Positions 1 through 64,000 of a DNA stretch of 64,000 nucleotides are shown here, piece by piece (the stretch's first letter is position 1; each line of letters begins with the position of its first letter). The translations under genes were made by a program, and so were the position numbers. The DNA comes from a virus: IMG/VR virus record IMGVR_UViG_3300003177_000020, positions 1-64,000 of that record; one strand, written 5' to 3'. The notes under the pieces were generated by a model. The model ran no database searches and was not told the origin of the DNA. It saw only the letters and a program-made list of their open reading frames with translations.

Positions 1-1
1 T

Positions 2-739
2 TCAGCACGCTTGGAAAAAAATGCTGATGGTGGTGTGAACTTAGAGCAAACAATGCTGAATGTTGTCACTGCGTTGAAAACGATCAAAGATCCTACCAAA
101 AGATTAAATGCGGGAATGAAGATTTTTGCTGTGCGTGGTGCTAAAGGTGCGCTTGCCTTTAATCGCTTGATGAAAGATGGCAAATTATTCACCAAGTTTT
201 ATGGGGATGGTACAGCAAAAGGCATGGCAAAAGTAAATGCTCAAATCAAGGGTACTGCTAAACGGATGGCAAAGATTCGGTTGGATTCCATTGCTGGCGA
301 CTTCACACTATTCAAGTCTGCGCTTGAGGGGGTATCTATTAATTTCTCAAAAGCTTTTGGTGGATCAATGCGTGGTGCTTTGCAGAAAGTTACAGCAGGG
401 TTATCGCAAGCATCGGCAGCGTTTCAATTTTTTGCTAAAAATCCTGAAGCTATCGGTAAGAAAGGAATCCCTGCGATCAAAGGTGTGAGCAAGGAAGCAG
501 CATCTTTTGTGAAGGGTGTGTTGCTTGGAATCGATGATTTGAAAAAAGGATTTACTAGCGTCAAAAATACGCTTGTGGGTGTGGCAAAAACATTTGGTTT
601 TTTCAGTGGCGACGGTACAGGCATGGCGAGGACAGCAACAAAGTTACAACCACTTTATTTGGCGGTATGGCGCGTGTGGGTCTCGGTGCTGCAAAAGGGC
701 TTATGGTTGCGTTTAAGCCTCTTGGATCTTTGTTTGTGA
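2..739 (+). CDS. Tail tape-measure protein, C-terminal region, part A (5' partial)
   Basis: The frame is open to the left window edge, so the true start lies outside. The product is rich in Ala, Gly and Lys with hydrophobic helices and repeated 'KGVSKEAASFVKGV'-like segments, typical of the later part of a tape-measure protein, which sets tail length and is threaded through the tube. Convincing coding character stops near 620-650. After that the frame reads a Trp/Leu-rich shadow until TGA at 737-739, while the frame starting -1 relative to it continues the same kind of protein. A one-base loss near 625-650 is the simplest explanation. The family call rests on composition and on the baseplate genes that follow. 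Confidence 0.6.
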   Translation, partial: SARLEKNADGGVNLEQTMLNVVTALKTIKDPTKRLNAGMKIFAVRGAKGALAFNRLMKDGKLFTKFYGDGTAKGMAKVNAQIKGTAKRMAKIRLDSIAGDFTLFKSALEGVSINFSKAFGGSMRGALQKVTAGLSQASAAFQFFAKNPEAIGKKGIPAIKGVSKEAASFVKGVLLGIDDLKKGFTSVKNTLVGVAKTFGFFSGDGTGMARTATKLQPLYLAVWRVWVSVLQKGLWLRLSLLDLCL

Positions 740-1638
740 AGCTAGGTGGTGGGATTGCTAAGAAAATGCCGTTATTGGCAAAAGCTGGCGGTCGTGCGGG
801 TGGTTTTCTTGGTCGGATGTTCAAGGGATTAGGATCTCTGACGGCTCAACCTGTTACAGTTATGAACACGGCAGAGTTGGCACTTGCAACAAAAGCTTCA
901 AATCCCATTGGTGCAGGTGTTGGTGTTTTTGCTTCATTGCGATCTGGTTTAAATGCTGCTGCTTCGAAACTTCCTCTTTTTGGTACTGCGCTGGCAGGTT
1001 CAGTTGGAGGTCTTTTTTCACTGAAAGGAGGGCTTCTAAAAACTGCAGGGAAGCTAGGGCTTGCTGCTGCAGGGATTGCTGCTGTTGGTTTCGCGGGATA
1101 TAAAGCTGGACAATTTTTAGAGAAGAAATTTGGTGTTGGTTCGAAGCTTGGACTTGCTTTGAGTGGGTTTTTCAACCGCAGAAAAATAGCTGCTGGTGCT
1201 GCTGCTTCTAAAAAGAAATTTATTGGTGTTAGTGCTAAAGCAGAAGTCACGAATTTGTTATCTGTTTTGAAAGCTGGAAGAACAAAAAGTGTGCGGTTTT
1301 TAGGGGATAATCGTAGGCGTTTGATCACTCGTGAGTTGGCGAAAGAAAGAATCAGAAATAGGCTGGCAAAATCTGGTGTGACAGGGACGGCTGCAGATGC
1401 TCAGATAAAAGCTTTGAAACCATTACTGGATAAGCTTCCAACAAAGGATCAAGTTGTATTGTCCAAAAAAGAACTTGCTGATGAGATACGTCGCGGTTTG
1501 CAGGATAGTTTGAAAATCAATTTGCAGGTTGACGGGAAGGTTATCGCAACAACAGTGGGTGCGATCAAAAAAGAAAGTAAGGATCGTGGTATTGTGAACA
1601 ACAACAGACGTGCGATTGCTGCAGGTGCATCACAATAA
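667..1638 (+). CDS. Tail tape-measure protein, C-terminal region, part B
   Basis: 323 codons from the first ATG in the frame, but the frame is open and coding-like back to about 601, so this is the continuation of the preceding part and not a separate gene. The N-terminal half is Gly/Ala/Lys-rich with long hydrophobic stretches such as 'LGLAAAGIAAVGFAGYKAG', as in membrane-active tape-measure segments. The C-terminal half is more polar and helical. A purine-rich AAAGGGGAA ribosome site and the LysM tail gene follow, which is the usual order of tape measure then baseplate genes. Confidence 0.6.
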   Translation: MARVGLGAAKGLMVAFKPLGSLFVKLGGGIAKKMPLLAKAGGRAGGFLGRMFKGLGSLTAQPVTVMNTAELALATKASNPIGAGVGVFASLRSGLNAAASKLPLFGTALAGSVGGLFSLKGGLLKTAGKLGLAAAGIAAVGFAGYKAGQFLEKKFGVGSKLGLALSGFFNRRKIAAGAAASKKKFIGVSAKAEVTNLLSVLKAGRTKSVRFLGDNRRRLITRELAKERIRNRLAKSGVTGTAADAQIKALKPLLDKLPTKDQVVLSKKELADEIRRGLQDSLKINLQVDGKVIATTVGAIKKESKDRGIVNNNRRAIAAGASQ

Positions 1639-1650
1639 AGGGGAATCGGG

Positions 1651-2412
1651 ATGGCTTTAGGCGTCAAACAAGAAGTAAATTGGTTACTGCAGAGTGTGGA
1701 TACCAAAGAAATATTTAGACCTCAATTCCCTGTTGATGGTGATTTTCAAATCTCTACAGGAGCAGTTTTATCTGAGCAATCGCGTGTTGGGTTTCAGGAT
1801 TCGTTACTTGCATGGACAGCAGGTAGGGTCAAAACATTTACTTTTTCAATTCGTTTATTTTCCCGTTATATTGGGGAAGATATAAAATCACAAATAGAAC
1901 TTTTGCAGAAATTTGCAGATAAAGATGCTGGCTTTGGCAGACCTCACATTTTGGCTTTGAAATACGGGACATTAGTTTCTGTCCTTGTGATGATCGATTC
2001 TCTTGATCATGCCATACGTGATACGCACCGCAACGGTGATCCAAAAGATGTGCGCACGAATATTGTGTTGAAAAAGTATGTTCCGTTTTCCAAGCGCACA
2101 ATCAGTCCTACAAAAACAAAAAAAGAATCATTTTACTTTGTGGCAACGGAAGCTTTGAACTCTTATGAAGCAATTGCAAAGCGGTTTTATGGTGATGCTC
2201 TTGCAGGTGATCGGTTACGAAAACGCCACCCTGAAAAACCGATGAATCCCGATGTTGGGGATATTGTGCGAGTACCATCACGCGACTTGATCTTATCCGA
2301 AGTGGTACAGCCTGAATCTTTTATTTTGGATCGTGACGACATCGATGCTGTTGAAAATCAAGAGAAAATACAGGCTGCAAGAAATAAACGTAAATTGGTG
2401 GTTGTGCGATGA
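1651..2412 (+). CDS. LysM-containing tail/baseplate protein (CIS tube protein-like)
   Basis: 253 aa, ATG after an AAAGGGGAATCGGG ribosome site. Residues about 1-140 resemble the N-terminal domain of proteins that join the tail tube to the baseplate in contractile systems. Residues about 155-210 hold a LysM-like module with the pattern SYEAIAKRFYGD...NPDVGDIVRVPS, ending in the typical 'G D x V x V P' turn. Its place between the tape measure and a gpD-type hub supports a role at the tube-baseplate junction. It overlaps the next gene by 4 nt (ATGA), suggesting translational coupling. Confident as a tail protein, less so for the exact role. Confidence 0.65.
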   Translation: MALGVKQEVNWLLQSVDTKEIFRPQFPVDGDFQISTGAVLSEQSRVGFQDSLLAWTAGRVKTFTFSIRLFSRYIGEDIKSQIELLQKFADKDAGFGRPHILALKYGTLVSVLVMIDSLDHAIRDTHRNGDPKDVRTNIVLKKYVPFSKRTISPTKTKKESFYFVATEALNSYEAIAKRFYGDALAGDRLRKRHPEKPMNPDVGDIVRVPSRDLILSEVVQPESFILDRDDIDAVENQEKIQAARNKRKLVVVR

Positions 2413-3761
2413 GTAAATTACCGTCACAGCAAACTGCACAAGTTTTTGGATCGGATGTCGCTCCGAACTTTTCATTGCGTATTACTGGGAAGGATGACGG
2501 TGTTTTTGATTACGTGAAGCCTCTTGTTTCGAGTGTGACGTTTGAAGAAGACGAGGAGATGAGTTCGAAGTTTGAATTGTTGGTTGTGAATCATCCACAT
2601 GATACGGCTGGATCGCCTATAGACTGGCGTGCGGTTATCGATGCAAAGCCATTTCAAGAAGGAAACTTTATTGATTTATGGGCTGGGTATGGGAACAGCA
2701 GAACATTTATTGATCGTGTTGAAATTGTAAAATGGCTCCCTGATTTTCCTAATGGTGGGGTGTCTACTTTCAAGATCACAGGGTATGATGGTCGGCATAA
2801 GATGCAGCATGAAAATAAACGTCGTGCAGGTAAAAAACAAAAGCATTTTTATCGTAATTTGCCTGATGAACAAATTGTAAAAGAGATTGCTAAAAAGTAT
2901 GGCTTTGATGCTGATGTAGATCCCACCGTGGTGTCTTCTAAAGAAACAGTGACTTTTTCTAAAGGGAAGACGATCAAGAAGCATGTAATCCCGACTCGAA
3001 TACAGACTGCTGATACCGATGATTGGACTTTTTTGCAGAAATTAGCACAGATAAATAGATTCGATTTGTGGGTTGATTTTGACCGCAGGAAGGATCGTTA
3101 TGTTGTCCATTTCAAACGTCGTCCAGATACTGCGCAGCCTATTTATACTTTTGGTTACAATCGCGGTGATGGTTCATTGCTGTCGGCAACACCAGATTTT
3201 AGCGTAAAAGATCAATCCACAGATGTTGAAGTTCTTTATTTTGATCGGCATACGCGATCCGTACAACTCACGGTTATTTCGGATAACAATAAATCCGAGG
3301 ATGTGAAGCTAGGTTCAAGTCGTTATGTTGGACAATTACAAGCACGACAGAAATTGGCAAAAGGTGCGCGGGTGCGATTCACAGCATTTGGGCAGACTAT
3401 CGATGCTTTTTCATCTAAGCCGTTTCGATCAAAAAAAGAAGCACAAAATTTTGTGCAAGTGTGGCTTGCGGAGCGTGAGCGTGATCTTGTTATTTTATCT
3501 GGGCAGGTGATAGGGTTACCTGATGTTCGTGTGCGACAAGTGCATGAGTTTGTAGGTATGAGTCGTCGCTTAGATGGTTTTTATCGGTTGACAAATGTCA
3601 AACATAAAGAAGTTGTGGGTTCGAGTTACATTTGTGAATTTACAGCACACAAAATTTTAAGTGATACGATTACGAAACTCCCTTCAACTCGATCAAAAGC
3701 AACAACAGGACAAGTCGTTACAAAGAATAATCGACGCAGCAAATTTGGGGCAGCCAGATGA
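2409..3761 (+). CDS. Baseplate hub protein (gp27 / P2 gpD-like)
   Basis: 450 aa. Beta-rich hub-type protein: an N-terminal part with SVTFEEDEEMSSKFELLV and an AGYG turn, then a middle portion around 'RIQTADTDDWTFLQKLAQI', a segment characteristic of the late control D family, in which a Trp/Phe-Leu helix is followed by a strand with 'FDLWVDF'. These hubs form the trimer that connects the tube to the central spike. It overlaps both neighbours by 4 nt (ATGA), and the next gene is the spike, the partner expected for a hub. A Lys/Arg-rich C-terminal tail is present. Confidence 0.75.
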   Translation: MSKLPSQQTAQVFGSDVAPNFSLRITGKDDGVFDYVKPLVSSVTFEEDEEMSSKFELLVVNHPHDTAGSPIDWRAVIDAKPFQEGNFIDLWAGYGNSRTFIDRVEIVKWLPDFPNGGVSTFKITGYDGRHKMQHENKRRAGKKQKHFYRNLPDEQIVKEIAKKYGFDADVDPTVVSSKETVTFSKGKTIKKHVIPTRIQTADTDDWTFLQKLAQINRFDLWVDFDRRKDRYVVHFKRRPDTAQPIYTFGYNRGDGSLLSATPDFSVKDQSTDVEVLYFDRHTRSVQLTVISDNNKSEDVKLGSSRYVGQLQARQKLAKGARVRFTAFGQTIDAFSSKPFRSKKEAQNFVQVWLAERERDLVILSGQVIGLPDVRVRQVHEFVGMSRRLDGFYRLTNVKHKEVVGSSYICEFTAHKILSDTITKLPSTRSKATTGQVVTKNNRRSKFGAAR

Positions 3762-4435
3762 ATTTTACTCGTGTATCAGGTCTTGTTTCAAATAATAATG
3801 ATCCCGCGAAAGCAGGACGGATCAAATGCACATTGCCTATTCTTGGTGGTTCCGAAGTGCCAGATTGGATTGCTCCCATTGCTGTGCCTAGTCTTTTTAT
3901 GATCCCACAGGTGGGAGATGAAGTTTTTTTGCTTATACCAGATGGTTTGAGTTTGGTGGAGTTTCCAGAAGAAATGCGGTGGATCGGTATTGGTTACGAT
4001 GCAGCACATGCTTTTCCATCAGCATTTACATCCGCATACGGCAAACAATATGGCATTCAAACACCAGCAGGTCATTTGTTACTTTTTGATGATAATTCAA
4101 AAGAAATTCATATTCGACATGCTGATGCCAAGGTGGATATCGCGGTTTTTGCGAATGGTAAGTTCAAGGTGAATGCTTCTAGTAGTGTTGTGCTTTCTAC
4201 TCCTCAGACGGAATTATCGGAACTTGCAACGGAACCGATCATCAAAGGCACTACGCAGTCGCAAGCATTCACGGCATATACGGCTGCTATTTCTGCTGCA
4301 GCAGCGACGTGGACATCCGCAGGTGCGCCAACACCCGCATCCAATGGTGCGTTCATAGCTTCGCTTATAGCTGCGACTTCTACGCTTGCTTCCACAATTG
4401 GTACGTGGACTAGCACAAAGGTCAAAACAGGCTAA
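3758..4435 (+). CDS. Baseplate central spike protein (gpV/gp5-like OB fold)
   Basis: 225 aa. It opens with a short OB-type domain: 'RVSGLVSNNNDPAKAGRIKC', then 'IPQVGDEVFLLIPDG', where the P-Q-V-G-D-E-V-x-L pattern is typical of VgrG/gp5/gpV spikes. Residues about 85-150 look like beta-helix repeats. The last 70 residues are Ala/Thr/Ser-rich (low complexity) and probably form a helical trimeric end. There is no lysozyme insertion. The hub lies directly upstream with a 4-nt overlap, matching the usual hub-spike pair. Confidence 0.75.
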   Translation: MNFTRVSGLVSNNNDPAKAGRIKCTLPILGGSEVPDWIAPIAVPSLFMIPQVGDEVFLLIPDGLSLVEFPEEMRWIGIGYDAAHAFPSAFTSAYGKQYGIQTPAGHLLLFDDNSKEIHIRHADAKVDIAVFANGKFKVNASSSVVLSTPQTELSELATEPIIKGTTQSQAFTAYTAAISAAAATWTSAGAPTPASNGAFIASLIAATSTLASTIGTWTSTKVKTG

Positions 4436-4448
4436 AAAGGAGGCTACT

Positions 4449-4811
4449 GTGGCTCGTGGAGTACAATTACCAACTCAAGCAGTAAATGGACGCTGGAAGA
4501 TGCTTTCTGGTGACGCATACATTGAGCAGTTGGTGCGTGTGGCTTTGTTGGGATCTGAATCTGCAAATCCATTTCAGGATATTGGTCTAGATGCGGATGT
4601 TATTTTTGATATCAATGACGGCTTACTTGAAGGGCAGATTAGCACCAAATTAGAACGTGTGTTTTCAATTTTTGAACGAGATCAACTTGCACGTTTGGAT
4701 TCATATTCCTTGGATCATATTGATGGTGATGTTGTTTTGAACTTATCTTATATAAATCTGGAAACTGGCGCACGGGTCGAAGATGTGCAAATTCCAATAG
4801 GCAGAAATTGA
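4449..4811 (+). CDS. Baseplate wedge protein (gp25-like)
   Basis: 120 aa. I chose the GTG at 4449 because AAAAGGAGG lies just upstream; an earlier ATG in frame would overlap the spike gene and has no ribosome site. The protein has the gp25/P2 gpW pattern: a short helix (EQLVRVALLGSESANPF), 'DIGLDADVIFD', a helix with paired acidic and Arg residues ('LEGQISTKLERVFSIFERD'), and a final strand pair. In contractile tails this wedge component triggers sheath assembly. The baseplate J gene starts 1 nt after its stop. Confidence 0.7.
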   Translation: MARGVQLPTQAVNGRWKMLSGDAYIEQLVRVALLGSESANPFQDIGLDADVIFDINDGLLEGQISTKLERVFSIFERDQLARLDSYSLDHIDGDVVLNLSYINLETGARVEDVQIPIGRN

Positions 4812-4812
4812 T

Positions 4813-7296
4813 ATGGCTACAAAAATAATTGAGCTTACAGAGGGTATTGAGTTTGCATCGTTTTATTATCCTGAATTGCTTGAAACGCTGCTTTCTTTTT
4901 TGCGTAACAACAGAGATCGTTTAGGTCTTACGGATGAGAATGATTTTGAGGTGCATGTCCAATTGTTGCGTGCCTTTGCGTTGATTGGTCATTTGAATAA
5001 CACGAAATTGGATACTGTTGCGACTGAACTATTTCCAGATTCCGCAAGGTTGCTTGAAAGTTTGAAGCAGTTATTTCGGTTGATGGGTGTTGAATTATCT
5101 TCTGCCTCTCCTGCAACAGCGACTCTTGTGGCAAGGCTTACGGAAAGCACATCTATTGATACTGTGGCGTTTATCCCAGCACTTGCGGAGTTTACAACGG
5201 AATCCATACCACCGTTAGTTTTTGAGGCATCGGATCAAGGTGAAGATTTGGATGCCACGATTAATTGGAAGCATGTTTTTGCTTTAGAAAATCAAGGCAC
5301 GAGTAACGCGGGATCTGTAGATTTCAATGCAAATGATATTTTTACAGATCTCACAGTGGTTTTTCCTGCGGATGTTGTGGGAGATTTAATATATATTCCC
5401 GCGACAGATACAAGCTTGAATGAGGGGCTGTTTCGTGTTGTTGAAAGGCTCACAGACACATCAGTGCGCGTGGTATTGGAACCTGATGGTGCTGGCGCAA
5501 ATTTCAGCACTGAAACAGGGATCACATGGTATCGTTTGCGCTATTCTTCTGATTTTGCAACGGTGGCTGTAAGCTCAAATCCTGCTGATAATTTCTCACC
5601 ATTTGCATCCGCACCCTATATTTACGATGCGTTGTATTTGTGCCATAGACATATCATGCCGACTGAGATTGATATGACATTTGCTACAAATGGAGATTCT
5701 TTTACGGGTGTGTGGGAGTACTATGATAATGAGAGGTCAGAGTTTACACCGATCACAGTTTCGTTTTCGAGTCCTGATTTGACCTTTGATTTGCAGTCCT
5801 TGTTGGGTTCAGATGATCGTTCTGGCGCACAAGTTACAATCAAGTATCTGAAAACAGGAAAAACACACACGGTAACAAGCACCTATTCTGGCGGTAAAAA
5901 TATCGCAAAAACAACGTCATTGTTTGGGCAGACAAATCCAAGCGTTGATCCAGAAGATTATTCAATTACAAGTTTGTGGGTGCCATTCGATAATTTGAAA
6001 GATAACACGGTTGCTGCGAATAATTCTTGGGGTCAAAATGGCACAGTGTCTTGGGATTTACCACAAACATTTGATCGCTCGTGGATCAAGTCAAAACTCA
6101 ATAATGCTTCTTTGGGATACTGGTTCAGGTTTAGGGTTGTCACTGCAAATTTGGTAGGCACAAATCCTGTGGTTGATACCATTCTTAATACAGGAGATTC
6201 CTATGTTGCATTTGATGTGTTGCAAGGTGAAACTGCAGGCGATTTGGTTTTCGGTTCTTCGAGTGGGCAGCCAAATCAGAAATTCAAACTGCCAGATACA
6301 CCGTTTATTGATAACAGTGAAACGATAAGTGTTGATGAAGGTGGTGTCGGTGGCTTTGTAGAATACACCCGTGTTTCTAGCTTTTTGGAGTCAAATGCAA
6401 CTTCCAAACATTATATTGTACGCACAACTGCTAAAGGGGAAGCTGAGATCATTTTTGGTGATGGGCAGCGTGGTAAAATCCCTCCCATTGGAGTATCAAA
6501 TCTGAAGGCAAAATATCGCATCGGTGGCGGTGAAAATGGCAATGTTGGAGTGGATCAAATTGTTGTGAATGCCGATGGTGTCGGTGGATTAGCAGATATT
6601 CACAACCCCAGAAGTGCAACAGGGTGGCGTATCAAGGAGGGTGGTGATGATCTTGACTTCAAACGGATCAAAATCGACAAACCTTTGGAGATCGCTATTC
6701 GTGGTGTTGTTGTTCGTCCTGCCGATGCTGAGTATTTGGCGGTGCATAAATTTGTGGACTCCAAAGGCATCAAACCTGTGTCGCGTGCGTTTGCTATTGA
6801 AGAAGGATTTGGAATCAAAACAATCAAGTTGCTGGTGGTTGGTGTTGGCGGATCATCTCTTACAGTCACACAATTGCAAGACTTGAATCTTTATTTGAAT
6901 GGGGATCGGAATGCTGTGCCTCCTGTTGTTGGGGTTGCTCCTGCGAATACAAAAATAATTCCTGTGAATTTTGAACCCACACCGATTTCAATTGAGACAA
7001 CTGTTGTGTGGCATAATGGAAGTGCTGATGCCATCCGAAATAAATTGATCGCGTTTTTGACTCCTGATGCGGTGTTATCGGATGGCAGTACGTTTGCGTG
7101 GAATTTTGGTGGGCAGATTAGTTATTCGCGCGTGCATTCATTGATCCATAATGTGTCACCGAATATCCGCGATGTTCAAATTTTGAAACTGGCAAAGGGA
7201 TCAAATACATTAGCAGCTGCAAGTGTAAGTTTGGGGCAGAATGAATTGCCGATTACAAACAGCACATTAATCACTGTTACAATTTTGGAGCCGTAA
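4813..7296 (+). CDS. Baseplate J-like protein
   Basis: 827 aa, the largest intact tail gene here. The C-terminal third carries the baseplate J signature region: 'IRGVVVRPADAEYLAVHKFV' followed by 'INLxLxGDRNAVPPVVGV', strands and a last domain 'TVVWHNGSADAIRNKLIAFL...GGQISYSRVHSLI'. The middle contains 'EIIFGDGQRGKIPPIG', the FGDG...P turn seen in many J/gp6 proteins. The N-terminal 350 residues are beta-rich and unassigned. In the mature baseplate this family forms the wedge ring. It sits between the gp25-like wedge and tail protein I, the standard P2 order W-J-I. Confidence 0.8.
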   Translation: MATKIIELTEGIEFASFYYPELLETLLSFLRNNRDRLGLTDENDFEVHVQLLRAFALIGHLNNTKLDTVATELFPDSARLLESLKQLFRLMGVELSSASPATATLVARLTESTSIDTVAFIPALAEFTTESIPPLVFEASDQGEDLDATINWKHVFALENQGTSNAGSVDFNANDIFTDLTVVFPADVVGDLIYIPATDTSLNEGLFRVVERLTDTSVRVVLEPDGAGANFSTETGITWYRLRYSSDFATVAVSSNPADNFSPFASAPYIYDALYLCHRHIMPTEIDMTFATNGDSFTGVWEYYDNERSEFTPITVSFSSPDLTFDLQSLLGSDDRSGAQVTIKYLKTGKTHTVTSTYSGGKNIAKTTSLFGQTNPSVDPEDYSITSLWVPFDNLKDNTVAANNSWGQNGTVSWDLPQTFDRSWIKSKLNNASLGYWFRFRVVTANLVGTNPVVDTILNTGDSYVAFDVLQGETAGDLVFGSSSGQPNQKFKLPDTPFIDNSETISVDEGGVGGFVEYTRVSSFLESNATSKHYIVRTTAKGEAEIIFGDGQRGKIPPIGVSNLKAKYRIGGGENGNVGVDQIVVNADGVGGLADIHNPRSATGWRIKEGGDDLDFKRIKIDKPLEIAIRGVVVRPADAEYLAVHKFVDSKGIKPVSRAFAIEEGFGIKTIKLLVVGVGGSSLTVTQLQDLNLYLNGDRNAVPPVVGVAPANTKIIPVNFEPTPISIETTVVWHNGSADAIRNKLIAFLTPDAVLSDGSTFAWNFGGQISYSRVHSLIHNVSPNIRDVQILKLAKGSNTLAAASVSLGQNELPITNSTLITVTILEP

Positions 7297-7297
7297 A

Positions 7298-8611
7298 ATG
7301 GGTGTTCCAGTTCTTACTCCGATCTCACCGTTGGATAATGCTACAAATGTCGATCCGAACACGAATATTATTCTGGAGATAACAGACGCAGAATTTGGGA
7401 TCGATGAGTTTTCTGTTGTGATTATTTTGTATTCTCCACCTAACGATCAAATTGTGTGGGAGTTGAATGCTGCCGTTCCACCTTTTGTAGTTGCAAAAAC
7501 AGCAATTCCTAATGGTTTCCGTTATGAGATTACTCCACCAATACCCTTGTCTATTTCTCCTGTTGAGGTTTTTGTTTCAGCTTCCGATGCTACAGATCCT
7601 CCTAATTTTTTGAATCAATCTTATTTTTTCCAACTTTCTGCAGGTGGAGGTACTGAAGATTTATCAATTACACCCATTTCACCTGTGGCTGGTGCTTTGG
7701 ATGTGGAACAAGATGCTCCCGTTATTTTCAAGCTCTTTAGCACGAATCAAGTGTTGTTGAACTCTACGGTAGTGAAAGTTCGTGATTTGGTGGTATATGC
7801 GGGATCTGCGATAGGATTTTCTTCAGGATGGCAGCAATCCAAAATTGAAACACCTGACAGCGACAGTTACGTTTTTTATTTGATCCCAGATTTAGCGTAT
7901 CAGTGGCAGCGCGGAGAGAATGTCAAAGTTCTAGTTTCGACTGCTGATAATTTTCCGTCGAATAAAAGTTTGGAGTGGTTTTTTGTTGCGGTGGGATCAC
8001 CGTTTCCGTTTCAAGTACATAAGTTCATTTTGGATTCTATGATTCAGATGGATAAAAGATCACCTAGCACATTGTCTTTGATTTCTTCGTTGCAAGGTGG
8101 TCTTACTGATACGTGGCGCGAAAAGATATCGGAGCGCATAGATGCCTTGCGTACATTGCGTGATCCAGCAGAAATACCAGATGCGTTGTTGCCGTATCTT
8201 GGCGGGTTGCTTGGTTTTCCTGCTACTGTGGATTTGCCTGTTACCGAACAAGAATTGCGTGTGGTATACACGAATGCCATCCGTTATTGGAATGCAAAAA
8301 ACTCGGAGCTTGGTTTGAGTTATGCCGTGCGTATGGCGACAGGTAATCGCTTTGTGATTCGTGATTTTTTTGATTTGCGTATGCTGGCGATTGATCCCGT
8401 TGAAACTCCTGATTTATATGAATCGACTTTTTTGTTTGAGTTGCGAGAGGATCAAGATCCTAATTTGTTGGATTTTCCTAGTGTAACACCTTCAGGTTCA
8501 AATTTTAGGTGGTTCCCTTTTGGTGGTAATTTTCCTGAAAGTCACACCTTTATTATTGGCGATCTGCCAGCAGAATATGTGGGAATACTTGCAGGTTGTA
8601 GATTTTCCTGA
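7298..8611 (+). CDS. Tail protein I-like protein with N-terminal Ig-like domains (frame lost at 3' end)
   Basis: 437 aa. Residues about 1-210 hold two bacterial Ig-like repeats (both begin 'PISP...A.DVDPN/EQD'). Residues about 240-370 match the P2 gpI type: a Leu/Asp helix, 'LRTLRDPAEIPDALLPYLGG', 'YTNAIRYWNAKNSELGL', 'FDLRMLAIDP'. The frame ends at TGA in 'AGCRFS' while coding character goes on in the +1 frame (next entry), so the two are probably one gene split by an indel near 8580-8610. The start ATG lies 1 nt past the J stop, with GGAG inside the J end. Confidence 0.65.
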   Translation: MGVPVLTPISPLDNATNVDPNTNIILEITDAEFGIDEFSVVIILYSPPNDQIVWELNAAVPPFVVAKTAIPNGFRYEITPPIPLSISPVEVFVSASDATDPPNFLNQSYFFQLSAGGGTEDLSITPISPVAGALDVEQDAPVIFKLFSTNQVLLNSTVVKVRDLVVYAGSAIGFSSGWQQSKIETPDSDSYVFYLIPDLAYQWQRGENVKVLVSTADNFPSNKSLEWFFVAVGSPFPFQVHKFILDSMIQMDKRSPSTLSLISSLQGGLTDTWREKISERIDALRTLRDPAEIPDALLPYLGGLLGFPATVDLPVTEQELRVVYTNAIRYWNAKNSELGLSYAVRMATGNRFVIRDFFDLRMLAIDPVETPDLYESTFLFELREDQDPNLLDFPSVTPSGSNFRWFPFGGNFPESHTFIIGDLPAEYVGILAGCRFS

Positions 8612-9383
8612 TGACCATAGTTTTGAAGGTTTTTACAAAATTTATTCATTGAACGTAAATGGATCTCTTGGTGTTGTAGATCCTAACGGCATCGGTGGGA
8701 ATGGTGCGACTGGTACAGGAACGTGGAGATTGTGGCGTCGCAATAGCGAATACATCACAGAAATTCGTATTGCTGTGGATGCCAACATTCCTCTTAATAA
8801 ACCGTTGTTGCGTGCTTTGTTGGATATGGTTCGTCGTTCAGGTGAGCGGATTGATATTTATTACGTGGCGTTTATAGATCAATTTTTAGAGCCACGCGAT
8901 ACCGCACAGTGGGATGTTTTTGGTGACATGCTTGTTGCAGGAAACTTTGCCACATTGGTTGCAGGTACAATTGCAATACCGAGCGCGAGTTATACTTTTT
9001 CGTGGGGCAGTCGCACGGTTTATTCGCATGTGGTGTATTTGGATGGCGCAAATTCTTATTTTGTGGAAATTGATCCTGTTTCAAAAATTATTCGTGTGGT
9101 AAAACGTGCTGGTGGTGTGGACAATATTCTACTTTCTACTATTTCAGATTTTATTTATCCTGCGAAAAAAGATTCTTTTCGAGTGGATGTGTTATTTGTT
9201 GCAGGGAAGGCATACATTCAGTTGTATTTTGATGGTGATTCGGTTGCTGTTATTGAAGATGCAACACCACATATCACCCAAGGATCGATTGCGTGTGAAT
9301 CTGTAAATGCAGATGTCGAATTGTATTACATTGAAGTGTCTGAACCAGAAATAGAAAAAGATCGCGTTGGTGCGGTGGTTTAA
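8577..9383 (+). CDS. Tail protein continuation, lectin-like C-terminal domain
   Basis: 268 aa from an ATG with no good ribosome site. The start overlaps the previous frame by 35 nt, and the text reads as a continuation ('VDFPDDHSFEGFYKIYSL'). Residues about 60-110 contain 'LNKPLLRALLDMVRRSGERI' plus 'YVAFIDQF', a segment often seen at the end of tail protein I relatives. From about residue 115 a beta-sandwich-like domain follows (QWDVFGDMLVAGNFATL ... DSFRVDVLFVAGKAYIQLYF), resembling concanavalin-type folds. It probably presents the fibre-proximal part of the baseplate. Whether it is made separately or by frame change cannot be told from the sequence. Confidence 0.5.
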   Translation: MWEYLQVVDFPDDHSFEGFYKIYSLNVNGSLGVVDPNGIGGNGATGTGTWRLWRRNSEYITEIRIAVDANIPLNKPLLRALLDMVRRSGERIDIYYVAFIDQFLEPRDTAQWDVFGDMLVAGNFATLVAGTIAIPSASYTFSWGSRTVYSHVVYLDGANSYFVEIDPVSKIIRVVKRAGGVDNILLSTISDFIYPAKKDSFRVDVLFVAGKAYIQLYFDGDSVAVIEDATPHITQGSIACESVNADVELYYIEVSEPEIEKDRVGAVV

Positions 9384-9398
9384 CCAGAGGTAAGCGAA

Positions 9399-9632
9399 AT
9401 GCCAACAGGAAAAAAGAAAGTCAATTTGTTCATAAATCGTTTGTTGTCTGCTACCGCAATGAAGCAGCACTTTCTGGATTACCTTGTCAGCTTGAATGAT
9501 GATGTGTTTGCATCTTTGATGCAGGGTAGTTCAGGCACATTAGATTCCGACAAAATTGGTCTTGGTAGCGGTGTAAACAACACCATCGGTTTGGATACTA
9601 CACTGGCAAATAAGGTGGTTGTGGCAGGTTGA
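9399..9632 (+). CDS. Fibre-like tail protein, N-terminal part (frame-split)
   Basis: 77 aa, ATG preceded by AGAGGTAAG. It begins with a basic stretch, then a helix, then 'SGTLDSDKIGLGSGVNNTIG'. It stops at TGA after 'VVVAG', while the +1 frame carries on with 'ETADVSFENANGITYYVGV', giving a smooth protein. I therefore regard it as the head of the next entry. A short N-terminal helix followed by beta structure would suit attachment to the baseplate. No family recognised. Confidence 0.45.
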   Translation: MPTGKKKVNLFINRLLSATAMKQHFLDYLVSLNDDVFASLMQGSSGTLDSDKIGLGSGVNNTIGLDTTLANKVVVAG

Positions 9633-11106
9633 AACAGCGGATGTGTCATTTGAAAATGCAAATGGGATCACGTATTACGTGGGTGTTCGATATGCCTCCG
9701 TTCCAGCAGATACGGCTTTGAACGCTAAAAGAGGCACGCCAGAGTACACCACGTTATTGGATACATTTGGGGATAAAGGAAATCCAGATTCCGTGACTGT
9801 ATCTGGTGCTGGTACAGGATCAAATTTACGTTTGGTGTTGGATTCATTACTCGAAAATGGTGTGAATCATTCGGGACGTATTATTCGCGTGTGGATGCGA
9901 GTTCCCGTCGTAGGTGTGGATGCCGTTGCAATAAAAGAATATACGTCGCAATATGACAGCGGTACAGGGAACAATTTTATTGATATCCCATACAGTGTGG
10001 CTGCTCCCCCATTAGGACAAGATGTTTCTTCGAATCCACCAAGTTCAATTGTTACGGATTATGAGTGCTTGGTGAAGGGCATATCGATTCGTAAGAATAC
10101 AGATCTGCGGTTGGATTCAAATTATGCATTTATTGGTACAGTCCAAGGCAATGACGCTGGTGGCGGTGCGATTCCTGTTACGTTTTCACTTACAGATCAA
10201 AAAGCAGTGTTTCTCATTACTTTGGATAAAGCGTATGACGGCATCGGGTCGGGAGCAGGAAATACAATTGATGTCGATGTGATCAATAAGCCTGTGACAC
10301 TGCGATCTTTTCCTGCTGATACAGTGTTGCGTCCAGATCAAAAGCACATTGAATCTTTTGTTGATCCTAGTGGTGTGGAGATCTTTCGCACAGAACAGTT
10401 CGGGCGTAAAGCATCTGTTCCGAGATTTGCTGATGATTTTATGTATTCGGATAACTGGGCTGGTGCTGCGACTGCTCCTGCGCGTTATTTTGCCTCGGAG
10501 ATTGGTGTGGGTAGTTTGGCGCGGATACATCCTCGTGCGGGGCACCCTGTTGGTGGTCATGGTGTTTTGGATCTCACTTGCGATGCTGCAAATGGGGATC
10601 AAGCTTCTATTGGATCTGCGATTTTTACAGTACATCAAAGATTGCCACGAATATATGCGCGTCTTGCAATTCGAACACCACATGCTAACTGGCGCGGAAA
10701 AGTTGCACTTGGAACCTCTCTTGCTGCTGGAATTGGAAAATCTATCGGATTTGAAGTGCGAAACAACAATCTTGTGGGTGTGATCAAAGATGGCGGTACG
10801 GAGGTGGTTTCTGCAACATTGAGGGCGTTTTCTTCCCCTGATATTTGGTACGATTGTTATATGGTTGTATTATCAAACACGACGGTTGCTTTTTGGGCTG
10901 GTAGGTCTGGGGATGCTATGACCACTCCTATAGTCGTGGATTTTTCTGCGTTATCTTGGGATTTTGGTTCGTTGACACTGGATGATCGATTTTTTGCCTT
11001 GGCAGCCCAAAGTATAAATGAACTTGGTGCTGGTGTGGGGAGTACATTACTTATTGATTTCTGGGAAACTTGGATCGGAACTGAGATTCGATCTTTCAAA
11101 CCATAG
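9619..11106 (+). CDS. Fibre/adhesin-like tail protein with C-terminal lectin-like domain
   Basis: 495 codons from a TTG that has no credible ribosome site; it is most likely the body of the gene started at 9399, joined by a frame change near 9610-9630. The protein is beta-rich throughout. Residues about 260-490 look like a jelly-roll domain: 'RFADDFMYSDNW', 'ARIHPRAGHPVGGHGVLDL', 'RIYARLAIRT', 'IGFEVRNNNLVGVI', 'WYDCYMVV', a layout typical of concanavalin-like modules binding glycans. Host recognition is the natural inference from position between tail protein I and the lysis genes, but no receptor can be named. Confidence 0.5.
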   Translation: MWQVETADVSFENANGITYYVGVRYASVPADTALNAKRGTPEYTTLLDTFGDKGNPDSVTVSGAGTGSNLRLVLDSLLENGVNHSGRIIRVWMRVPVVGVDAVAIKEYTSQYDSGTGNNFIDIPYSVAAPPLGQDVSSNPPSSIVTDYECLVKGISIRKNTDLRLDSNYAFIGTVQGNDAGGGAIPVTFSLTDQKAVFLITLDKAYDGIGSGAGNTIDVDVINKPVTLRSFPADTVLRPDQKHIESFVDPSGVEIFRTEQFGRKASVPRFADDFMYSDNWAGAATAPARYFASEIGVGSLARIHPRAGHPVGGHGVLDLTCDAANGDQASIGSAIFTVHQRLPRIYARLAIRTPHANWRGKVALGTSLAAGIGKSIGFEVRNNNLVGVIKDGGTEVVSATLRAFSSPDIWYDCYMVVLSNTTVAFWAGRSGDAMTTPIVVDFSALSWDFGSLTLDDRFFALAAQSINELGAGVGSTLLIDFWETWIGTEIRSFKP

Positions 11107-11117
11107 AGGAGATTGCG

Positions 11118-11591
11118 ATGCGTAAATTCGTGTTATTGATGGTTCTTATGATCACGCTTTTGGTTTCATTGGTTGCGCAAGCTGCCGATCCTGCACAGGC
11201 AGCCCACCAACAAACATGGTGGCAAAGTTTTTTATCTACGTTGCTGGATTCTTTTTTGGTGATTGCAGTTCCTGTGATCGCAGCGTTTGTGACAGCGTTA
11301 TTGCGTAGGTGGGGAATTAAAGTGCAACAAGAACAAGTTGAAAAGTTGGCAGAGCAAGCAGCATCGTTTGCGGAACAAAAAGCTCGCGTAGCCTTGCGTG
11401 AAGGGAAGCCAAAAACATCTGGTGCTGAAAAGATGAGTATGGCTCTTGATGTTGGGAAGAAGCTGGCAAAACAATACAAGTTGTCTGATAAAGCCATTGA
11501 GGGGCTTGAGGCTTTGATTGAGGCAAAAATCGCACCTACACCTACAAGTGGTGCAAAGAGCGCAGAAAAAGGCGCAGAAGAGGCTAGTTAA
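11118..11591 (+). CDS. Putative holin (LLH-like)
   Basis: 157 aa, ATG preceded by AGAGGAG. The N-terminus looks like a signal peptide (Lys/Arg, 15 hydrophobic residues, 'AQA' cleavage-like site). A second hydrophobic helix follows at about 36-58 ('SFLVIAVPVIAAFVTALL'), then a charged helical tail with 'EKLAEQAASFAEQKA' and a Pro/Thr/Ala-rich end. This layout resembles the LLH family of phage holins, in which a single membrane helix is followed by an amphipathic C-terminal region. Two membrane/coiled-coil genes follow directly, as expected of a lysis cassette. No endolysin is adjacent; a candidate is at 56068. Confidence 0.55.
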   Translation: MRKFVLLMVLMITLLVSLVAQAADPAQAAHQQTWWQSFLSTLLDSFLVIAVPVIAAFVTALLRRWGIKVQQEQVEKLAEQAASFAEQKARVALREGKPKTSGAEKMSMALDVGKKLAKQYKLSDKAIEGLEALIEAKIAPTPTSGAKSAEKGAEEAS

Positions 11592-11593
11592 TT

Positions 11594-11965
11594 ATGGTTT
11601 GGTGGGGATGGCTTTTGCTCGGCTTGGGTCTTGGGTTGGTGGTAGCCATAACGGTGTATCTGTGGTGGTCTCGTAAATACAACTCAAATTATTACGAGGA
11701 CATGTATCAGTCTCGGATGCGTGGGCTTTTGAAGCAGATTGATTTGGAACGTGCGTTGTACAAACAACTGGAAACGCAAAAGAAGAATCTTTCTGATAAA
11801 TTGGAAACACTAGAACAACGAATACAGGATCAAAAAAATGCGAAGTTGGCGGAAGTTGCTGAACAGGAGCGTGATCTTTTGTCTGATGATTCTTTGCTTG
11901 ATTCCAAGTTGGAGAGTCTACTCATCCCAGAGCCAGATGAAAAAGGCATTTCTAAAAAAGAATGA
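11594..11965 (+). CDS. Membrane-anchored coiled-coil protein (i-spanin-like)
   Basis: 123 aa, beginning 2 nt after the holin-like gene. One N-terminal transmembrane helix of about 22 residues (WLLLGLGLGLVVAITVYLWW) is followed by a long charged coiled coil (about 45-95) and an acidic C-terminus. This is the topology of inner-membrane spanins (Rz-like), which bridge to an outer-membrane partner in the last step of lysis of Gram-negative cells. The call rests on topology and position only. The next gene reads in the +1 frame and begins within 26 nt of this stop. Confidence 0.45.
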   Translation: MVWWGWLLLGLGLGLVVAITVYLWWSRKYNSNYYEDMYQSRMRGLLKQIDLERALYKQLETQKKNLSDKLETLEQRIQDQKNAKLAEVAEQERDLLSDDSLLDSKLESLLIPEPDEKGISKKE

Positions 11966-11990
11966 CAAGGCACCATTTGCAGGTATTCTT

Positions 11991-12302
11991 TTGACACGAT
12001 CTGCGATGGTGCAGATCATAACGCGATACGAAAAAACAATCACAAAACTTCGAGTGGATCTTAAAGGGCTGCAAGATCGTTTTTCTTTGATGCGTGATAG
12101 TTGTCAAAAACGCAAACAGTTGTGGGCTGTTTACCAGAAGAAACAAAAGATTTTGCTTACGAAACAACGAGAAGAACAAAAACGTATTATAGCTAAGGCT
12201 TTGAAGCCTCCATTTTTCAAAACTCCTGCCTTCAATTTTACTGCTGGATGCCTTCTTTGCACAGGTGCCTGTGTTGGTGCGGTTGCGATTCTTCGCAAAT
12301 AA
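11991..12302 (+). CDS. Small coiled-coil protein with C-terminal membrane helix
   Basis: 103 aa. I place the start at TTG 11991, with GCAGG 7-10 nt upstream; an ATG at 12006 is the alternative without a site. The body is strongly basic and helical (residues 5-75), then 'FNFTAGCLLCTGACVGAVAI' forms a Cys-containing C-terminal membrane helix. The opposite topology to its upstream neighbour suggests a two-protein membrane assembly, perhaps part of lysis. A fusion with the preceding frame through a +1 shift is possible but not needed. No family recognised. Confidence 0.45.
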   Translation: MTRSAMVQIITRYEKTITKLRVDLKGLQDRFSLMRDSCQKRKQLWAVYQKKQKILLTKQREEQKRIIAKALKPPFFKTPAFNFTAGCLLCTGACVGAVAILRK

Positions 12303-12380
12303 GATCTAACTTTTCCTTGAAAAATTTAGGATGTCCGTTTACACATCATATAGGTGGTGTGCATTACGGAGGATTGTATT

Positions 12381-13772
12381 ATGCCCTTAGAGGTTACGGT
12401 TGATCGATACGTGCATTTAAATTTGATCGGTCTAAATCAAGATTTGGTTTTTGATTTGCTTGATCTTGGTACGCATGAAAATCCTGTGTATTCCAAGGTG
12501 AAAAAATTAGGGTATGGGGCTTATAACGTGGATCGTTATTGCTATTCGTTCCAACGGGAAGTTTCAGAAAAAGAAGATCGCATTTATTTCTGGCGTGGAC
12601 TTCTTAAGCCTGTTTTGAAGCTGCTGAAAAAATACGGCATTGATTATGTGCTGCAAGATGATCGTCTATGGCTTGATCCTGTCGATCTTTCGAGTTGCAG
12701 TGTGCAGTTGAGAGGCTACCAGAAAAAGCCGTATAAGCAGATGATCAAGAAACAGCAAACATTGTTACAAGCTCCCGCAGGTTCAGGTAAAAGTGAGATG
12801 CTACTTGCACTTGCAGCATATTATGAACAGCCAACACTTGTTTTAGTGTGGCAACAATCTCAACAGAGAACTTGGGTGGATCGCATTGCTGCGCGGTTTG
12901 ATTTTGAGGCTGGCGGTATTGGCGGTGCGTTCAAAAAGCCGATCATCAAACCCATCACTGTTGGTATGGTGCAGTCGGTTTTTCGCAGACGTGATCATTA
13001 CGCGCAAATGTTCGGTTGCCTCTTGTGTGATGAGGTGCAGCGATTTGGTGCTAAGAGCTTGCACGAAACAGTTAATGCTTTTCCCGCTGCCATTCGTGTT
13101 GGTGCATCTGATGACGAACGCAGATCTGATGGTAAGGAATTTTTGATTTATTCGTTATTTGGGAAAGTAGGTGCGCTTGTTGAATTTGGGATCGGGCAAT
13201 GTGATGTTGCAATTCATATCGTACCCACAGAAACAAAATTTGCATTTGAAAGTTGGAGTGATGCTATTACTAGGTTGATCTCGGATAAGGCACGAAATGA
13301 TCAAATAATTGATCTTTGTATTTCAGAAGTGAAAAATGGTGAACGTGTCTTGATCTTTTCGGATCGTGTTGATCACTGTTTATATTTGTGTGGCAGACTT
13401 GAAGATAAAGGCATATCCGCAGGGTTGTTGATCGGTGGATCGGAATGGAAATCGGAGGCAGAAAGGACAGAACAAGGATTGCGTGATGGCACTGTATCCG
13501 TTGGTGTTGGGACTTCTGTTGCTGAACAGTCTGTGAATATCCCTCCGCTTTCTGTGGGGATTATGACTTGTGCAAGTGCTGATACAAAAATGCTTCGATT
13601 TAGGCAGATGCGCGGTCGTGTGGCGCGACCGTATGAGGGAAAGAAAGCCAAGATATATTATTTATGGGATCGTTATGTATATCCGTTAAAACGAAAGGTG
13701 CATAACATTCATGAGGTTTATGACGCGGATATTGTGCCGTATCAAACAAAGAAAGGTTTCAGAAGAAAATGA
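12381..13772 (+). CDS. UvsW-like SF2 DNA helicase
   Basis: 463 aa; the ATG at 12381 follows ACGGAGGATTGTATT, a better start than an upstream one. SF2 motifs in order: Q/Ia region 'LRGYQKKPYKQMIKKQQTLLQ'-like, motif I 'APAGSGKSE' near residue 135, motif II DEVQ near 220, motif III-like 'GASDDERRSDG' near 247, motif V 'VSVGVGTSVAEQSVNIP', motif VI 'MRGRVARPYEGKK'. This matches the T4 UvsW/RadD type that remodels recombination and replication branches. It overlaps the next gene by 4 nt and starts the replication/recombination block after the lysis genes. Confidence 0.8.
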   Translation: MPLEVTVDRYVHLNLIGLNQDLVFDLLDLGTHENPVYSKVKKLGYGAYNVDRYCYSFQREVSEKEDRIYFWRGLLKPVLKLLKKYGIDYVLQDDRLWLDPVDLSSCSVQLRGYQKKPYKQMIKKQQTLLQAPAGSGKSEMLLALAAYYEQPTLVLVWQQSQQRTWVDRIAARFDFEAGGIGGAFKKPIIKPITVGMVQSVFRRRDHYAQMFGCLLCDEVQRFGAKSLHETVNAFPAAIRVGASDDERRSDGKEFLIYSLFGKVGALVEFGIGQCDVAIHIVPTETKFAFESWSDAITRLISDKARNDQIIDLCISEVKNGERVLIFSDRVDHCLYLCGRLEDKGISAGLLIGGSEWKSEAERTEQGLRDGTVSVGVGTSVAEQSVNIPPLSVGIMTCASADTKMLRFRQMRGRVARPYEGKKAKIYYLWDRYVYPLKRKVHNIHEVYDADIVPYQTKKGFRRK

Positions 13773-14509
13773 CATCCAAATATTCAAACACACCATTTAC
13801 AAGAGAGATCACTTATGAACGACTGGTGCGAGGTGCGCGTTCTGTTGGGTTATCACTTCCAAGCCAAACAGCCAAGAAACCATTGATCGATGCTATACGT
13901 CGCAAAATTGCAGAAAGCCCTACGTTTGGGCGTGTTGCATGTGGCGGTTGTGGTTACGATGTCAACGCTGAAGTTTCTTTTTGTCCTTTTTGTTCTGCGC
14001 AATTTGATCCTTTGGTGCATCAGCTTGAAAAAGAGATCGAAGAAAACAAGCCAGATCCTTTTTGGATGGAGCCAAATCCTGCATTCAAAACTTTGCACGA
14101 GGATGGTTTTATGCCGTTGCCATCGTGGGAAGAAGCGCAAGAACAAAAAGAACCTGTGCAAGTTGAAACTGAAAAAAAAGCTGTTGAGATTGTTGCGAGT
14201 ATGAAACCGCAGTACAAGAGTCGTGCAGAGGTGGAACATAAGCAAGCAAAGAAGAAAGGAAAGCGTGGCAGACCAAAAGGTGCGAAAAATAAAAAACCTG
14301 CCAAGAGTGTGGATAAAAAACGCGAGCTTGAACTGAAGCGACAAGCGTTGATTGAGAGTTTGCCATTGTCTTTGGTTGAGCTTCAGAACTTGGCACGTCC
14401 CGCTCTTGTGATGTGTGCCAGTATTTTTGGAATTGAAAAGCCGATGCATAAAGGCGCAAAAGAGTTGATCCCAATGATCATCGAACGGCAAAATGAGAAG
14501 TTTTCTTAA
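13769..14509 (+). CDS. Zinc-ribbon protein with AT-hook-like segment
   Basis: 246 aa. Residues about 58-78 carry a CxxC...CxxC zinc ribbon (CGGCGYDVNAEVSFCPFC). Residues about 167-180 read 'KKGKRGRPKGAKNKK', an AT-hook core (RGRPKG) flanked by lysines. Short helical modules before and after ('LVRGARSVGLSLPS', 'LVELQNLARPALVM') resemble SAP-like DNA-binding helices. Together this points to a DNA-binding accessory protein working with the helicase upstream, to which it is coupled by an ATGA overlap, and the primase-helicase downstream. I do not recognise the whole-protein family. Confidence 0.6.
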   Translation: MTSKYSNTPFTREITYERLVRGARSVGLSLPSQTAKKPLIDAIRRKIAESPTFGRVACGGCGYDVNAEVSFCPFCSAQFDPLVHQLEKEIEENKPDPFWMEPNPAFKTLHEDGFMPLPSWEEAQEQKEPVQVETEKKAVEIVASMKPQYKSRAEVEHKQAKKKGKRGRPKGAKNKKPAKSVDKKRELELKRQALIESLPLSLVELQNLARPALVMCASIFGIEKPMHKGAKELIPMIIERQNEKFS

Positions 14510-14577
14510 TTTCTCGACAAAATGATTTTATTGGTTCAAATTGTAGCTTTGTGATACTTCAAGCAGGTGGTGGCAAC

Positions 14578-16308
14578 ATGCAAATATCCAAAGCCGTTAA
14601 AACGTATCTATCCCAGAAGAACTGGGAATATCGAAACAACAAAGACGGCAAAAATCTTGACATAAAAACATGTCCCTTTTGTACCAAATCAAAATGGAAA
14701 TTCTCGATCATTGCAGCATCAGGAACGTACAGGTGCTGGACTTGCAACGAAAGCGGATCGTTGTACAAGCTGAAAGAATCTCTGGGAGATTTGGATGCAT
14801 CTAGTGATGTACCTACGAATAAAAGAAACAATTCAAAAAAAGATATTGTACCAAGAACCAGAATTGATAAGTGGCACAATGCTTTGCTGCGTGATGAAGA
14901 TGCTCTGGATTACTTGTACGATAGAGGTATCACGCAGGAGGTAATTGAATATTTCCAACTTGGTAAACGGCTGCAAGGAGGGAAGGCGTGGCTTACTATC
15001 CCGCATATCAACGATGGGATTGTTTACAACGTGAAGCGTCGAACATTGCCTCCCGAAAAAAAGGATTTTAGACGTGTCGCAGATGCAGAAACCGTGCTTT
15101 TCAATGCAGATGTTATCGATCAATATGAAACGATCATTGTGGCTGAGGCAGAACTGGATGCTATTTCTTGGTGGTGTGCAGGTGTAAAAAATGTGGTGTC
15201 TTTGACTGCTGGTGCGGGATCATTTTTGCCTGAATGGTACGATCTGTTAAAAAACAAAAACGTGATCCTTGCGCTTGATGCGGATGAGCAAGGCAAGAAA
15301 GGTGCGAAAGATATCGCACGTCGTTTAGGGTTTGATAAGACCAAAACAATCGATATGCCATTGCATGACGCAAATGACGTGTTGATCAACTATGGCGGTG
15401 CTGCATTGGTGGATTTGATACCGACAGCACACCTTTTTGATGTTGATGGTGTGTATACGATACGGGAAGTATTATCGGAGTGTGTTGCTCGTAGTGATGA
15501 TGTCGCAGGAATTTTCACACCTTGGGAATCCGTAAACAGAAAGCTTGGTAAATTTGGGTTTCAGTTTGGCGATATGGTTGTGCTATCCGCGCCACCGAAA
15601 ACAGGAAAAACAACTCTCGCGCAGAACATCGCGGGTTGGAATGCTGAGGTTAAGCAGATCCCATCGTTGATTTTTTGTTTGGAAATGAAGACAACACGTC
15701 TGGGCAAAAAATACGCATCTGCTGTGAGGCGCAAAGCGGTGGATGACCTCACACCATTGGATTTGAAGCTGGTGCGATATAAGCTAAAAAACATGCCTCT
15801 TTGGATGGTTGATCCCAGTTGGGATAAAAAAGTGACGTTGGATAGCGTTGTCGAAAAAATACGGGAAACTGTGAAGCGTTACGGGATCAAATTGCTGGTG
15901 TTTGATCATTTGCATTTTCTTTGCCGATCTTTGCGCTATGTAACTATGGAAGTTGGGAACGTGACAAAGGCTTTCAAGTTGCTGGCAGAAGAATTGGATA
16001 TCGTGGTGATCTTGATTGCGCAACCAACAAAGATCAAAGATGGTCGCATGATGACTGCACAAGACTTGAAACATTCTTCTGATATTCATGCTGATGCTGA
16101 TTGGATCTTGTTGATGCATCGTGAGGCTGTACCTGCAGGGACAATTGCCAACAGTCGCAGTGAAGATGCGTCACAAGAGATACTCTCTCCAAAGACTTTA
16201 TTGCGTGTGGAAGCTGCACGTTTCGCTGGCGGTGGGGAAACATATCTTCACTATGCAGGTGCTGTTTCTTCTTTTTTCGATATGGACAACATCCCTTCTT
16301 GGTTGTGA
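14578..16308 (+). CDS. Bifunctional primase-helicase (T7 gp4-like)
   Basis: 576 aa from ATG 14578 (AGGTGGTGGCAAC upstream). A zinc-binding domain comes first: C32-P-F-C35 and C53-W-T-C56. The TOPRIM region spans roughly 180-275: 'VAEAELDAISW' supplies the Glu, 'VILALDADEQGKKGA' the D-x-D, then 'LHDANDVLI'. The DnaB-type RecA core begins near 330 with Walker A 'SAPPKTGKTTLAQN', 'IFCLEMKTTRLG', and Walker B 'LLVFDHLHFL', and ends with an ATPase Arg/His region. It unwinds the fork and lays down primers. Followed by a weak GTGATC/GATCAC hairpin and then a strong promoter. Confidence 0.88.
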   Translation: MQISKAVKTYLSQKNWEYRNNKDGKNLDIKTCPFCTKSKWKFSIIAASGTYRCWTCNESGSLYKLKESLGDLDASSDVPTNKRNNSKKDIVPRTRIDKWHNALLRDEDALDYLYDRGITQEVIEYFQLGKRLQGGKAWLTIPHINDGIVYNVKRRTLPPEKKDFRRVADAETVLFNADVIDQYETIIVAEAELDAISWWCAGVKNVVSLTAGAGSFLPEWYDLLKNKNVILALDADEQGKKGAKDIARRLGFDKTKTIDMPLHDANDVLINYGGAALVDLIPTAHLFDVDGVYTIREVLSECVARSDDVAGIFTPWESVNRKLGKFGFQFGDMVVLSAPPKTGKTTLAQNIAGWNAEVKQIPSLIFCLEMKTTRLGKKYASAVRRKAVDDLTPLDLKLVRYKLKNMPLWMVDPSWDKKVTLDSVVEKIRETVKRYGIKLLVFDHLHFLCRSLRYVTMEVGNVTKAFKLLAEELDIVVILIAQPTKIKDGRMMTAQDLKHSSDIHADADWILLMHREAVPAGTIANSRSEDASQEILSPKTLLRVEAARFAGGGETYLHYAGAVSSFFDMDNIPSWL

Positions 16309-16325
16309 TCACATCCTGAGATCAC
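16305..16325 (+). terminator. Weak hairpin after primase-helicase
   Basis: GTGATC (16305-16310) pairs with GATCAC (16320-16325) over a 9-nt loop, starting at the end of the primase-helicase gene and followed by TTATTTCT. The stem is short and the T-run interrupted, so it may only weakly terminate. Confidence 0.3.
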
Positions 16326-16365
16326 TTATTTCTAAAATAAAACAATACATAAAACATACACTTAC

Positions 16366-16414
16366 TAACTTTTTATAAATAAATCTTGTAAAAGTGTCAG
16401 AGGACTACTATCGT
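16366..16414 (+). promoter_or_regulatory. Conserved early-type promoter before the MoxR ATPase gene
   Basis: The upstream element CTAACTTTTTATAAATAAAT leads into TTGTAA (16386-16391). TACTAT lies at 16406-16411, only 14 nt away; the 17-nt position holds TATCGT. The block matches the promoters at 38.7, 40.0, 40.8, 41.5, 45.1 and 46.7 kb, so it is a real repeated element even though the spacing here is atypical. Confidence 0.6.
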
Positions 16415-16453
16415 CTTTTTAGTGGCAAATTCTTACAGTAAAGGGAATTTACA

Positions 16454-17641
16454 ATGTCTGAAAAAATTACACGAAAACGAAGGCGACGTGCGCCTTCAAA
16501 GCCTCAAGTTTCTCCTATTCAGAAACTCCGCAATGCCCTTCGTGGCATGTTGATCAATCGTGATCAAGAAATCGATGGACTTCTGACAGCATTATTGGCG
16601 CAAGAGCATGTGTTGTTGCTAGGAATGCACGGTACTGCAAAGTCAGCACTTACCGAAACAATGTGTCGATCTGTGGATGGGATGGCATACTTTTCATGGC
16701 TGATGTCAAAATTCACAGTGCCAGAAGAATTGTTTGGAGCATTTAGCCTCAAGGCATTACAAGATGATCGTTTCGAACGGGTAACACACGGCAAAATGCC
16801 TGAAGCTGAGATTGTCTTTTTGGATGAAATTTTCAAGGCGAACTCCAGCATACTCAACAATCTGCTGACGATTATCAATGAGCGAAAGTTTGCGAATGGC
16901 ACACACACGATCAAAGTACCATTACAGACTGTTGTTGGCGCATCAAATGAATTGCCTGAAGGTGCTGAACTGGCAGCGTTGTATGATCGATTCATGTTGC
17001 GATTTTGGGTAAAGCCATTATCGACCAGATCACACCGCAGAAAACTGCTTATGCTGGATTCAAAAAAAGTTGCTGCCATTTTCAATTCAGGGAAAATTAC
17101 AAAAGATGAATTGGAATTGGAACAAACAGCAGCAGCGCAAGTTGATATCTCAAACAGCATTGGGATTATTTTGGACGTTCAAGAAGCCTTGCAGCGTGAG
17201 GGGTATGTTGCAAGTGATCGTCGGTGGCGTAAGAGTCTGAGCATTTTGAAAGCCTATGCGCATTTACAAGGATCAAATAAAGTGCGAAACGAACACTTGA
17301 TCATACTTGCAGATGTGATGTGGGAAAAACCAGAAGATCGGGATGTGATTATTGAGTTGATTCGTAGGGTTGCAATTCCAGAACGTGCAAAAGTGGATGG
17401 AATTTTAAATGCAGCCAAAGAACAAATTGCAGAACTCCCCATTGGAAGTCGGGATATACCAGAAGAAAAGCGCAGCGCATATTTTGGACAGGCTACACGG
17501 ATCAACGCAGATCTTACAAAACAAATCGCAGAGCTTGCAAAACTCGAAGAAGATTATGCGCATGAAGCGATTCAAGAATTGGAAGATATGAAAATCACTG
17601 TTCGGGATTTTGCATCATTTGTTTCTGGATTTGCAATCTGA
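16454..17641 (+). CDS. MoxR-family AAA+ ATPase (RavA/CobS-like)
   Basis: 395 aa, ATG after AAGGGAATTTACA. After a basic tail (TRKRRRRAPSKP) comes an AAA+ module: Walker A-like 'LLLGMHGTAKSALTE' (about 52-66; GxxGTAKS), 'GAFSLKALQDDRFERVTHGK', Walker B 'IVFLDEIFKANSSILNNLL', sensor 1 'VVGASNELPEG', Arg finger 'ALYDRFMLRF'. MoxR ATPases act as chaperones on a VWA-domain partner, and one is encoded two genes on (18831). The C-terminal 130 residues are helical. Phage annotations often call such proteins CobS-like. Transcribed from its own strong promoter. Confidence 0.82.
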   Translation: MSEKITRKRRRRAPSKPQVSPIQKLRNALRGMLINRDQEIDGLLTALLAQEHVLLLGMHGTAKSALTETMCRSVDGMAYFSWLMSKFTVPEELFGAFSLKALQDDRFERVTHGKMPEAEIVFLDEIFKANSSILNNLLTIINERKFANGTHTIKVPLQTVVGASNELPEGAELAALYDRFMLRFWVKPLSTRSHRRKLLMLDSKKVAAIFNSGKITKDELELEQTAAAQVDISNSIGIILDVQEALQREGYVASDRRWRKSLSILKAYAHLQGSNKVRNEHLIILADVMWEKPEDRDVIIELIRRVAIPERAKVDGILNAAKEQIAELPIGSRDIPEEKRSAYFGQATRINADLTKQIAELAKLEEDYAHEAIQELEDMKITVRDFASFVSGFAI

Positions 17642-17656
17642 AATTTACACACTTTG

Positions 17657-17724
17657 AATAAAGTTTCTAACTAATGCCTTGATGTGTAACACTTTTCTAG
17701 TAGTGTGCAGTTAGAAACTTTATT
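17657..17724 (+). repeat. 16-bp perfect inverted repeat between MoxR gene and its neighbour
   Basis: AATAAAGTTTCTAACT (17657-17672) is the exact reverse complement of AGTTAGAAACTTTATT (17709-17724). The 36-nt loop contains a second small inverted repeat (ACACT/AGTGT, 17689-17706) and a possible promoter (TTGATG, 16 nt, TAGTGT). No terminal T-run follows the stem. It sits 25 nt before the next start codon, so it could be a processing site, attenuator or repressor site. Confidence 0.6.
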
Positions 17725-17749
17725 TATACTTTTTTACAAGGAGTCGATC

Positions 17750-18820
17750 ATGTCAGCAAAAAAATTGAATGCAAAATTGAATGCAGCACAACAAGGAAAG
17801 GAAATTCTGGGATCTGTTATTTATTGGGGTCTGCGTGATTGTAGAATTGAACGTGGCTTGTTGGCGCAGCTTTTTGATACTCACAACCTCGATCAAAAAT
17901 ACATGCCTCCAGAACGCGCACCACGCGCAGCTGCAAGTAGTGCGATCAAGCATATTTTCAGTTTTGCAGGACGTGATGGCTTTTTGGCAAGAAAGATCAC
18001 TTCCAAAGGATCGTGCACATTTTGGGGTGTGGTGCGTGAAAACAAAGACGTGAAAGATGTCTCGCTTGCATACCAGTGCAGTATCAAGATCAAATTTGAT
18101 CACGCACACCACACGCTTGAAATTGAAGGTGATCCTGATGCAGATCCGCAAGCATACGCAAAAGCAATTGCTGTGCTGGCAGAATACAAGGCATTGCTTA
18201 CGGAATACACAAATCTGGATATTCAGAGAATGATCATTTCTGCGGTGCGTGATCTTGGTGGTGTTTCACTCCGTAAGGGAGGTGGAAATTATTTTGTGGC
18301 TTACACGTACCATGATGTTTTGTGCGCGATACAGAATGTTGTTGAAAGCATCGGATCTTCTGAAGTTGGGATCTTGAATATCAGTGCAGGTGATGATCAA
18401 TCCATCCGATCACTGAAAAGAGATACAAGCCGATCCTTTGTAACGCAGGTGCAGGAATTGAAGCAGGAACTGCTCGCCTTTCAAAATTCAAAAAAACTGC
18501 GCAAGTCTGTGGTCAAAAATCGCACTGAAACACTCGCAAGACTCAAAGCAAATGTGGATATGTATTCCGAAATTCTCAGCATGAATGTTGAAGCTTTGCA
18601 GGAAGATTATCGTGTGTGCGAAGAACTGCTTTTGAACTTGGATGCTATTTCCAAAAAGCCACGAGTGCGTAAACCAAAAAAAGAGGTGGAGCCTGAACCT
18701 GCTACAGAAGAAAAGAAACACGATCCAGAAAAACAAGAAACTGAAGAATCACCAACATTGACGGTACAAGAAGAATTGCCTATGCAATTGAACATTGGTC
18801 GCAGAAGACGACGAAGATAA
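17750..18820 (+). CDS. Unknown protein encoded between MoxR ATPase and VWA genes
   Basis: 356 aa; ATG 17750 has ACAAGGAGTCGATC upstream, an earlier in-frame ATG has nothing. N-terminal 190 residues appear alpha/beta ('LAYQCSIKIKFDHAHHTLEI', 'VRDLGGVSLRKGGGNYFVAY'). Residues 215-300 form a helical/coiled-coil region. The tail is Pro/Glu/Lys-rich and ends in GRRRRRR. No family recognised with certainty. Its fixed place between a MoxR ATPase and a VWA protein suggests it is the substrate or adaptor of that pair. Ends 10 nt before the VWA start. Confidence 0.7.
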   Translation: MSAKKLNAKLNAAQQGKEILGSVIYWGLRDCRIERGLLAQLFDTHNLDQKYMPPERAPRAAASSAIKHIFSFAGRDGFLARKITSKGSCTFWGVVRENKDVKDVSLAYQCSIKIKFDHAHHTLEIEGDPDADPQAYAKAIAVLAEYKALLTEYTNLDIQRMIISAVRDLGGVSLRKGGGNYFVAYTYHDVLCAIQNVVESIGSSEVGILNISAGDDQSIRSLKRDTSRSFVTQVQELKQELLAFQNSKKLRKSVVKNRTETLARLKANVDMYSEILSMNVEALQEDYRVCEELLLNLDAISKKPRVRKPKKEVEPEPATEEKKHDPEKQETEESPTLTVQEELPMQLNIGRRRRRR

Positions 18821-18830
18821 GGGATCGAAC

Positions 18831-19997
18831 ATGGAAAACCTAACTTTGAATGTGTCGCAATGGCAGCATTATCTTTACACGCAATCCCGCTTTGATTTTG
18901 ATGCTTTGAGAGCATTGGAAGACGCAGGGAAAAAGATTTATTCACAGTATGATTTATGGCAGCGTGAATTGTTCGCACGACTGTATGAACCGCAAACACC
19001 AAAATTAACAGAGATCCCAGATGAAGCATCGTGGGCATTGCAGATTCACGATTTGATAGGCGAACTTCCAGAGTTTCAGATGCTGCAAGAGCAAACAGCA
19101 GGAGATGCAGAATTTGCAGCCAAATCAACAGCAGTGTTGGCGCGTAGTTTTATGGCTATGGATCGCACCAAGAACAGCAAAGTACCTCGCGGGGATGTGG
19201 AAGCTGAGATTGCAGATTTGGATCACTATTTGAAAGCATTAGCCGAGATGCGAGATGCTGGAATCGATGTTGATTCTCAAATAAAAAAAGCGAATACAAA
19301 AAAAGCACATTTGCAGGATACATTGGATCGTATTTCGCAGCCTATTGATACCGTAAAATTGCGTGGTGCAATGCGCAAGGCTGCAACACAAGCCGTCAAA
19401 GATCAAAAAGATCATAATAAAATGATGAGTGCATTTTCTTTTGGTGGTAACGCGGGATCGCTACAGCAAAGTGGGAATATAAAATCCAAACGTATTTTTG
19501 CGAAGCACCTGAGTTCAAAGCGTAAACTACGTGAGATTGCATTGTGGGCTGGTCGTTTGAAACATGTGGCGATGAAAAAACAGCGATCAAAAAGCAAAGA
19601 AGCCAAGCATGAATTTGGCGATATTGAACAAGGTGCAGATTTGGCAAAATTGCTCCCATCTGAAATGCTGTCGTTGTGTGGTGATGAAATTTCAAGATTG
19701 TTGTTTTTCAAACGCTACACGGAGCGGCAAGTTTTGCAATACCAGTTGAAAGGAAAAGAATCTAAAGGACTCGGTGCGTTGGTGGTATGCGTCGATGAAT
19801 CTTCGAGTATGAGTGGTGATCGGGATGTGCTTGCTAAGGCTACAATGCTGGCTTTGATGCATGTTGCGATCAAACAAAAGCGTACTTTTGCAGTGATTCA
19901 TTTTTCTGGCGATGTTGGGCGTGTGGATGTTTTTGAACATGGTGCTATTGATCCTGATGCACTGGTAGCAACATTAGAAAATTTTGAAAAATTCTGA
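18831..19997 (+). CDS. VWA-domain protein, N-terminal part (ViaA/CobT-like)
   Basis: 388 codons; ATG 18831 follows AAGGGATCGAAC. Residues 1-300 are helical and charged. From about 310 a von Willebrand A domain begins: 'GALVVCVDESSSMSGDRDVL' contains the MIDAS motif D-x-S-x-S, and 'FAVIHFSGDVGRVDVFE' the third strand. The frame stops at TGA right after 'ATLENFEKF', inside the VWA fold, while the +1 frame continues 'DISKADIVFLTDGES'. VWA proteins of this type are MoxR partners. As sequenced the MIDAS would be incomplete without the next piece. Confidence 0.7.
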   Translation: MENLTLNVSQWQHYLYTQSRFDFDALRALEDAGKKIYSQYDLWQRELFARLYEPQTPKLTEIPDEASWALQIHDLIGELPEFQMLQEQTAGDAEFAAKSTAVLARSFMAMDRTKNSKVPRGDVEAEIADLDHYLKALAEMRDAGIDVDSQIKKANTKKAHLQDTLDRISQPIDTVKLRGAMRKAATQAVKDQKDHNKMMSAFSFGGNAGSLQQSGNIKSKRIFAKHLSSKRKLREIALWAGRLKHVAMKKQRSKSKEAKHEFGDIEQGADLAKLLPSEMLSLCGDEISRLLFFKRYTERQVLQYQLKGKESKGLGALVVCVDESSSMSGDRDVLAKATMLALMHVAIKQKRTFAVIHFSGDVGRVDVFEHGAIDPDALVATLENFEKF

Positions 19998-20232
19998 TAT
20001 TTCAAAAGCGGACATTGTGTTTCTCACAGATGGCGAAAGTTATATCCACCAGAGATCTATTGATAGTGTTCAAAAATTGCGGAATATGATCGGGTTGGAA
20101 TTTTACACCATTCTTGTGGGTGGAGCGCGATCCAGCGAGGAGTTGGAAACATTATCTTCACATATTATGCATTTGCAGGATATTGTTTCTGCGGAAGAAT
20201 CGGAAGCAAAGGATGTTTTGTTCTCAATCTAG
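19984..20232 (+). CDS. VWA-domain protein, C-terminal part
   Basis: 82 codons in the +1 frame relative to the previous entry. It supplies the rest of the VWA fold: 'ADIVFLTDGESYI' (MIDAS Asp), 'LRNMIGLEFYTILVGG', and an acidic end. No ribosome site precedes the TTG that opens the frame. The intact protein is obtained by skipping one base anywhere in a small window ending at 19997, so an extra base in the assembly near the A/T run (TTTTGAAAAATTCTG) is the likeliest cause. A genuine +1 shift cannot be excluded. Confidence 0.6.
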   Translation: MKNSDISKADIVFLTDGESYIHQRSIDSVQKLRNMIGLEFYTILVGGARSSEELETLSSHIMHLQDIVSAEESEAKDVLFSI

Positions 20233-20957
20233 TTTTGATCTTTTTCTGTAATTGATCCCACCATCCAAGGCACAAAAAACGCACCATTTATTTTTGTGAT
20301 TCGGATCATTGTTCTGTCAATATCCTGCCCAAACAAGCGCAAGCAATAATTCCCTCCTTCCATCAAAATTCTGCCTGTACCAACGCAAGGATCACATAGC
20401 GTTTGCCACTTGGTATTTTTCGCACCGTTGAACTGCGACTGGATCATCAAAGTGACGAGGGTGTGTGGTGTGGGATAAAAGGCGTGAGGATTCCAACCTG
20501 TGCCTCTCTGTGTGCAGATAAAGTCTCCAAGGTAGTCATATGGTGTTTGCAACCATAACCCAGCATCAAAAGCCTCATATAGCTTCCGTTGTGTTTGTGG
20601 TTCAAGATTGGATTGTTGTTCTTCGATTCCGATTGCATAACTCAGCCAGTCCAGAAATGCCGTGAAGTTTCCCCACCATCTGTATTTGTTTTCTGCGCCT
20701 ATGATCTCCATGCAGGTTTCAATATTTTTGATGGCAGCTTTACATGGCTGGCTGTATCGCACTTGTGGGATTGATCCTGTTGGGAGTCCAAGCTTGATCC
20801 GCGTCCAATATCCCCACCTGTCGGGAAATGCGCAGCGTGGATTCTCGTGTAGTTGTTGGATGTAATACAGCAGCCACCCTCTATACTTCCAAGGTTGATC
20901 TCCTGTTGTGATCATTGGGATTCGTTTTTCACGCTCTACAAATTCTGTGAATAGCAT
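20229..20957 (-). CDS. N6-methylase-fold protein lacking the catalytic NPPY motif
   Basis: 242 aa, ATG 20957 (AAAGGGAAAAAGA upstream), the only gene on this strand for 20 kb either side. The C-terminal part has the SAM-binding motif I 'LCDPCVGTGRILMEG' and 'GQDIDRTMIRITKIN', preceded by 'YPTPHTLVTLMIQ', all standard in type I/II N6-adenine methylases. The chain then ends after about 15 residues, before any NPP[YF] motif. It may be a SAM-binding non-catalytic protein, a truncated methylase or a regulator. Tail-to-tail 4-nt overlap with the VWA gene. Residues 1-140 are Trp/Tyr-rich and unassigned. Confidence 0.6.
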   Translation of the reverse strand: MLFTEFVEREKRIPMITTGDQPWKYRGWLLYYIQQLHENPRCAFPDRWGYWTRIKLGLPTGSIPQVRYSQPCKAAIKNIETCMEIIGAENKYRWWGNFTAFLDWLSYAIGIEEQQSNLEPQTQRKLYEAFDAGLWLQTPYDYLGDFICTQRGTGWNPHAFYPTPHTLVTLMIQSQFNGAKNTKWQTLCDPCVGTGRILMEGGNYCLRLFGQDIDRTMIRITKINGAFFVPWMVGSITEKDQN

Positions 20958-21004
20958 TCTTTTTCCCTTTCTTTGCCATTGAAAAAAGCGTTCATTTCTC
21001 GTGG

Positions 21005-21013
21005 AGTATAGCA
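21005..21013 (-). promoter_or_regulatory. Extended -10 promoter for the methylase-fold gene
   Basis: On the minus strand TGCTATACT is an extended -10 (TGn + TATACT) 48 nt before the ATG at 20957. No good -35 is visible 17 nt further out. Confidence 0.4.
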
Positions 21014-21053
21014 CAATTATTTTATTATTTTTAGAAATATTAGAAATTTTGTG

Positions 21054-21082
21054 TTGTAAGTGTCAGAGAATAACGCTATGGT
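21054..21082 (+). promoter_or_regulatory. Promoter TTGTAA-17-TATGGT
   Basis: TTGTAA (21054-21059), 17 nt, TATGGT (21077-21082), preceded by an AT-rich run. It shares 'TTGTAAgTGTCAGAG' with the 16.39 kb promoter and drives the gene at 21138, divergent from 20957. Confidence 0.55.
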
Positions 21083-21137
21083 TTTTTCAGTTTTTGATCC
21101 GTTGAGGATCACTTTTTACAAACAAAAGGAGTTGAGA

Positions 21138-22364
21138 ATGACTGTTAAATTGGAATTGATCTTAGACAAAGCATTTGAAGCAATCGCAGCAGAACGAAAA
21201 ACCATGTTTGCAGCGTTTGAAAAATCAATGGATCAAATCAAAGAGATCACAGTGGAGGCAATACGCAGCCTCGGAAAACAAGAAGTGCAAACTTTGACAG
21301 CTGCTAGTATCCCATCTTTGAAGCCACAAAATGCCAAAGAAGAAACGCAACCCGCATCAACACCCGCACCTGTCGTAGAAGAAAAGAAACCTGCGCCAAA
21401 GAAAAAACCAAAGAAGAAAGAAGAGCCTGTTCCTGCGGTGCAAGCAGATGTCATACCAGAAGAAAAACCTGTTGTTGCTGAAAAACCGAAACCAAAAAAG
21501 ACCACAAAGAAAAAATCAAAGAAGAAGGAAGAACCGACAGTGCTGGTTCCTGAACTGGTGCATGTAGGATCTGATTACACGGCAGAAGATTTTACAAAGG
21601 CTGTGATTGCAGAAACTGAAAAAGAAGCCAAAGAAAAGGACAAGGAAGAAGAAGGTCTGGATGATACATTCAAAGATCTGAAAAAGAAAACAAAAAAGGC
21701 TCCCAAGAAAAAAACCAAGAAGAAAGAAGAACCTGCTCCTGAGCCTGAAAAAGAAACTGTTACAAAAACGGATGAGCCTGAAAACTTTGATCCTGTAGAT
21801 TTGGATCTTGGTGTTGAAGATATCCGCGACGATCTACCACCTGATAATCTGCCTAAAGGGTTTCACGCAGTATGGGCAAAAATGAGTCAGCTTGAACGTC
21901 GAAACCTTGTGAAGTCTTTTGCAAAAGAAGGCACAAACCCAAATGATCCACCGATTGAAGAAAGAATCAAAACAATCAAAAAACCAGTTGAAACACTGGC
22001 AGAGATTGAAGATGGAGATGAGCAAGAATATCTTTGTGAAGTACTCATGGCAACCATGATGCTGGATGCTCTCACAGAACAAGAACTTGCTGATACATGG
22101 GCTGTCATACAGCAAGGTGATAAAAAGAGTCCTAAACTATTCCTTAACATGATCGAACTTGCAGGAAAAGGCGAGTTGGTTGGAATGTTCAAAGGCATCA
22201 AAATCAAATTTGCAAAACAAGAAGATCAATACTGGGGATTTGCAGAAACTCAAACTGCGAAGACTGCAAAATTCATCCAAGAGTTGAATGACACATACAA
22301 CGAGTCTGGCTTTATTACAGAAGTGGATGATGCCATCAAAGAAGCACTTGGAGTCACAGAATAA
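21138..22364 (+). CDS. Lys/Pro/Glu-rich repetitive protein of unknown function
   Basis: 408 aa; ATG 21138 follows AAAAGGAGTTGAGA. N-terminal helix (residues 1-50). Residues about 70-230 are low complexity, with repeated 'KKKPKKKEEP', 'KKTKKKSKKKEE' and 'KKKTKKKEEPAPEPEK' blocks alternating with acidic stretches. Residues 250-408 form a compact acidic helical domain ('KGFHAVWAKMSQLERRNLV', 'LADTWAVIQQGDKKSPKLF'). Nothing identifies a function. The charged linker resembles flexible tethers in nucleic-acid binding or scaffolding proteins. It has its own promoter. Confidence 0.7.
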   Translation: MTVKLELILDKAFEAIAAERKTMFAAFEKSMDQIKEITVEAIRSLGKQEVQTLTAASIPSLKPQNAKEETQPASTPAPVVEEKKPAPKKKPKKKEEPVPAVQADVIPEEKPVVAEKPKPKKTTKKKSKKKEEPTVLVPELVHVGSDYTAEDFTKAVIAETEKEAKEKDKEEEGLDDTFKDLKKKTKKAPKKKTKKKEEPAPEPEKETVTKTDEPENFDPVDLDLGVEDIRDDLPPDNLPKGFHAVWAKMSQLERRNLVKSFAKEGTNPNDPPIEERIKTIKKPVETLAEIEDGDEQEYLCEVLMATMMLDALTEQELADTWAVIQQGDKKSPKLFLNMIELAGKGELVGMFKGIKIKFAKQEDQYWGFAETQTAKTAKFIQELNDTYNESGFITEVDDAIKEALGVTE

Positions 22365-22376
22365 AAAGGTGGAACC

Positions 22377-22646
22377 ATGTGCGAAGAAAAAAAGCGGAAA
22401 ATACCACCTGTGTTTTCCATGTTCAAACGCAATGATAAAGAAATTCTGGTATCCGTTCCTGCAAATAGTGTGGTTGAAGTTTTGAATGATGGCGCGGTGT
22501 TGGAGCTTATAAACGCGGGATTACTTGTCGAATATAACCGAAAAGAATCTGATGGTGCAGCAGCAGAAGTGGTTTTTATTCGTCAAGGTTTGAACTCGGA
22601 TGCTGTCAAATTTTTACAAGAAAGGGGATTATTTCACGATGCTTGA
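22377..22646 (+). CDS. Small hypothetical protein
   Basis: 89 aa, ATG with AAAAGGTGGAACC upstream. Starts 'MCEEKKRKIPPVFSMFKRND' and ends in an alpha/beta stretch including 'VVFIRQGLNSDAVKFLQERG'. No family recognised. Lies 12 nt after the Lys-rich protein gene and may be cotranscribed with it and the polymerase. Confidence 0.6.
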   Translation: MCEEKKRKIPPVFSMFKRNDKEILVSVPANSVVEVLNDGAVLELINAGLLVEYNRKESDGAAAEVVFIRQGLNSDAVKFLQERGLFHDA

Positions 22647-22779
22647 TTACATGTCTCAAATACAGTATTGTTTGATCTCCTCTGGTATGTGCTGCCACCA
22701 CTGCCAAATAAGTGGAGTTGATCGCTTTAGTTCCCTTTCTCGGTCAGCTTCACTTCCCCTTTGGGGGTTTTCGTTATGA
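22639..22779 (+). CDS. Possible 46-aa leader-type ORF coupled to the polymerase gene
   Basis: ATG 22639 overlaps the end of the previous gene by 8 nt, with AGGGG about 10 nt upstream. Its TGA (22777-22779) overlaps the polymerase ATG (22776) as ATGA. The Cys/His-rich centre 'GMCCHHCQISG' is odd for random sequence but not diagnostic. A CCCC-TTT-GGGG hairpin followed by GTTTTCGTT (about 22756-22775) lies at its end, right before the polymerase start. It could be a coupled leader peptide or pure chance. Confidence 0.25.
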   Translation: MLDYMSQIQYCLISSGMCCHHCQISGVDRFSSLSRSASLPLWGFSL

Positions 22780-24500
22780 AACCGTCAAAGCCTGTATTCC
22801 TTGAGACAAGACCTCGTATTCCTGAACAGCATGATTGCTCTAAATGCCGACTGCACCGCAAAGTTGATGTGCCTTGCATGGATACATTATGGCGTGGTAA
22901 TGGTGCTATTTTGGCAGTCGGTGTGAATCCAGATCCTACAGATGATAAAGAGGGACTTCCGTTTTCTGGTGTGAAAGGAAAAAAGCTCGCATACTGCGCG
23001 GATCTGGCAGGTGTAGATGTTGAACAAATATCCCTTACAAATGTGGTGCGTTGTGCTATTGCAGGAAAAACCAAACCTAAAAAAGATCAATTGGTGGCTT
23101 GCGGTGGATACTTGCAATTTGAGATTTTTACAAAAAAACCAAAAGTGATCCTCGCTATGGGTGATCACGCTGCACAGCTTCTTTGTCCAGACTGGAATTA
23201 CACGGTGGATGTGTTGGGTAAGGATAAGCGTCAAAAAAAGAAACTCAAAGAATGGCGCGGATACCCTCAACGCTACACATACGAGGCTGCTGTAGATGGG
23301 AAGTATTACACACACACATGCTGGGTGATCCCGACATTCCATCCAAAATATTGTCTATCTAGTTGGGAACAAGATCCAATTTTAGCTTTCGATTTGAAAA
23401 CAGCATTTGATTATGTCAGTGGTGTTGAAAGCATTGTGAATCCAAATACAAAGATCACCGTGTATCGGGATCTTGCAAGCATTGAATCTTTGTTTTTGTA
23501 TCTGAAACAGAAGAAAACATATGTGCTGGATTTGGAAACAACAGGGTTGGATTTTAACAAAGACGAGATCATCAACATTTGTTTTTGCGCAGAAGAAGGC
23601 GATGCACATGTGATCCCATTGCTAAGTACATGCACTCCTGATATTCGGTATTCAAATTTTAATGAATGCGAGATCGAAGAACTGCGTAGCAAATTAGTGG
23701 ATCTATTTCTGCAAACGGAACTCATAGGTGCAAACATCAAATTTGACATCAAGTTTATGCGCACGTTTTTAGGTGGGTTCAACTCGTGGCGTATCTTTGC
23801 AGACACACAAATCATGCACCACATCGTACAGGAAAATCATCCTCACAATTTGAATTTTCTTACACAGTTTTATTTACGCTGGGAAAAATACGATGCTGAA
23901 ATTGATCATTTCAAAAAGCTGGATGAATTGAATTTATCCTATGCTCCCGAAGATTTGGTTTCCCGCTATGGTGGCACAGATGTCGATGGTACTTTGCGGG
24001 TGTATAATATTCTCAAAAAGATCATAGAAGATAAAAAACTCACTAAGGTCTTTCGTATTGAAATGGGGCTGTTGCTTCCTCTCGCAGATTTGGAGTGGGT
24101 GGGTGTTCATGCTTCAAGATCAACACTTTCAGATTTGGCTATTCGGTACAAAAAAGAAAAAGAAAAAAGTATCAAATACCTGAAGCGAAAGCATCGCGAG
24201 ATATTTGGAGTTGATGCATCTGAAACATTCAACCCTAACAGCAACGAAACAAAGAGTGGGCAGTATATGCTGGACAAGTTGGTGTTGAAAGATCTGGTTG
24301 TGAAAGGTGGCGTTCCTGCAACCATCGCAAAGCATGTGCAGCTGATCCGAAAATACACCAAATACATCTCAACCTATTTAGAGGGTAAGGATGGTGATGG
24401 TGGCATCCTAAAACGAATATCATCTGTAGATCGCATACATCCAGACTACAATATCACGGGTGCGCGGACTGGACGCCTTACAGAAAAGGTGATGGCCTGA
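22776..24500 (+). CDS. DNA polymerase I family, N-terminal part: UDG-like + 3'-5' exonuclease + start of polymerase
   Basis: 574 codons. Residues about 15-200: uracil-DNA glycosylase superfamily (family 4/5-like) with 'CSKCRLHRK', 'AVGVNPDPTDDKEGLPFSG', 'SLTNVVRCAIAGKTKPKK', 'VILAMGDHAAQLLC', as in the SPO1-type polymerase. About 245-400: DEDD exonuclease, 'YVLDLETTGLDF' (Exo I), 'GANIKFDIKFMRTFLG' (Exo II), 'YGGTDVDGTLRVYNIL' (Exo III). From 410: PolA palm/thumb, ending in 'GARTGRLTEKVMA' at TGA. The start ATG 22776 is preferred over an in-frame TTG at 22761. The frame changes here and the QNxP stretch is absent (see findings). Confidence 0.82.
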   Translation: MKPSKPVFLETRPRIPEQHDCSKCRLHRKVDVPCMDTLWRGNGAILAVGVNPDPTDDKEGLPFSGVKGKKLAYCADLAGVDVEQISLTNVVRCAIAGKTKPKKDQLVACGGYLQFEIFTKKPKVILAMGDHAAQLLCPDWNYTVDVLGKDKRQKKKLKEWRGYPQRYTYEAAVDGKYYTHTCWVIPTFHPKYCLSSWEQDPILAFDLKTAFDYVSGVESIVNPNTKITVYRDLASIESLFLYLKQKKTYVLDLETTGLDFNKDEIINICFCAEEGDAHVIPLLSTCTPDIRYSNFNECEIEELRSKLVDLFLQTELIGANIKFDIKFMRTFLGGFNSWRIFADTQIMHHIVQENHPHNLNFLTQFYLRWEKYDAEIDHFKKLDELNLSYAPEDLVSRYGGTDVDGTLRVYNILKKIIEDKKLTKVFRIEMGLLLPLADLEWVGVHASRSTLSDLAIRYKKEKEKSIKYLKRKHREIFGVDASETFNPNSNETKSGQYMLDKLVLKDLVVKGGVPATIAKHVQLIRKYTKYISTYLEGKDGDGGILKRISSVDRIHPDYNITGARTGRLTEKVMA

Positions 24501-24516
24501 CAATCCTGAAACAGAT

Positions 24517-25350
24517 GTGTTTTTGAGTGTGGATTATTCCAAAATGGAATTACGGGTTATGGCTTGGCTTGCGAATGAAAAATTGATGCTTGACGAGTTG
24601 CAATCGGATATTGATTTGCATACCAAGATGGCGGTCACTGCGAGGCTTATGCGTAATCCTACGGACGAGGAATATTATGCGATCTCTCCTGACGTAACAT
24701 CAAATGAACGTGCGATTGCAAAAGGTGCAAATTTTGGCATTCCATACGGTCGCGGTGCAGGTTCCATTGTTGCTGAGAATCCTAATTCATTCCCTGCGAA
24801 AATGAAGCACTGGGATCGCATCAAACAGGTTGATCGGATCATTGATGCCTACTATGAAAAATATCCAAACATTTATTCATACATGGAAAAGCAAAAAAGG
24901 ATTGCACATAAACGCATGTGGTTGCGCTCATCACAGACAGGCAGAATAAGAAACCTGTATGGTATGCGTTGGTTCAAATCGGAATTTGCAGAAGACTTGG
25001 ATAAATTTGAGAAAAGATTGATGCAAGGAGATATTGAACACATTGAACGGGAAGCCCAAAATTATCAGATACAAGAAATCGCTTCATCTATTTTGGCAAC
25101 ACAAACACGCATTGTTTACGATGCAATCCAAACACGACAACTAGGCATTCGGAATTTCAGGATCGTGCTAAGTATTCACGATCAACTTTTATTCAACTGC
25201 CACCGTGAGGACATTCAAAAAGCAGAAGTATTCGCACGGCAGCATATGGAAATTGTTCTGCCGAAAACAAAAAAGCAGAAGTACGAAATACCGATAACAG
25301 TTGATTCCGTGGTGCAGCGGGTATGGGGAGAGAACGAATACAATGACTGA
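24517..25350 (+). CDS. DNA polymerase I family, C-terminal part (palm/fingers)
   Basis: 277 codons, +1 relative to the previous frame; coding text starts before the GTG at 24517 ('DNPETDVF'). Motif A 'SVDYSKMELRVMAWLA', motif B 'RAIAKGANFGIPYGRG' (O-helix, with K, F/G-Y), motif C 'LSIHDQLLFN'. With the previous entry it makes one replicative polymerase. Between TGRL and DYS only about 17 residues are present, where this family normally has about 35, so roughly 53-55 nt seem missing. Whether a split, separately translated enzyme exists cannot be judged; no ribosome site is seen. Its stop overlaps the next ATG (ATGACTGA). Confidence 0.8.
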   Translation: MFLSVDYSKMELRVMAWLANEKLMLDELQSDIDLHTKMAVTARLMRNPTDEEYYAISPDVTSNERAIAKGANFGIPYGRGAGSIVAENPNSFPAKMKHWDRIKQVDRIIDAYYEKYPNIYSYMEKQKRIAHKRMWLRSSQTGRIRNLYGMRWFKSEFAEDLDKFEKRLMQGDIEHIEREAQNYQIQEIASSILATQTRIVYDAIQTRQLGIRNFRIVLSIHDQLLFNCHREDIQKAEVFARQHMEIVLPKTKKQKYEIPITVDSVVQRVWGENEYND

Positions 25351-25963
25351 TTACAATGAGCATCAAATGCTTGAAAGTCTAAAAATCGGATCGGATCTTG
25401 ATTTGGAATTTAGGACAACACCCGCATACCTAGCACGATGGGGGTTTCAAAAAGCATCTTACCACGCAGAAGTAAGACGGGCAGAGGAAGATTTGGATCT
25501 TGTTTGGGCTAGGTTGTACAGCGAATACAAGCAGGATAATCCAAACTCAAAAGAAAACGAAGTGAAAGCACATGTGATGCTCCATCCAGATCACAAATTA
25601 GCTCGCGGTGTATTGCGAAAAGCTGTGTATGATTTGGATATGTTACGCGCAGCAATTAAGGCTGCGGAAGCCAAAGTGTCGATGCTGCAACAACTAGGTG
25701 CAGCAAGCCGTGTGGAAAAAGGTGCATATCAAAATGCCTACGGTGCAGGTTCTTCAAGATCAAAAGATGATCGTGGCGGACGCAAGCTATCGCAAAGTAG
25801 GGATGCACATATGGTTGAAACTATTACGGAAAAGGCACAAACAGTTAGTGCAAAAATACGCAGAAGAAGGAGGGTTGATCCAGAAAAATTGAAGAAAGCA
25901 GAAGAAGAAAGACAACGCAAAATAAGACAAGCAAGCAAAAGAATTGAAAACAAATCAAAGTGA
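25343..25963 (+). CDS. Helical basic protein of unknown function
   Basis: 206 aa. The ATG at 25343 overlaps the polymerase stop. The N-terminal 120 residues are helical with 'YLARWGFQKASYHAEVRRAE' and 'LARGVLRKAVYDLDMLRAAI', suggesting a coiled coil. Then a Gly/Ser/Arg linker with 'AYGAGSSRSKDDRGGRKLSQ', and a basic end containing KIRRRRRVD and 'EERQRKIRQASKRIENKSK'. Placed between polymerase and SSB, next to UvsX, so a recombination- or replication-mediator role is conceivable, but nothing in the sequence proves it. Confidence 0.65.
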   Translation: MTDYNEHQMLESLKIGSDLDLEFRTTPAYLARWGFQKASYHAEVRRAEEDLDLVWARLYSEYKQDNPNSKENEVKAHVMLHPDHKLARGVLRKAVYDLDMLRAAIKAAEAKVSMLQQLGAASRVEKGAYQNAYGAGSSRSKDDRGGRKLSQSRDAHMVETITEKAQTVSAKIRRRRRVDPEKLKKAEEERQRKIRQASKRIENKSK

Positions 25964-25973
25964 GGATTCCGTT

Positions 25974-26882
25974 ATGGCTACACGCAGAAAATTTGATCGC
26001 AAGCACATCAAAAAGAAACAAGAAGAAATCCGCAACCGCAACGAATCGATTTATTTGGAACTTCAGAAAAACACATGGGAGCATGTTTTTGTACTTCCAC
26101 CTTGGAGTGATGAGGGGCAAATTTGGAAGGAAGTCGAAAAACATGGAATGCACGTTTGCCCGAAAAAACTGGGTGTTCGCGAGTGTGTGATCTGCAAAGA
26201 AATGAAAAAGCAAAGCAAAAAAGGGAATGTGGATTTTGTGAAAGAGATGCGTTTGCGTCCTGTTGCATTTCTCAATGTGATCCGAACAAAAGATGTGGAG
26301 TCCGAAAATCCAGAAGAGCGCATCAAAATCCTACGCTTATCTGCACGTCTGTTCGAACAGTTGGTGGATTATTTGGAAGATGAAGATGTGGATATTACAG
26401 AGTTGGAAGCTGCGATTCCTGTGGCGATCAAAAAGAAGCAAACAGGTGGCTGGCGCACGATTCGATATCAAGATTTGCGATTCGGAAAAACAGAAGACAT
26501 CAGCGAATACATCACAGATGAAGTGCTGGATGAAGGGCTACATGATCTGGATACCATCCGAGGTGCTTTGCCTTCTTCCGATAAAGAGATGCGCAAAACA
26601 ATCAAAGAATTACTTGGTGGCGGTTCAGGTTATGACGACGACGACGATGATGATCTGGATGATGACTTTGATGATGATGACGACAGTGGCTTCCCATCCA
26701 CAAAAGATGTGCAGCGCGGATCGAAAAAATCAGATGATCTGGACGACGATGACGATGATGATCTGGATGATGAAACACAAACACTATTTGAAACAAAAAG
26801 GAACCAACATGCTTATTGTCGTGGATATCTCAGGAATTTTATTTGCATCTGCTTTCGCATCACGCAGAACAAAAAACGGTAG
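25974..26882 (+). CDS. Single-stranded DNA-binding protein (T4 gp32-like)
   Basis: 302 codons. N-terminal basic segment (TRRKFDRKHIKKKQEEIRN), an OB-type core including a zinc-binding pattern 'MHVCPKKLGVRECVICKEM' (H-x-C-x8-C-x2-C) near residues 60-82, aromatic 'VLPPW' and 'GGWRTIRYQDLRFG'. Two Asp runs follow (about 220-270), the acidic tail by which phage SSBs recruit replication proteins. Frame order fits the gp32 type. The frame runs 74 nt into the next gene, giving a Cys/Arg-rich tail unlike the acidic end. The natural stop may be nearer 26810, lost through an indel. Confidence 0.75.
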   Translation: MATRRKFDRKHIKKKQEEIRNRNESIYLELQKNTWEHVFVLPPWSDEGQIWKEVEKHGMHVCPKKLGVRECVICKEMKKQSKKGNVDFVKEMRLRPVAFLNVIRTKDVESENPEERIKILRLSARLFEQLVDYLEDEDVDITELEAAIPVAIKKKQTGGWRTIRYQDLRFGKTEDISEYITDEVLDEGLHDLDTIRGALPSSDKEMRKTIKELLGGGSGYDDDDDDDLDDDFDDDDDSGFPSTKDVQRGSKKSDDLDDDDDDDLDDETQTLFETKRNQHAYCRGYLRNFICICFRITQNKKR

Positions 26883-27645
26883 TGTGATCGATGGTACGCT
26901 TCAGGCTGTTGGTTCTTTGTTTCAAAATTATCAACCTGATGAAATGGTTATTTGTTGGGATGCAGGACATTCAGGTCGGCACTTTATCCTTCCAGAATAT
27001 AAAGGATCGCGCAGAACGGATACTGAGATCCGTGATCTGATAGTTGAAAAGGAAGATTTGATTTTTGAATGCTTGGATTGCTTACCCGTGAAAAACTTAC
27101 GTGTGCGTGGATTTGAAGCTGATGATTTGATAGGTGAAGTTGTATCCTACGAGCGCGATGATTTTGCGATCATCATTTCAAACGACCGAGATCTGTACCA
27201 ACTGGCAAACCACAACACCAAGCAGCACACGTTGTACAGCGATCCAGTTACAATGGGTATCAAACCAAAACAAGTCGTGATGTACAAATCAATTGTTGGT
27301 GATGTTTCGGATAACGTCAAAGGCATCACAGGTATTGGTGAGAAAAAAGTCAAAGGTGTGATCGCGCAACACAAAAGCATTACGAGATTGATCAAACACC
27401 TAAAAGAATCAAACGAACGTTTCGGTAGAATGGACGCGCAAGAAGCAATTGATCGATTACAGCGCAATCAAGACTTGATGACTTTGGATGGTCGACTGCT
27501 TCCGCAACACATCAAAGAGGAAATACGGAAACAATACACAGCACCGATACAATCTGATTTTCAAGAACTGCATCGGTTGTTTACAGAGAATAATTTGAAA
27601 AAGTTACTGCGCAGATTTGATCGTTTCGTGTCGCAGTTTGAATAA
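26809..27645 (+). CDS. 5'-3' exonuclease / RNase H (FEN-like, T4 rnh type)
   Basis: 278 aa; ATG 26809 after AAAAAGGAACCAAC. PIN/FEN motifs: 'LIVVDISGILFASAFA' (first Asp), 'MVICWDAGHSGRHFILPEYKG' (Asp and Arg/Lys), 'VRGFEADDLIGEVV' (EADD), 'AIIISNDRDLYQLA' (D-x-D), then helix-hairpin-helix 'GITGIGEKKVKGVI' after 'VGDVSDNVKG' (final Asp pair). This nuclease removes RNA primers and flaps. The polymerase encoded upstream has no such domain, so this gene completes a Pol I-like set. Overlaps the SSB frame. Confidence 0.82.
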   Translation: MLIVVDISGILFASAFASRRTKNGSVIDGTLQAVGSLFQNYQPDEMVICWDAGHSGRHFILPEYKGSRRTDTEIRDLIVEKEDLIFECLDCLPVKNLRVRGFEADDLIGEVVSYERDDFAIIISNDRDLYQLANHNTKQHTLYSDPVTMGIKPKQVVMYKSIVGDVSDNVKGITGIGEKKVKGVIAQHKSITRLIKHLKESNERFGRMDAQEAIDRLQRNQDLMTLDGRLLPQHIKEEIRKQYTAPIQSDFQELHRLFTENNLKKLLRRFDRFVSQFE

Positions 27646-27660
27646 GAAAGGCAGGAAAGA

Positions 27661-28590
27661 ATGGCAGCAAAAAAAGAAACTACCAGAAAGAGAAGAACCA
27701 AAAAGGAAGAAGCTCCCAAGAGTAACAGACTCGCAAAGTTGGCAGATCGTTTGAGTGAATCGTTAGGGAGTGAAAGCTTCCATCTTGGTGGTAGTGGTTT
27801 GTGTTCTCCACGAATATATATTCCTTCTTTGATCCCAGATTTGGATCAAGTGCTTGATCGTGAAGGTCGCGGATGGGCTGGTGGCAGAATTGTTGAATTG
27901 TACGGTGCGTCCGCAACATCCAAAACAGGTATTGGATATGCACTAGGTGCAAGCTGCCAACAACAAGGTGGTGACTTCATTTTGATACCTGCAGAGGGTA
28001 ACGTGGATGAGTGGTTGTTACGTCAATATGGTGTTGATCTTGATACGCTCTTGATTGTGGATAAAAACACTGTTGAGGAAATATTCTTTTTTGTGAAGAA
28101 AGTTCTGGAAGATACAGAAACTCCAACAGTGATCATGATCGATTCTTTGGCAGGGATGTGTACCAAAGAAGAATTTGAAAGCGATACGTTCGAACGGGAT
28201 CGTGCAGCACAACTCCGAGCATTTTTGACTTCAAAAGCACTTCGCAAAATATCCACAATCGTACCAAAAACAAACACGATTCTTTTTATGATCAATCAAG
28301 TTCGTGAGGGTGCAACAGTGGGAGTGCTGAAACAAAAAGACAAACCTACAGGTGGGCACGCCATTGGATTCTATTGTGATATCCGCATTCGCCTAGAAAA
28401 TATCGGAAGGATCAACAGAACAAAAGCAGGGAAGAAATACGTGGCTGGTTTCAAACTCCGTGCAACTGCTGAAAAGAATCGTCTTGCGGAACCATTCGCA
28501 ACCAGTGAGTTCATGCTGGACTTTGATAAAGGTATGTCTTCGATGCCTGAAAAGAAAACCAAGAAAAAAAGTGCAGGTGGTGAAACATGA
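27661..28590 (+). CDS. RecA/UvsX-like recombinase
   Basis: 309 aa, ATG preceded by GAAAGGCAGGAAAGA. After a basic tail and the linker helix comes the core: Walker A-like 'IVELYGASATSKTGIGYALG' (about 76-95; a Ser stands where the P-loop Gly before Lys is usual, a departure also seen in T4 UvsX), 'DFILIPAEGNVDEWLLRQYG' (catalytic Glu), Walker B 'TVIMIDSLAGMCTKEE', L2-like 'TNTILFMINQVREGATVGV', 'KPTGGHAIGFYCDIRIRL'. It forms filaments on ssDNA for strand exchange. Neighbours (SSB, gp46/47 pair, helicase) make a complete phage recombination set. Overlaps the next gene (ATGA). Confidence 0.85.
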   Translation: MAAKKETTRKRRTKKEEAPKSNRLAKLADRLSESLGSESFHLGGSGLCSPRIYIPSLIPDLDQVLDREGRGWAGGRIVELYGASATSKTGIGYALGASCQQQGGDFILIPAEGNVDEWLLRQYGVDLDTLLIVDKNTVEEIFFFVKKVLEDTETPTVIMIDSLAGMCTKEEFESDTFERDRAAQLRAFLTSKALRKISTIVPKTNTILFMINQVREGATVGVLKQKDKPTGGHAIGFYCDIRIRLENIGRINRTKAGKKYVAGFKLRATAEKNRLAEPFATSEFMLDFDKGMSSMPEKKTKKKSAGGET

Positions 28591-29726
28591 AAATCGCATT
28601 TATTGGCGACACACATCTTGGGAGATCTGTTCACGGGTATGATATGACACCGCATATCCAACAGCAGATGGACGCCTTCTTTGATTTTTGCGTGAAGCAT
28701 GAAGTTGATATGGCGATCCATTTGGGGGATTTATTTGATACTCCTAAACCAAAAGACACCCATCAAAGGATCGCAATTCAGTGGGCAAAAAAGTTTGATG
28801 CTGAAGAAATACAATTGTACTTGCTTGTTGGGAATCACGATTGCATTGCTCGCAAAGATTATCCCACAGCACTTGAATTGTTGAAAGCAATTGATTTTGA
28901 AAATGTGCGCGTTGTTGATCAAGCACGGATGGATCTCATTGGGCATTCAAATAAAGATTTGTATTTGCTTTCGTTGCCATTCCCATCGGCAGGTTTGATT
29001 GAAAACCACAAACAATGGCGGGATAGTATTTTTAAGTTACTACATAAAAAGCCACATGATGCACCGTTTATTTGTGTTTCGCATTTGAATGTAGGTGGCG
29101 CATCACTTGGAAATCAAAACTGGGTGTACAGGGGAAAAGATTTTGCTGTCCCTGATTTTGGTATTGAAGAAAAAAACCTGCAAATAATTGTGAATGGACA
29201 TATCCATAAGCACCAATTGTTACCTTCAACATTATGTCTTGGCGCAGCACTACCATTGACTTTCGGTGAGATAGAAAATCCAGCAGGGTTTTTGATATAT
29301 GATACGGTCGAAGAAGACTCACAATATTACACTGCTGATCCTGATGTTGCTCTTTACGATTTGAAGCTGGACGTCACCACTGCAACAAATGGTGAGCCTA
29401 TTGGCACACAGAACATTTTGTTTTTGATCGATATGCTAGATCTCAATGGTAAGCTGGTGAAGCTGCAGCCAGTTATTGATTTGGAATCTACAGTAGACTG
29501 GGATCGTGTTGTTGCGTACCTACAAGAAAAAGGTGCGACACATGTTATTGCTGAAATACCAAAATTTGATTCACCGCAACTGGCAGAAAAAATATCCTAC
29601 ATTGGGAACCAGCATGAGCTTGTGGATGAGTATCTTTCGTCTTTCGATCTTGGTGATAAAAAAGGTGTGATCACGCAAGCATTCCAAAAGGTACTCGGCA
29701 TTCATTCCAAAACAAAAAACAATTAA
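28587..29726 (+). CDS. SbcD/Mre11-like nuclease subunit (T4 gp47-like)
   Basis: 379 aa. Calcineurin-like phosphoesterase motifs: 'IAFIGDTHLGRS' (D-x-H), 'MAIHLGDLFDTPKPKDTHQR' (GD), 'YLLVGNHDCI' (GNHD), 'FICVSHLNVGG' (H), 'IIVNGHIHKHQLL' (GH-x-H). With the SbcC-like protein two genes on it would form the end-processing complex that produces recombinogenic ssDNA. The C-terminal 110 residues are a capping/dimerisation region. The start codon overlaps the UvsX stop. Confidence 0.87.
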   Translation: MKIAFIGDTHLGRSVHGYDMTPHIQQQMDAFFDFCVKHEVDMAIHLGDLFDTPKPKDTHQRIAIQWAKKFDAEEIQLYLLVGNHDCIARKDYPTALELLKAIDFENVRVVDQARMDLIGHSNKDLYLLSLPFPSAGLIENHKQWRDSIFKLLHKKPHDAPFICVSHLNVGGASLGNQNWVYRGKDFAVPDFGIEEKNLQIIVNGHIHKHQLLPSTLCLGAALPLTFGEIENPAGFLIYDTVEEDSQYYTADPDVALYDLKLDVTTATNGEPIGTQNILFLIDMLDLNGKLVKLQPVIDLESTVDWDRVVAYLQEKGATHVIAEIPKFDSPQLAEKISYIGNQHELVDEYLSSFDLGDKKGVITQAFQKVLGIHSKTKNN

Positions 29727-29744
29727 TTCTGCGAAAGGTAAGTC

Positions 29745-29963
29745 ATGAACGTGAAAATACCACCAACAGGGACGATACCTGTGCGGATGGATAAGATTAT
29801 CCGCGAAACAAAATCGTTGTATTTGCTGCGAGATAAGCAGAAACGCATTTTATGGGTGCCAAAAAATCAAGTGCTTTTAGACTCCAGTAGGCATTTGGTT
29901 TTTCATATCAACGTCGAATTTGCAGCACAAAACAGCATTGTATCAAACGTGGTGATCCGATGA
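29745..29963 (+). CDS. Small protein between SbcD and SbcC genes
   Basis: 72 aa, ATG with GAAAGGTAAGTC upstream. Beta-rich with 'TKSLYLLRDKQKRILWVPKN' and no Cys. T4 also has small genes near 46/47, but I see no specific match. Its stop overlaps the start of the SbcC-like gene (ATGA), so its translation is coupled to it and it may modulate that complex. Confidence 0.65.
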   Translation: MNVKIPPTGTIPVRMDKIIRETKSLYLLRDKQKRILWVPKNQVLLDSSRHLVFHINVEFAAQNSIVSNVVIR

Positions 29964-31741
29964 TCATTCAAAAAATAATCTTGCACAACTTCATGGGCTA
30001 CAAGGGCACAACGAATATTGATTTTTCAGGGAAAAAGATCATTGCTATTTGTGGGAAAAACGAGAGTGGTAAAAGCTCAATACTACAAGCAATTTCTTAT
30101 GCTTTGTTCGGTAAAACACGCGCTAAAAAGGAAACACAACTCATACATGCTGACGCAGATGCTATGTTTGTGGAGTTGCATTTTGATCTGGATGGTGTGG
30201 TGTATTGGGTGCGTCGTGGTCGGGATAGCGATAACAAAGCCTCTATCCAGACTTCATTCACATCGGAAGTTGCCAAACCTTCGCAAGTGACCGCGCAGTT
30301 GAAAGATATTCTGCGGATTGAATATGACGATTTTCAAGCTCTGTTGTATTTCAAACAAGGTGATATTCATCAGTTCATGAGTGGCAATAAAAAAGCATTC
30401 TTCCAGCGGTGGGCATCAGGCTTACGGTTATGGGCAGAATACAAAGAGATCGCAAAGCATGAAGCAGCCAGTATTCAGTCAGATATTGAGACTCAAAAAT
30501 TGAAAATAGAGGCTGCACTCCAAATCCGAAATAGAGAGTCAAGTATCCTAACGTCTTTTTTGGAGTATGAACAACAAGCAAATGCAGCCTATGAGCTATT
30601 GCTTGAACTGCAGCAACAATACCACTCTGCAAAACAAGAAGCAGCGGATCTTGGCACACCTGCATCTATCGAAATGAAAATAGATGATTTGCAGGAATCC
30701 ATGCGATCCGTTGATAAGAAAATGCATTTCGCAAAAGACAAAGGATTGCGACTCAAATCACAAATTGAATCTAGCACCAAAGGTATGTGTCCTGTGATCC
30801 CGAATACCAAATGCGATCAATTGCGGAATCACAACGCAGAAATTGTTGAACGTATGGCAGATGATCTCAATTTTTACCGTGCAGAATACATTGAAAAGAA
30901 AGCAGAGTACACGAGACTGTTTGCGGAAGTCGAAAAGCTAAAGCAGGATTTGCAGCAGATTGAAGATCATCCTGTAATCAAACAACTCACGGTGGCACAT
31001 GCAGCATATAAAGAAGCAAAGAAAAAGCACAAAATAATGCAAACACAATTTGCATCGGTGCAGCAAGAAAAAGAACAGCTTTTGCAATCCAAAAAGAACA
31101 TAGCTGAAGCACGTAAAACAATCGCAAAACTAGAAAAGGATTTGTGGGTTTGGAATTTTGTGCAGATCATGTGTGGCGACTCTGGTATTCCATCAAAAAT
31201 AATGGAGATCGAGATCGCGCAAGTTGAACACAAATGCAACTGGGTTCTTGAAAAGTTGGGTTACAAAAAACGAATACAATTCAAGCCATACAAAGAACTT
31301 TCTGCCTACGAAAAGGTGTGTTCATGCGGGGCGTCTGGTTGGAAGAAACAGCAATGCACAACTTGCGGATCGAAGCGCAAAAGAAAACGCAAAAATGAAC
31401 CCACAGTGTCAATCGTGGACGGTGCTAGTATTCGACCGTTTGAACTGGAAAGTGGTGGTGCGCAGGTGATTCAATCTTTTGCGGTGCGCCTTGCTTGTTC
31501 CTTGTTTCTATCCAGTATGCTGCATGTGCGATACAAGTTTGTTTTGCTTGATGAAGTCTTCGCAATGTTGGATCGGGATAACAGGCAAACACTGATGGAG
31601 TTGATTCTTGATAAGCTGGGATCGGTTTTTGGACTGGAGCAGCAATTTGTGGTTTCGCACCACGAGGACATCGTAAATTCTGTGGAGCATATTCTCCTTG
31701 TAGAAAAAAAGAATGATGTTTCTAAAGTGCGGTGGTTGTAA
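29960..31741 (+). CDS. SbcC/Rad50-like ATPase subunit (T4 gp46-like)
   Basis: 593 aa. SMC-type N-terminus 'LHNFMGYKGTTNIDF', Walker A 'AICGKNESGKSSILQA', 'LLYFKQGDIHQFM' (Q-loop). Coiled coil about 165-390 broken by a zinc-hook-like 'KGMCPVIPNTKCDQLRNH' (C-x-V...C). Late half: 'SCGASGWKKQQCTTCGSKRKRKRK' near 455-478 (CxC/CxxC zinc ribbon insertion), signature 'FELESGGAQVIQSFAVRLA', Walker B 'FVLLDEVFAMLD', 'QQFVVSHHEDIVNSV'. Partner of the SbcD-like protein. The extra ribbon before the signature is unusual. Confidence 0.86.
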   Translation: MIIQKIILHNFMGYKGTTNIDFSGKKIIAICGKNESGKSSILQAISYALFGKTRAKKETQLIHADADAMFVELHFDLDGVVYWVRRGRDSDNKASIQTSFTSEVAKPSQVTAQLKDILRIEYDDFQALLYFKQGDIHQFMSGNKKAFFQRWASGLRLWAEYKEIAKHEAASIQSDIETQKLKIEAALQIRNRESSILTSFLEYEQQANAAYELLLELQQQYHSAKQEAADLGTPASIEMKIDDLQESMRSVDKKMHFAKDKGLRLKSQIESSTKGMCPVIPNTKCDQLRNHNAEIVERMADDLNFYRAEYIEKKAEYTRLFAEVEKLKQDLQQIEDHPVIKQLTVAHAAYKEAKKKHKIMQTQFASVQQEKEQLLQSKKNIAEARKTIAKLEKDLWVWNFVQIMCGDSGIPSKIMEIEIAQVEHKCNWVLEKLGYKKRIQFKPYKELSAYEKVCSCGASGWKKQQCTTCGSKRKRKRKNEPTVSIVDGASIRPFELESGGAQVIQSFAVRLACSLFLSSMLHVRYKFVLLDEVFAMLDRDNRQTLMELILDKLGSVFGLEQQFVVSHHEDIVNSVEHILLVEKKNDVSKVRWL

Positions 31742-31755
31742 GGAGAAAATAAGAA

Positions 31756-33093
31756 ATGGGAACGGAAACAAAAAGCAAAAAGCTGTATTCTGATAACGCC
31801 AAAGTGATGGAACTAGATCCAAATGACATTTTGATTTCGTGGCGTGCCAGACGCGACTTCGGAGATATAAAAAGTCTGGCAGAAGATATTCAAACAAACG
31901 GGCAAATAGAACCGATTGCTGTTTCTCGTATGGATGGAGGGTGGTTGGTGGTTGCAGGTTTACGCAGAGCACAAGCGTGTGCATATGCAGGGATTTTGGT
32001 CAAGGCTATTGAAATCCACACTACAGATCATTCGCACCTGCTCCATGTTCAATTCAGTGAGAACTTTTCCCGTAAGAATTTCTCTTTGTTGGAAGTTGGC
32101 GAAGCGATCAAAAAGCTGCAAGCCACCTATAAAAAATCAAACCAAGAGGACAAATCATCCACCGCATTTATCAAGGCAGCCAGTGAGCAATTAGGGTGCA
32201 GCCCATCAACGATACGCGATATGCTGAAAATTGCAGAGATGCCACAGCTTGTAAAACAGAAGATCATATCTGCTGGATCAACAAAACAACAAAACAAAGT
32301 GGCTCGCAAAGAACTGGCAGCCAAAAGAAAGACTGACAAACGAAAGAAACAACAACAAAAGGTATCTGCCATCTTACAGCACCGCAAAACAAATGCAGAT
32401 CAATACAAATATTTTTTGTACAATGAAAGCTACAAAAAGATGCTGCGAAGACTTCCCAAAGAGTTTTTTGATCTTGTGCTTACAGATCCTCCATTCGAGT
32501 TGTGTTGGTCGGAGGTTTCGCACGATACCAGAAAAGATATCAATGAAAGTTTGTATTGGGATCAACTTGATCTTTCTTGGGTTGATGATGTGATCCCGTA
32601 TTTGCAGAAAGATTCTTCTGTGCTGGCATTTTGCAGCGCGGAGTTGATCGGATCATACAAGCAGAAATTTGAAAGTGCTGGCTTGAAATGGCGTGGGCAT
32701 ATCGCATGGCATAAAAGCAATCCATGCCCAGTACACCGCAATGTATACGCTTCAAGCATGGAATACATCGTGTGGGCTTCTAAGGGATCACCGTATTTCG
32801 AAGCGTGGGAAAATGCAGGTACTCTGGAATGCCACAACTTCAAACAGTATCCAACATGCAGCGGGAGTATTCGGAACCACCCGACACAGAAACCGATTGC
32901 ACTTTTGGAAGAATTGTTACTGCGCCATTCTTTTCCTAAAGCAAGAGTCCTTGATCCTTTCGGTGGATCATTTTCTACCGTGGCAGCGTGTCTAAAACAT
33001 GATCGTGAATGTCACAGTTCCGAGATTGATAACGACTATTTTGAAGATGGAAAACTACTTGTAGCCTCCGTGTTATCGGAGTTGATCGCATGA
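31756..33093 (+). CDS. ParB-like domain fused to DNA methyltransferase
   Basis: 445 aa, ATG after GTAAGGAGAAAATAAGAA. Residues about 15-110: ParB/sulfiredoxin-like domain ('IKSLAEDIQTNGQIEPIAVS', 'WLVVAGLRRAQACAYAG', 'HVQFSENFSRKNFSLLEVGE'). About 115-180: KorB-type HTH ('LGCSPSTIRDMLKIAEM'). About 225-440: methyltransferase with 'FDLVLTDPPFELCW' (motif IV DPPF), 'HPTQKPIALLEELLLR' and 'VLDPFGGSFSTVAACLKHDRECHSSEIDNDYF' (motif I after IV, beta-class order). The fusion is known from phages and mobile elements and modifies DNA to evade restriction or mark self. Overlaps the resolvase gene (ATGA). Confidence 0.83.
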   Translation: MGTETKSKKLYSDNAKVMELDPNDILISWRARRDFGDIKSLAEDIQTNGQIEPIAVSRMDGGWLVVAGLRRAQACAYAGILVKAIEIHTTDHSHLLHVQFSENFSRKNFSLLEVGEAIKKLQATYKKSNQEDKSSTAFIKAASEQLGCSPSTIRDMLKIAEMPQLVKQKIISAGSTKQQNKVARKELAAKRKTDKRKKQQQKVSAILQHRKTNADQYKYFLYNESYKKMLRRLPKEFFDLVLTDPPFELCWSEVSHDTRKDINESLYWDQLDLSWVDDVIPYLQKDSSVLAFCSAELIGSYKQKFESAGLKWRGHIAWHKSNPCPVHRNVYASSMEYIVWASKGSPYFEAWENAGTLECHNFKQYPTCSGSIRNHPTQKPIALLEELLLRHSFPKARVLDPFGGSFSTVAACLKHDRECHSSEIDNDYFEDGKLLVASVLSELIA

Positions 33094-33791
33094 GTTCACC
33101 TACACCACAGCACTCGCCATTCTTGCATATAGGAATTGATCAATCTTTGAATGGATCTGGTATTGCTGCTGTGTTCCAAGGTGCAGTTGTATCTTTTGAA
33201 GCATTTACAACAGTGCAGAGGAATGCGAGAAACAGCCCTAATTTGCATTTTTTCAAGTCAATCGACCATTCTATGGCATCAAGGATAGAACGCGTCGAAT
33301 TTGTATCTAAATGGCTTTTACAGCGGATTGTATATCTTCGCCACAAATTTGGTGTTCCTGCCTATGTTGGAATTGAAGGTTACGCGATGAATAAAAAGTC
33401 TAATCGCTTTTCAGATCTTTGTGAGCTTGGTGGTGCTGTAAAACTGGGGTTGTTTCAAAATAACATCCCGTATCAAGTCTATGCTCCTCCGACTTTGAAA
33501 AAAGTATTCACAGGTAAAGGCAATGCCAAAAAGCCACAAATGATCGCAGCATGTGAATCACTTACAGGAATTGATCTTTCTGCGTATGGTAAGTCAGCAG
33601 AAGATTTAGCCGATGCGATCTTAATTGCGAAGATGTGTGAATATCATGTGCTTGCGCGGATGTTACCCGATGTCGAAATTCCGATGTCGATAAAAAAAGA
33701 ATTGCATACACCACAAAAAAACAACCTCCCAATATGCAAACGTGAATTTATCCTGCGAGGACAACACCCCAGATACAGACAGTTTGATTGA
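33090..33791 (+). CDS. RuvC-like Holliday junction resolvase (RNase H fold)
   Basis: 233 aa. RuvC-type acidic residues: 'LHIGIDQSLNGSGIAAV' (first Asp with the D-x-S-x-x-x-G signature), 'AYVGIEGYAMNKKSNRF' (Glu), 'SAEDLADAILIAKMCEYH' (paired Asp in the last helix). 'ELGGAVKLGLFQNNIPYQVY' and 'KKVFTGKGNAKKPQMI' are typical of the phage-encoded branch. It resolves branched DNA before packaging. The C-terminal 40 residues are basic and not part of the fold. Overlaps the upstream fusion gene by 4 nt. Confidence 0.83.
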   Translation: MSSPTPQHSPFLHIGIDQSLNGSGIAAVFQGAVVSFEAFTTVQRNARNSPNLHFFKSIDHSMASRIERVEFVSKWLLQRIVYLRHKFGVPAYVGIEGYAMNKKSNRFSDLCELGGAVKLGLFQNNIPYQVYAPPTLKKVFTGKGNAKKPQMIAACESLTGIDLSAYGKSAEDLADAILIAKMCEYHVLARMLPDVEIPMSIKKELHTPQKNNLPICKREFILRGQHPRYRQFD

Positions 33792-33799
33792 GGCACGAT

Positions 33800-34099
33800 A
33801 TGGCACGTAAACTGAGTGATGCGAAAAAGCAAAAGATTTGTGGTTTGATTTCGTACATCCGATATCGATTGAAGATTGATAACCCGATGCCTGTCGAAGT
33901 ACGCTTGCACGGGTCAAATTTGGATGAGGAACAAATTATCACATATCGAAACTTTGATTGTCCCGCGTATGACAGCTGCGTATATATCGCGGGTATTTCG
34001 GGATGGCAATGGATGTCCTGCCGTGCGTGTGCAGAATTTACAGCGCAGCACCATACACCAATTTTTAGAAAAGAAAGGGTTACAGAAGATGATCACTAG
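33800..34099 (+). CDS. Small Cys-rich hypothetical protein
   Basis: 99 aa, ATG 33800 (GAGGCACGAT upstream). The N-terminal helix 'SDAKKQKICGLISYIRYRL' is followed by a Cys cluster 'DCPAYDSC...MSCRACAEF' (C-x5-C...C-x2-C), probably binding a metal. No family recognised. The next gene starts before this one ends (11-nt overlap). Confidence 0.6.
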   Translation: MARKLSDAKKQKICGLISYIRYRLKIDNPMPVEVRLHGSNLDEEQIITYRNFDCPAYDSCVYIAGISGWQWMSCRACAEFTAQHHTPIFRKERVTEDDH

Positions 34100-34553
34100 A
34101 CAACACAGAGTTGCAGCCAAGAAACAATTTCGAGTTTGGAAAAACAAGCTGAAGGCATTGATTGATCGCGAGTGCAAATACGAATTGGAAACAGATGGAA
34201 CACTCACACTCCTGATGCCTACGCAGATCACCAAAACAGTCTGGTCGATCACAATGCGTCAATTACAGAAAACAATTAAAACTGGAAACAAGAATGATCT
34301 GATTGAAGCCATGAATAAATTTGCGCGTGTGGCTTTTTCGCTTCCAGAAGAAGATACTCCAACTGCTTATGGTGCTTTTGTTCCTGTTGGTGATTTGCGT
34401 CGCGCGTTGTTTCTGCTGGAAGAGATGCAGGAGAGCGGTAAATTCGATCACTATGAAAAGATCACCACACAAGCACATGCCTCAATCCACAAAGCACTTA
34501 TTGAGATCCATTTGGAAACGGAAACACAAGGAGGGACAGATGCCGATCATTAA
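34089..34553 (+). CDS. Hypothetical helical protein
   Basis: 154 aa. ATG 34089 preceded by AAAGGGTTACAGAAG decides the start. N-terminal basic helix, 'CKYELETDGTLTLLMPT' hairpin, then helices with 'LLEEMQESGKFDHYEKITTQ'. No family recognised. Overlaps both neighbours, so it belongs to a coupled run of small genes after the resolvase. Confidence 0.6.
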   Translation: MITRQHRVAAKKQFRVWKNKLKALIDRECKYELETDGTLTLLMPTQITKTVWSITMRQLQKTIKTGNKNDLIEAMNKFARVAFSLPEEDTPTAYGAFVPVGDLRRALFLLEEMQESGKFDHYEKITTQAHASIHKALIEIHLETETQGGTDADH

Positions 34554-34968
34554 AATCAAATCAAGCAACATTCACAGCATCCAGTATTTCTATGATGATC
34601 ATAATCTGGAAGTGGGATTCAACAGTGGGAAGCTTTACATCTACCACCAAGTGCCAGAAGAACTGTTTGATCAATTTACAGCAGCAGAAAGCAAAGGCAC
34701 ATTTTTCAGAAAAAACATTCGTGGGAAGTTTTCGTACTTGTGTCTTGGAAACACTCTGGATATCTGGTGTGAGCGTATAGAAAGCAAAGCACGGCATGTA
34801 CCTCTGGATGATTGTCGTGCCTTGGATGAATATGACAACCAAGTGCTACAAGCAAGCGCAGCCAAGAAAGTGCATCTTCGATTTTCGGATGGCGAGGAGT
34901 TCGTCATTCCGTATGATTGCTATCTGGATCGTCTTGCGGACGTGGCATTTATTCCTGCTGAGATGTGA
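34540..34968 (+). CDS. KTSC-domain protein
   Basis: 142 aa, ATG 34540 after CAAGGAGGGACAG. Residues about 3-65 match the KTSC domain: 'SSNIHSIQYFYDDHNLEVGF', 'SGKLYIYHQVPEELFDQF', 'AAESKGTFFRKNIRGKF' (final aromatic strand). This small domain is found alone or beside RNA/DNA-processing domains, and its exact role is not settled. Residues 70-142 form a second region with 'LRFSDGEEFVIPYDCYL'. Probably an accessory to the recombination genes upstream. Confidence 0.7.
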   Translation: MPIIKIKSSNIHSIQYFYDDHNLEVGFNSGKLYIYHQVPEELFDQFTAAESKGTFFRKNIRGKFSYLCLGNTLDIWCERIESKARHVPLDDCRALDEYDNQVLQASAAKKVHLRFSDGEEFVIPYDCYLDRLADVAFIPAEM

Positions 34969-34970
34969 TC

Positions 34971-35357
34971 ATGCCAAAGAAAAAACAAATACCAAACTTT
35001 GTGGCTGCCAAATGGATCAAGGAAATCAAAAAGCACCACGAGCTAAAATCTTCTGAACGTATTCAAGACTTAGTGCGCGATACTTTGTTTGAAAAATTGC
35101 CGACAGAAAAAGATCGATCAAACGGTGTATTGATTCTTGGATACAAAATTTACATTGTGTTTGTGCGAGCCATTCTTCGCATCGACTGGCAGCAAATAGA
35201 AGAATGCGAGTTCCACGATTGCCGAGTGATTGTTGATCCAGATTCACAATATCGCATCAGTCCGTTGCATGGCGATAACAGGGATGCACTCGCACACGCT
35301 CTTTACAACCTTGGTGATCGTTTATCACATGCGTTCACCAAAACTTTTGATGTGTAA
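34971..35357 (+). CDS. Hypothetical protein with hairpin over its stop codon
   Basis: 128 aa, ATG 34971. Basic N-terminal helix, then 'GVLILGYKIYIVFVRAILRI' (amphipathic strands and helix, not a clear membrane span), and a C-terminal part 'RDALAHALYNLGDRLSHAFT'. No family recognised. GATGTG/CACATC (35349-35363) pairs around the TAA stop. Confidence 0.6.
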   Translation: MPKKKQIPNFVAAKWIKEIKKHHELKSSERIQDLVRDTLFEKLPTEKDRSNGVLILGYKIYIVFVRAILRIDWQQIEECEFHDCRVIVDPDSQYRISPLHGDNRDALAHALYNLGDRLSHAFTKTFDV

Positions 35358-35363
35358 CACATC
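35349..35363 (+). promoter_or_regulatory. Hairpin enclosing a stop codon
   Basis: GATGTG-TAA-CACATC: a perfect 6-bp stem whose 3-nt loop is exactly the UAA stop of the gene ending at 35357. No T-run, so not a terminator; it may protect mRNA or affect release/reinitiation at the gene that starts 22 nt on. Confidence 0.4.
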
Positions 35364-35379
35364 GCAGAAAGGGATTATT

Positions 35380-35973
35380 ATGGCAAAAGAATTAGATGAT
35401 CGCGTGCTTGAAGTTTACAAACCACCTTTTTACTACGATCAACATTCAGGATACATTTGCGATTCCAACCACGAAGTTATTTCAGATAAATGGCGTCAAG
35501 GTGTAACGCGAGGTCGTGGATGGGGTCGTGCTTACAAAATGGAAAACTACAAGATTGTTCATGATGAAATCGGAAAGCATATTGCTGCAGCCTTGAATCA
35601 ATACTGGGAAGCCAAGAATACATCAGCACGTGATCCCGATAACGAAGATCCCAAACCTACAGGCAGAGTCAAACACCCCATGCAGCCCGTTGTTTGGTCT
35701 GAAAATAACATACTTCGTTTTCAACAAAATCGTGTTGTGGATTTGATGCTGAAGCAATTGGAAAAACGTGGGTACACACTGAATGATTTGTATCCCGATC
35801 TGCACCGTGAATATGATGATGAGCAAATTTTCGATGACATTGATCAATTCAACCAGCTGATTGGTTATTCGGTTTCAGGCATCCCATTGAATGACGAATC
35901 AATCCAAGATCGCGCTTATGAAGAAGCATACAAAAACGGACTGCTTGAAAGACCAGATACAGAACAGAAGTGA
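35380..35973 (+). CDS. Hypothetical acidic protein
   Basis: 197 aa; ATG 35380 has GAAAGGGATTATT upstream, which overrides an earlier in-frame ATG. Aromatic-rich N-terminal half ('KPPFYYDQHSGYICD', 'RGRGWGRAYKMENYKIV') and an acidic C-terminal half ('DDEQIFDDIDQFNQLIGY'). No family recognised. Confidence 0.65.
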   Translation: MAKELDDRVLEVYKPPFYYDQHSGYICDSNHEVISDKWRQGVTRGRGWGRAYKMENYKIVHDEIGKHIAAALNQYWEAKNTSARDPDNEDPKPTGRVKHPMQPVVWSENNILRFQQNRVVDLMLKQLEKRGYTLNDLYPDLHREYDDEQIFDDIDQFNQLIGYSVSGIPLNDESIQDRAYEEAYKNGLLERPDTEQK

Positions 35974-35997
35974 TCGCCAACACGAAAGGGAAACACC

Positions 35998-36510
35998 ATG
36001 CTCTATTACGTTGATGTTGATCCCATCGGATCTGATACACAATGGAACGACCTATCAACTGCCATTCAAGAACTTGTGAAACTGTGGCATCCAAAACTTT
36101 CTGTGTTTGTTGCGCATGAGATTATCACGCGATTCATATCTTACGACTACCGCAAAGATCCATATATCGCAGGTGTTCAAGTTGCACGATCATGGTGTTT
36201 CGGATTTGTAGAACAAGATTACAGCACGGATGATCACCACGCTTGCCAGATTATCCATGAAGGTCTAAAGGATCTCCAACCAGAAACAGATCAAAAGTTC
36301 GCAGCTCTGCACTTGTTACGCATGGTGTTTCAACCTGCACTCGAAACCAAAATCCAGAATTTGAAAGCAATCATTCGTCTGGCGCAGAACACGGGTGCAG
36401 TCACAGATAAATTGCTTCTTGGTATCTTCAACAAGGCACGATCTCTTTTCCACCAAAAATCAGTCCATATGTTTGATCTCTATTATCACGACCTGCTTCT
36501 TGCGTATTAG
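35998..36510 (+). CDS. Hypothetical protein
   Basis: 170 aa, ATG with GAAAGGGAAACACC upstream. Predicted mostly helical, with 'WNDLSTAIQELVKLWHPKLS' and a His/Asp-rich centre 'DYSTDDHHACQIIHEGL'. No family recognised. Its codons are noticeably richer in C at third positions than those of the first 13 kb. Confidence 0.65.
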   Translation: MLYYVDVDPIGSDTQWNDLSTAIQELVKLWHPKLSVFVAHEIITRFISYDYRKDPYIAGVQVARSWCFGFVEQDYSTDDHHACQIIHEGLKDLQPETDQKFAALHLLRMVFQPALETKIQNLKAIIRLAQNTGAVTDKLLLGIFNKARSLFHQKSVHMFDLYYHDLLLAY

Positions 36511-36537
36511 CACCGCAACAGAAAGGAATACAGCAGC

Positions 36538-36729
36538 ATGAACAAGTTTGTTTTCTGGTTTATAATCTGCATCCCGTTGTTGATCGGGATTCCCACAGGG
36601 TTCTTTTTTCTGCTGAAACCACAAATAGGATTCATCAATATCAACCCGTCCATCGCCTATATTATTTTTGTGGCTTCCATCGCAGCATCTTTTCTAATCT
36701 TTTTGGGAAGCGAACTCACCAAGAAATAA
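36538..36729 (+). CDS. Small membrane protein, two transmembrane helices
   Basis: 63 aa, ATG after GAAAGGAATACAGCAGC. Helix 1 'FVFWFIICIPLLIGIPTGFF' and helix 2 'IAYIIFVASIAASFLIFLG' flank a short loop; the ends are Lys-rich. It could be a holin-like or superinfection-related protein, but its place at the end of a replication operon gives no direct hint. Confidence 0.65.
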   Translation: MNKFVFWFIICIPLLIGIPTGFFFLLKPQIGFININPSIAYIIFVASIAASFLIFLGSELTKK

Positions 36730-36778
36730 TCCCGCACACAATCCCACCTGCAAAACTCTCTTTATTTATTTTTTATAT

Positions 36779-36807
36779 TAGTCACATTATTTTTTGTACT
36801 ATACAAT
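36779..36807 (+). promoter_or_regulatory. Candidate promoter upstream of the basic HTH-like gene
   Basis: TAGTCA (36779-36784), 17 nt, TACAAT (36802-36807), within the AT-rich CTTTATTTATTTTTTATATTAG run. The -35 is poor, so the assignment leans on the good -10 and AT-rich upstream stretch. Confidence 0.35.
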
Positions 36808-36837
36808 TTTTAATCATTCTGCATAAAGGAATACACA

Positions 36838-37758
36838 ATGGCAAAAAGACGAAGCACCAAAAACAAACAAGAAACACAAACTCCAAAAAGCAACACTCAG
36901 GATGTCAAACCACTCTACAAAAAGAAACACAACATCGAAGACGTGCAGCCATTCAAAGACGTCACAGGCACATCCAGAAAGCTCACAAAAGAGATGGTCA
37001 TTGCCAGACGTATCCTCGTCCTGCAAGAGTTCGCCAGAGGCAAAGCACCTGAAGTTATCGCCTACGAAATCGGCACTTCAGAGGAAATTGTACAACGCGA
37101 ACTCGACATCGCTCTCGAAAAGATCGCAAACGAATACACGCACGCTTCACCTTCACAAATATTCGCCAAATACGCCACGTTCCAGTTCGGTGTCCTCAAT
37201 AAGATTCAAAAAGCTTATGAACGCTTTGCTGCCGATCCCTCCATGAAATCCGCATCCGCACAGATCTCCGCTCTCAAAACTCAATCCGATATCTATGACA
37301 AAATTATTCAAAAAGGCGTCGACTTCGGCATTATACAAAACAAACGTAAAAAGAAAGCACAAGACCTTCAATCACAAAATCCCGATCAACTCGCTGGCGT
37401 ACTTCAACAAGAAATTCAAGAAATGATTATCCTACTCAACGAAATCAACCCAAACGCTGCAAACAAAATTAAACAACAATTCAAACAAGAAAAACAAACA
37501 CAACCAAAAACACACACGAAACAAAACAACAATTCAAAACTTAAACAAATACCAAAACACAAAAAACAACAACTCGACAAATGGATGTTCAAAGGCAACG
37601 CTTCACCAGAAATTATCAAAGAACAAGAACTTCAAAAAGCTCTCGAAATTCAAGTCCAACTACACAAATCTAAAAAAGAAAACAATTCAAGCAATCAAGA
37701 CAACTCAACAGAACAAACTTCACAACAGACAAATACAAACACAGAAACAACAAAGTAA
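36838..37758 (+). CDS. Basic HTH-like protein with Gln/Asn/Thr-rich tail (possible small terminase)
   Basis: 306 aa, ATG after AAAGGAATACACA. N-terminal basic segment (MAKRRSTKNKQ). Residues about 58-102 carry a helix-turn-helix-like stretch 'ARRILVLQEFARGKAPEVIA' then 'YEIGTSEEIVQRELD'. Residues 105-210 are coiled coil-like, and the last 130 are Lys/Gln/Asn/Thr-rich low complexity. HTH plus coiled coil would suit a small terminase or a DNA-organising protein, but terL is 23 kb away. Codon choice (AAC, CAA, ATC) and an A/C-rich strand set it apart from genes before 30 kb. Confidence 0.65.
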   Translation: MAKRRSTKNKQETQTPKSNTQDVKPLYKKKHNIEDVQPFKDVTGTSRKLTKEMVIARRILVLQEFARGKAPEVIAYEIGTSEEIVQRELDIALEKIANEYTHASPSQIFAKYATFQFGVLNKIQKAYERFAADPSMKSASAQISALKTQSDIYDKIIQKGVDFGIIQNKRKKKAQDLQSQNPDQLAGVLQQEIQEMIILLNEINPNAANKIKQQFKQEKQTQPKTHTKQNNNSKLKQIPKHKKQQLDKWMFKGNASPEIIKEQELQKALEIQVQLHKSKKENNSSNQDNSTEQTSQQTNTNTETTK

Positions 37759-37827
37759 AAATCAAATATAACAGTAGGACATATAAGAAAAGATCATTTC
37801 ACATTTATTAGAGATTCATACCAGCTT

Positions 37828-37922
37828 CATAGTGGTTTCATGGGGCAGTCATAGGTGGAGTCATCAGTGCTTTACCATAGTGGTATTAGGGGCATTCATA
37901 GGTGGCATCATTAGAGCTTTAT
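37828..37922 (+). repeat. Two imperfect tandem copies of a ~48-bp unit
   Basis: Unit 1 (37828-37875) and unit 2 (37876-37922) both run CATAGTGGT...GGGGCA.TCATAGGTGG..TCAT.AG.GCTTTA. A decayed third copy may continue to about 37945. The repeat lies just after the basic HTH-like gene at the start of a non-coding kilobase. It could be a protein-binding site. Confidence 0.6.
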
Positions 37923-37945
37923 GAGGGCTTCATGATTGTGGTTGG

Positions 37946-38761
37946 TCACAAAGCACAACCACCTGCACCTCCCTATAATTCCCGTGTCATCGGCATATAT
38001 GGGGTTGTAAGCTGCGACTATCTGCCCTTGATTCCTGTCTTCTTTTCCCACGCTGGAATCTTTCCAGACCTTTCTTGCTGCTAAAAAGTGTTCATTTTGG
38101 TGTTTGCTACGCGGTAATTGTTTTGTTGTTGTTGGCATAAAGCTGCGTTATCGTTTAGCTTTTGCTTGTTTTGGTTGTGGTGTAAAAGAAAAGTGTCACG
38201 CGGTGGATCATTCTTGATGGCAGAATGCTTGATTTTGAGTGAAATGTGTTGTTGGCAGCAAATTGGATTTTCCTTTTATGAATCAGTATCTTGCCCTTGT
38301 TTTGTGTTGTTTTTATTTGTAAGAAAAAGTCTGATTGTCTAAAAAGTGAACTACCCGTGTCAATTTTGAAGTTCAAAAAATAGTGTAATGATTTTAGTTG
38401 TTTATCTTTGTAAGAATTTCCCTACACGTGTTTATTGTGCTTTGTTGTGATCTGCTGTTGTTGAGGCTGTGCCGTGTTGAAGGTCTAAACAGGTGATTTG
38501 TTGTTATTGTAACAGAAAGGCTAGTTTTAGGCGTTTTATATGCTTGCTAGATAGATTGTATTGGTTGCGTTGAGTTTTTGCGTAATAGGGCTATTTCTGT
38601 GCTTCGATTTTAAGTGGGTTGTTTTTGTGATCTGGTATGGTGATCCTACGATGTGATCTGCTGTGTGTTGAATTTGTATGGTGTACGTGGTGTTTTCTTG
38701 TTGGTGTTGGTAGTAAAAGCGTAGAGTTATTAGTAAGATGCTAACTTTTTTTATTTATTTC
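37946..38761. other. Non-coding G/T-rich region
   Basis: About 820 nt without a credible gene: open frames here lack ribosome sites and are low complexity. It holds the first copy of a ~230-nt duplicated non-coding element (38197-38440) and leads into the promoter at 38762. It resembles intergenic spacers of the following small-gene cassettes. Confidence 0.6.
38197..38440 (+). repeat. Duplicated non-coding element, copy 1
   Basis: Imperfect copy of 39612-39840. Shared landmarks: CACGCGGT, TCCTTTTAT..A..AGTATCTT, TTTGTAAGAAAAAGTCTGAT (38316-38335), GTAATGATTTTA, and AATTTCCCTACA (about 38415-38426). Conservation of landmarks in order, without an open frame, suggests a functional RNA or regulatory sequence rather than a decayed gene. 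Confidence 0.6.
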
Positions 38762-38790
38762 TTGTATCTGTCATAGGTTAGAGCTACTAT
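38742..38790 (+). promoter_or_regulatory. Cassette promoter TTGTAT-17-TACTAT
   Basis: Upstream element CTAACTTTTTTTATTTATTT, then TTGTAT (38762-38767), 17 nt, TACTAT (38785-38790). Drives the genes at 38834 and 39050. Confidence 0.72.
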
Positions 38791-38813
38791 TTGAACATAA
38801 GGAAACGACAACA

Positions 38814-38826
38814 ACTCAAAAGGAGT
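38814..38826 (+). promoter_or_regulatory. Hairpin-type ribosome site ACTCAAAAGGAGT
   Basis: ACTC and GAGT can pair around AAAAG, placing the Shine-Dalgarno GGAG in a small stem. The same 13-mer is found before genes at 39050 (39030-39042), 46283 (46288-46302), 53580 (53586-53598) and 54156 (54163-54175), with variants at 41626-41640 and 52611-52623. Confidence 0.65.
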
Positions 38827-38833
38827 AAAGAAG

Positions 38834-38956
38834 ATGACAAACGCAGACTGGAAAGCCTACAAAGACGCAAGACGAAAAAGAATCATCAAAGAGAGCATCT
38901 GGATGGCAGCTGCGGTAGCCCTCAAGGCAGCCAGCTACTACGTGATTTTCTGCTAA
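38834..38956 (+). CDS. 40-aa basic peptide, first gene of cassette A
   Basis: MTNADWKAYKDARRKRIIKE start, then a hydrophobic helix 'SIWMAAAVALKAASYYVIF' that could insert in a membrane. The ATG lies 7 nt after the hairpin-type site ACTCAAAAGGAGT, which strongly supports translation. No family recognised; such peptides early after a strong promoter are often host-takeover factors. Confidence 0.6.
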   Translation: MTNADWKAYKDARRKRIIKESIWMAAAVALKAASYYVIFC

Positions 38957-39049
38957 GGAACCACGGCAGATACAGAGAACAAATATTTCTTGTAACATGA
39001 AAAGGTAGTAATACCGCTACCTTGTAACCACTCAAAAGGAGTGAAGAAG

Positions 39050-39307
39050 ATGGAAACAGTACGCATGATCACAGGTGCAGAGTTGGACGCAAAGCTGGCA
39101 AAGAACATGGAATTTGAAGCGTGGATGGACGATGTGGATGCCATGATTCAACGTCTAACAGGATTAGGATGTGATGATTTTGTTGACATCTGCTACAGAG
39201 ATCTTTTCGACGCAGGATGTCTTCCCGATGGCGCACTTGAAGAACTGGCAGCGCAAGACAGCGTTTTTGCTGAGTTTATGCGAGCAGAGGGCTACCACAT
39301 CGATTGA
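39050..39307 (+). CDS. Small acidic protein, second gene of cassette A
   Basis: 85 aa, ATG 39050, 7 nt after a second exact copy of ACTCAAAAGGAGT. 'EFEAWMDDVDAMIQRLTGLG' and 'DDFVDICYRDLFDAGCLPD' give an acidic, helical protein. No family recognised. Probably cotranscribed with the 40-aa gene. Confidence 0.65.
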   Translation: METVRMITGAELDAKLAKNMEFEAWMDDVDAMIQRLTGLGCDDFVDICYRDLFDAGCLPDGALEELAAQDSVFAEFMRAEGYHID

Positions 39308-39390
39308 TTGGATCGAAACAACAAACAACAACGCAGCACGCAATAAGGCAACGCTGCACAACAGCCTGATAGAAGGCAAAGGACACGGTT

Positions 39391-39615
39391 ATGAAAATGG
39401 CACACGTAGCGAGAATCATTGATAATTTTGACCAAAATGTCATTGTTGCAACACCAACCAAACGAGGCATTCGCATCGGAGATGAACATCATCGGTGTTG
39501 GTTGGACAAGAAACAGGCAACCAAAGCAGTCCGAAAACTGAAGAAATTGAAAGGACAAGTTGGCGATTCTTATGAGGATTTTTGGGCAGCCATTGATTTT
39601 GGATTGCAAAAGTGA
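39391..39615 (+). CDS. Small hypothetical protein
   Basis: 74 aa. ATG 39391 follows GGCAAAGGACACGGTT, where GCC/GGC pair in a small hairpin just before AAAGGA, a second recurrent leader type here (also at 40071 and 40859). N-terminal beta strands ('VIVATPTKRGIRIGDEHH'), then a basic helix 'KKQATKAVRKLKKLKGQVG'. No family recognised. Confidence 0.62.
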   Translation: MKMAHVARIIDNFDQNVIVATPTKRGIRIGDEHHRCWLDKKQATKAVRKLKKLKGQVGDSYEDFWAAIDFGLQK

Positions 39616-39840
39616 CACGCGGTTGTTCTTTTCTACCAGCAGCCTTTCTTTTGAAATTCCTTTTATAGAATAGTATCTTACCATGCTTTTATGTGGTGTT
39701 GCTTATTTCTGCATTTGTAAGAAAAAGTCTGATGGACAATTTTGGTGTGTCCCTCGTGCAGATTTTAAAATGCAAGACACAAATGTAATGATTTTACGGA
39801 CTTATCCTTTGTAGGAATTTCCCTACAAGCACTTTTATAC
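39612..39840 (+). repeat. Duplicated non-coding element, copy 2
   Basis: Second copy of 38197-38440 beginning at the stop of the 39391 gene. Contains TTTGTAAGAAAAAGTCTGAT (39714-39733), GTAATGATTTTA and the near-palindrome GTAGGAATTTCCCTAC (39811-39826). In this copy the palindrome is a better stem (GTAGG/CCTAC) than in copy 1. Confidence 0.6.
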
Positions 39841-39979
39841 AGGATGTGATCTTGGAAGGTGATCCGTATGATCTCCAAAAGTGATCTGTATTGGCAGATA
39901 ATTGGTGGTTCCACGGCAGTCCTGATGGGTAAGATTGTGTGTTTTTGAAAATAATTGTGTAGTGATAACGCCTACATAC
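39841..39979. other. Spacer before cassette promoter
   Basis: No gene. GATC-rich stretch followed by GATAACGCCTACATACTAAC, a sequence repeated before the 40.79 kb promoter (AATAACGCCTAGATGCTAAC). Confidence 0.5.
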
Positions 39980-40028
39980 TAACTTTTTTTATTTATTCCC
40001 TGTATTTTGCATCAAACATCTGTATACT
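39979..40028 (+). promoter_or_regulatory. Cassette promoter CTGTAT-17-TATACT
   Basis: ACTAACTTTTTTTATTTATT, then CTGTAT (40000-40005), 17 nt, TATACT (40023-40028). It is followed by the conserved leader CATAACGAAGC and drives genes at 40097 and 40341. Confidence 0.68.
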
Positions 40029-40096
40029 AAGGACATAACGAAGCAGCGCACAACGCAACGTTTCACAACAGCCCATAAGAGGCAAAGGAAAAGATC

Positions 40097-40303
40097 ATGA
40101 CAAAGAAACAAAGAGAAGAAAGCCAACTCGCAGAAACAAACTTCAACGTACAAAGACTCTGCGAAGAAGCCCAACAAAAGCTGGCAGAAATTGCAGAGGG
40201 TATCAACCGCAACCACAACCTTGAAACAGCCAGCGAAATTGAAGAAAGCCTCGCATACTTCGTAGATCAACTCAACGGATTACGCAAACAAATCAAAGCG
40301 TAA
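40097..40303 (+). CDS. Small coiled-coil protein, cassette B
   Basis: 68 aa, ATG 40097 with GGCAAAGGAAAAGATC upstream. Entirely helical, acidic/basic heptads ('LCEEAQQKLAEIAEGINRN', 'IEESLAYFVDQLNGLRKQI'). No family recognised. Confidence 0.62.
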   Translation: MTKKQREESQLAETNFNVQRLCEEAQQKLAEIAEGINRNHNLETASEIEESLAYFVDQLNGLRKQIKA

Positions 40304-40340
40304 GCCAAACAGCAACCCAAAAAGGGAAAGGACAACAATC

Positions 40341-40492
40341 ATGGACAGACTTGAAGAATTGGAATCAAACATCATCAACCTGACCTAGATCATTTTGATT
40401 TACCCTCGGAACACACCGCGATAGCAATGGCAACCGAACTGAAACAAGCGGTACTTATCCTCACCAAATACCGCAAGAAGCTCAAAGGCTAA
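40341..40492 (+). pseudogene. Tiny gene broken by a frame change
   Basis: ATG 40341 (GGGAAAGGACAACAATC upstream) reads MDRLEELESNIINLT and stops at TAG 40386-40388. The -1 frame from about 40383 continues 'DHFDLPSEHTAIAMATELKQ' and '...VLILTKYRKKLKG' to TAA 40490-40492, giving a sensible ~50-aa helical protein. A missing base near 40380 would restore it. Either an assembly error or a real lesion. Confidence 0.5.
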
Positions 40493-40766
40493 AAGGCTAA
40501 CACCCGCAACATCCTACCACGCAGCCCTTCCTGCACGCTTTCTTTTCAATTCCCTATAATTACCCCACAAACACAATCGCAGCCCTTGTGTCGGCTGTAT
40601 CGCGGTATCTGGTAGGTTGTACATTATGTTGCACTTGTGATCTGCAGCTGATGATCTTGGTAGGCGATCAAGCTTGTTTCCTATGGATTATGATCGGATC
40701 ACTTACAGAAAAAGATCATTCTGTCTAAATAGCAAACATAATTCTTTAGCAATAACGCCTAGATGC
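40493..40766. other. Spacer between cassettes
   Basis: No gene. Begins with CTACCACGCAGCCCTTCCTG and TTCAATTCCCTATAATT..CCC, phrases echoed after 41299 and near 37965, then a GATC-rich part and the AATAACGCCTAGATGC block before the promoter. Confidence 0.5.
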
Positions 40767-40815
40767 TAACTTTTTATAAATAAAGCTTGTAAAGTGAAGT
40801 GATCCTAGCTACTAT
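40767..40815 (+). promoter_or_regulatory. Cassette promoter TTGTAA-17-TACTAT
   Basis: GCTAACTTTTTATAAATAAA, TTGTAA (40787-40792), 17 nt, TACTAT (40810-40815), followed by CATAACGAAGC. Best match to consensus on this strand; drives the gene at 40883. Confidence 0.75.
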
Positions 40816-40882
40816 CACAACATAACGAAGCGGGACGCAATAAAGCAAACCGCGCAACGCCTAAAAGGCAAAGGATAAGAAA

Positions 40883-41299
40883 ATGGAAAACATGACAAAA
40901 ACCGAACAGTTCAACCTTTTGGAAGGCATCACGCTCAAGACGATCAAAGGACGCGCTGAGATGCTCAAGCAGAAAGTTTTGAACGCCATCCAAGGGAACT
41001 GCGCAGCCTTTCGAATTGAGGAACTCTGCAAATCGGAAGCCTACACCGAACATCTGATGCGGTACGAGAGGCTGCGCAACCACAAAGATTTTGAAAACCG
41101 ACCATTTGACGCCTACTTGGAAGCCATGAAGCACCAAGAAAGAGTTCTTTTCTCACAGGCAGATGGCGAATTTTCAACCAGCGCAGCTTACCGCTGCAAC
41201 GCGCACTATAAAATACAAGTGGCGCGGGAACTGATGCAAGACCCTCTCTACCAAATGGCAAAAGACGCATCTGCCGAATACAAGGCAAACGAAGCGTAA
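40883..41299 (+). CDS. Hypothetical protein, cassette C
   Basis: 138 aa, ATG 40883 with GGCAAAGGATAAGAAA upstream (GCCTAAAAGGC hairpin). Helical, rich in Glu/Lys/Tyr, with 'AFRIEELCKSEAYTEHLMRY' and 'FSTSAAYRCNAHYKIQVARE'. No family recognised. A strong dedicated promoter points to high early expression. Confidence 0.65.
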   Translation: MENMTKTEQFNLLEGITLKTIKGRAEMLKQKVLNAIQGNCAAFRIEELCKSEAYTEHLMRYERLRNHKDFENRPFDAYLEAMKHQERVLFSQADGEFSTSAAYRCNAHYKIQVARELMQDPLYQMAKDASAEYKANEA

Positions 41300-41532
41300 C
41301 ACACGCCAAACAAAAGCCCACCCGATCAAACCTACCAGCAGCCTCCTAATTCCCCACAAAGCGCAACACAAACAAACCTCGCGCAAGTCCCTCCTTTGAT
41401 CTGCATACAAACAGGCAGGACTTGGGATAGGCGCAGCCTCCCTGCGTTGCCTTATGGTCGCGTAATTCAGATCACATTAGGATCACTTCTACAATTCGCA
41501 CTTTCAATTCTTTAGTCTTATCGCTTACTTGC
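41300..41532. other. Spacer between cassettes
   Basis: No gene. Contains CCTACCAGCAGCCTCCTAAT, recalling the spacers after 39615 and 40492, and a GATCACATTAGGATCACTTC stretch. Confidence 0.5.
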
Positions 41533-41581
41533 TAACTATTTTTATTTATTCCTTGTAAGTTACACCGATCATCTCTACTAT
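41533..41581 (+). promoter_or_regulatory. Cassette promoter TTGTAA-17-TACTAT
   Basis: CTAACTATTTTTATTTATTC, TTGTAA (41553-41558), 17 nt, TACTAT (41576-41581). Drives the gene at 41645. Confidence 0.75.
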
Positions 41582-41644
41582 AAGAATCAAGAAACGGGTA
41601 ACGCAATAAAGCACAGCCCAACAACAACTCTAAAGGAGTTCAAA

Positions 41645-41926
41645 ATGATTACATCAAACAAAGCCTACCACGAAGCAGCAAACAACAACGCAGCATTTGA
41701 AGCACTCGCAACACAACACGGACATGAAGCGGTAGCAGATGCGCTGGCAACCTACCACCAAGAACACGCAACATTCAATGATAACGGTGAGTTGGAAGTG
41801 CCTAACGAAGACTTCCCAACAGCAGATGACGGCTACACAGTTGACCAATGGGTTGCAGACGTACTCAACGGAAATGGCGACGATGGCGAAGATTTGATAC
41901 CAACAGAAGAAGACTTCATCATCTAA
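41645..41926 (+). CDS. Small acidic protein, cassette D
   Basis: 93 aa, ATG after AACTCTAAAGGAGTTCAAA, a variant of the hairpin-type ribosome site. Strongly acidic, with Asn/Ala-rich start ('YHEAANNNAAFEALATQHGH') and a C-terminus full of Asp/Glu ('NGNGDDGEDLIPTEEDF'). Acidic DNA mimics and anti-restriction proteins share such composition, but there is no specific match. Followed by a good terminator. Confidence 0.65.
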   Translation: MITSNKAYHEAANNNAAFEALATQHGHEAVADALATYHQEHATFNDNGELEVPNEDFPTADDGYTVDQWVADVLNGNGDDGEDLIPTEEDFII

Positions 41927-41957
41927 GAAAAACCAAAAGAAAACGCAAGCTTAGAAT

Positions 41958-41988
41958 GCTCTAGCAGAACATCGCTAGGGCTTTTTTT
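41958..41988 (+). terminator. Rho-independent terminator
   Basis: GCTCTAGC (41958-41965) pairs with GCTAGGGC (41974-41981; one G.U) over AGAACATC, followed by TTTTTTT. It closes the rightward small-gene strip before the leftward block. Confidence 0.85.
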
Positions 41989-42257
41989 GTAACCACACCA
42001 TGCCATCCTACAACCACCTACCAGAACATAGCAAGCGATACAGGCTACACAGCGCGATTACAACAGGCAACATAACCCAACGTACCAATAGCAGCCTAAA
42101 ACGCCACAAACGCAACATATAGCCTTCCTCGTACAAGTTAGAGGCTACCATGCACACCTTCATTCATAGGGGGGGGGATTAGGAGGGGTTACAAAACACA
42201 ACGGATGCGATCAATTTTGAAATAAGTTCACTTGCAGTAATGGCACTTGCAGTAAGT
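41989..42257. other. Convergent non-coding region
   Basis: No gene supported. Contains a run of nine G (42169-42177) and a short duplicated phrase CACTTGCAGTAA (42229-42240 and 42243-42260 area). Lies between the rightward terminator and the end of the leftward gene block. Confidence 0.5.
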
Positions 42258-42536
42258 TCACTTTCCGAACACATATTTCTGGAAAGTTTCTTCATTGATG
42301 ATTCCAGAGTTGCGAAGTCTATCGATGACTCCGAACCATTTTTTATCAGCCAGCCATTCAAGTCCTTCATTTTCAAACAGAGCGATATCGTCTGGTGTTG
42401 CTTGTGGCAGACTTGAGTGGACTACTTTTTTGTGGATGAGACCACCTAGTTCATTGACTTGGTAACCTCCGAGTATAACTAGCGGTTCTTTTGTGTCTTT
42501 TGCGATCATTGGTTTATTTGGATTTCGTTTTTTCAT
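42258..42536 (-). CDS. Small hypothetical protein
   Basis: 92 aa from ATG 42536 (AAGGTGAGCAGCACA upstream; GTG 42548 is an alternative). Basic N-terminus, then 'PLVILGGYQVNELGGLIHKK' and an acidic helical end. No family recognised. Last gene of the leftward block; overlaps the preceding gene's end by 23 nt. Confidence 0.6.
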   Translation of the reverse strand: MKKRNPNKPMIAKDTKEPLVILGGYQVNELGGLIHKKVVHSSLPQATPDDIALFENEGLEWLADKKWFGVIDRLRNSGIINEETFQKYVFGK

Positions 42537-43329
42537 TGTGCTGCTCACCTTGTTTCAATTTTTGAATGATCTCGCCATATTTTTTGAGTCGTGTTGCGTT
42601 GTCCACGTTCCAGACTTTGTTTTGTTCTGCGTGGTTCAATTTTGATTGAATTTCTGGGAGCAATTCTTCGTCGAATATGAACCCTGCTGGATCTTCTGTT
42701 TGATAGATATGGAGACCACTTGCGACGCCATCACCCAGATTGTATGCCAGAGCGAGTCCTTTTGGGTGCATCACACGACGGTTGATTTCGCCTAGCAACC
42801 CTGTATCTGCGAGAAACTGTGGTGTGTTTTCAACAGATGCTTTTATTTTTGCTTTGAAGGACATACTTTTTGCTTTTTGTTGAATTTTGTTTGTGATCTG
42901 TTCTGCGATGTATGCTGCCATTGGGATTGTGGGATCGACTTTGATCTTGGCATTTGCGATCACATATGCGAACATTCCCGCGTGCTGCAGCATCCTATGT
43001 TCGATTTGATCCAGAATGCCCACAACTATTTTTGAGTTTTTTGCAGTTCTCAATAGTGTGAGATTCGCAGTCATAATTTCGAGATAGCGATCATCTTTTG
43101 ATTCGAGTCCTTCTTTGAATATTCTGAATGTTACGCGATCATTTTGAATATCTTTTTGGACGAGCAGCACAGGTGCATTTCCAATGTACGCGAGGTGTCC
43201 TTTTTGTAGTTCCAAGCGTATAGCTTCCACCTGCTCATTTGACGCAGTCCAATCAACTTCATGTGCTGGTGGACGTGGTTCTTCTTCCATTGAATTGAAT
43301 TGTGGTTGATCCAAGCGATTGTTTCCCAT
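42514..43329 (-). CDS. Hypothetical protein
   Basis: 271 aa. ATG 43329 follows CAAAAGGAAATACATACA; longer frames upstream lack a site. Mixed alpha/beta with 'KGHLAYIGNAPVLLVQKDIQ', 'LRTAKNSKIVVGILDQIEHR' and 'ALAYNLGDGVASGLHIYQTE'. The last 40 residues are a charged helix. No family recognised. Confidence 0.65.
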   Translation of the reverse strand: MGNNRLDQPQFNSMEEEPRPPAHEVDWTASNEQVEAIRLELQKGHLAYIGNAPVLLVQKDIQNDRVTFRIFKEGLESKDDRYLEIMTANLTLLRTAKNSKIVVGILDQIEHRMLQHAGMFAYVIANAKIKVDPTIPMAAYIAEQITNKIQQKAKSMSFKAKIKASVENTPQFLADTGLLGEINRRVMHPKGLALAYNLGDGVASGLHIYQTEDPAGFIFDEELLPEIQSKLNHAEQNKVWNVDNATRLKKYGEIIQKLKQGEQHNEKTKSK

Positions 43330-43369
43330 TGTATGTATTTCCTTTTGATACAGGTTGTGTATGTTCTGG

Positions 43370-43552
43370 CTATCTGATGCCATTGTAGATGTATGGTGAT
43401 TTTTCTTTGACGGCATCAAATATTTTGCGACGGACAGCCTCTGTTTCAGGATCTTCATCCTCACACATGGGATTTTGCATCATGGCTGCAAGTATTTGTC
43501 TTTCTTCTGAATTGAGGGTTATTTTCAGTGTAATTTCCGTTTCAATATTCAT
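43370..43552 (-). CDS. Small hypothetical protein
   Basis: 60 aa, ATG 43552 (GAAAGGAACAATGCA upstream). 'EITLKITLNSEERQILAAMM' then an acidic stretch 'CEDEDPETEAVRRKIFDAV'. A strand followed by helices is reminiscent of small RHH-like proteins, but too short to assign. Confidence 0.55.
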   Translation of the reverse strand: MNIETEITLKITLNSEERQILAAMMQNPMCEDEDPETEAVRRKIFDAVKEKSPYIYNGIR

Positions 43553-43577
43553 TGCATTGTTCCTTTCGTGTTGTGTG

Positions 43578-44114
43578 CTAGGCACTTGCTAGTTTGATGA
43601 TTTGTTTGAGGGTGTCGTGTGTAAATCTTTGAACTACATGTGATTGATTCCAGATTGTAGTGGTGTATGTGTTTGTGATCTTTTCGTGTAACTGGAACCG
43701 ATAAAGTTGCTTGTACACATCATCCGCAACTGATTTAACAAGTCTGTCTCGCTCTAAAGCATTGATGGTCAGTATTTCCAAAATGCCGACAGCATACATT
43801 TTCAACCGTCCTTGCAGTGATTGCATCCCAAAATATACCTTGGATTGTAATACTTCCGCATACAATTGATGTTGTGTAATTTCAGTTTCAATGTTTGTTG
43901 TTGGAAGTCCAGCACGTTTCCAGATTTGATCTTCTGGTATATCTGTATTTTGACAGATAATGTATTCCGTTGTTCGTACTTTTGCAGCTGCGATCCGTTC
44001 CAGTTGAACTTTTATGCCGATGTTGTCACGGCTGTTGTTTTGTTTTTGGGACGCAACTAACTGCTCCAATTTTATGTACGTGTCGAATATTTCATTTTCC
44101 AGATCGGATAACAT
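43578..44114 (-). CDS. Hypothetical helical protein
   Basis: 178 aa, ATG 44114 with AGAAAGGGAACCTAT upstream. Nearly all helix: 'LSDLENEIFDTYIKLEQLVA', 'KVRTTEYIICQNTDIPEDQI', 'FGMQSLQGRLKMYAVGILEI'. No family recognised. Confidence 0.65.
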   Translation of the reverse strand: MLSDLENEIFDTYIKLEQLVASQKQNNSRDNIGIKVQLERIAAAKVRTTEYIICQNTDIPEDQIWKRAGLPTTNIETEITQHQLYAEVLQSKVYFGMQSLQGRLKMYAVGILEILTINALERDRLVKSVADDVYKQLYRFQLHEKITNTYTTTIWNQSHVVQRFTHDTLKQIIKLASA

Positions 44115-44150
44115 ATAGGTTCCCTTTCTTATTGACGGTCGCATACAAAT

Positions 44151-44348
44151 CTAGTGTTGGCATGAGTATTTGCATTGATACCGTGCTGGGTGTTCATGTT
44201 CAAGGTTGATACGGATCATGTGTTTTTTGTGTTTGTATTTTGCACAGATCACACATTGCTTGTACCGTTTACCTCGTGATCCCCTTTTTGATCTTTGTTG
44301 TGATGTGTTCAATTTACCCTCTAAAGGTGGCTGCTTGGTGGGAAGCAT
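44151..44348 (-). CDS. Small basic zinc-finger-like protein
   Basis: 65 aa, ATG 44348, start overlapping the end of the next gene upstream by 28 nt. Basic N-terminal half ('QQRSKRGSRGKRYKQ') then 'CVICAKYKHKKHM...HEHPARYQCKYSCQH', a C-x2-C...C-x3-C pattern with extra His, probably binding zinc. No ribosome site of note, so expression would depend on coupling. Confidence 0.5.
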   Translation of the reverse strand: MLPTKQPPLEGKLNTSQQRSKRGSRGKRYKQCVICAKYKHKKHMIRINLEHEHPARYQCKYSCQH

Positions 44349-44614
44349 GGTGGAAAATCAGCATGGCGATCCTCTGGCTCTGCTTTCTTCACTTCAAAAA
44401 TATATTCTGCCATTTGATCCCAAACGCTATCCACCTCGGCATCTTCACCCCACTGCGCACGGTAGTCATCGATCATCTTGATAATTGAGGTGCGTACAAA
44501 ATCCTTTACAGATTCAATGCTTCCAGTGTAGCAGCCACAAAAAATATCGCTTGTGTTGCCGTTTATCGTGGAGACTTTGATCACATATTTTTCATTGTCG
44601 AATCGTCGTTTCAT
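44321..44614 (-). CDS. Hypothetical protein
   Basis: 97 aa. ATG 44614 overlaps the stop of the upstream gene (TAATG). 'FDNEKYVIKVSTINGNTSDI', 'YTGSIESVKDFVRTSIIKMI', ends Pro/His-rich. No family recognised. Confidence 0.6.
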   Translation of the reverse strand: MKRRFDNEKYVIKVSTINGNTSDIFCGCYTGSIESVKDFVRTSIIKMIDDYRAQWGEDAEVDSVWDQMAEYIFEVKKAEPEDRHADFPPCFPPSSHL

Positions 44615-44991
44615 TACACAAACTCCCAAGAGCAGATTACCAAAGGAAGAAGCCCATTGTGACCGTCAATTGCTGTATGTTTGATATCCTGCACGCAGCA
44701 TCGGATGTGTTTTCCTTTTGTGTGCCATGTTCTCGGTCGTTTGAATTTTTTGCACAGGGAGTTCTTTGTTCGCCACCAACCGTTACCAGTGGAAACTCCT
44801 ATTTGTACGACTGCTTGCGGTGCAGACAAAAATGATCCTTCCGCAGTTGAACACGGTACAATTTGATCTTGGGAAAAATAAACTCCCAAACCTTCCGCAT
44901 TTTGCTGCCCACAATGGAGAGTGAATGTCTCTCCAACTTTTGCTTGTGCTGCCTCTTTCCAGTTTGTAATATGAAAAAGCTTGTGTTCCAT
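44614..44991 (-). CDS. Hypothetical protein, promoter-proximal
   Basis: 125 aa, ATG 44991 after CACGAAGGAGATCACAAGA. Cys/His/Trp-containing beta-rich protein: 'HCGQQNAEGLGVYFSQDQIV', 'GVSTGNGWWRTKNSLCKKF', 'HIRCCVQDIKHTAIDGHNGL'. First gene after a strong leftward promoter of the repeated type. No family recognised. Confidence 0.62.
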   Translation of the reverse strand: MEHKLFHITNWKEAAQAKVGETFTLHCGQQNAEGLGVYFSQDQIVPCSTAEGSFLSAPQAVVQIGVSTGNGWWRTKNSLCKKFKRPRTWHTKGKHIRCCVQDIKHTAIDGHNGLLPLVICSWEFV

Positions 44992-45038
44992 TCTTGTGAT
45001 CTCCTTCGTGCCTTATGCACTGTATTTGTTACTTTTTC

Positions 45039-45087
45039 AGCTTACGATTGATCACGTACACTTACAAGATTTATTTATAAAAAGTTA
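45039..45087 (-). promoter_or_regulatory. Leftward promoter TTGTAA-17-TAAGCT
   Basis: On the minus strand CTAACTTTTTATAAATAAAT precedes TTGTAA (45062-45067), 17 nt, TAAGCT (45039-45044). Same upstream element as the rightward cassette promoters; drives 44991 and the genes after it. Confidence 0.68.
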
Positions 45088-45111
45088 GTAACTATACGAA
45101 AGGCAAAGACA

Positions 45112-45399
45112 ATGACACACAGAATGTTACGATTTGAAGAAATGATCTCCGAGATCGCATCCACAACGGGAGCCACAAAAAAGGAAGCTGCCAAAGTGAT
45201 CAACGCTTACATTGATCTTATAGATCGGGAACTGCAAGAAGGAAATGATGTCCGCTTGAAAGGGATCGGCAGATTTTGTGTTCGCACTTCCAAATCCAAG
45301 AAAGTGATCAACAAATATTTTGGTGTGAATCGCACCATACCACCGAAGAAATACATACATTTTCAATGCAGTGAAAAAATGCTGCGAAGAATCAACTAG
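45112..45399 (+). CDS. HU/IHF-family DNA-binding protein
   Basis: 95 aa, ATG after CGAAAGGCAAAGACA. HU pattern: 'EMISEIASTTGATKKEAAKV', 'YIDLIDRELQEGNDVRLKGI' (the GxxVxLxGxGxF motif: 'DVRLKGIGRFCVRTSKSKK'), a short arm around 'NRTIPPKKYIHF', final helix 'SEKMLRRIN'. It would bend DNA for replication, packaging or transcription. Divergent from the leftward promoter 45 nt upstream. Confidence 0.85.
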   Translation: MTHRMLRFEEMISEIASTTGATKKEAAKVINAYIDLIDRELQEGNDVRLKGIGRFCVRTSKSKKVINKYFGVNRTIPPKKYIHFQCSEKMLRRIN

Positions 45400-45425
45400 G
45401 TATTAGATCTTAGGAGATTCCTCGG

Positions 45426-45442
45426 TCGACAATTGGTGTCGA
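45426..45442 (+). terminator. Possible terminator hairpin after HU gene
   Basis: TCGACA (45426-45431) and TGTCGA (45437-45442) pair around ATTGG, followed by TTCTTCG. Short stem and poor T-run. Confidence 0.3.
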
Positions 45443-45614
45443 TTCTTCGCAGCCGATCTTTGTTGGTGGCAGCCAGTATAGCACACTTTCTTTTCTTCCT
45501 TTTCCTATGCGGTAGGTGTGCCAGTGTGCGCGTCTCCAATGTGCTGCCTTTTGACTTCCGTTGCTGTTGCTATGTTGCGCAGTTCCTGTGGTGTTTTTGA
45601 TATCGCTACCACGT

Positions 45615-46283
45615 CTATACCCAACATCGAAGCTGACGACTGCGCTTCATCCTGTGTTTGATATCTGCATTTTTGCAGCAAATATAAAGAAGCAAGTTGA
45701 TCCCAATGTTTGCGATCTTGAAGATCGGTTCAAACACAGATCCATCGTAATTTACACCACCATCACGAATGCCTGTGATGATTGCCTCTTTGATTCCCAT
45801 ACCAGAAATAAATGGAATGAATAGTGGCAAAGGAACTCCCGTTTCAAAAAAGACTGTGATACGCAATTCCTCTTTATAATTCAATGTGTTCATGTGATCA
45901 TCAAACCAGTCAATCGAACACAAGAATCCTTCAATGTTTTGTTTCCCATATGGTATGAAGATTGCCCATTCTGGCATCTTGTACAGCAGTTCAAATGGGA
46001 GTGGTTTATTCCCCAGTTCAGTAGGCACAATCTTACCGATCAAATCTTCCTTGATCGTGTAAATGCCCTTTGTATACCACCAATTGAGATATGTGGAATA
46101 TTCCCATGCGTCTCGTAATTTCTGATTGTAAGCTTTCGCATATTCCACACCAAAACTGATGGGGAATAAAACATGTTCGGGTATGTTATCGAATTGGTTG
46201 TCGCGCACGGCTTGCATTGCCAGTGCTGCAAAGTGCTTGTTGTTATCAATATGGGTTCGAACTGTGGAGAGAAATTTACGCAT
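45615..46283 (-). CDS. AcrVA2-like protein (putative anti-CRISPR)
   Basis: 222 aa, ATG 46283 after CACTCAAAAGGAGTGATTC. Order of features resembles AcrVA2, the inhibitor that blocks Cas12a production: an N-terminal helix then 'HVLFPISFG', a helix ending 'YLNWWYTKGIYTIKEDLIGK', 'LPFELLYKMPEWAIFIPYGK' (the LPxW-x-x-[FY] stretch), 'EGFLCSIDWFD', a strand with hydrophobic alternation, and 'VPLPLFIPFISGMGIKEAII'. The comparison is from memory of the family and was not computed. The protein lacks the long C-terminal part of AcrVA2. Early-region neighbours fit a host-defence role. Confidence 0.6.
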   Translation of the reverse strand: MRKFLSTVRTHIDNNKHFAALAMQAVRDNQFDNIPEHVLFPISFGVEYAKAYNQKLRDAWEYSTYLNWWYTKGIYTIKEDLIGKIVPTELGNKPLPFELLYKMPEWAIFIPYGKQNIEGFLCSIDWFDDHMNTLNYKEELRITVFFETGVPLPLFIPFISGMGIKEAIITGIRDGGVNYDGSVFEPIFKIANIGINLLLYICCKNADIKHRMKRSRQLRCWV

Positions 46284-46332
46284 GAATCACTCCTTTTGAG
46301 TGTTGGTGATGGTTGCCTGTATGATCTTTTTG

Positions 46333-46668
46333 TTACACAAGATCCGTGATATCTACATCACAGTCAAAGAAGTTTTCTTCCAAAAATGCCAGTCTGTTTC
46401 GCACTTGCTGGCGTCGCTCTTCTTGTTCTTCTTTGAGTAAAATCTTGTTGTATGTTTTGTCGGAGCAGATTGCCTCGACTTCATTTTGAAGTATTTGTTT
46501 GTGGTTCATGTAGTAAGATGTGCGCTCCCATGCGCTTGCGCTTTCTGCCTCACGCTTCAATTCTTCTGCTCGTATTTTCAAGCTTGGAACTTCCCTGATG
46601 GCGAGGTTGTAGATCCATTCAAAGTTTGTTTTTGCTTTTTCTTCTTTGTAGTTTTTGTAGCTGTTCAT
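46333..46668 (-). CDS. Charged helical protein, promoter-proximal
   Basis: 111 aa, ATG 46668 with CCAAGGAGAACAGAG upstream. Coiled-coil-like with 'IRAEELKREAESASAWERTS' and 'LLKEEQEERRQQVRNRLAFL', acidic end. First gene after the promoter at 46.7 kb and just ahead of the AcrVA2-like gene, so the two share a transcript. Anti-CRISPR genes often travel with a small regulator; no HTH is obvious here. Confidence 0.62.
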   Translation of the reverse strand: MNSYKNYKEEKAKTNFEWIYNLAIREVPSLKIRAEELKREAESASAWERTSYYMNHKQILQNEVEAICSDKTYNKILLKEEQEERRQQVRNRLAFLEENFFDCDVDITDLV

Positions 46669-46713
46669 CTCTGTTCTCCTTGGTGCGTTTCGCACTGTGT
46701 TTGTTATGTTTAT

Positions 46714-46762
46714 ATAGTAGAGATGATCACTTCATTTTACAAGAAATAAATAAAAATAGTTA
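46714..46762 (-). promoter_or_regulatory. Leftward promoter TTGTAA-17-TACTAT
   Basis: Minus strand: GCTAACTATTTTTATTTATT, then TTGTAA (46737-46742), 17 nt, TACTAT (46714-46719). Excellent match to consensus; drives 46668 and the AcrVA2-like gene. Confidence 0.75.
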
Positions 46763-46816
46763 GCATCTATCCGACATCTCTACATTTTTTATGCGTGAAA
46801 ATACACAGAATGATCT

Positions 46817-47026
46817 TTATTTCAAAATTGCACGGCATAATTTGATCCGATCATCGGCATTCATAACACTTTTGTTTTGTATCAAGTGTGAACATCTTCT
46901 AATTTCTGCATCCATATTATTGCGACGCAGATGCTCACCAACCATAATCAAAACAGCAAATGCCATAGCGAAAAAGAATAAACCAATTGTAAATACAATC
47001 TTGAAGTCCTCATTTACAAACGGCAT
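46817..47026 (-). CDS. Small single-pass membrane protein
   Basis: 69 aa, ATG 47026 after CACAAGGAGGATACA, a strong site; the longer frame is rejected. A helix 'IVFTIGLFFFAMAFAVLIMV' spans the membrane near residues 10-29, followed by a basic cytoplasmic segment with two Cys. Possibly a superinfection-exclusion-type protein; no family recognised. Confidence 0.62.
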   Translation of the reverse strand: MPFVNEDFKIVFTIGLFFFAMAFAVLIMVGEHLRRNNMDAEIRRCSHLIQNKSVMNADDRIKLCRAILK

Positions 47027-47318
47027 TGTATCCTCCTTGTGTTCCAACAAACAACGATTCAAACACAACTTTTTCAACCACAACGAACATGCCGTTGCCA
47101 GATATAATGTAATGATCTGGAAGCACAGACTTCACACCGACCAGTTTTGATTTTATTTTAACAGTGTACGCACGGTGTATTTCCAAACCCCAAGAAACAC
47201 GAGTTTCACTCCGTTCAGCATAAATCCCATGCCTCCCCAAAAATTTAATTGTGTAGTACAAAGATTCATTTGTGTTTTCAAAAAGTACCACTTCAACATT
47301 TTCTCGTGTACAAATCAT
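47010..47318 (-). CDS. Hypothetical protein
   Basis: 102 aa, ATG 47318 (a TTG 2 codons earlier is possible). Beta-rich: 'ENVEVVLFENTNESLYYTIK', 'YTVKIKSKLVGVKSVLPDHY', 'NGMFVVVEKVVFESLFVGTQ'. No family recognised. Overlaps the membrane-protein gene by 17 nt and begins at the stop of the gene before. Confidence 0.55.
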   Translation of the reverse strand: MICTRENVEVVLFENTNESLYYTIKFLGRHGIYAERSETRVSWGLEIHRAYTVKIKSKLVGVKSVLPDHYIISGNGMFVVVEKVVFESLFVGTQGGYNAVCK

Positions 47319-47320
47319 AT

Positions 47321-47785
47321 TCAATCACTCAACTCTGTGATCATTCCAATTTTTGCGTAATACAAAATTCTGTTTCTCAGTGTTTCAAATTCTTCTGTGG
47401 TCTTCAGTGAAATAGCCGTCTTGACATCATCTAGGCTGTACCATTCTGCCAGAGTAACCTCCACGAGCAGCCCTTCAACACGTTTGTGCTTCACATATTG
47501 CGCAATCATGTGGCGTTTTTGTTGTAGCTCTTCTTTGATCTGCCACCCTGTATCTTTCCATTTATAATCAAAGATTTTTTTGCCATTCCTTTCAATTTCT
47601 GGATCTGATGGTGTGCAGAAATTTGGATCTTCGCCATAGCCAGCGACTAGAACACGCGCAGCATCCATGAAACTTCGTGCTAGGTATCCACCTTCTTCTG
47701 CATCGTCTCCATCCAGTTTCATCACCTGCTCTTCACTGTCGAATGCCCACTTGTAACCGTCTTTATCCGTGAACTTGATTTTCAT
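47321..47785 (-). CDS. Hypothetical protein
   Basis: 154 aa; ATG 47785 is preceded by CAAGGAGTGGATCA and is 23 nt inside the end of the previous gene. 'KIKFTDKDGYKWAFDSEEQV' start, acidic centre, then helices with 'LQQKRHMIAQYVKHKRVEGL'. No family recognised. Confidence 0.62.
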   Translation of the reverse strand: MKIKFTDKDGYKWAFDSEEQVMKLDGDDAEEGGYLARSFMDAARVLVAGYGEDPNFCTPSDPEIERNGKKIFDYKWKDTGWQIKEELQQKRHMIAQYVKHKRVEGLLVEVTLAEWYSLDDVKTAISLKTTEEFETLRNRILYYAKIGMITELSD

Positions 47786-48194
47786 TGATCCACTCCTTGA
47801 TGGTGCTGCTGTTGAAATTGAAATTCTTCCCAAAAATAGTGATTCCGTGCTTGTTGAATGTCGCCATGATCGCGATCACTTTTGCAGTTTGGTTGAACAA
47901 TTTTGCAATTGTACCTTTCTTTGTTTTTCCCGTGTGATCGCCATACATCATGAGATCGGATCGACTGGCAATATCTTTGATCAATTCTTCTTTGTTGTTT
48001 TCCAGCCAATCCCAGTGCTTGTCGAGTTCTTCTTTCGATTTGCACGCCATCAATTCCATGCCGTTCATTTGGACTGCCATTTCGATTGACATGATAAACA
48101 GTTTTGATCTGGTATCCAGATGTGAACTAAACTCTCGTGCTGCTTCTTGAAGTTGCGCTTGCGTGTGCTTTCTTTTGAATCTTCTCTTTGCCAT
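47763..48194 (-). CDS. Hypothetical protein with MAKRRF start
   Basis: 143 aa, ATG 48194 (AAAATAGGTGTCAAA upstream). Begins MAKRRFKRKHTQ, almost the same as the next gene upstream (MAKRRFRRMQ), though the bodies differ. Helical, 'SSHLDTRSKLFIMSIEMAVQ', 'WDWLENNKEELIKDIASRSD', and 'GKTKKGTIAKLFNQTAKVIA'. No family recognised. Confidence 0.62.
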   Translation of the reverse strand: MAKRRFKRKHTQAQLQEAAREFSSHLDTRSKLFIMSIEMAVQMNGMELMACKSKEELDKHWDWLENNKEELIKDIASRSDLMMYGDHTGKTKKGTIAKLFNQTAKVIAIMATFNKHGITIFGKNFNFNSSTIKEWINENQVHG

Positions 48195-48202
48195 TTTGAC
48201 AC

Positions 48203-48541
48203 CTATTTTATGTTGTGTTTGTACTCGTGCTGATCCATACGATATCGGATAATTGGTATCCCATAATTATTCATTTTGTGAGCTGACAACAATCCTGCGT
48301 CACCATAAGTTTGAAGTAAAAAGTCATTCAGAGATATACCGTCTGGACATTTGAGATCATCATTAAATTTGCACACGTCGAATCCATATTGAATTGAAAA
48401 GTAATCTTTCAACTTCAGATCAAATATGTTTTCAAATTCTTTTTTTTCTTTTTCTGTTGGAAAATAACGCTTAGGCGTCTCTTGTATTTGTTTATTTGGG
48501 GAATCATCCGCTTGCATTCTCCTGAATCTTCTCTTTGCCAT
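48203..48541 (-). CDS. Hypothetical protein with MAKRRF start
   Basis: 112 aa, ATG 48541. After MAKRRFRRMQADD comes a Lys/Glu-rich helix ('YFPTEKEKKEFENIFDLKLK') and a His/Tyr/Arg-rich end. The shared first residues (and shared codons) with the 48194 gene suggest a duplicated translation start or a common basic tag. No family recognised. Confidence 0.6.
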   Translation of the reverse strand: MAKRRFRRMQADDSPNKQIQETPKRYFPTEKEKKEFENIFDLKLKDYFSIQYGFDVCKFNDDLKCPDGISLNDFLLQTYGDAGLLSAHKMNNYGIPIIRYRMDQHEYKHNIK

Positions 48542-48553
48542 TGCAGCATCCCT

Positions 48554-48808
48554 TCAAGATTCTTTTTTATCCGCAAATGTACACAGGTATTCAGTGCGGA
48601 ATAATGGCAGTTCTTTCATTTCATGCGTTGCAACAAATCTGTTCTGTTCAACTGAAAAATGAAAGTGTATTGGTTTGATATTATTCTCTTTGAAACAACG
48701 ATCACACACATGGATGTGTCCGTTGATCTTATCATCAATAACACCTGTCACATGTTTCGTTTCCATTGTTGCTGGAACTGTAGCACCGCAAAGATCACAT
48801 TTCATCAT
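48554..48808 (-). CDS. Small zinc-finger protein
   Basis: 84 aa, ATG 48808 with TAGGAGTTTGGC upstream. 'MMKCDLCGATVPATMETKHV' and 'IHVCDRCFKENN' give CxxC...CxxC with nearby His, a zinc ribbon/HNH-like knuckle but without catalytic residues. A small early regulator of host or phage proteins is plausible. Confidence 0.65.
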   Translation of the reverse strand: MMKCDLCGATVPATMETKHVTGVIDDKINGHIHVCDRCFKENNIKPIHFHFSVEQNRFVATHEMKELPLFRTEYLCTFADKKES

Positions 48809-48825
48809 GCCAAACTCCTATGGCT

Positions 48826-49119
48826 TCAAACGTCAAACTCTCCATCCAGCAGGTGCGGGAATAACCCACGCAGACTTGACTCACATCTTCTGTTCATGGT
48901 GTCCAAAATATTTTTTGCACTGCTATCCGACACATCAACTTCATTTTCTGATATTTCCTTGAAACGGTCTATTACACACACAGCATATTCTCTGAGTGCA
49001 TCGTATAGCTTGCTTGTGGTATTTGCCTGTTGTGAATAAATCAGCATCGCAGCAGCAAGTTCTCTGGATGTTTTTTTCTTTAAATCTTCTTCAAAAAACC
49101 CAAGAACATCTTTGACCAA
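48826..49119 (-). CDS. Hypothetical helical protein
   Basis: 97 codons from TTG 49119; the start is uncertain because no ribosome site is visible and the frame overlaps the upstream gene's end by 40 nt. Helical: 'SRELAAAMLIYSQQANTTSK', 'YDALREYAVCVIDRFKEISE'. No family recognised. Confidence 0.5.
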   Translation of the reverse strand: MVKDVLGFFEEDLKKKTSRELAAAMLIYSQQANTTSKLYDALREYAVCVIDRFKEISENEVDVSDSSAKNILDTMNRRCESSLRGLFPHLLDGEFDV

Positions 49120-49364
49120 GTTGATCCGATACGTCGTTCATTTTGAGTCTTGATTTTTGTTTCAATGGCATACATTCGTGTGCGTAATTTTGATGTGTAA
49201 GTTCCGATCTCCTTTGATGAAAAATAAAAACCGACAATACCTTTTTTGAATGCTAACTGTTCGAGATCGCTGATAACAGATTCAAGTTGACCAAATGGCA
49301 CAAACTCTTTCAGTAATATGTATAGCATCGCTGTTACTGGATCTTTTGTGTGCTTGTCTTCCAT
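49080..49364 (-). CDS. Hypothetical protein
   Basis: 94 aa. ATG 49364 overlaps the stop of the MazG-like gene (TGATG), so it is translationally coupled. 'VTAMLYILLKEFVPFGQLES', 'LAFKKGIVGFYFSSKEIGTY', basic end. No family recognised. Confidence 0.6.
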   Translation of the reverse strand: MEDKHTKDPVTAMLYILLKEFVPFGQLESVISDLEQLAFKKGIVGFYFSSKEIGTYTSKLRTRMYAIETKIKTQNERRIGSTWSKMFLGFLKKI

Positions 49365-49663
49365 CAGAAACGCTTCCCATGTTTTGCGCTGCGGTTTGCG
49401 TTGTATTCGATCTTTGCAGCTACAGCACTGTCCAAATCGATATTGAAACGTCCACAGTAATCCAACAATCGAATTTGCAGATCTGCGAGTTCCTCATCCT
49501 CTGCAGAAAAACCATCGATCTTGCTTGACTGCTGCACACCACCATACATTGTTCTGGCTCGTAGCCCTTCCAACACTTCTGAAATTTCAGAGTGCATCAA
49601 TGCCAGTGCGCGTGATTTTTCATTCAGGATGTAATTATCCAAGCCAAATAATGTGTTGAACAT
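49364..49663 (-). CDS. MazG-like NTP pyrophosphohydrolase
   Basis: 99 aa from ATG 49663 (a TTG 6 codons earlier is possible). All-alpha NTP-PPase signature: 'ALMHSEISEVLEGLRARTMY' (E-x2-E), 'AEDEELADLQIRLLDYCGRF' (E-x2-D), then 'AVAAKIEYNANRSAKHGKRF' (K...Y/N...R...HGK-x-F). MazG-type phage enzymes degrade (d)NTPs or alarmone and keep the infected host active. Sits in the early block between small unknowns. Confidence 0.72.
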   Translation of the reverse strand: MFNTLFGLDNYILNEKSRALALMHSEISEVLEGLRARTMYGGVQQSSKIDGFSAEDEELADLQIRLLDYCGRFNIDLDSAVAAKIEYNANRSAKHGKRF

Positions 49664-49959
49664 TTTGTAATTCTCTGACAACTGTTACATTCCACAAATT
49701 CTTGTTCAATCACCCACGCTCTTTGTTTTTCATCTGGAATAAACCTTTCCAGTTCTCGGAAACTGTTCTCACCATATTTTTCGTGCAGAACACAGATCAT
49801 CTTTGCAGCAAAGAACTCTTCCTGAGAAATTGTATCCCAGAAACCTTTTTCTTTTGATATTCCGTGAAATACTTCTGCAAGACCAGTGAGAGGTCTTTCT
49901 TCACGCAAGTAATCCACCATGTCACCAACAAACGTTTGCATTTTATCACTAAGTTTCAT
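49624..49959 (-). CDS. Hypothetical protein
   Basis: 111 aa, ATG 49959 after AAGAAGGTGAAGG, overlapping the stop of the gene before (ATGA). Helical, 'MQTFVGDMVDYLREERPLTG', 'FFAAKMICVLHEKYGENSFR', 'AWVIEQEFVECNSCQRITKC' with a CxxC...C cluster near the end. Overlaps the MazG-like gene by 40 nt. Confidence 0.6.
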   Translation of the reverse strand: MKLSDKMQTFVGDMVDYLREERPLTGLAEVFHGISKEKGFWDTISQEEFFAAKMICVLHEKYGENSFRELERFIPDEKQRAWVIEQEFVECNSCQRITKCSTHYLAWIITS

Positions 49960-50171
49960 CCTTCACCTTCTTTCATGTCGCAGCATCGATCCAACAATGC
50001 CATTGCGTTTTCATTTGTTTCTTCTTTGTGCTTTTTTAGGCGTTCAAGCACAGCCGATATAAATTGCGACGGCTTAAGCTCAAACCCTAGTGTTTTTCTT
50101 TCTGCTTGTGTTTGTTCATCGATGAAGTTGACAAGATCCTCATCGATATAAAATGATTTTTTTACTTTCAT
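49956..50171 (-). CDS. Ribbon-helix-helix-like DNA-binding protein
   Basis: 71 aa, ATG 50171 (GTGAGGAACC upstream). 'MKVKKSFYIDEDLVNFIDEQ' gives the basic beta strand and first helix, 'ELKPSQFISAVLERLKKHKE' the second helix with the S-x-F-I-x-x-[VI]L pattern of CopG/MetJ-type repressors. Probably an early transcriptional regulator. Confidence 0.65.
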   Translation of the reverse strand: MKVKKSFYIDEDLVNFIDEQTQAERKTLGFELKPSQFISAVLERLKKHKEETNENAMALLDRCCDMKEGEG

Positions 50172-50183
50172 GGTTCCTCACTT

Positions 50184-51476
50184 TTAGAATGGGATAGCAT
50201 CAAACAATTCTGTGTGTGCATCCAAAAATTCATGTGGTTCATATGGTGCAGTTCTTTGGAATGCCATAGTTACTCCTGCGTATTCCACCCCTTTGTTTTC
50301 CGCGTAAATTGTGCATGGTTTCAACTCATCATAAAATACGATCTCTACACCTTGAAACCCTGTGACGTGTTCCAGAAATATGAGAAGTTGATCTATGCTG
50401 TATGTGTTTTCGATAACATCTGCTACTTGTAATTTTTCAAGATTCAAAAACTCTTTGTAGGCATAAAATTCTGCAATATCACTTTCGGATTCATCAGCAA
50501 TAAATGGTATCGAAATGTCAATACCAGTCTCAGCAGTTTTGATCCACACAATTGGAACTGCTTCTTTCTTTTTAAGCTGCATCTTTTTGTATTGTGCGGA
50601 AGCTTCACGCAGGATTGTTTTGAACTGTTCCAGTTGTATGGGATCAATCAAATATGAGTGTGATATTTCTTTCGGTATGACTGCTTCAACGTGATATTCT
50701 TGGTAGTAATAGAGTCCATCTTTCATGGCAACTGTAAGATTTTCAAATTTGATTTGCGCCTCATCATCTATGTGGCAAAGCTCCACGGGACTCTTGTTTG
50801 TTTTATTTGACGCTCCATTTTTGTAGATTGTGTGCATCACTTTTGATGGTATTGCTACTCGTAATTTTTGGCTTTGACCAGTGTACTTCTGTTTGGTTCG
50901 AATAGCGTATTGCGCGACTGGAACGGCTGTGGATTGGATAATCAATTCATTGTTTGAAACTTCAAATGCCACACCATCGCTGTCTCTATAATGCAATGTT
51001 CGCACTTGCAACGCTGGTTTCATGAGTTCGTATGTTTGGCAGAATGTTTCATTATCAATGCTTAAAACATTTGTTGTATCCGAACAAAATAATGATCTGC
51101 AATCTTCCCCATCAAAGAAATTTGTTTTGAACAATGCGATATCGTGCGGAAACATTTCCACATCAATTACACAGGTATTTGCGACAACCGTGAATGCATT
51201 TTGCTGTACTGGTGTGAAGAAGATATCGCTTTTTGAATCACACGCAGAAATTATTTGTGCTGTATGACTGCGATTCAAAATATACAAACCCGTTGAAAGC
51301 ACACGGCATGTAATTTCAACTTCTACTGCGATGCCTTGTGGGAATGCGAGACCAAATATGCGAACACCAACACCCTCTGTTGCGGATAAAAAATATCGTG
51401 TTGGTTTGTACAATTTATGAAAGCATCCATCTATTTTCTTTATGGATTTTGATAGCACCTTGTTATTTATAATCAT
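50184..51476 (-). CDS. DnaN-like sliding clamp (divergent)
   Basis: 430 aa. Three repeating alpha/beta segments and the end 'GVEIVFYDELKPCTIYAENK' then 'AGVTMAFQRTAPYEP' recall the last clamp domain, where a 'F-x-x-x-x-K-P-x-x-I' strand is followed by a final strand. Middle: 'VRTLHYRDSDGVAFEVSNNE', 'QKLRVAIPSKVMHTIYKNGA'; third: 'QLEQFKTILREASAQYKKMQ'. N-terminus 'MIINNKVLSKSIKKIDGCF' resembles the first helix of beta clamps. The resemblance is structural-pattern level only and no other clamp gene is visible. Confidence 0.45.
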   Translation of the reverse strand: MIINNKVLSKSIKKIDGCFHKLYKPTRYFLSATEGVGVRIFGLAFPQGIAVEVEITCRVLSTGLYILNRSHTAQIISACDSKSDIFFTPVQQNAFTVVANTCVIDVEMFPHDIALFKTNFFDGEDCRSLFCSDTTNVLSIDNETFCQTYELMKPALQVRTLHYRDSDGVAFEVSNNELIIQSTAVPVAQYAIRTKQKYTGQSQKLRVAIPSKVMHTIYKNGASNKTNKSPVELCHIDDEAQIKFENLTVAMKDGLYYYQEYHVEAVIPKEISHSYLIDPIQLEQFKTILREASAQYKKMQLKKKEAVPIVWIKTAETGIDISIPFIADESESDIAEFYAYKEFLNLEKLQVADVIENTYSIDQLLIFLEHVTGFQGVEIVFYDELKPCTIYAENKGVEYAGVTMAFQRTAPYEPHEFLDAHTELFDAIPF

Positions 51477-51501
51477 GTTCTTGTCCGATCTCTGGTGGGT
51501 G

Positions 51502-52248
51502 CTAGAATGGGATCACTTCGACTCTTTTTGGTTCTTTTCGTGTGTGATCTGCATTCCAGTCACGAAGAACAAAGTAGCAAGGGACACTGTTGTTTTTCAT
51601 CGCAACCCAAAGATTCATTGCTGTTTCAATCGGCACATTGTAAAAACATGCTGCCGATCCACTTTTGCGCAGAATACTTGCAACTTCTGCTGCATAGGAT
51701 CGAACTTCTTTTTCAGCTTGAAAATTCTCCATTCTGAAATGCGGGTCTGCGACTGTTACCCATTCAGTGCAATCCATCCGTGCTTTCTTTTCAATTGTTT
51801 CTTTGTACAGATCTGGGCTGTACCGCGAGAATATGATCATTTTGCTTGTTTCGTAATATGCAGGTCTTTCGACTGCAAATCGGATCGGCATTACCCAACG
51901 CACACCTGTTGGTGTGAATGGATATTCTCCTGTTCTTTTGTTTTTTGGTGATGGGATTGTAACAGGAACAAACACGTTGATCCGAGACATCATGCACTGT
52001 TTTGCGATTCCAATGCAGTAATTTGTCTCACCAGAAACCATAATTCCTGCAACATGGTTTCCATTTTGATGTTCGTTATCGATCACACGCAGGACACGTT
52101 TCCACGCAGCCATTGATTGCTTTTTGATTCCACGATTATCTGCATATGGATGCACCGCAGACTCGCCATCAAGTGCAAATTGCACATCGCACTTTTGCCA
52201 GATAGAATTATCCATCCTTCTACCTGTCGCATTGACAATGTATTTCAT
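51502..52248 (-). CDS. Hypothetical protein
   Basis: 248 aa, ATG 52248 with CAGGAGTTCAAAAAAA upstream. Alternating strands and helices: 'HVAGIMVSGETNYCIGIAKQ', 'INVFVPVTIPSPKNKRTGEY', 'YAAEVASILRKSGSAACFYN'. The first of these vaguely recalls PLP-fold II enzymes but the catalytic Lys is not evident, so I do not assign it. Second gene of the leftward run headed by 54156. Confidence 0.65.
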   Translation of the reverse strand: MKYIVNATGRRMDNSIWQKCDVQFALDGESAVHPYADNRGIKKQSMAAWKRVLRVIDNEHQNGNHVAGIMVSGETNYCIGIAKQCMMSRINVFVPVTIPSPKNKRTGEYPFTPTGVRWVMPIRFAVERPAYYETSKMIIFSRYSPDLYKETIEKKARMDCTEWVTVADPHFRMENFQAEKEVRSYAAEVASILRKSGSAACFYNVPIETAMNLWVAMKNNSVPCYFVLRDWNADHTRKEPKRVEVIPF

Positions 52249-52265
52249 TTTTTTTGAACTCCTGT

Positions 52266-52604
52266 TTATTTTTTCTTTTCATTGAAAATTTTCAATCCGT
52301 CTTCAAAAGAAAGAAGTTTTTCAGATGTACCCCATGCCGAGTGTCCATTGCTCGCGATCCACGATTTTTCCAGTATCCACGCTTTTATTCCCTTGCTGTA
52401 TGCGGGATACAGTCGGCAGAGATCATAACCGCGATATCCTTTCGGATCGTAAATTGGATCGACTTTTCCCACTTCTTCAAATGTGATGGCTGGAAATTTT
52501 GAGATAAGCAGTTGACCGACTGTGATTGATTCTTCGCCTTCGTTACGTCCACGCTGTAAGAGTTCTGTTTTGTGCTTGTATTTGAAATCTTGAAAATTGA
52601 TCAT
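52266..52604 (-). CDS. Hypothetical protein
   Basis: 112 aa. ATG 52604 has AACTCAAATGGAGTGAAGCT upstream (hairpin-type site variant), so the much longer open frame reaching into the next gene is rejected. Trp/Tyr-rich: 'YDPKGYRGYDLCRLYPAYSK', 'GIKAWILEKSWIASNGHSAW'. No family recognised. Confidence 0.65.
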   Translation of the reverse strand: MINFQDFKYKHKTELLQRGRNEGEESITVGQLLISKFPAITFEEVGKVDPIYDPKGYRGYDLCRLYPAYSKGIKAWILEKSWIASNGHSAWGTSEKLLSFEDGLKIFNEKKK

Positions 52605-52674
52605 AGCTTCACTCCATTTGAGTTGCATGTTGTGTTTTGGCATCCTCATCAGCATATAGTTGCCAGCGCTGGGA

Positions 52675-53580
52675 TCAATCGTCTGTATTTTCAGCTTCTT
52701 GTTTGGCTTCGTACCAGTCAAATGCTTCTTGTTTGATCTGCATTGGATTGTGGTATGGCGCGTCGATTGTTTCATAAAGTGTGCATTCTTCGCTTTCAAA
52801 GTCTTGATCGTATACCAACACACCTTCAGGCTTGTATTCATCCCAATACCATCGGAGCTTCCCTGTGGTGATGAATAATGTTTCTGGTTCAGGATGGATG
52901 TCATCTGCTTCCCACGCTTTCAATCCTTCCCCTGCAACATAGTTTCGATGATCGACATACACTGTGGCTATCCACTTGCCATCAGGCATCTTTGTGTTTT
53001 GGACTTTGAGACCGAGATCTTTCCCATCGATGTATTTTGGTTTGATCCCTGCGCGACGGTTTTTAGCACGCTGCTCAATTCCAGATGGTTTGAATATGTG
53101 GAATCTTTCTTTGTTGAAATCGCTTGTGATGTTGGCATGGAATGTCATATTCAGGTTGTCATCGAACTGCGGTAGGCAGAATGAATCTCCACCTTCAGCT
53201 GCAAGTCGAATCAAATTGCGGTCAATCCCATCTTCAACATCAATGTATTTGCCTTCGACTTCCCGATATAACACAGACATTGCGCGGTGTAATTTGTATG
53301 CAAATTCAAACGGTACGACGATATTGATGCTGCCTTTGTCGTCCCACGCTACGATTGATTTGAGGTTGCTTCCATATCCGCGTGCAACCGCTTTGACAAA
53401 CTTTCGTGCTGCATCTCTCCACTTCCGACTGCTTTCTGGATACTCCAACCGAAAGCCTCCGAATACATGTATGGATTCATTTGGCATTTTGAATGCCGCT
53501 AGGACATGAGGCTGCTGAAGAGTTGCTGCAAAGATTTTAGAACCTGTGGTTGGTGTGTAGATAAAATGACGCTTGATCAT
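52675..53580 (-). CDS. Hypothetical protein
   Basis: 301 aa, ATG 53580 after ACTCAAAAGGAGTCAATC. Beta-rich, many aromatic residues: 'HVLAAFKMPNESIHVFGGFR', 'SINIVVPFEFAYKLHRAMSV', 'ITTGKLRWYWDEYKPEGVLV'. Acidic C-terminus. No family recognised. A structured leader of about 100 nt separates it from the upstream gene. Confidence 0.65.
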   Translation of the reverse strand: MIKRHFIYTPTTGSKIFAATLQQPHVLAAFKMPNESIHVFGGFRLEYPESSRKWRDAARKFVKAVARGYGSNLKSIVAWDDKGSINIVVPFEFAYKLHRAMSVLYREVEGKYIDVEDGIDRNLIRLAAEGGDSFCLPQFDDNLNMTFHANITSDFNKERFHIFKPSGIEQRAKNRRAGIKPKYIDGKDLGLKVQNTKMPDGKWIATVYVDHRNYVAGEGLKAWEADDIHPEPETLFITTGKLRWYWDEYKPEGVLVYDQDFESEECTLYETIDAPYHNPMQIKQEAFDWYEAKQEAENTDD

Positions 53581-53589
53581 GATTGACTC

Positions 53590-53700
53590 CTTTTGAGTTT
53601 GTATTTACTGCACCATTGCAGTTTTCGGCTTGAGCGCGTACCTTTCGGAACCCTAGCACCGCTCGCATTTACGGCTGCGAATCACCGTTGATTGTGCGAT
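53590..53700 (-). ncRNA. Structured intercistronic RNA candidate
   Basis: The transcript between the 54156 and 53580 genes can fold as several stems: ATCGCA..TGCGAG-type and ACGG/CCGT pairs, GAGCG...CGCTC enclosing GGTTCC-GAAA-GGTAC (a GNRA tetraloop), and CTGCA-ATGG-TGCAG just before the hairpin-type ribosome site. The base composition is more GC-rich than its surroundings. It may be a leader riboregulator or processing element; no known RNA family is recognised. Confidence 0.45.
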
Positions 53701-54156
53701 TTATTCCCAAGAACTTAATTCTTTTATGAGTTCTTCGATTTCTTCGTCATCGTATCCTGCACCGCTGCATGGATCTGTTTGCGTGATACGATCTCCATCT
53801 TCGTTTTCCCATGTGTATTCGATGTTGATGTTTGTCGGGTCATACTGCCAAAAAACAATCTCTGGTTTTCTTGTCTCATCTTCCTGTGTTTCATCCCAGA
53901 GAAATATTCGAATGTCTGAGTCTGCGTTTTCGTATTTGAATGTTCCTTCGTGTTCCTGAGTCAAGAACAGATTCACAAAATGCTTCTTGTCTTCTTCGAA
54001 TAATTCCAGTTCATCGCTTTGATCATTTTTTGTGAAGTATTCGAACTCTCCATCTGCGGTATCAAATTCGATGCGTGAAATTTCTTTGTAGTCGATTCCA
54101 ATTCTTGCAAGTGCTTTTCTTTGTGCTGCGTTGAAATTTGAAAATACCTTTTTCAT
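53701..54156 (-). CDS. Small acidic hypothetical protein, operon head
   Basis: 151 aa; ATG 54156 is preceded by ACTCAAAAGGAGTAAGGCA, so the longer frame starting further out is rejected. 'VFSNFNAAQRKALARIGIDY' then strongly acidic segments ('SDELELFEEDKKHFVNLFLT', 'IFLWDETQEDETRKPEIVFW'). Highly acidic proteins of this size in phage early operons often mimic DNA, but there is no direct proof. First gene from a perfect-looking promoter 70 nt upstream. Confidence 0.65.
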   Translation of the reverse strand: MKKVFSNFNAAQRKALARIGIDYKEISRIEFDTADGEFEYFTKNDQSDELELFEEDKKHFVNLFLTQEHEGTFKYENADSDIRIFLWDETQEDETRKPEIVFWQYDPTNINIEYTWENEDGDRITQTDPCSGAGYDDEEIEELIKELSSWE

Positions 54157-54223
54157 TGCCTTACTCCTTTTGAGTCGTTGTTTTTGTTTGCGATCTTTTG
54201 TGATCGCGTCGTCTACGTTCACG

Positions 54224-54252
54224 AATATAGTCGAGATCACTTTTAGGGTCAA
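54224..54252 (-). promoter_or_regulatory. Leftward sigma70-type promoter TTGACC-17-TATATT
   Basis: TTGACC (54247-54252), 17 nt, TATATT (54224-54229) on the minus strand, close to consensus but lacking the CTAACT upstream element of the cassette promoters. Drives 54156 and probably the genes down to 50184. Confidence 0.75.
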
Positions 54253-54380
54253 CTATTTTCTGCAAAAAAGATGAAAATAGTTCTAACAACTATGAAACTA
54301 GCGCAAGCCGTATCCTTTAACATACAATGGCTTTGTTTTTGGAATGTATTTATTTTGTGTAAAACACACGGAGGATCAAA

Positions 54381-54626
54381 ATGGACAAACTTTCGAAGAT
54401 CAAAAAAAGATTGAATCAAAAACCAAGCAAATCTGGATTCAACAAACTGCTTGATGAACTGCTTGATATGATCGATTCCACTCAATTCAACGAGGCTTTT
54501 GATCTCGTTTCTTCCCGAATACACGAAGGCACAGATGCAGATCGCACTCTGATTGTTTCCAGTTGGAATGATCTGGATCGGTACAAACCTGTGTTGATGT
54601 TTGCTCGCAGAATTGAACTGCAATAA
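54381..54626 (+). CDS. Small basic hypothetical protein
   Basis: 81 aa, ATG after CACGGAGGATCAAA. Basic start 'MDKLSKIKKRLNQKPSKSGF', then helices 'LDELLDMIDSTQFNEAFDLV'. No family recognised. First of three rightward small genes between the leftward block and the repeat region. Confidence 0.62.
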   Translation: MDKLSKIKKRLNQKPSKSGFNKLLDELLDMIDSTQFNEAFDLVSSRIHEGTDADRTLIVSSWNDLDRYKPVLMFARRIELQ

Positions 54627-54645
54627 ACCCGCGTAGGAGGCACAC

Positions 54646-55104
54646 ATGTTGTCGAATTTGGCAGCCACACTCAGTATGGGATTGATCGCTACCATATGGG
54701 GTTCTTTCTTCGGTGCTGTCGCTGTTATTTGGTCTGTATGGGGCTTGTTGAAGCGATGGCTGGAGGGGAAAGGAATCATCGAAACCACAGATGGGAAGAT
54801 CGACAAAATCCTGCAAAAATTGGATCAATTGGTATCTGCCATCGACGCAGACTTTGGAGAAGAAAACCAAATCAAAGATCTGCTGATGAACATCAAATCT
54901 ATCGTCGATCACCACGATCAACTGCATCGACCTGTTGAGTTTGGCACTGCTCCGAAAGCGTGGTGCAAGAATGATCAAATTGAGCAGAAGATCTGCGAGT
55001 TGGAACACATCACACAAGAGCGATACACCGACCTGCATAGGCAAACAAACGAAATCCTGCAGCTGGTATCGCGCATTGTAATTTTGCTTGAACAGACAAG
55101 GTAG
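54646..55104 (+). CDS. Membrane-anchored coiled-coil protein
   Basis: 152 aa, ATG after GTAGGAGGCACAC. One hydrophobic segment (about residues 5-33: 'MGLIATIWGSFFGAVAVIWS') followed by a long helix with heptads ('GKIDKILQKLDQLVSAIDAD', 'QTNEILQLVSRIVILLEQTR'). It could be an i-spanin-like or signalling anchor. No family recognised. Confidence 0.62.
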   Translation: MLSNLAATLSMGLIATIWGSFFGAVAVIWSVWGLLKRWLEGKGIIETTDGKIDKILQKLDQLVSAIDADFGEENQIKDLLMNIKSIVDHHDQLHRPVEFGTAPKAWCKNDQIEQKICELEHITQERYTDLHRQTNEILQLVSRIVILLEQTR

Positions 55105-55114
55105 GAGGCACGAT

Positions 55115-55330
55115 ATGATTGACACTGAAATCTTAGAACTGCCTTTCGATTTTGATCTGAAAAAGAAGGCATCAACCCCAACAGAAAGATTGAATCAATT
55201 ATTGCTGCGAAAGTTTGGAGTCAATTATGTTTTCACTCTGGATGATGGATCACAAGTCTCAATTCAAAAAGTGCTGCGCAATCCCGTCTTGGTATCTCGT
55301 ATCGCGCAGCAACTTATAAAAAATAAATAA
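55115..55330 (+). CDS. Small hypothetical protein
   Basis: 71 aa, ATG 55115 with AGGAGGCACGAT upstream. 'DTEILELPFDFDLKKKASTP' then 'RLNQLLLRKFGVNYVFTLDD' and a Lys end. No family recognised. Last gene before the repeat region. Confidence 0.6.
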   Translation: MIDTEILELPFDFDLKKKASTPTERLNQLLLRKFGVNYVFTLDDGSQVSIQKVLRNPVLVSRIAQQLIKNK

Positions 55331-55485
55331 AACTACAAACTACACAACAGCCCACCAATACCACACACCAACACAACTGCACGTTACAAATTTTATTTAT
55401 TTCTGCTAATACACAAAATTGTGGTTGAAAACTTGTCAAATTCTAAAATCATGTCAAGTGTTTTCTTTCACGCTTTATTTATTTT

Positions 55486-55514
55486 TTGTAAATAATTATT
55501 TAGACAAATTATAC
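55486..55514 (+). promoter_or_regulatory. Promoter TTGTAA-17-TTATAC in the non-coding region
   Basis: TTGTAA (55486-55491), 17 nt, TTATAC (55509-55514), preceded by CTTTATTTATTTT. No gene follows for over 500 nt, so it would yield an untranslated transcript through the repeats, possibly a primer or regulatory RNA. Confidence 0.5.
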
Positions 55515-55603
55515 ACTTACAAGAAAAGTTGCCTCTTTTTCAAAAAAAGTTGTTGACGCACTTCAAATTTTTCTGTAGGCATTTGATTAATACCTTTTCT
55601 CGT

Positions 55604-55617
55604 GCACTGTACAGTGC
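55604..55617. promoter_or_regulatory. Perfect 14-bp palindrome GCACTGTACAGTGC
   Basis: Typical size and symmetry of a dimeric repressor or initiator site; lies 65 nt before the first iteron. Confidence 0.55.
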
Positions 55618-55682
55618 GCGTATGGCTGCTTTATGTTGCTAATTGTAATCCGTCCATGCGACTTGCTTAATACTAAACAAGA

Positions 55683-55930
55683 CAAGTGGGTGGGTAAAGT
55701 AATCATCAACAACACTTACTACTACTAAATAACAAAACAAGTGGGTGGGTAAAGTTAGTCATACAATTCATTATTCATTATAAATAAAACATATATTCTG
55801 GGTGGGTAAAGTAATCATTACTAATCATCACTTTGTATTTGTAATTAAAACTTACAAGTGGTGGGTCAAGCAGATATCAACAATATTTACTCCTTAATCA
55901 ATTATGACTGGTGGGGGTAAAGTAATCCAT
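55683..55930 (+). repeat. Five G-rich direct repeats, about 56 nt apart
   Basis: Consensus CAAGTGGGTGGGTAAAGTAA, often followed by TCAT. Copies at about 55683-55706, 55738-55762, 55798-55817, 55855-55870 (degenerate, GGTCAAG) and 55908-55930. The core GGGT starts at 55692, 55747, 55804, 55863 and 55915, giving steps of 55, 57, 59 and 52 nt. Spacers are AT-rich. It is too degenerate and its spacers too unlike each other for a CRISPR array. Confidence 0.8.
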
Positions 55931-55972
55931 TCTAATCATCTTCACTTAAAACAAATTCATAAAGACAAGCCT

Positions 55973-56018
55973 TTAGAAATTGGATACAATTGGATCATAA
56001 TGTGATCTTTTGAGATCA
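55973..56018 (+). promoter_or_regulatory. Promoter with operator-like inverted repeat before 56068
   Basis: TTAGAA (55973-55978), 17 nt, CATAAT (55996-56001), immediately followed by TGATCT-TTTG-AGATCA (56003-56018), which would lie at the transcription start. Confidence 0.45.
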
Positions 56019-56067
56019 TTTCTGCAGAAAGAATTTGTAATTAACTTTTGTAAAAGGAACAAGTGAT

Positions 56068-57003
56068 ATGAATGATCGAATGGGATCACCTTTATGTTTT
56101 CCAGAATTGTTGATCAAAAAAGTAAAAGGAATCATCCGATTATTTGAGACTGGCAGATTAGAAAGCAATTATGATCTTCTTGTGGTGCTGCCAGATGGTG
56201 CAGGGATCACATTTGGGGTTGAGCAGACAACAGAAAACAGCGGTGGTTTGTATCGATTGCTGCAAGTCTATTGTAATCTTGGTGGCAAGTTTGCAGATTT
56301 ATTTGAACCTTACATGCGATTACTTTATGGCAGCCCAAAAGGGAAGAAGTGGGCATTGACCAACAATGATGAGTTTAAGGGTCTGCTGACAAGAGCGGTT
56401 CATTATGATTCGATCATGATAGCTGCACAGGATTTGTATTTTGAAAAAGAATACATGCTGCCAGCCAGTATTATCAGTGGACAGTATGCTCTCACAATGC
56501 CTTTGTCTTTTGCGGTTATTTATGATTCGTGTATCCATTCTGGTGTTGGGGATTACTTGTCAGAAGAACCACCAAAAAAAGGCACTCCTTGGCATTTGTG
56601 GCGATTTGAAGACAAATTGGATGCTGAATGCGAAGAACATGAAGAAATGGCTTCTATCGGCTCGTGTGAAGTTTTGGCTGGTGATGATTCCGAACTTCCA
56701 GATTTTAAATGGGATGATGACGAAGAAGAAAAAGCATTCATTTCTGGGTACGTGCAGTACAGATTGAATTGGTTGAAAAATCACAACAGGGAAGCTATCC
56801 GAGCGACAGCCTATCGCATGTTTGCTTTTCTCAGAATGATTGAAGCAGATAACTGGGATTTGGAATCTCCTGTTGAAGTTCATATGGCGAGGAATGGTGG
56901 ATTTTTGAAGAACCCACCTTTGATTACAGATGGCAGTGTTGCAGGTATTCAAGTTGTGCTTGATGAGCTTATGTGTTCCGATGACGATTATGGTGTGGCG
57001 TGA
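56068..57003 (+). CDS. Putative endolysin (chitosanase GH46-like fold)
   Basis: 311 aa, ATG with TAAAAGGAACAAGTGAT upstream. Pattern like GH46/lysozyme-fold enzymes: 'TFGVEQTTENSGGLYRLLQV' (conserved Glu before a Gly-x-L helix), 'FKGLLTRAVHYDSIMIAAQD' , 'SGQYALTMPLSFAVIYDSCI' followed by His-Ser-Gly, and 'ALTNNDEF'. It could cut peptidoglycan glycan strands at lysis. The C-terminal 120 residues are acidic then Trp-rich. The family assignment is from motif memory and would need a profile search. Confidence 0.5.
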   Translation: MNDRMGSPLCFPELLIKKVKGIIRLFETGRLESNYDLLVVLPDGAGITFGVEQTTENSGGLYRLLQVYCNLGGKFADLFEPYMRLLYGSPKGKKWALTNNDEFKGLLTRAVHYDSIMIAAQDLYFEKEYMLPASIISGQYALTMPLSFAVIYDSCIHSGVGDYLSEEPPKKGTPWHLWRFEDKLDAECEEHEEMASIGSCEVLAGDDSELPDFKWDDDEEEKAFISGYVQYRLNWLKNHNREAIRATAYRMFAFLRMIEADNWDLESPVEVHMARNGGFLKNPPLITDGSVAGIQVVLDELMCSDDDYGVA

Positions 57004-57033
57004 TTGATTCCTGAGTAACAAACAGGTGCAGCG

Positions 57034-57255
57034 ATGAATGATGATCACTGGAAACTGAGCAGAAAGTTTGATGCGATGCTTGCTCTTTTTGATTCTCATG
57101 AGCCAAACAAAAAGCAAAATCCGATACAGGTTGTTCGAACAGATCCTATCTATGGTGCGCATTTGCGGATTGCTAAAGAAACAATTGAAGAATTGAGAAA
57201 TGCGGTGATTGGAGAAATGATCTCCATTCGTTTTCTGTCATGTTGTGTGGTTTAG
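57034..57255 (+). CDS. Small hypothetical protein
   Basis: 73 aa, ATG after CAGGTGCAGCG. 'KLSRKFDAMLALFDSHEPNK', 'GAHLRIAKETIEELRNAVIG'. The last 25 residues overlap the 3' end of thyX on the other strand, which makes a true end before 57255 possible. Confidence 0.45.
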   Translation: MNDDHWKLSRKFDAMLALFDSHEPNKKQNPIQVVRTDPIYGAHLRIAKETIEELRNAVIGEMISIRFLSCCVV

Positions 57256-58066
57256 TTGTTTGTTTGATTTCTTCTTTGTGTCTCGTCAGTATTTTCCTTA
57301 AAAACTGCAATTCCATCTTTGAAAACTTTTCAGCTTCTTTGGAATAATCAATCCATGCCTCGTAGGATAATGGCATCCATGCGTTAGCGATTATCGCGAT
57401 AGCTTCAGCAATATCTCTTATTTCTTTTTGTGCGTGTTGTGATGTACGCAGTTTCAAAAAGTGAAACATGTTCCTTGCTTTCATCGCCACAACAATGTCT
57501 GTGTAATTTGCGAGTGGTAGATCAATTCTGGCTTGTTCTCTTGCAACTCCGAGTTCTAATCTTTCTGTGTAAATAGCATCAATTTCTTTGTGCAGACTTT
57601 CTTGTTGCCGTGTGAGTTCTTCGCCTATTTCTTGGTCGATGAAACCATCCGATCCTTGTTTTGAATCTTCGCTTTGCATTCTCCATTCATGCGGTTGGAT
57701 CACTTTTTTTAGGTCGATGGCAGGTCTGTATCGTGTGGAGTATTCATTCAGAGAAAATGTTCTGTGCCTTACGAATTGACGCATGATATCCATTGGTAGT
57801 CTGATTTGCAGCATGATTGTTGGCATCTCAAATGGAGTGCCATGTTCTTCACGCATCAGCCTCCTAATGAGTCTGCGATCTTGTGTTCTTGTTCTGTTTT
57901 CAGTGCTGCGATGTCCAACAAAACAATTTCTGGCAGCACGGACAACATGTTCATCTCCACCCATCCAGTCCACAACTTTGACGTATCCATGATCTCCGAT
58001 TGCTATGGCGTGTTCTTCCAGAGTTTTGAGTTGTTTGATGTTTGCATATTTAGGATATTTGTTCAT
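57173..58066 (-). CDS. thyX: Flavin-dependent thymidylate synthase ThyX
   Basis: 297 aa from ATG 58066 (AGAAAGGGATGAAA upstream; ATG 58072 also possible). Contains the ThyX signature RHR-x5-N-E-x-S-x-R as 'RHRTFSLNEYSTRY' near residue 120, preceded by 'HGTPFEMPTIMLQIRLPMDI' and followed by 'LPLANYTDIVVAMKARNMFH' (substrate/FAD region) and 'HAQKEIRDIAEAI'. It makes dTMP from dUMP with methylenetetrahydrofolate and FADH2. Useful next to a polymerase with a UDG-like domain. Coupled to the RHH gene upstream. Confidence 0.9.
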   Translation of the reverse strand: MNKYPKYANIKQLKTLEEHAIAIGDHGYVKVVDWMGGDEHVVRAARNCFVGHRSTENRTRTQDRRLIRRLMREEHGTPFEMPTIMLQIRLPMDIMRQFVRHRTFSLNEYSTRYRPAIDLKKVIQPHEWRMQSEDSKQGSDGFIDQEIGEELTRQQESLHKEIDAIYTERLELGVAREQARIDLPLANYTDIVVAMKARNMFHFLKLRTSQHAQKEIRDIAEAIAIIANAWMPLSYEAWIDYSKEAEKFSKMELQFLRKILTRHKEEIKQTTKPHNMTENEWRSFLQSPHFSILQLFL

Positions 58067-58367
58067 TTTCATCCCTTTCTAGTTTTGCAAGACATGCATC
58101 TATCAGCCATGTCGTGCGTGTTGTGGTTTGTGTTCTGGTATCAATTTGATACAGAAGATCGTGCGAAACCCAGAATGATACTTTTTGTCGGTTTGCCATA
58201 AGTTCATGCGCGGATGTTTTATATTTTGAGTTTGCATTTTGTTTGAATTTTTCGAAGATCGCAGAAATTATCCATTCGCCTAGATGCTGATGTTTTGAAA
58301 ATGCATCTTTTAGCATTCGCTGTTTGAGTTCTTTTCCGACTCGAAATTGGATATTAAATTCACGCAT
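58050..58367 (-). CDS. Tandem ribbon-helix-helix-like protein
   Basis: 105 aa, ATG 58367 (AAAAGGAAAATCA upstream). Two similar halves: 'MREFNIQFRVGKELKQRMLK' with 'LGEWIISAIFEKFK', and 'RQKVSFWVSHDLLYQIDTRT' with 'RTTWLIDACLAKLERDE'. Each is strand + two helices, as in RHH repressors, here fused in one chain. It may repress this locus or the antirepressor side. Overlaps the thyX start by 17 nt. Confidence 0.6.
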   Translation of the reverse strand: MREFNIQFRVGKELKQRMLKDAFSKHQHLGEWIISAIFEKFKQNANSKYKTSAHELMANRQKVSFWVSHDLLYQIDTRTQTTTRTTWLIDACLAKLERDENEQIS

Positions 58368-58446
58368 TGATTTTCCTTTTTGACTGTGATTATATTTTGT
58401 CCTACGATTATGCAGACTTATTTTTATGCGTCAAATGGAGTTGCGT

Positions 58447-58665
58447 ATGGTACAAAATTCAGATGTTGATCATCCCAAACATTACAATACGGGAACCATA
58501 GAAACTATCGAATACTTGGAGTCTTTGGGTATTGCTGAAGATTTTTGTGTTGGGAATGCGATCAAGTATTTGTCCAGATACAAGCATAAAGGAACCCCAG
58601 TGCAGGATTTGAAGAAAGCGCAGTGGTATATTGAGCGTGCGATCCAATTACAGGGTGAGGGTTGA
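58447..58665 (+). CDS. DUF3310 protein
   Basis: 72 aa; ATG 58447 has GGAGTTGCGT upstream, better than two earlier ATGs. Signature 'VDHPKHYNTGTIETIEYLES' and 'FCVGNAIKYLSRYKHKGTPV' plus 'DLKKAQWYIERAI', all conserved in this small phage family, thought to be a nucleotide-kinase-associated or regulator protein with no proven role. Confidence 0.8.
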   Translation: MVQNSDVDHPKHYNTGTIETIEYLESLGIAEDFCVGNAIKYLSRYKHKGTPVQDLKKAQWYIERAIQLQGEG

Positions 58666-58669
58666 GATT

Positions 58670-59023
58670 TTGAAGTTTGAGCATTTTGAAGTTTTATCAC
58701 TGGATAGCGAGGAGAAAATACACAAGTTTATTCAATTCTTGGAAGCCCAAGTTTCAATGGCTCCGAGCAGTGTTTCTTTTTCGTTATCGATAAAAATGAC
58801 TCGTGATGTTGATTTTACATTTGCAGATGTTGTACCGCATCCGTGCGTAGTGTTGCATGATTTGGCTGCGAATATATCGGAAGAAAAGGTTGTACAATCA
58901 CAAGAAAAAGTTGAAAATAAAGTTACAGACAACATTGTGGCGAAGAAAGAAGATGTTGTCAGTGATCGCAAAATTGAGATCAAAAAAAGAAGACGAAGAA
59001 GGCGTTATGCTATTGATGCCTGA
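58670..59023 (+). CDS. Hypothetical protein with poly-Arg C-terminus
   Basis: 117 aa. I prefer TTG 58670 with GTGAGGG 8 nt upstream; GTG 58655 is an alternative. 'KFEHFEVLSLDSEEKIHKFI', 'SSVSFSLSIKMTRDVDFTFA', a Lys/Glu/Val helix, and the basic end KKRRRRRRYAIDA. No family recognised. The stop overlaps the antirepressor start region. Confidence 0.55.
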   Translation: MKFEHFEVLSLDSEEKIHKFIQFLEAQVSMAPSSVSFSLSIKMTRDVDFTFADVVPHPCVVLHDLAANISEEKVVQSQEKVENKVTDNIVAKKEDVVSDRKIEIKKRRRRRRYAIDA

Positions 59024-59904
59024 TCAAAGTTGAGTTCTATGGTGAGTCCATTGAAGCTATCGAAAAGGATGGTCGGATTTGGGTAAGCCTCAAGAAGATG
59101 TGTCAGAACATGGGGGTCAAAGACTCACAGAGGCAAATTGAAAAAGTGCAGCAAGATCCAACATTTGATGGTGGTTACGGGCTTATGCCTGTGACGTACA
59201 AGCAAGGTGGTACGAAAGAAACATTCATGCTTGATTTAGAGTTTCTGCCATTCTGGCTGGGTTCTATTCAGATCAACCGAGTTCGCAATGGAGAAGTGAA
59301 AAAGAAACTTGTTTTGTACAAAAGAGAGTGTGTGCGTGTGTTGCGAGATCACTTTTTCGGATCACATCAGGAAGATCAAAAACAAGAGATTGGATCGGGT
59401 TTGGATGCGATGGCTCTCCAGAACAATTTGCTGATGCAAAGTATGCAAGCGATGGTGCAGCAGGGGCAGATGCTCGGCACTGTGATCACTGAGTTGAAGG
59501 CGACGCAGCGTGAAGCCTATGAAGCCAAACAAAGAGCCGTTGTTGCTAAAACCAAGGCAGAACAAGCCATCGGTATCGCAAAGCAAGCAAACGAAAAACA
59601 AGAAGCATTTGTTGAAGGATTCCGACGCGCACTCCCAACACCTACAGCGAATGTTTCAAACCGCACAGAAAGATCATACCTTGTTGAACGTATGCAGATG
59701 ATCGGTCACGTAACAGGTGATTATCGCGGGTGCTGGCGGGAGTTGTACAAAGAGTTCAAACACCGTGAGCAGATTGATCTTAAACGACGATCCAAAAATT
59801 CCCAAGGAAAGAGCAAATTGGATATTGCAGAAGATCTTGGAGTGATCGGCAAATTGTATGCTTTATCTTTTGTTCTTTGGGATAATATTCAAGGTGAAAA
59901 GTAA
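59020..59904 (+). CDS. P22-type antirepressor (P22_AR_N domain) with C-terminal ORF6C-like part
   Basis: 294 codons if counted from CTG 59020, which overlaps the previous stop as CTGA. Residues 1-110 are a P22_AR_N domain: 'IKVEFYGESIEAIEKDGRIW', 'VSLKKMCQNMGVKDSQRQIE', 'FLPFWLGSIQINRV'. The first 26 residues of it lie upstream of the first ATG (59098), so a start before that is needed. Then a coiled coil (140-190) and 'MIGHVTGDYRGCWRELYKEF', a C-terminal segment of antirepressors. It would lift repression of lytic genes. Confidence 0.75.
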   Translation: MIKVEFYGESIEAIEKDGRIWVSLKKMCQNMGVKDSQRQIEKVQQDPTFDGGYGLMPVTYKQGGTKETFMLDLEFLPFWLGSIQINRVRNGEVKKKLVLYKRECVRVLRDHFFGSHQEDQKQEIGSGLDAMALQNNLLMQSMQAMVQQGQMLGTVITELKATQREAYEAKQRAVVAKTKAEQAIGIAKQANEKQEAFVEGFRRALPTPTANVSNRTERSYLVERMQMIGHVTGDYRGCWRELYKEFKHREQIDLKRRSKNSQGKSKLDIAEDLGVIGKLYALSFVLWDNIQGEK

Positions 59905-59906
59905 CC

Positions 59907-61388
59907 ATGTCTGAACCGCAAGAATTTACAATTGATCCTGTGAGTATCGTTGCTGCTGGTGACATTGGACATATCCGATCTATACGCAGAAAGATTAAAG
60001 AAAAAAAAGGTTATCTTGCCAGCCGTGTGATGGATGTTCAGCAGCGGAACAATGCTGTGATTAAGCAGCTAGTCTTGGAAGAAGACAGGATCGATATTCT
60101 TGCGCAGCATGTATTAGGTTATGACCCGCAAGACATACATCATGAGATGATGGAGTTTCAAAAAACCCATAAGGAAGGGATGATCCTTGCGTGGCGCGGT
60201 GCTGCAAAAACAACTTTTTGTACGATCACATTTGCTATTTTCAATATCATAAAAAACCCAGATATTCGGATACTTCTTGCTTCATCTGCGATTGATCAAG
60301 CGCGTGTGTTCTTGAAGTCGATCAAGTTGCATTTTGAGACAAACGAACGATTGATCGAGATCTTTGGTGATTTTTTCACAGGAGCGAGATCGTGGACTGA
60401 AACGGATATCATTGTTCCGCAGCGCAGATCGTTTGCAGGTGAATCCACACTTTTGGCTACAGGTATCGGGACTGCGTTACCATCACGTCACTTTGATTTG
60501 ATCATTGCAGATGACCTTGTTATTCGAAAAAATGCCCAAACTGAGCATCTTAGAAAAAAAGTTCATCAGTATTTTTACGAGACTCTGTATCCCACACTAG
60601 AATCACCTGATGGCAGACTTTATGTGTTGGGTACGCGGTGGCATGAAGAAGATCTGTACAAGTGGTTTGCCGATAATGATTACAAAAACGATCATTTGAT
60701 TATCAGTGTTTTTGATGAGGATGGTGAGTCACGGTGGGCAGAAAAATATCCTAAAGAAAGAATGCAAAAGATCCAACGTGCAAATCCAGATGCTTTTGAT
60801 CTCCAATACATGTGTCAAACTGGCGCGACGCAGGGTACAATTTTTACTGAGCATCATTTCCAATATTACGAGGAGTTACCAGCGGGTGTTAGGATTTGGC
60901 AGGGTTTGGATTTGGCTATCGGTACAGCTGCACACAATGATTTCTTTGCGCACGTTACGATTGCTGTTTGTCCTGAAACAAAAGGTGTGTATTTGGTGTC
61001 GTTTCGTTTGAAAAAGTTACAATTCCCACAGCAAGTAAATTTTATTCGATCACGGTTTCAAGACTATCCTGATACTCAAAAAGTGGTTCTTGAAACCAAT
61101 TCATATCAAAGGGCAATGTTTCAGCAGTTACGTCATCAATTCCCTGATATTCCTGTTCTTGGAATACAGACAACAAAGGATAAAATTGCTCGCGCACAAA
61201 AGCTGGCTTGGAATGCTACATCCAATCCGATATATGTGTTGGAGCGTCATTATAAATTCGTGAAGTTGTTTCTAGGATTCCCACATATTAAGGGATCAAA
61301 AGATTTGTTTGATGCATTTGATATTGTCTATACACAAGCCACCAAAAAAAGCCGTAGAAGGCGTCGCAGCACACCGTCTTTGATCTAA
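59907..61388 (+). CDS. terL: Terminase large subunit
   Basis: 493 aa, ATG 59907 two bases after the antirepressor stop. ATPase: Walker A-like 'MILAWRGAAKTTFCTITFAI' (R-G-A-A-K-T), 'ILLASSAIDQARVFLKSIKL', Walker B 'FDLIIADDLVIRKNAQTEHL', coupling 'LYVLGTRWHEEDLYKWF'. Nuclease: 'IWQGLDLAIGTAAHNDFFAH' (first Asp), 'KVVLETNSYQRAMFQQLRHQ' (Glu) and a last Asp around 'DLFDAFDIVYTQ'. It cuts and pumps DNA into the head. The chain ends with the basic KSRRRRRSTPSLI. Portal follows 0.7 kb on. Confidence 0.9.
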   Translation: MSEPQEFTIDPVSIVAAGDIGHIRSIRRKIKEKKGYLASRVMDVQQRNNAVIKQLVLEEDRIDILAQHVLGYDPQDIHHEMMEFQKTHKEGMILAWRGAAKTTFCTITFAIFNIIKNPDIRILLASSAIDQARVFLKSIKLHFETNERLIEIFGDFFTGARSWTETDIIVPQRRSFAGESTLLATGIGTALPSRHFDLIIADDLVIRKNAQTEHLRKKVHQYFYETLYPTLESPDGRLYVLGTRWHEEDLYKWFADNDYKNDHLIISVFDEDGESRWAEKYPKERMQKIQRANPDAFDLQYMCQTGATQGTIFTEHHFQYYEELPAGVRIWQGLDLAIGTAAHNDFFAHVTIAVCPETKGVYLVSFRLKKLQFPQQVNFIRSRFQDYPDTQKVVLETNSYQRAMFQQLRHQFPDIPVLGIQTTKDKIARAQKLAWNATSNPIYVLERHYKFVKLFLGFPHIKGSKDLFDAFDIVYTQATKKSRRRRRSTPSLI

Positions 61389-61463
61389 TCCTTTTTTTGG
61401 TGTTATTATGCAGATCGAATTTGGATACTTGTGTGTTTTATTCACTCTTAGAGGTAAAGAAAA

Positions 61464-61787
61464 ATGTCCAGTACAGTCGGATCATCTTCGTTTTTCACAA
61501 AAGCAAAAGCCACAAATGCAAATCTTGATATTCGCACAGTTGGCTTCACTCCCAGCAAAGTTGTTGTCAGAAATGCAACTTCAGGTGCCATGCTTGAATG
61601 GCAAGAGCATGTCGTTGATGGCGGTGGCTTCAAGACCGTTGCAGCAGGTACACGATCTTTCGTGACCAGTAATGGTATTTCCTTGTTGGCAGCATCGGGA
61701 AGTACTCCTGCTGGTATTCGGATCGGAAACCTTGCAGATATCAATGATACTGCTGGTGAAGATTTGTACATTGAGTGTTGGAGCTAG
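61464..61787 (+). CDS. Small late protein, putative structural
   Basis: 107 aa, ATG with AGAGGTAAAGAAAA upstream. Beta-rich: 'NLDIRTVGFTPSKVVVRNAT', 'GGFKTVAAGTRSFVTSNGIS', 'AGIRIGNLADINDTAGEDLY'. Ser/Ala/Thr-rich N-terminus. The position between terL and portal and the composition suggest a head or tail accessory protein, but no family is certain. Confidence 0.6.
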   Translation: MSSTVGSSSFFTKAKATNANLDIRTVGFTPSKVVVRNATSGAMLEWQEHVVDGGGFKTVAAGTRSFVTSNGISLLAASGSTPAGIRIGNLADINDTAGEDLYIECWS

Positions 61788-61842
61788 TCGGTTCCCGTTT
61801 TATGTGCTGTTCCCAAAAATGATCAATTTATAAGGTGTGGTT

Positions 61843-62073
61843 ATGCCAGAAATAAAAAAAGATTTTGGTGAAGGTGGAGCAAATTTGATCCCAAATGATC
61901 AATCAGGGTCGCCAAGCCTTGCAGATGTGTTGCGCGGATCTGTGGATGATGATGCTACACTTCGCACTGCGTTTATTTCGTTGTTGCAAAAATTGGATGC
62001 CGATGTGGGTGTTACGGATACCGACTATGAAGCATCTTTGACGCCAGCAGCTCAAGTTAACACCAAAGGATAA
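61843..62073 (+). CDS. Small late protein
   Basis: 76 aa, ATG 61843 after AAGGTGTGGTT. 'DFGEGGANLIPNDQSGSPSL', 'DADVGVTDTDYEASLTPAAQ'; acidic and Asn/Ser-rich. Ends in 'AAQVNTKG', like short spike-tip or head decoration peptides in several phages. No family recognised. Confidence 0.6.
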   Translation: MPEIKKDFGEGGANLIPNDQSGSPSLADVLRGSVDDDATLRTAFISLLQKLDADVGVTDTDYEASLTPAAQVNTKG

Positions 62074-62081
62074 ATCATCGG

Positions 62082-63755
62082 ATGTCGGAGCCTATATCGC
62101 TACAAGGCGTTGATTCCAATGGCGTGCCTGTAAAACTCCGCGCTCGATTGGTGGAGGTAAAACAGCCAATAACAAAAGCTGTTGGTGAGCCAAATCCTGA
62201 CGCTGCCAGTTCCAATGCTTTAGGTGAGGAAGAATTATTTTCTCAGCTTGAAGGGCTTAATCGAACGGTTGAGCCACCGTACAACTTGCAGGGTTTGGCT
62301 CGCTATCCTCACCGATCCACAATATTGCTTCAGAATATCAATGCGATGGTTGTGAATACTGTTGGTTTCGGGTGGCAGTTGCGTGAAGTAAAAATGCCTG
62401 AAGAAGTGAGGGCAGCGCATAAAACTGAAATTGAAACTGAGAAATTCAAACTTGAACACTTTTTGAAGCATTGCAATTTTTTCAATTCGTTGACGCATAT
62501 TCGGAAGCAAGAGCATTTTGACAAATACACAACTGGGAACGGTTATGTTGAGATTGTTCGCAGTCCTACAGGCAAAATTGTCAATTTAAATCATGTTCTT
62601 GGTCATGCAATCCGTATGACTTACCGAGAAGATGACGCGGTTGAAGTTGCCGTGAAGGTCGCACTCCCCCATGAAAACTTCAAAATGCGCACCATATCTT
62701 CTTATGTGCGATTCCGACGATATGTCATGTTTAGAGGATCAACACCTGTGTTTTTCAAGCAAGCGGGTGATCCTCGTATTTTGGACAAACGCACAGGTGA
62801 ATACACAACTGAAAATTTGCCTATTCGCTATCGTGCAACAGAATTGATACACAATCGCATTTACGATCCCACAACGCCTTATGGTGTGCCTTATTATATC
62901 GGCACTGTTTTAGGTATCGATGGTTCCAGAAAATCGGAAGAAATAAATCACAATACTATGAACTCAAATGCGATTCCATCCGCAATGGTGATTGTTGAGA
63001 ATGGGCAGCTTACTGAAGATTCAATAAAACGACTTCAAGAGTTCATTCAGTCGCAAGTTCAGAGTGATACAAATTATTCAAAGTTTTTGTTGATCGAAGG
63101 TGAGTCATTGGAAGAAGGATCGATGGCTCCGATGAATTTGCGTATTCGTATTGAGCCTATGAAAAGGTTGCAACAAACGGATGAAATGTTCCAAGACTAC
63201 GATCAAAACAACCGCGAAAAAACACGACAATCTTTCAGGCTTCCACCTTTGTTTTCTGGCAACGCAAATGATTACAAGCGCGATAATGTTTCGATTCTTC
63301 GGGACATTGCGGATGAACAAGTGTTTGCTCCTGAGCGCGATCATACCGATGATTTGATCAACCGATACGTGCTGAATCCTTTAGGTGTAAAATATCATCG
63401 GTTTCGATCTCTGAATCCAAACGTGACTGATGACACTGAATTGATACGCTTGATGGGCATGGCAGAGCGTTCAGGTGCGATGACTCCGCGACGTGCAGAT
63501 CGGATTATTCGGGATGTGTTTGGTGATGATATCGGACAGCAACCGCAAGGTATCGATCTGGATATTCCGTTTACAATTCAGTTTGCGAATGCCCAAAATG
63601 GTGCGCTTACAAATTTGAATAGCAGCGCGACATCGACATCTGATAATCTGCTTGGTGACTTGATGAAATTGAATAAAAGCGTTGACGGATCGGTTATGCT
63701 GCCTTTTACGTCGCAGGATGAATTGTTGGAAATTTGGAAATCTTGGGAGTCCTAG
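62082..63755 (+). CDS. Portal protein
   Basis: 557 aa. PBSX/HK97-type portal features: 'MVVNTVGFGWQLREVKMPEE', 'NFFNSLTHIRKQEHFDKYTT' , 'GNGYVEIVRSPTGKIVNLNH', 'IYDPTTPYGVPYYIGTVLGI', 'EINHNTMNSNAIPSAMVIVE', 'FRLPPLFSGNANDYKRDNVS', then 'DELLEIWKSW'. Forms the dodecameric vertex through which DNA passes. Sits in the standard place after terL. The ribosome site (AAAGGATAAATCATCGG) is at a long spacing. Confidence 0.85.
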   Translation: MSEPISLQGVDSNGVPVKLRARLVEVKQPITKAVGEPNPDAASSNALGEEELFSQLEGLNRTVEPPYNLQGLARYPHRSTILLQNINAMVVNTVGFGWQLREVKMPEEVRAAHKTEIETEKFKLEHFLKHCNFFNSLTHIRKQEHFDKYTTGNGYVEIVRSPTGKIVNLNHVLGHAIRMTYREDDAVEVAVKVALPHENFKMRTISSYVRFRRYVMFRGSTPVFFKQAGDPRILDKRTGEYTTENLPIRYRATELIHNRIYDPTTPYGVPYYIGTVLGIDGSRKSEEINHNTMNSNAIPSAMVIVENGQLTEDSIKRLQEFIQSQVQSDTNYSKFLLIEGESLEEGSMAPMNLRIRIEPMKRLQQTDEMFQDYDQNNREKTRQSFRLPPLFSGNANDYKRDNVSILRDIADEQVFAPERDHTDDLINRYVLNPLGVKYHRFRSLNPNVTDDTELIRLMGMAERSGAMTPRRADRIIRDVFGDDIGQQPQGIDLDIPFTIQFANAQNGALTNLNSSATSTSDNLLGDLMKLNKSVDGSVMLPFTSQDELLEIWKSWES

Positions 63756-64000
63756 ATGCGAAAAGAAAAAGTGCAAATACAGAAGTTTGAGTTGCCAAAA
63801 AATATGGAGATGCTCGATTTTGCGGGACTTGTAATGTCTGCAGTTTCGGAAGTTTCAAGGCGTGAGAATAAAGATCTTGGATTAATCGGTATTTTTTCAG
63901 ATCACATCGTAGTGCAGGATTGGTCAACTGGTGAAAATTTCAAACTAGATCTGACTGTTTCTGGTTCTAATGTTACTTTGGGTGACAAACTTGTGCCAGT
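63756..64000 (+). CDS. Late gene after portal, truncated by the window edge
   Basis: ATG 63756 is 1 nt after the portal stop; the frame is open to the edge (81 complete codons). It starts MRKEKVQIQKFELPKNMEML and continues 'GLVMSAVSEVSRRENKDLGL', 'HIVVQDWSTGENFKLDLTVS'. By position it could be a prohead protease, scaffold or XkdF-like protein, but the visible part does not show a catalytic motif. Confidence 0.5.
   Translation, partial: MRKEKVQIQKFELPKNMEMLDFAGLVMSAVSEVSRRENKDLGLIGIFSDHIVVQDWSTGENFKLDLTVSGSNVTLGDKLVP

Follow-up and report, generated by a model that had tools for sequence, protein, structure and literature searches.

An uncultivated phage appears to carry a full-length gene of the superfamily that includes AcrVA2 and the plasmid protein FinQ, and in the record as assembled the frame of this gene is very probably interrupted in the linker that precedes its RRxHWH module. 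The gene lies in a stretch of 64,000 nucleotides (positions 1 to 64,000 of IMG/VR record IMGVR_UViG_3300003177_000020), the whole of which is referred to here as the window. The initial annotation had described its longer open reading frame, ORF A, as an AcrVA2-like putative anti-CRISPR that lacks the long C-terminal part and, if confirmed, is a short natural variant of the family. That observation was partly confirmed, and the interpretation placed on it was partly supported. The features of the locus are as follows.

45615-46283, minus: ORF A, 222 amino acids from an ATG start, with the AcrVA2/FinQ N-terminal domain and most of the middle domain
46290-46294, minus: AGGAG ribosome-binding site of ORF A, by direct reading
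45410-45646, minus: frame B, in the +1 frame, with the C-terminal module (FDVG..., RRAHWH, WLPP); open over 45413-45646, stop codon at 45410-45412
45618-45646, minus: overlap of frames A and B, 29 nucleotides, with no stop codon between them
46333-46668, minus: small upstream gene, 111 amino acids, with an ATG at 46668 and an AGGAG ribosome site
45112-45399, plus: gene for an HU/IHF-like DNA-binding protein (PF00216, E 7.3e-19; phrog_379), adjoining the broken gene and convergent with it

Family membership and predicted fold

The assignment of ORF A to an AcrVA2-like family was borne out both by profile searches and by the predicted fold. Residues 8-217 of ORF A matched positions 27-237 of the 322 positions of phrog_6160 in PHROGs (E 2.6e-15), a phage family annotated as 'function unknown'. 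When a profile of ORF A and seven relatives was compared with AcrVA2 and the rest of the PDB, the only distinct sequence found up to an E value of 10 was AcrVA2 itself (7ci1/7ci2, E 5.7e-39). ORF A matched no family in Pfam, NCBIfam or PADLOC, and phmmer with ORF A alone found nothing in the PDB up to E 10. Direct blastp against a set of 88 sequences was weak for AcrVA2 (E 0.011) and for the annotated FinQ (E 0.046), and the nearest sequence in that set was L031, a Marinomonas protein (31% identity, E 3e-15). By tblastn up to E 1, ORF A matched 3 phage records (best E 9e-7) and 408 plasmid records; among the matches listed, 30 of these 408, at least 22 were annotated as finQ (E 0.03 to 0.1), and the better ones came from Nitrosomonas, Pectobacterium and Variovorax (E 1e-6 to 2e-4). 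Hypothetical proteins of Leptospira phage LE1, Pasteurella phage Pmp12 and CFP3 (L001, L002 and L006) showed 25-26% identity to ORF A by tblastn and, unlike the window gene, are each encoded in one uninterrupted frame, C-terminal module included.

The order of conserved motifs points in the same direction. Four landmarks of AcrVA2 had been recognised in ORF A by the initial annotation, and three of them were found in order and aligned with AcrVA2 in alignment A4, where the AcrVA2 reference row (L076, a locus of the virus collection) is 100% identical to 306 compared residues of 7ci1. These are EHVLFPIS in ORF A opposite KHAFFPMQ in AcrVA2, KGIY opposite LGIY, and MPEW opposite LPDW together with an aromatic strand. 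The fourth landmark, S-x-x-E-[AV]-x-x-x-G, is present only loosely, as GIKEAIITG in ORF A against SVAEVLDYG in AcrVA2, the S being absent in ORF A. The last 11 or so residues of ORF A showed no homology to the AcrVA2/FinQ family.

AlphaFold models were built from family alignments, and because AcrVA2 was among their rows the models are not independent of the AcrVA2 family. The ORF A model (43 family rows, pLDDT 84, pTM 0.84, with residues 212-222 below a pLDDT of 50) superposed on AcrVA2 chain 7ci2_A in VIA-align with a Z score of 15.2 and an rmsd of 3.6 over 199 aligned residues at 18% identity, the next unrelated structure scoring 3.4. For the protein obtained by reading through from frame A into frame B (pLDDT 86), the corresponding values were a Z score of 20.0 and an rmsd of 4.3 over 254 aligned residues at 16% identity, with the next unrelated structure at 2.8. 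A Foldseek search of the PDB with the ORF A model gave no match at E<=0.001, and the structural match to AcrVA2 was obtained by realigning the top 1000 Foldseek entries. In BFVD there were nine matches at E<=0.001, and the six that carry names consisted of five uncharacterized phage proteins and one 'putative mycothiosynthase' of an Erwinia phage.

AcrVA2 of Moraxella bovoculi prophages (7ci1, 7ci2, L076) thus shares with the window gene a fold and an order of conserved motifs, and the window gene differs from it by a broken frame, a linker about half as long and an identity of 16-18% in structural alignments. Four further AcrVA2 proteins of Moraxella bovoculi (L072-L075) were found at 56-57% identity. 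The full FinQ ORF of locus L005 (2237-3325, 363 amino acids) also matched 7ci1 in the PDB (E 3.7e-17), and FinQ and AcrVA2 are 24% identical over 242 residues. This FinQ, from an IncI plasmid, is annotated from position 2549, and the start at ATG 2237 gives the better match to AcrVA2 (5.3e-12 from the annotated start). The matches to the profiles, to the PDB and to L076 together place AcrVA2, FinQ, phrog_6160 and the window gene, as judged from sequence, in one superfamily.

A quick maximum-likelihood tree with 146 rows grouped the five AcrVA2 proteins of Moraxella in a clade (SH-aLRT 100) that leaves the window protein outside. The window protein has a branch 2.92 long and sits beside L038 (91), in a group of eight rows with FinQ and Pasteurella phage proteins (85); these long-branch joins are flagged by the tree program as possibly false, and no well-supported set holds the window protein. 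The relatives, of which 80 of 131 genome loci and 80 of 96 viral loci were kept, come from at least ten phyla by their labels, and many are metagenome bins. One viral contig, L039, encodes two family members on opposite strands, 2680-3858 (+) and 4994-5959 (-), and several copies per genome were seen in Azohydromonas and in a Blastocatellia bin.

The breadth of AcrVA2 relatives was partly known before. Proteins clustering with AcrVA2 are described from huge phages (PMC7162821), a Shewanella phage gene is named AcrVA2 (PMC10846135), a structure search with 7ci1 returned 342 hits (PMC12230656), and AcrVA2 is given a length of 322 amino acids (PMC7556299, PMC6538845). A literature search for AcrVA2 orthologs together with Leptospira yielded nothing useful. 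For the virus itself, no close relatives were found by megablast of 24 kb against phages, a terminase scan, an ORF A scan or three exact patterns. Its terminase, MoxR-like ATPase and primase gave weak protein matches only, insufficient to assign a host, and for the primase the best of them were to Tunturiibacter phages at 28-30%.

The C-terminal module and the interrupted frame

Profile A2, made from seven relatives with the window left out, was run against all six-frame ORFs of at least 20 codons in the window. Two matches were obtained, both on the minus strand, at 45618-46286 (model positions 52-213, E 2.7e-21) and at 45413-45646 (model positions 234-308, E 8.5e-15), and the third-best match in the window reached only E 1.3. 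The C-terminal part that had been described as lacking is therefore absent from ORF A yet encoded at 45410-45646, and the RPHIRRAHWH module lies in the +1 frame and not in the open frame of ORF A. Frame B reads SFDVGYRRG...AAHWRRAHWHTYRIGKG...VLYWLPP, and the corresponding blocks of the family are WDVGxRIG, RPHIRRAHWHGYWxG and WLPP. The sole ATG, GTG or TTG codon of frame B is residue 55, past the RRAHWH motif at residue 38. FinQ (L005), which is plasmid-borne and has an intact frame of 363 amino acids, matched frame B at 35% over 72 residues (E 4e-9) and ORF A over 30 residues only (E 0.046).

Homology in frame A stops, and homology in frame B starts, at about 45640-45655, which we infer to be a deletion or frameshift junction. 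The linker from LLY to DVGx has 25 residues in the read-through protein. Of the 96 aligned rows, duplicates included, 9 do not extend across this region; the other 87 all have 37-51 residues there, and the window linker falls short of each of them by 12 residues or more. A shortened linker combined with a change of frame is what an out-of-frame deletion would leave, and this suggests that such a deletion, whether real or an assembly error, was the cause. The loss of some tens of bases would be the simplest way to interrupt the gene between the middle domain and the RRxHWH module. The description of ORF A as a short natural variant was not upheld, because the window encodes the two parts of a full-length gene, each in its own frame, with a linker between them shorter than in any relative that spans it.

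As assembled, the gene would make a 222-residue product whose last 11 or so residues are unrelated and which is without the most conserved module of the family. For want of that module the product is probably inactive, or else the record is wrong and the gene is intact. It is improbable that the 222-residue protein works without its C-terminal module, perhaps as a binder only. ORF A does have a good ribosome site and the repeated promoter-like element, and it is predicted to fold well up to residue 211. In addition, three relatives (L146, L151 and L157) end near WDVG, before the C-terminal module, in DNA that continues and in which no module was found. However, 7 of the 9 invariant columns of the 43-row alignment A6 fall in the part lost from ORF A, and just behind ORF A the DNA continues to encode the module in another frame, whereas a long-standing short variant would have lost it.

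Interrupted copies were also found elsewhere in the family. They occurred at 3 of 80 viral loci (L034 and L035, which are identical over the gene, and L078) and, at the matched gene, at 3 of 80 genome loci (L104, L129 and L139), with a further one as the second copy in L107; contig ends cut six further loci (L070, L083, L141, L144, L152 and L166) among the 160 fetched. The frame is broken between the ALR and RPH stretches in L034/L035, L078 and L139, and L104 carries an in-frame stop in this interval. A stop falls within the RRAHWH block in the second copy of L107 and earlier in L129, and the window gene is broken before WDVG. The breaks seem to be concentrated around the final linker ahead of RPHIRRAHWH.

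Programmed frameshifting at a conserved break site was considered and rejected, as the family copies break at differing places, and for the same reason a family-wide programmed frameshift is unlikely. For the window gene alone, programmed +1 frameshifting in the 29-nucleotide overlap, joining frames A and B, is very unlikely. Such a mechanism could use an overlap that has no stop between the frames, and the read-through protein does give a good AcrVA2-like model; the joined product would nevertheless have the short linker described above, no known slippery site was recognised in the overlap by eye, and the other broken copies are interrupted elsewhere.

The favoured reading is one full-length gene with an interrupted frame. 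Since conserved residues and open frames are kept in both halves, the lesion is either recent or absent from the real genome. The second case, in which the virus has an intact gene and the record has dropped some tens of bases, is a serious possibility within this reading, although we would stop short of calling it probable. The record is a metagenomic virus contig, and the essential-looking DNA polymerase A gene at 22761-25347 on the plus strand is broken in the same way, being split between two frames.

22761-24497, plus: polymerase ORF 1, with UDG, exonuclease and the start of the polymerase domain (profile positions 49-123 of 381, E 3.6e-5, below the Pfam cut-off)
24493-25347, plus: polymerase ORF 2, with the rest of the polymerase domain in another frame (profile positions 154-381, E 2.5e-32)

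TGRL and DYS are 64 nucleotides apart in the window and 51 and 50 codons apart in a pair of phage polymerases, so that about 30 codons are missing (a third polymerase, L175, did not match the pattern used). The NLQQVP stretch of two phage relatives is without a counterpart in the window polymerase; this stretch reads NLQNIP elsewhere. A search for the missing piece elsewhere in the window gave one six-letter match, at 41375, which was dismissed because its frame has no polymerase context. In ORF 1 a uracil-DNA glycosylase domain is fused ahead of the exonuclease and polymerase domains. Several points weigh against a loss confined to the record. Breaks are not everywhere, as a single ORF covers at least four fifths of the Pfam domain in seven other genes (helicase, DUF6744, 5'-3' exonuclease, RecA, phosphoesterase, methylase and KTSC). 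The usual error involves one base and not tens, and copies of the AcrVA2/FinQ family are broken elsewhere too.

The repeated promoter-like element

The initial annotation had placed ORF A in an early region, under a strong repeated promoter and behind one small upstream gene. The repeated element consists of TAACT-N-TTT followed by TTGTAA. The pattern TAACTNTTT-(5-14)-TTGTAA has five copies in the window (16366+, 40767+, 41533+, 45087- and 46762-), compared with a mean of 0.02 in 100 single-letter shuffles, and in three of the five (40767+, 41533+ and 46762-) it continues as N17-TACTAT. Two copies lie close to the broken gene.

46714-46762, minus: element copy TAACTATTTTT...TTGTAA-N17-TACTAT, upstream of the two-gene unit with ORF A
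45039-45087, minus: element copy without TACTAT, upstream of the minus-strand gene at 44614-44991

ORF A is the second gene of this two-gene unit and the gene at 46333-46668 is the first. The product of the first gene, scanned without its first residue, matched no family at E<0.01 in PHROGs, Pfam, NCBIfam or PADLOC. A general sigma-70 consensus scan showed no excess (39 found against 39.9 expected), and the case for a promoter consequently rests on the specific repeat. With the repetition and the upstream gene both found, the earlier description of the region is a fair one, in which the strength of the promoter and its early timing are presumptive. If intact, the protein would have been made under the repeated, probably early, promoter of the phage.

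Weaker copies of the element occur in the 38-42 kb region, including copies ahead of small ORFs at 38.7 and 40.0 kb. The plus strand of 37750-42000 is a region of small ORFs, several of which are preceded by an element copy, and further shared leader sequence, CGCAATAAGGCAA-like and AAAGGAGT, follows the element copies there. Just upstream of the HU/IHF-like gene (45112-45399, plus), a promoter-like copy lies on the opposite strand. An Rfam scan of 36-50 kb returned nothing at the gathering threshold, and no tRNA was found in the 64-kb window.

FinQ, Cas12a and the role of the superfamily

AcrVA2 is the relative from which a mechanism can be proposed. AcrVA2 is reported to recognise an N-terminal LSKT peptide of nascent Cas12a, after which the mRNA is degraded, and structure 7ci2 contains an internal Cas12a peptide (PMC13131331); a conference report describes the same mechanism and its extension to tagged Cas9 and Cas12f (PMC12908700). 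By analogy with this one relative, the window gene in its ancestral, intact form probably encoded a protein that bound a short stretch of some polypeptide under synthesis and reduced the level of the corresponding mRNA. An intact protein of this kind would silence one chosen host or competitor protein during translation, and that protein need not be Cas12a.

Cas12a as the target of the window gene is unsupported. A search for Cas12a (TIGR04330) gave none in 75 genomes that carry relatives (0/50 and 0/25), many of them possibly incomplete metagenome bins, and none in 14 control genomes; as a control of the search, 4 of 390 genomes of the order of one carrier were positive at E<=0.001, 2 of them over the cut-off. 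Given the many incomplete bins and the low base rates, the 0/75 result means no more than that the presence of the family is not tied to that of Cas12a. It is hardly credible that the window gene is an active Cas12a inhibitor of the AcrVA2 type. Homology and a common fold do link the window protein to AcrVA2, but the frame is broken, the protein falls outside the Moraxella AcrVA2 clade in the quick tree, and no Cas12a was found in the 75 genomes with relatives.

FinQ offers a second point of comparison. According to a review, this fertility inhibitor acts on the transfer genes of the F plasmid and ends transcription of the tra operon at multiple sites in a Rho-independent manner, for which Ham and Skurray 1989 are credited (PMC8744291). 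Transcript loss at many sites would also be the expected appearance of co-translational mRNA decay. FinQ relatives in plasmids have been surveyed, with no anti-CRISPR named in the portion of that survey available (PMC5696584), and within the literature collection searched, which does not extend to bioRxiv or the majority of subscription journals, no paper deals with both FinQ and anti-CRISPR, or with both 'fertility inhibition' and AcrVA2. The motif [LIVM]S[KR][TS] was found in the first 40 residues of 0 of 33 F plasmid Tra/Trb proteins, with 0.5 expected in shuffles, and the full LSKT occurred nowhere in the 33. This result speaks against the AcrVA2 rule holding unchanged for FinQ, although FinQ need not read the same peptide.

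Tentatively, AcrVA2 may be an outlying branch of a large superfamily of nascent-chain-guided mRNA silencers, carried by phages and conjugative plasmids in many phyla, for which CRISPR is one target. FinQ would act in a like manner, by sensing nascent Tra proteins and causing loss of their mRNA rather than termination of transcription, and the window gene would be a decayed member. The present results withdraw a supposed 'natural minimal AcrVA2' on which truncation studies could have been modelled, and the case shows how a gene that is broken may pass for a short variant when ORFs are read. Of wider interest is the homology of AcrVA2 and FinQ. Together with the failure to find Cas12a in any of 75 genomes that carry relatives, it raises the testable question of whether mobile elements in general use co-translational mRNA silencing as a weapon, the peptide pocket setting the target.
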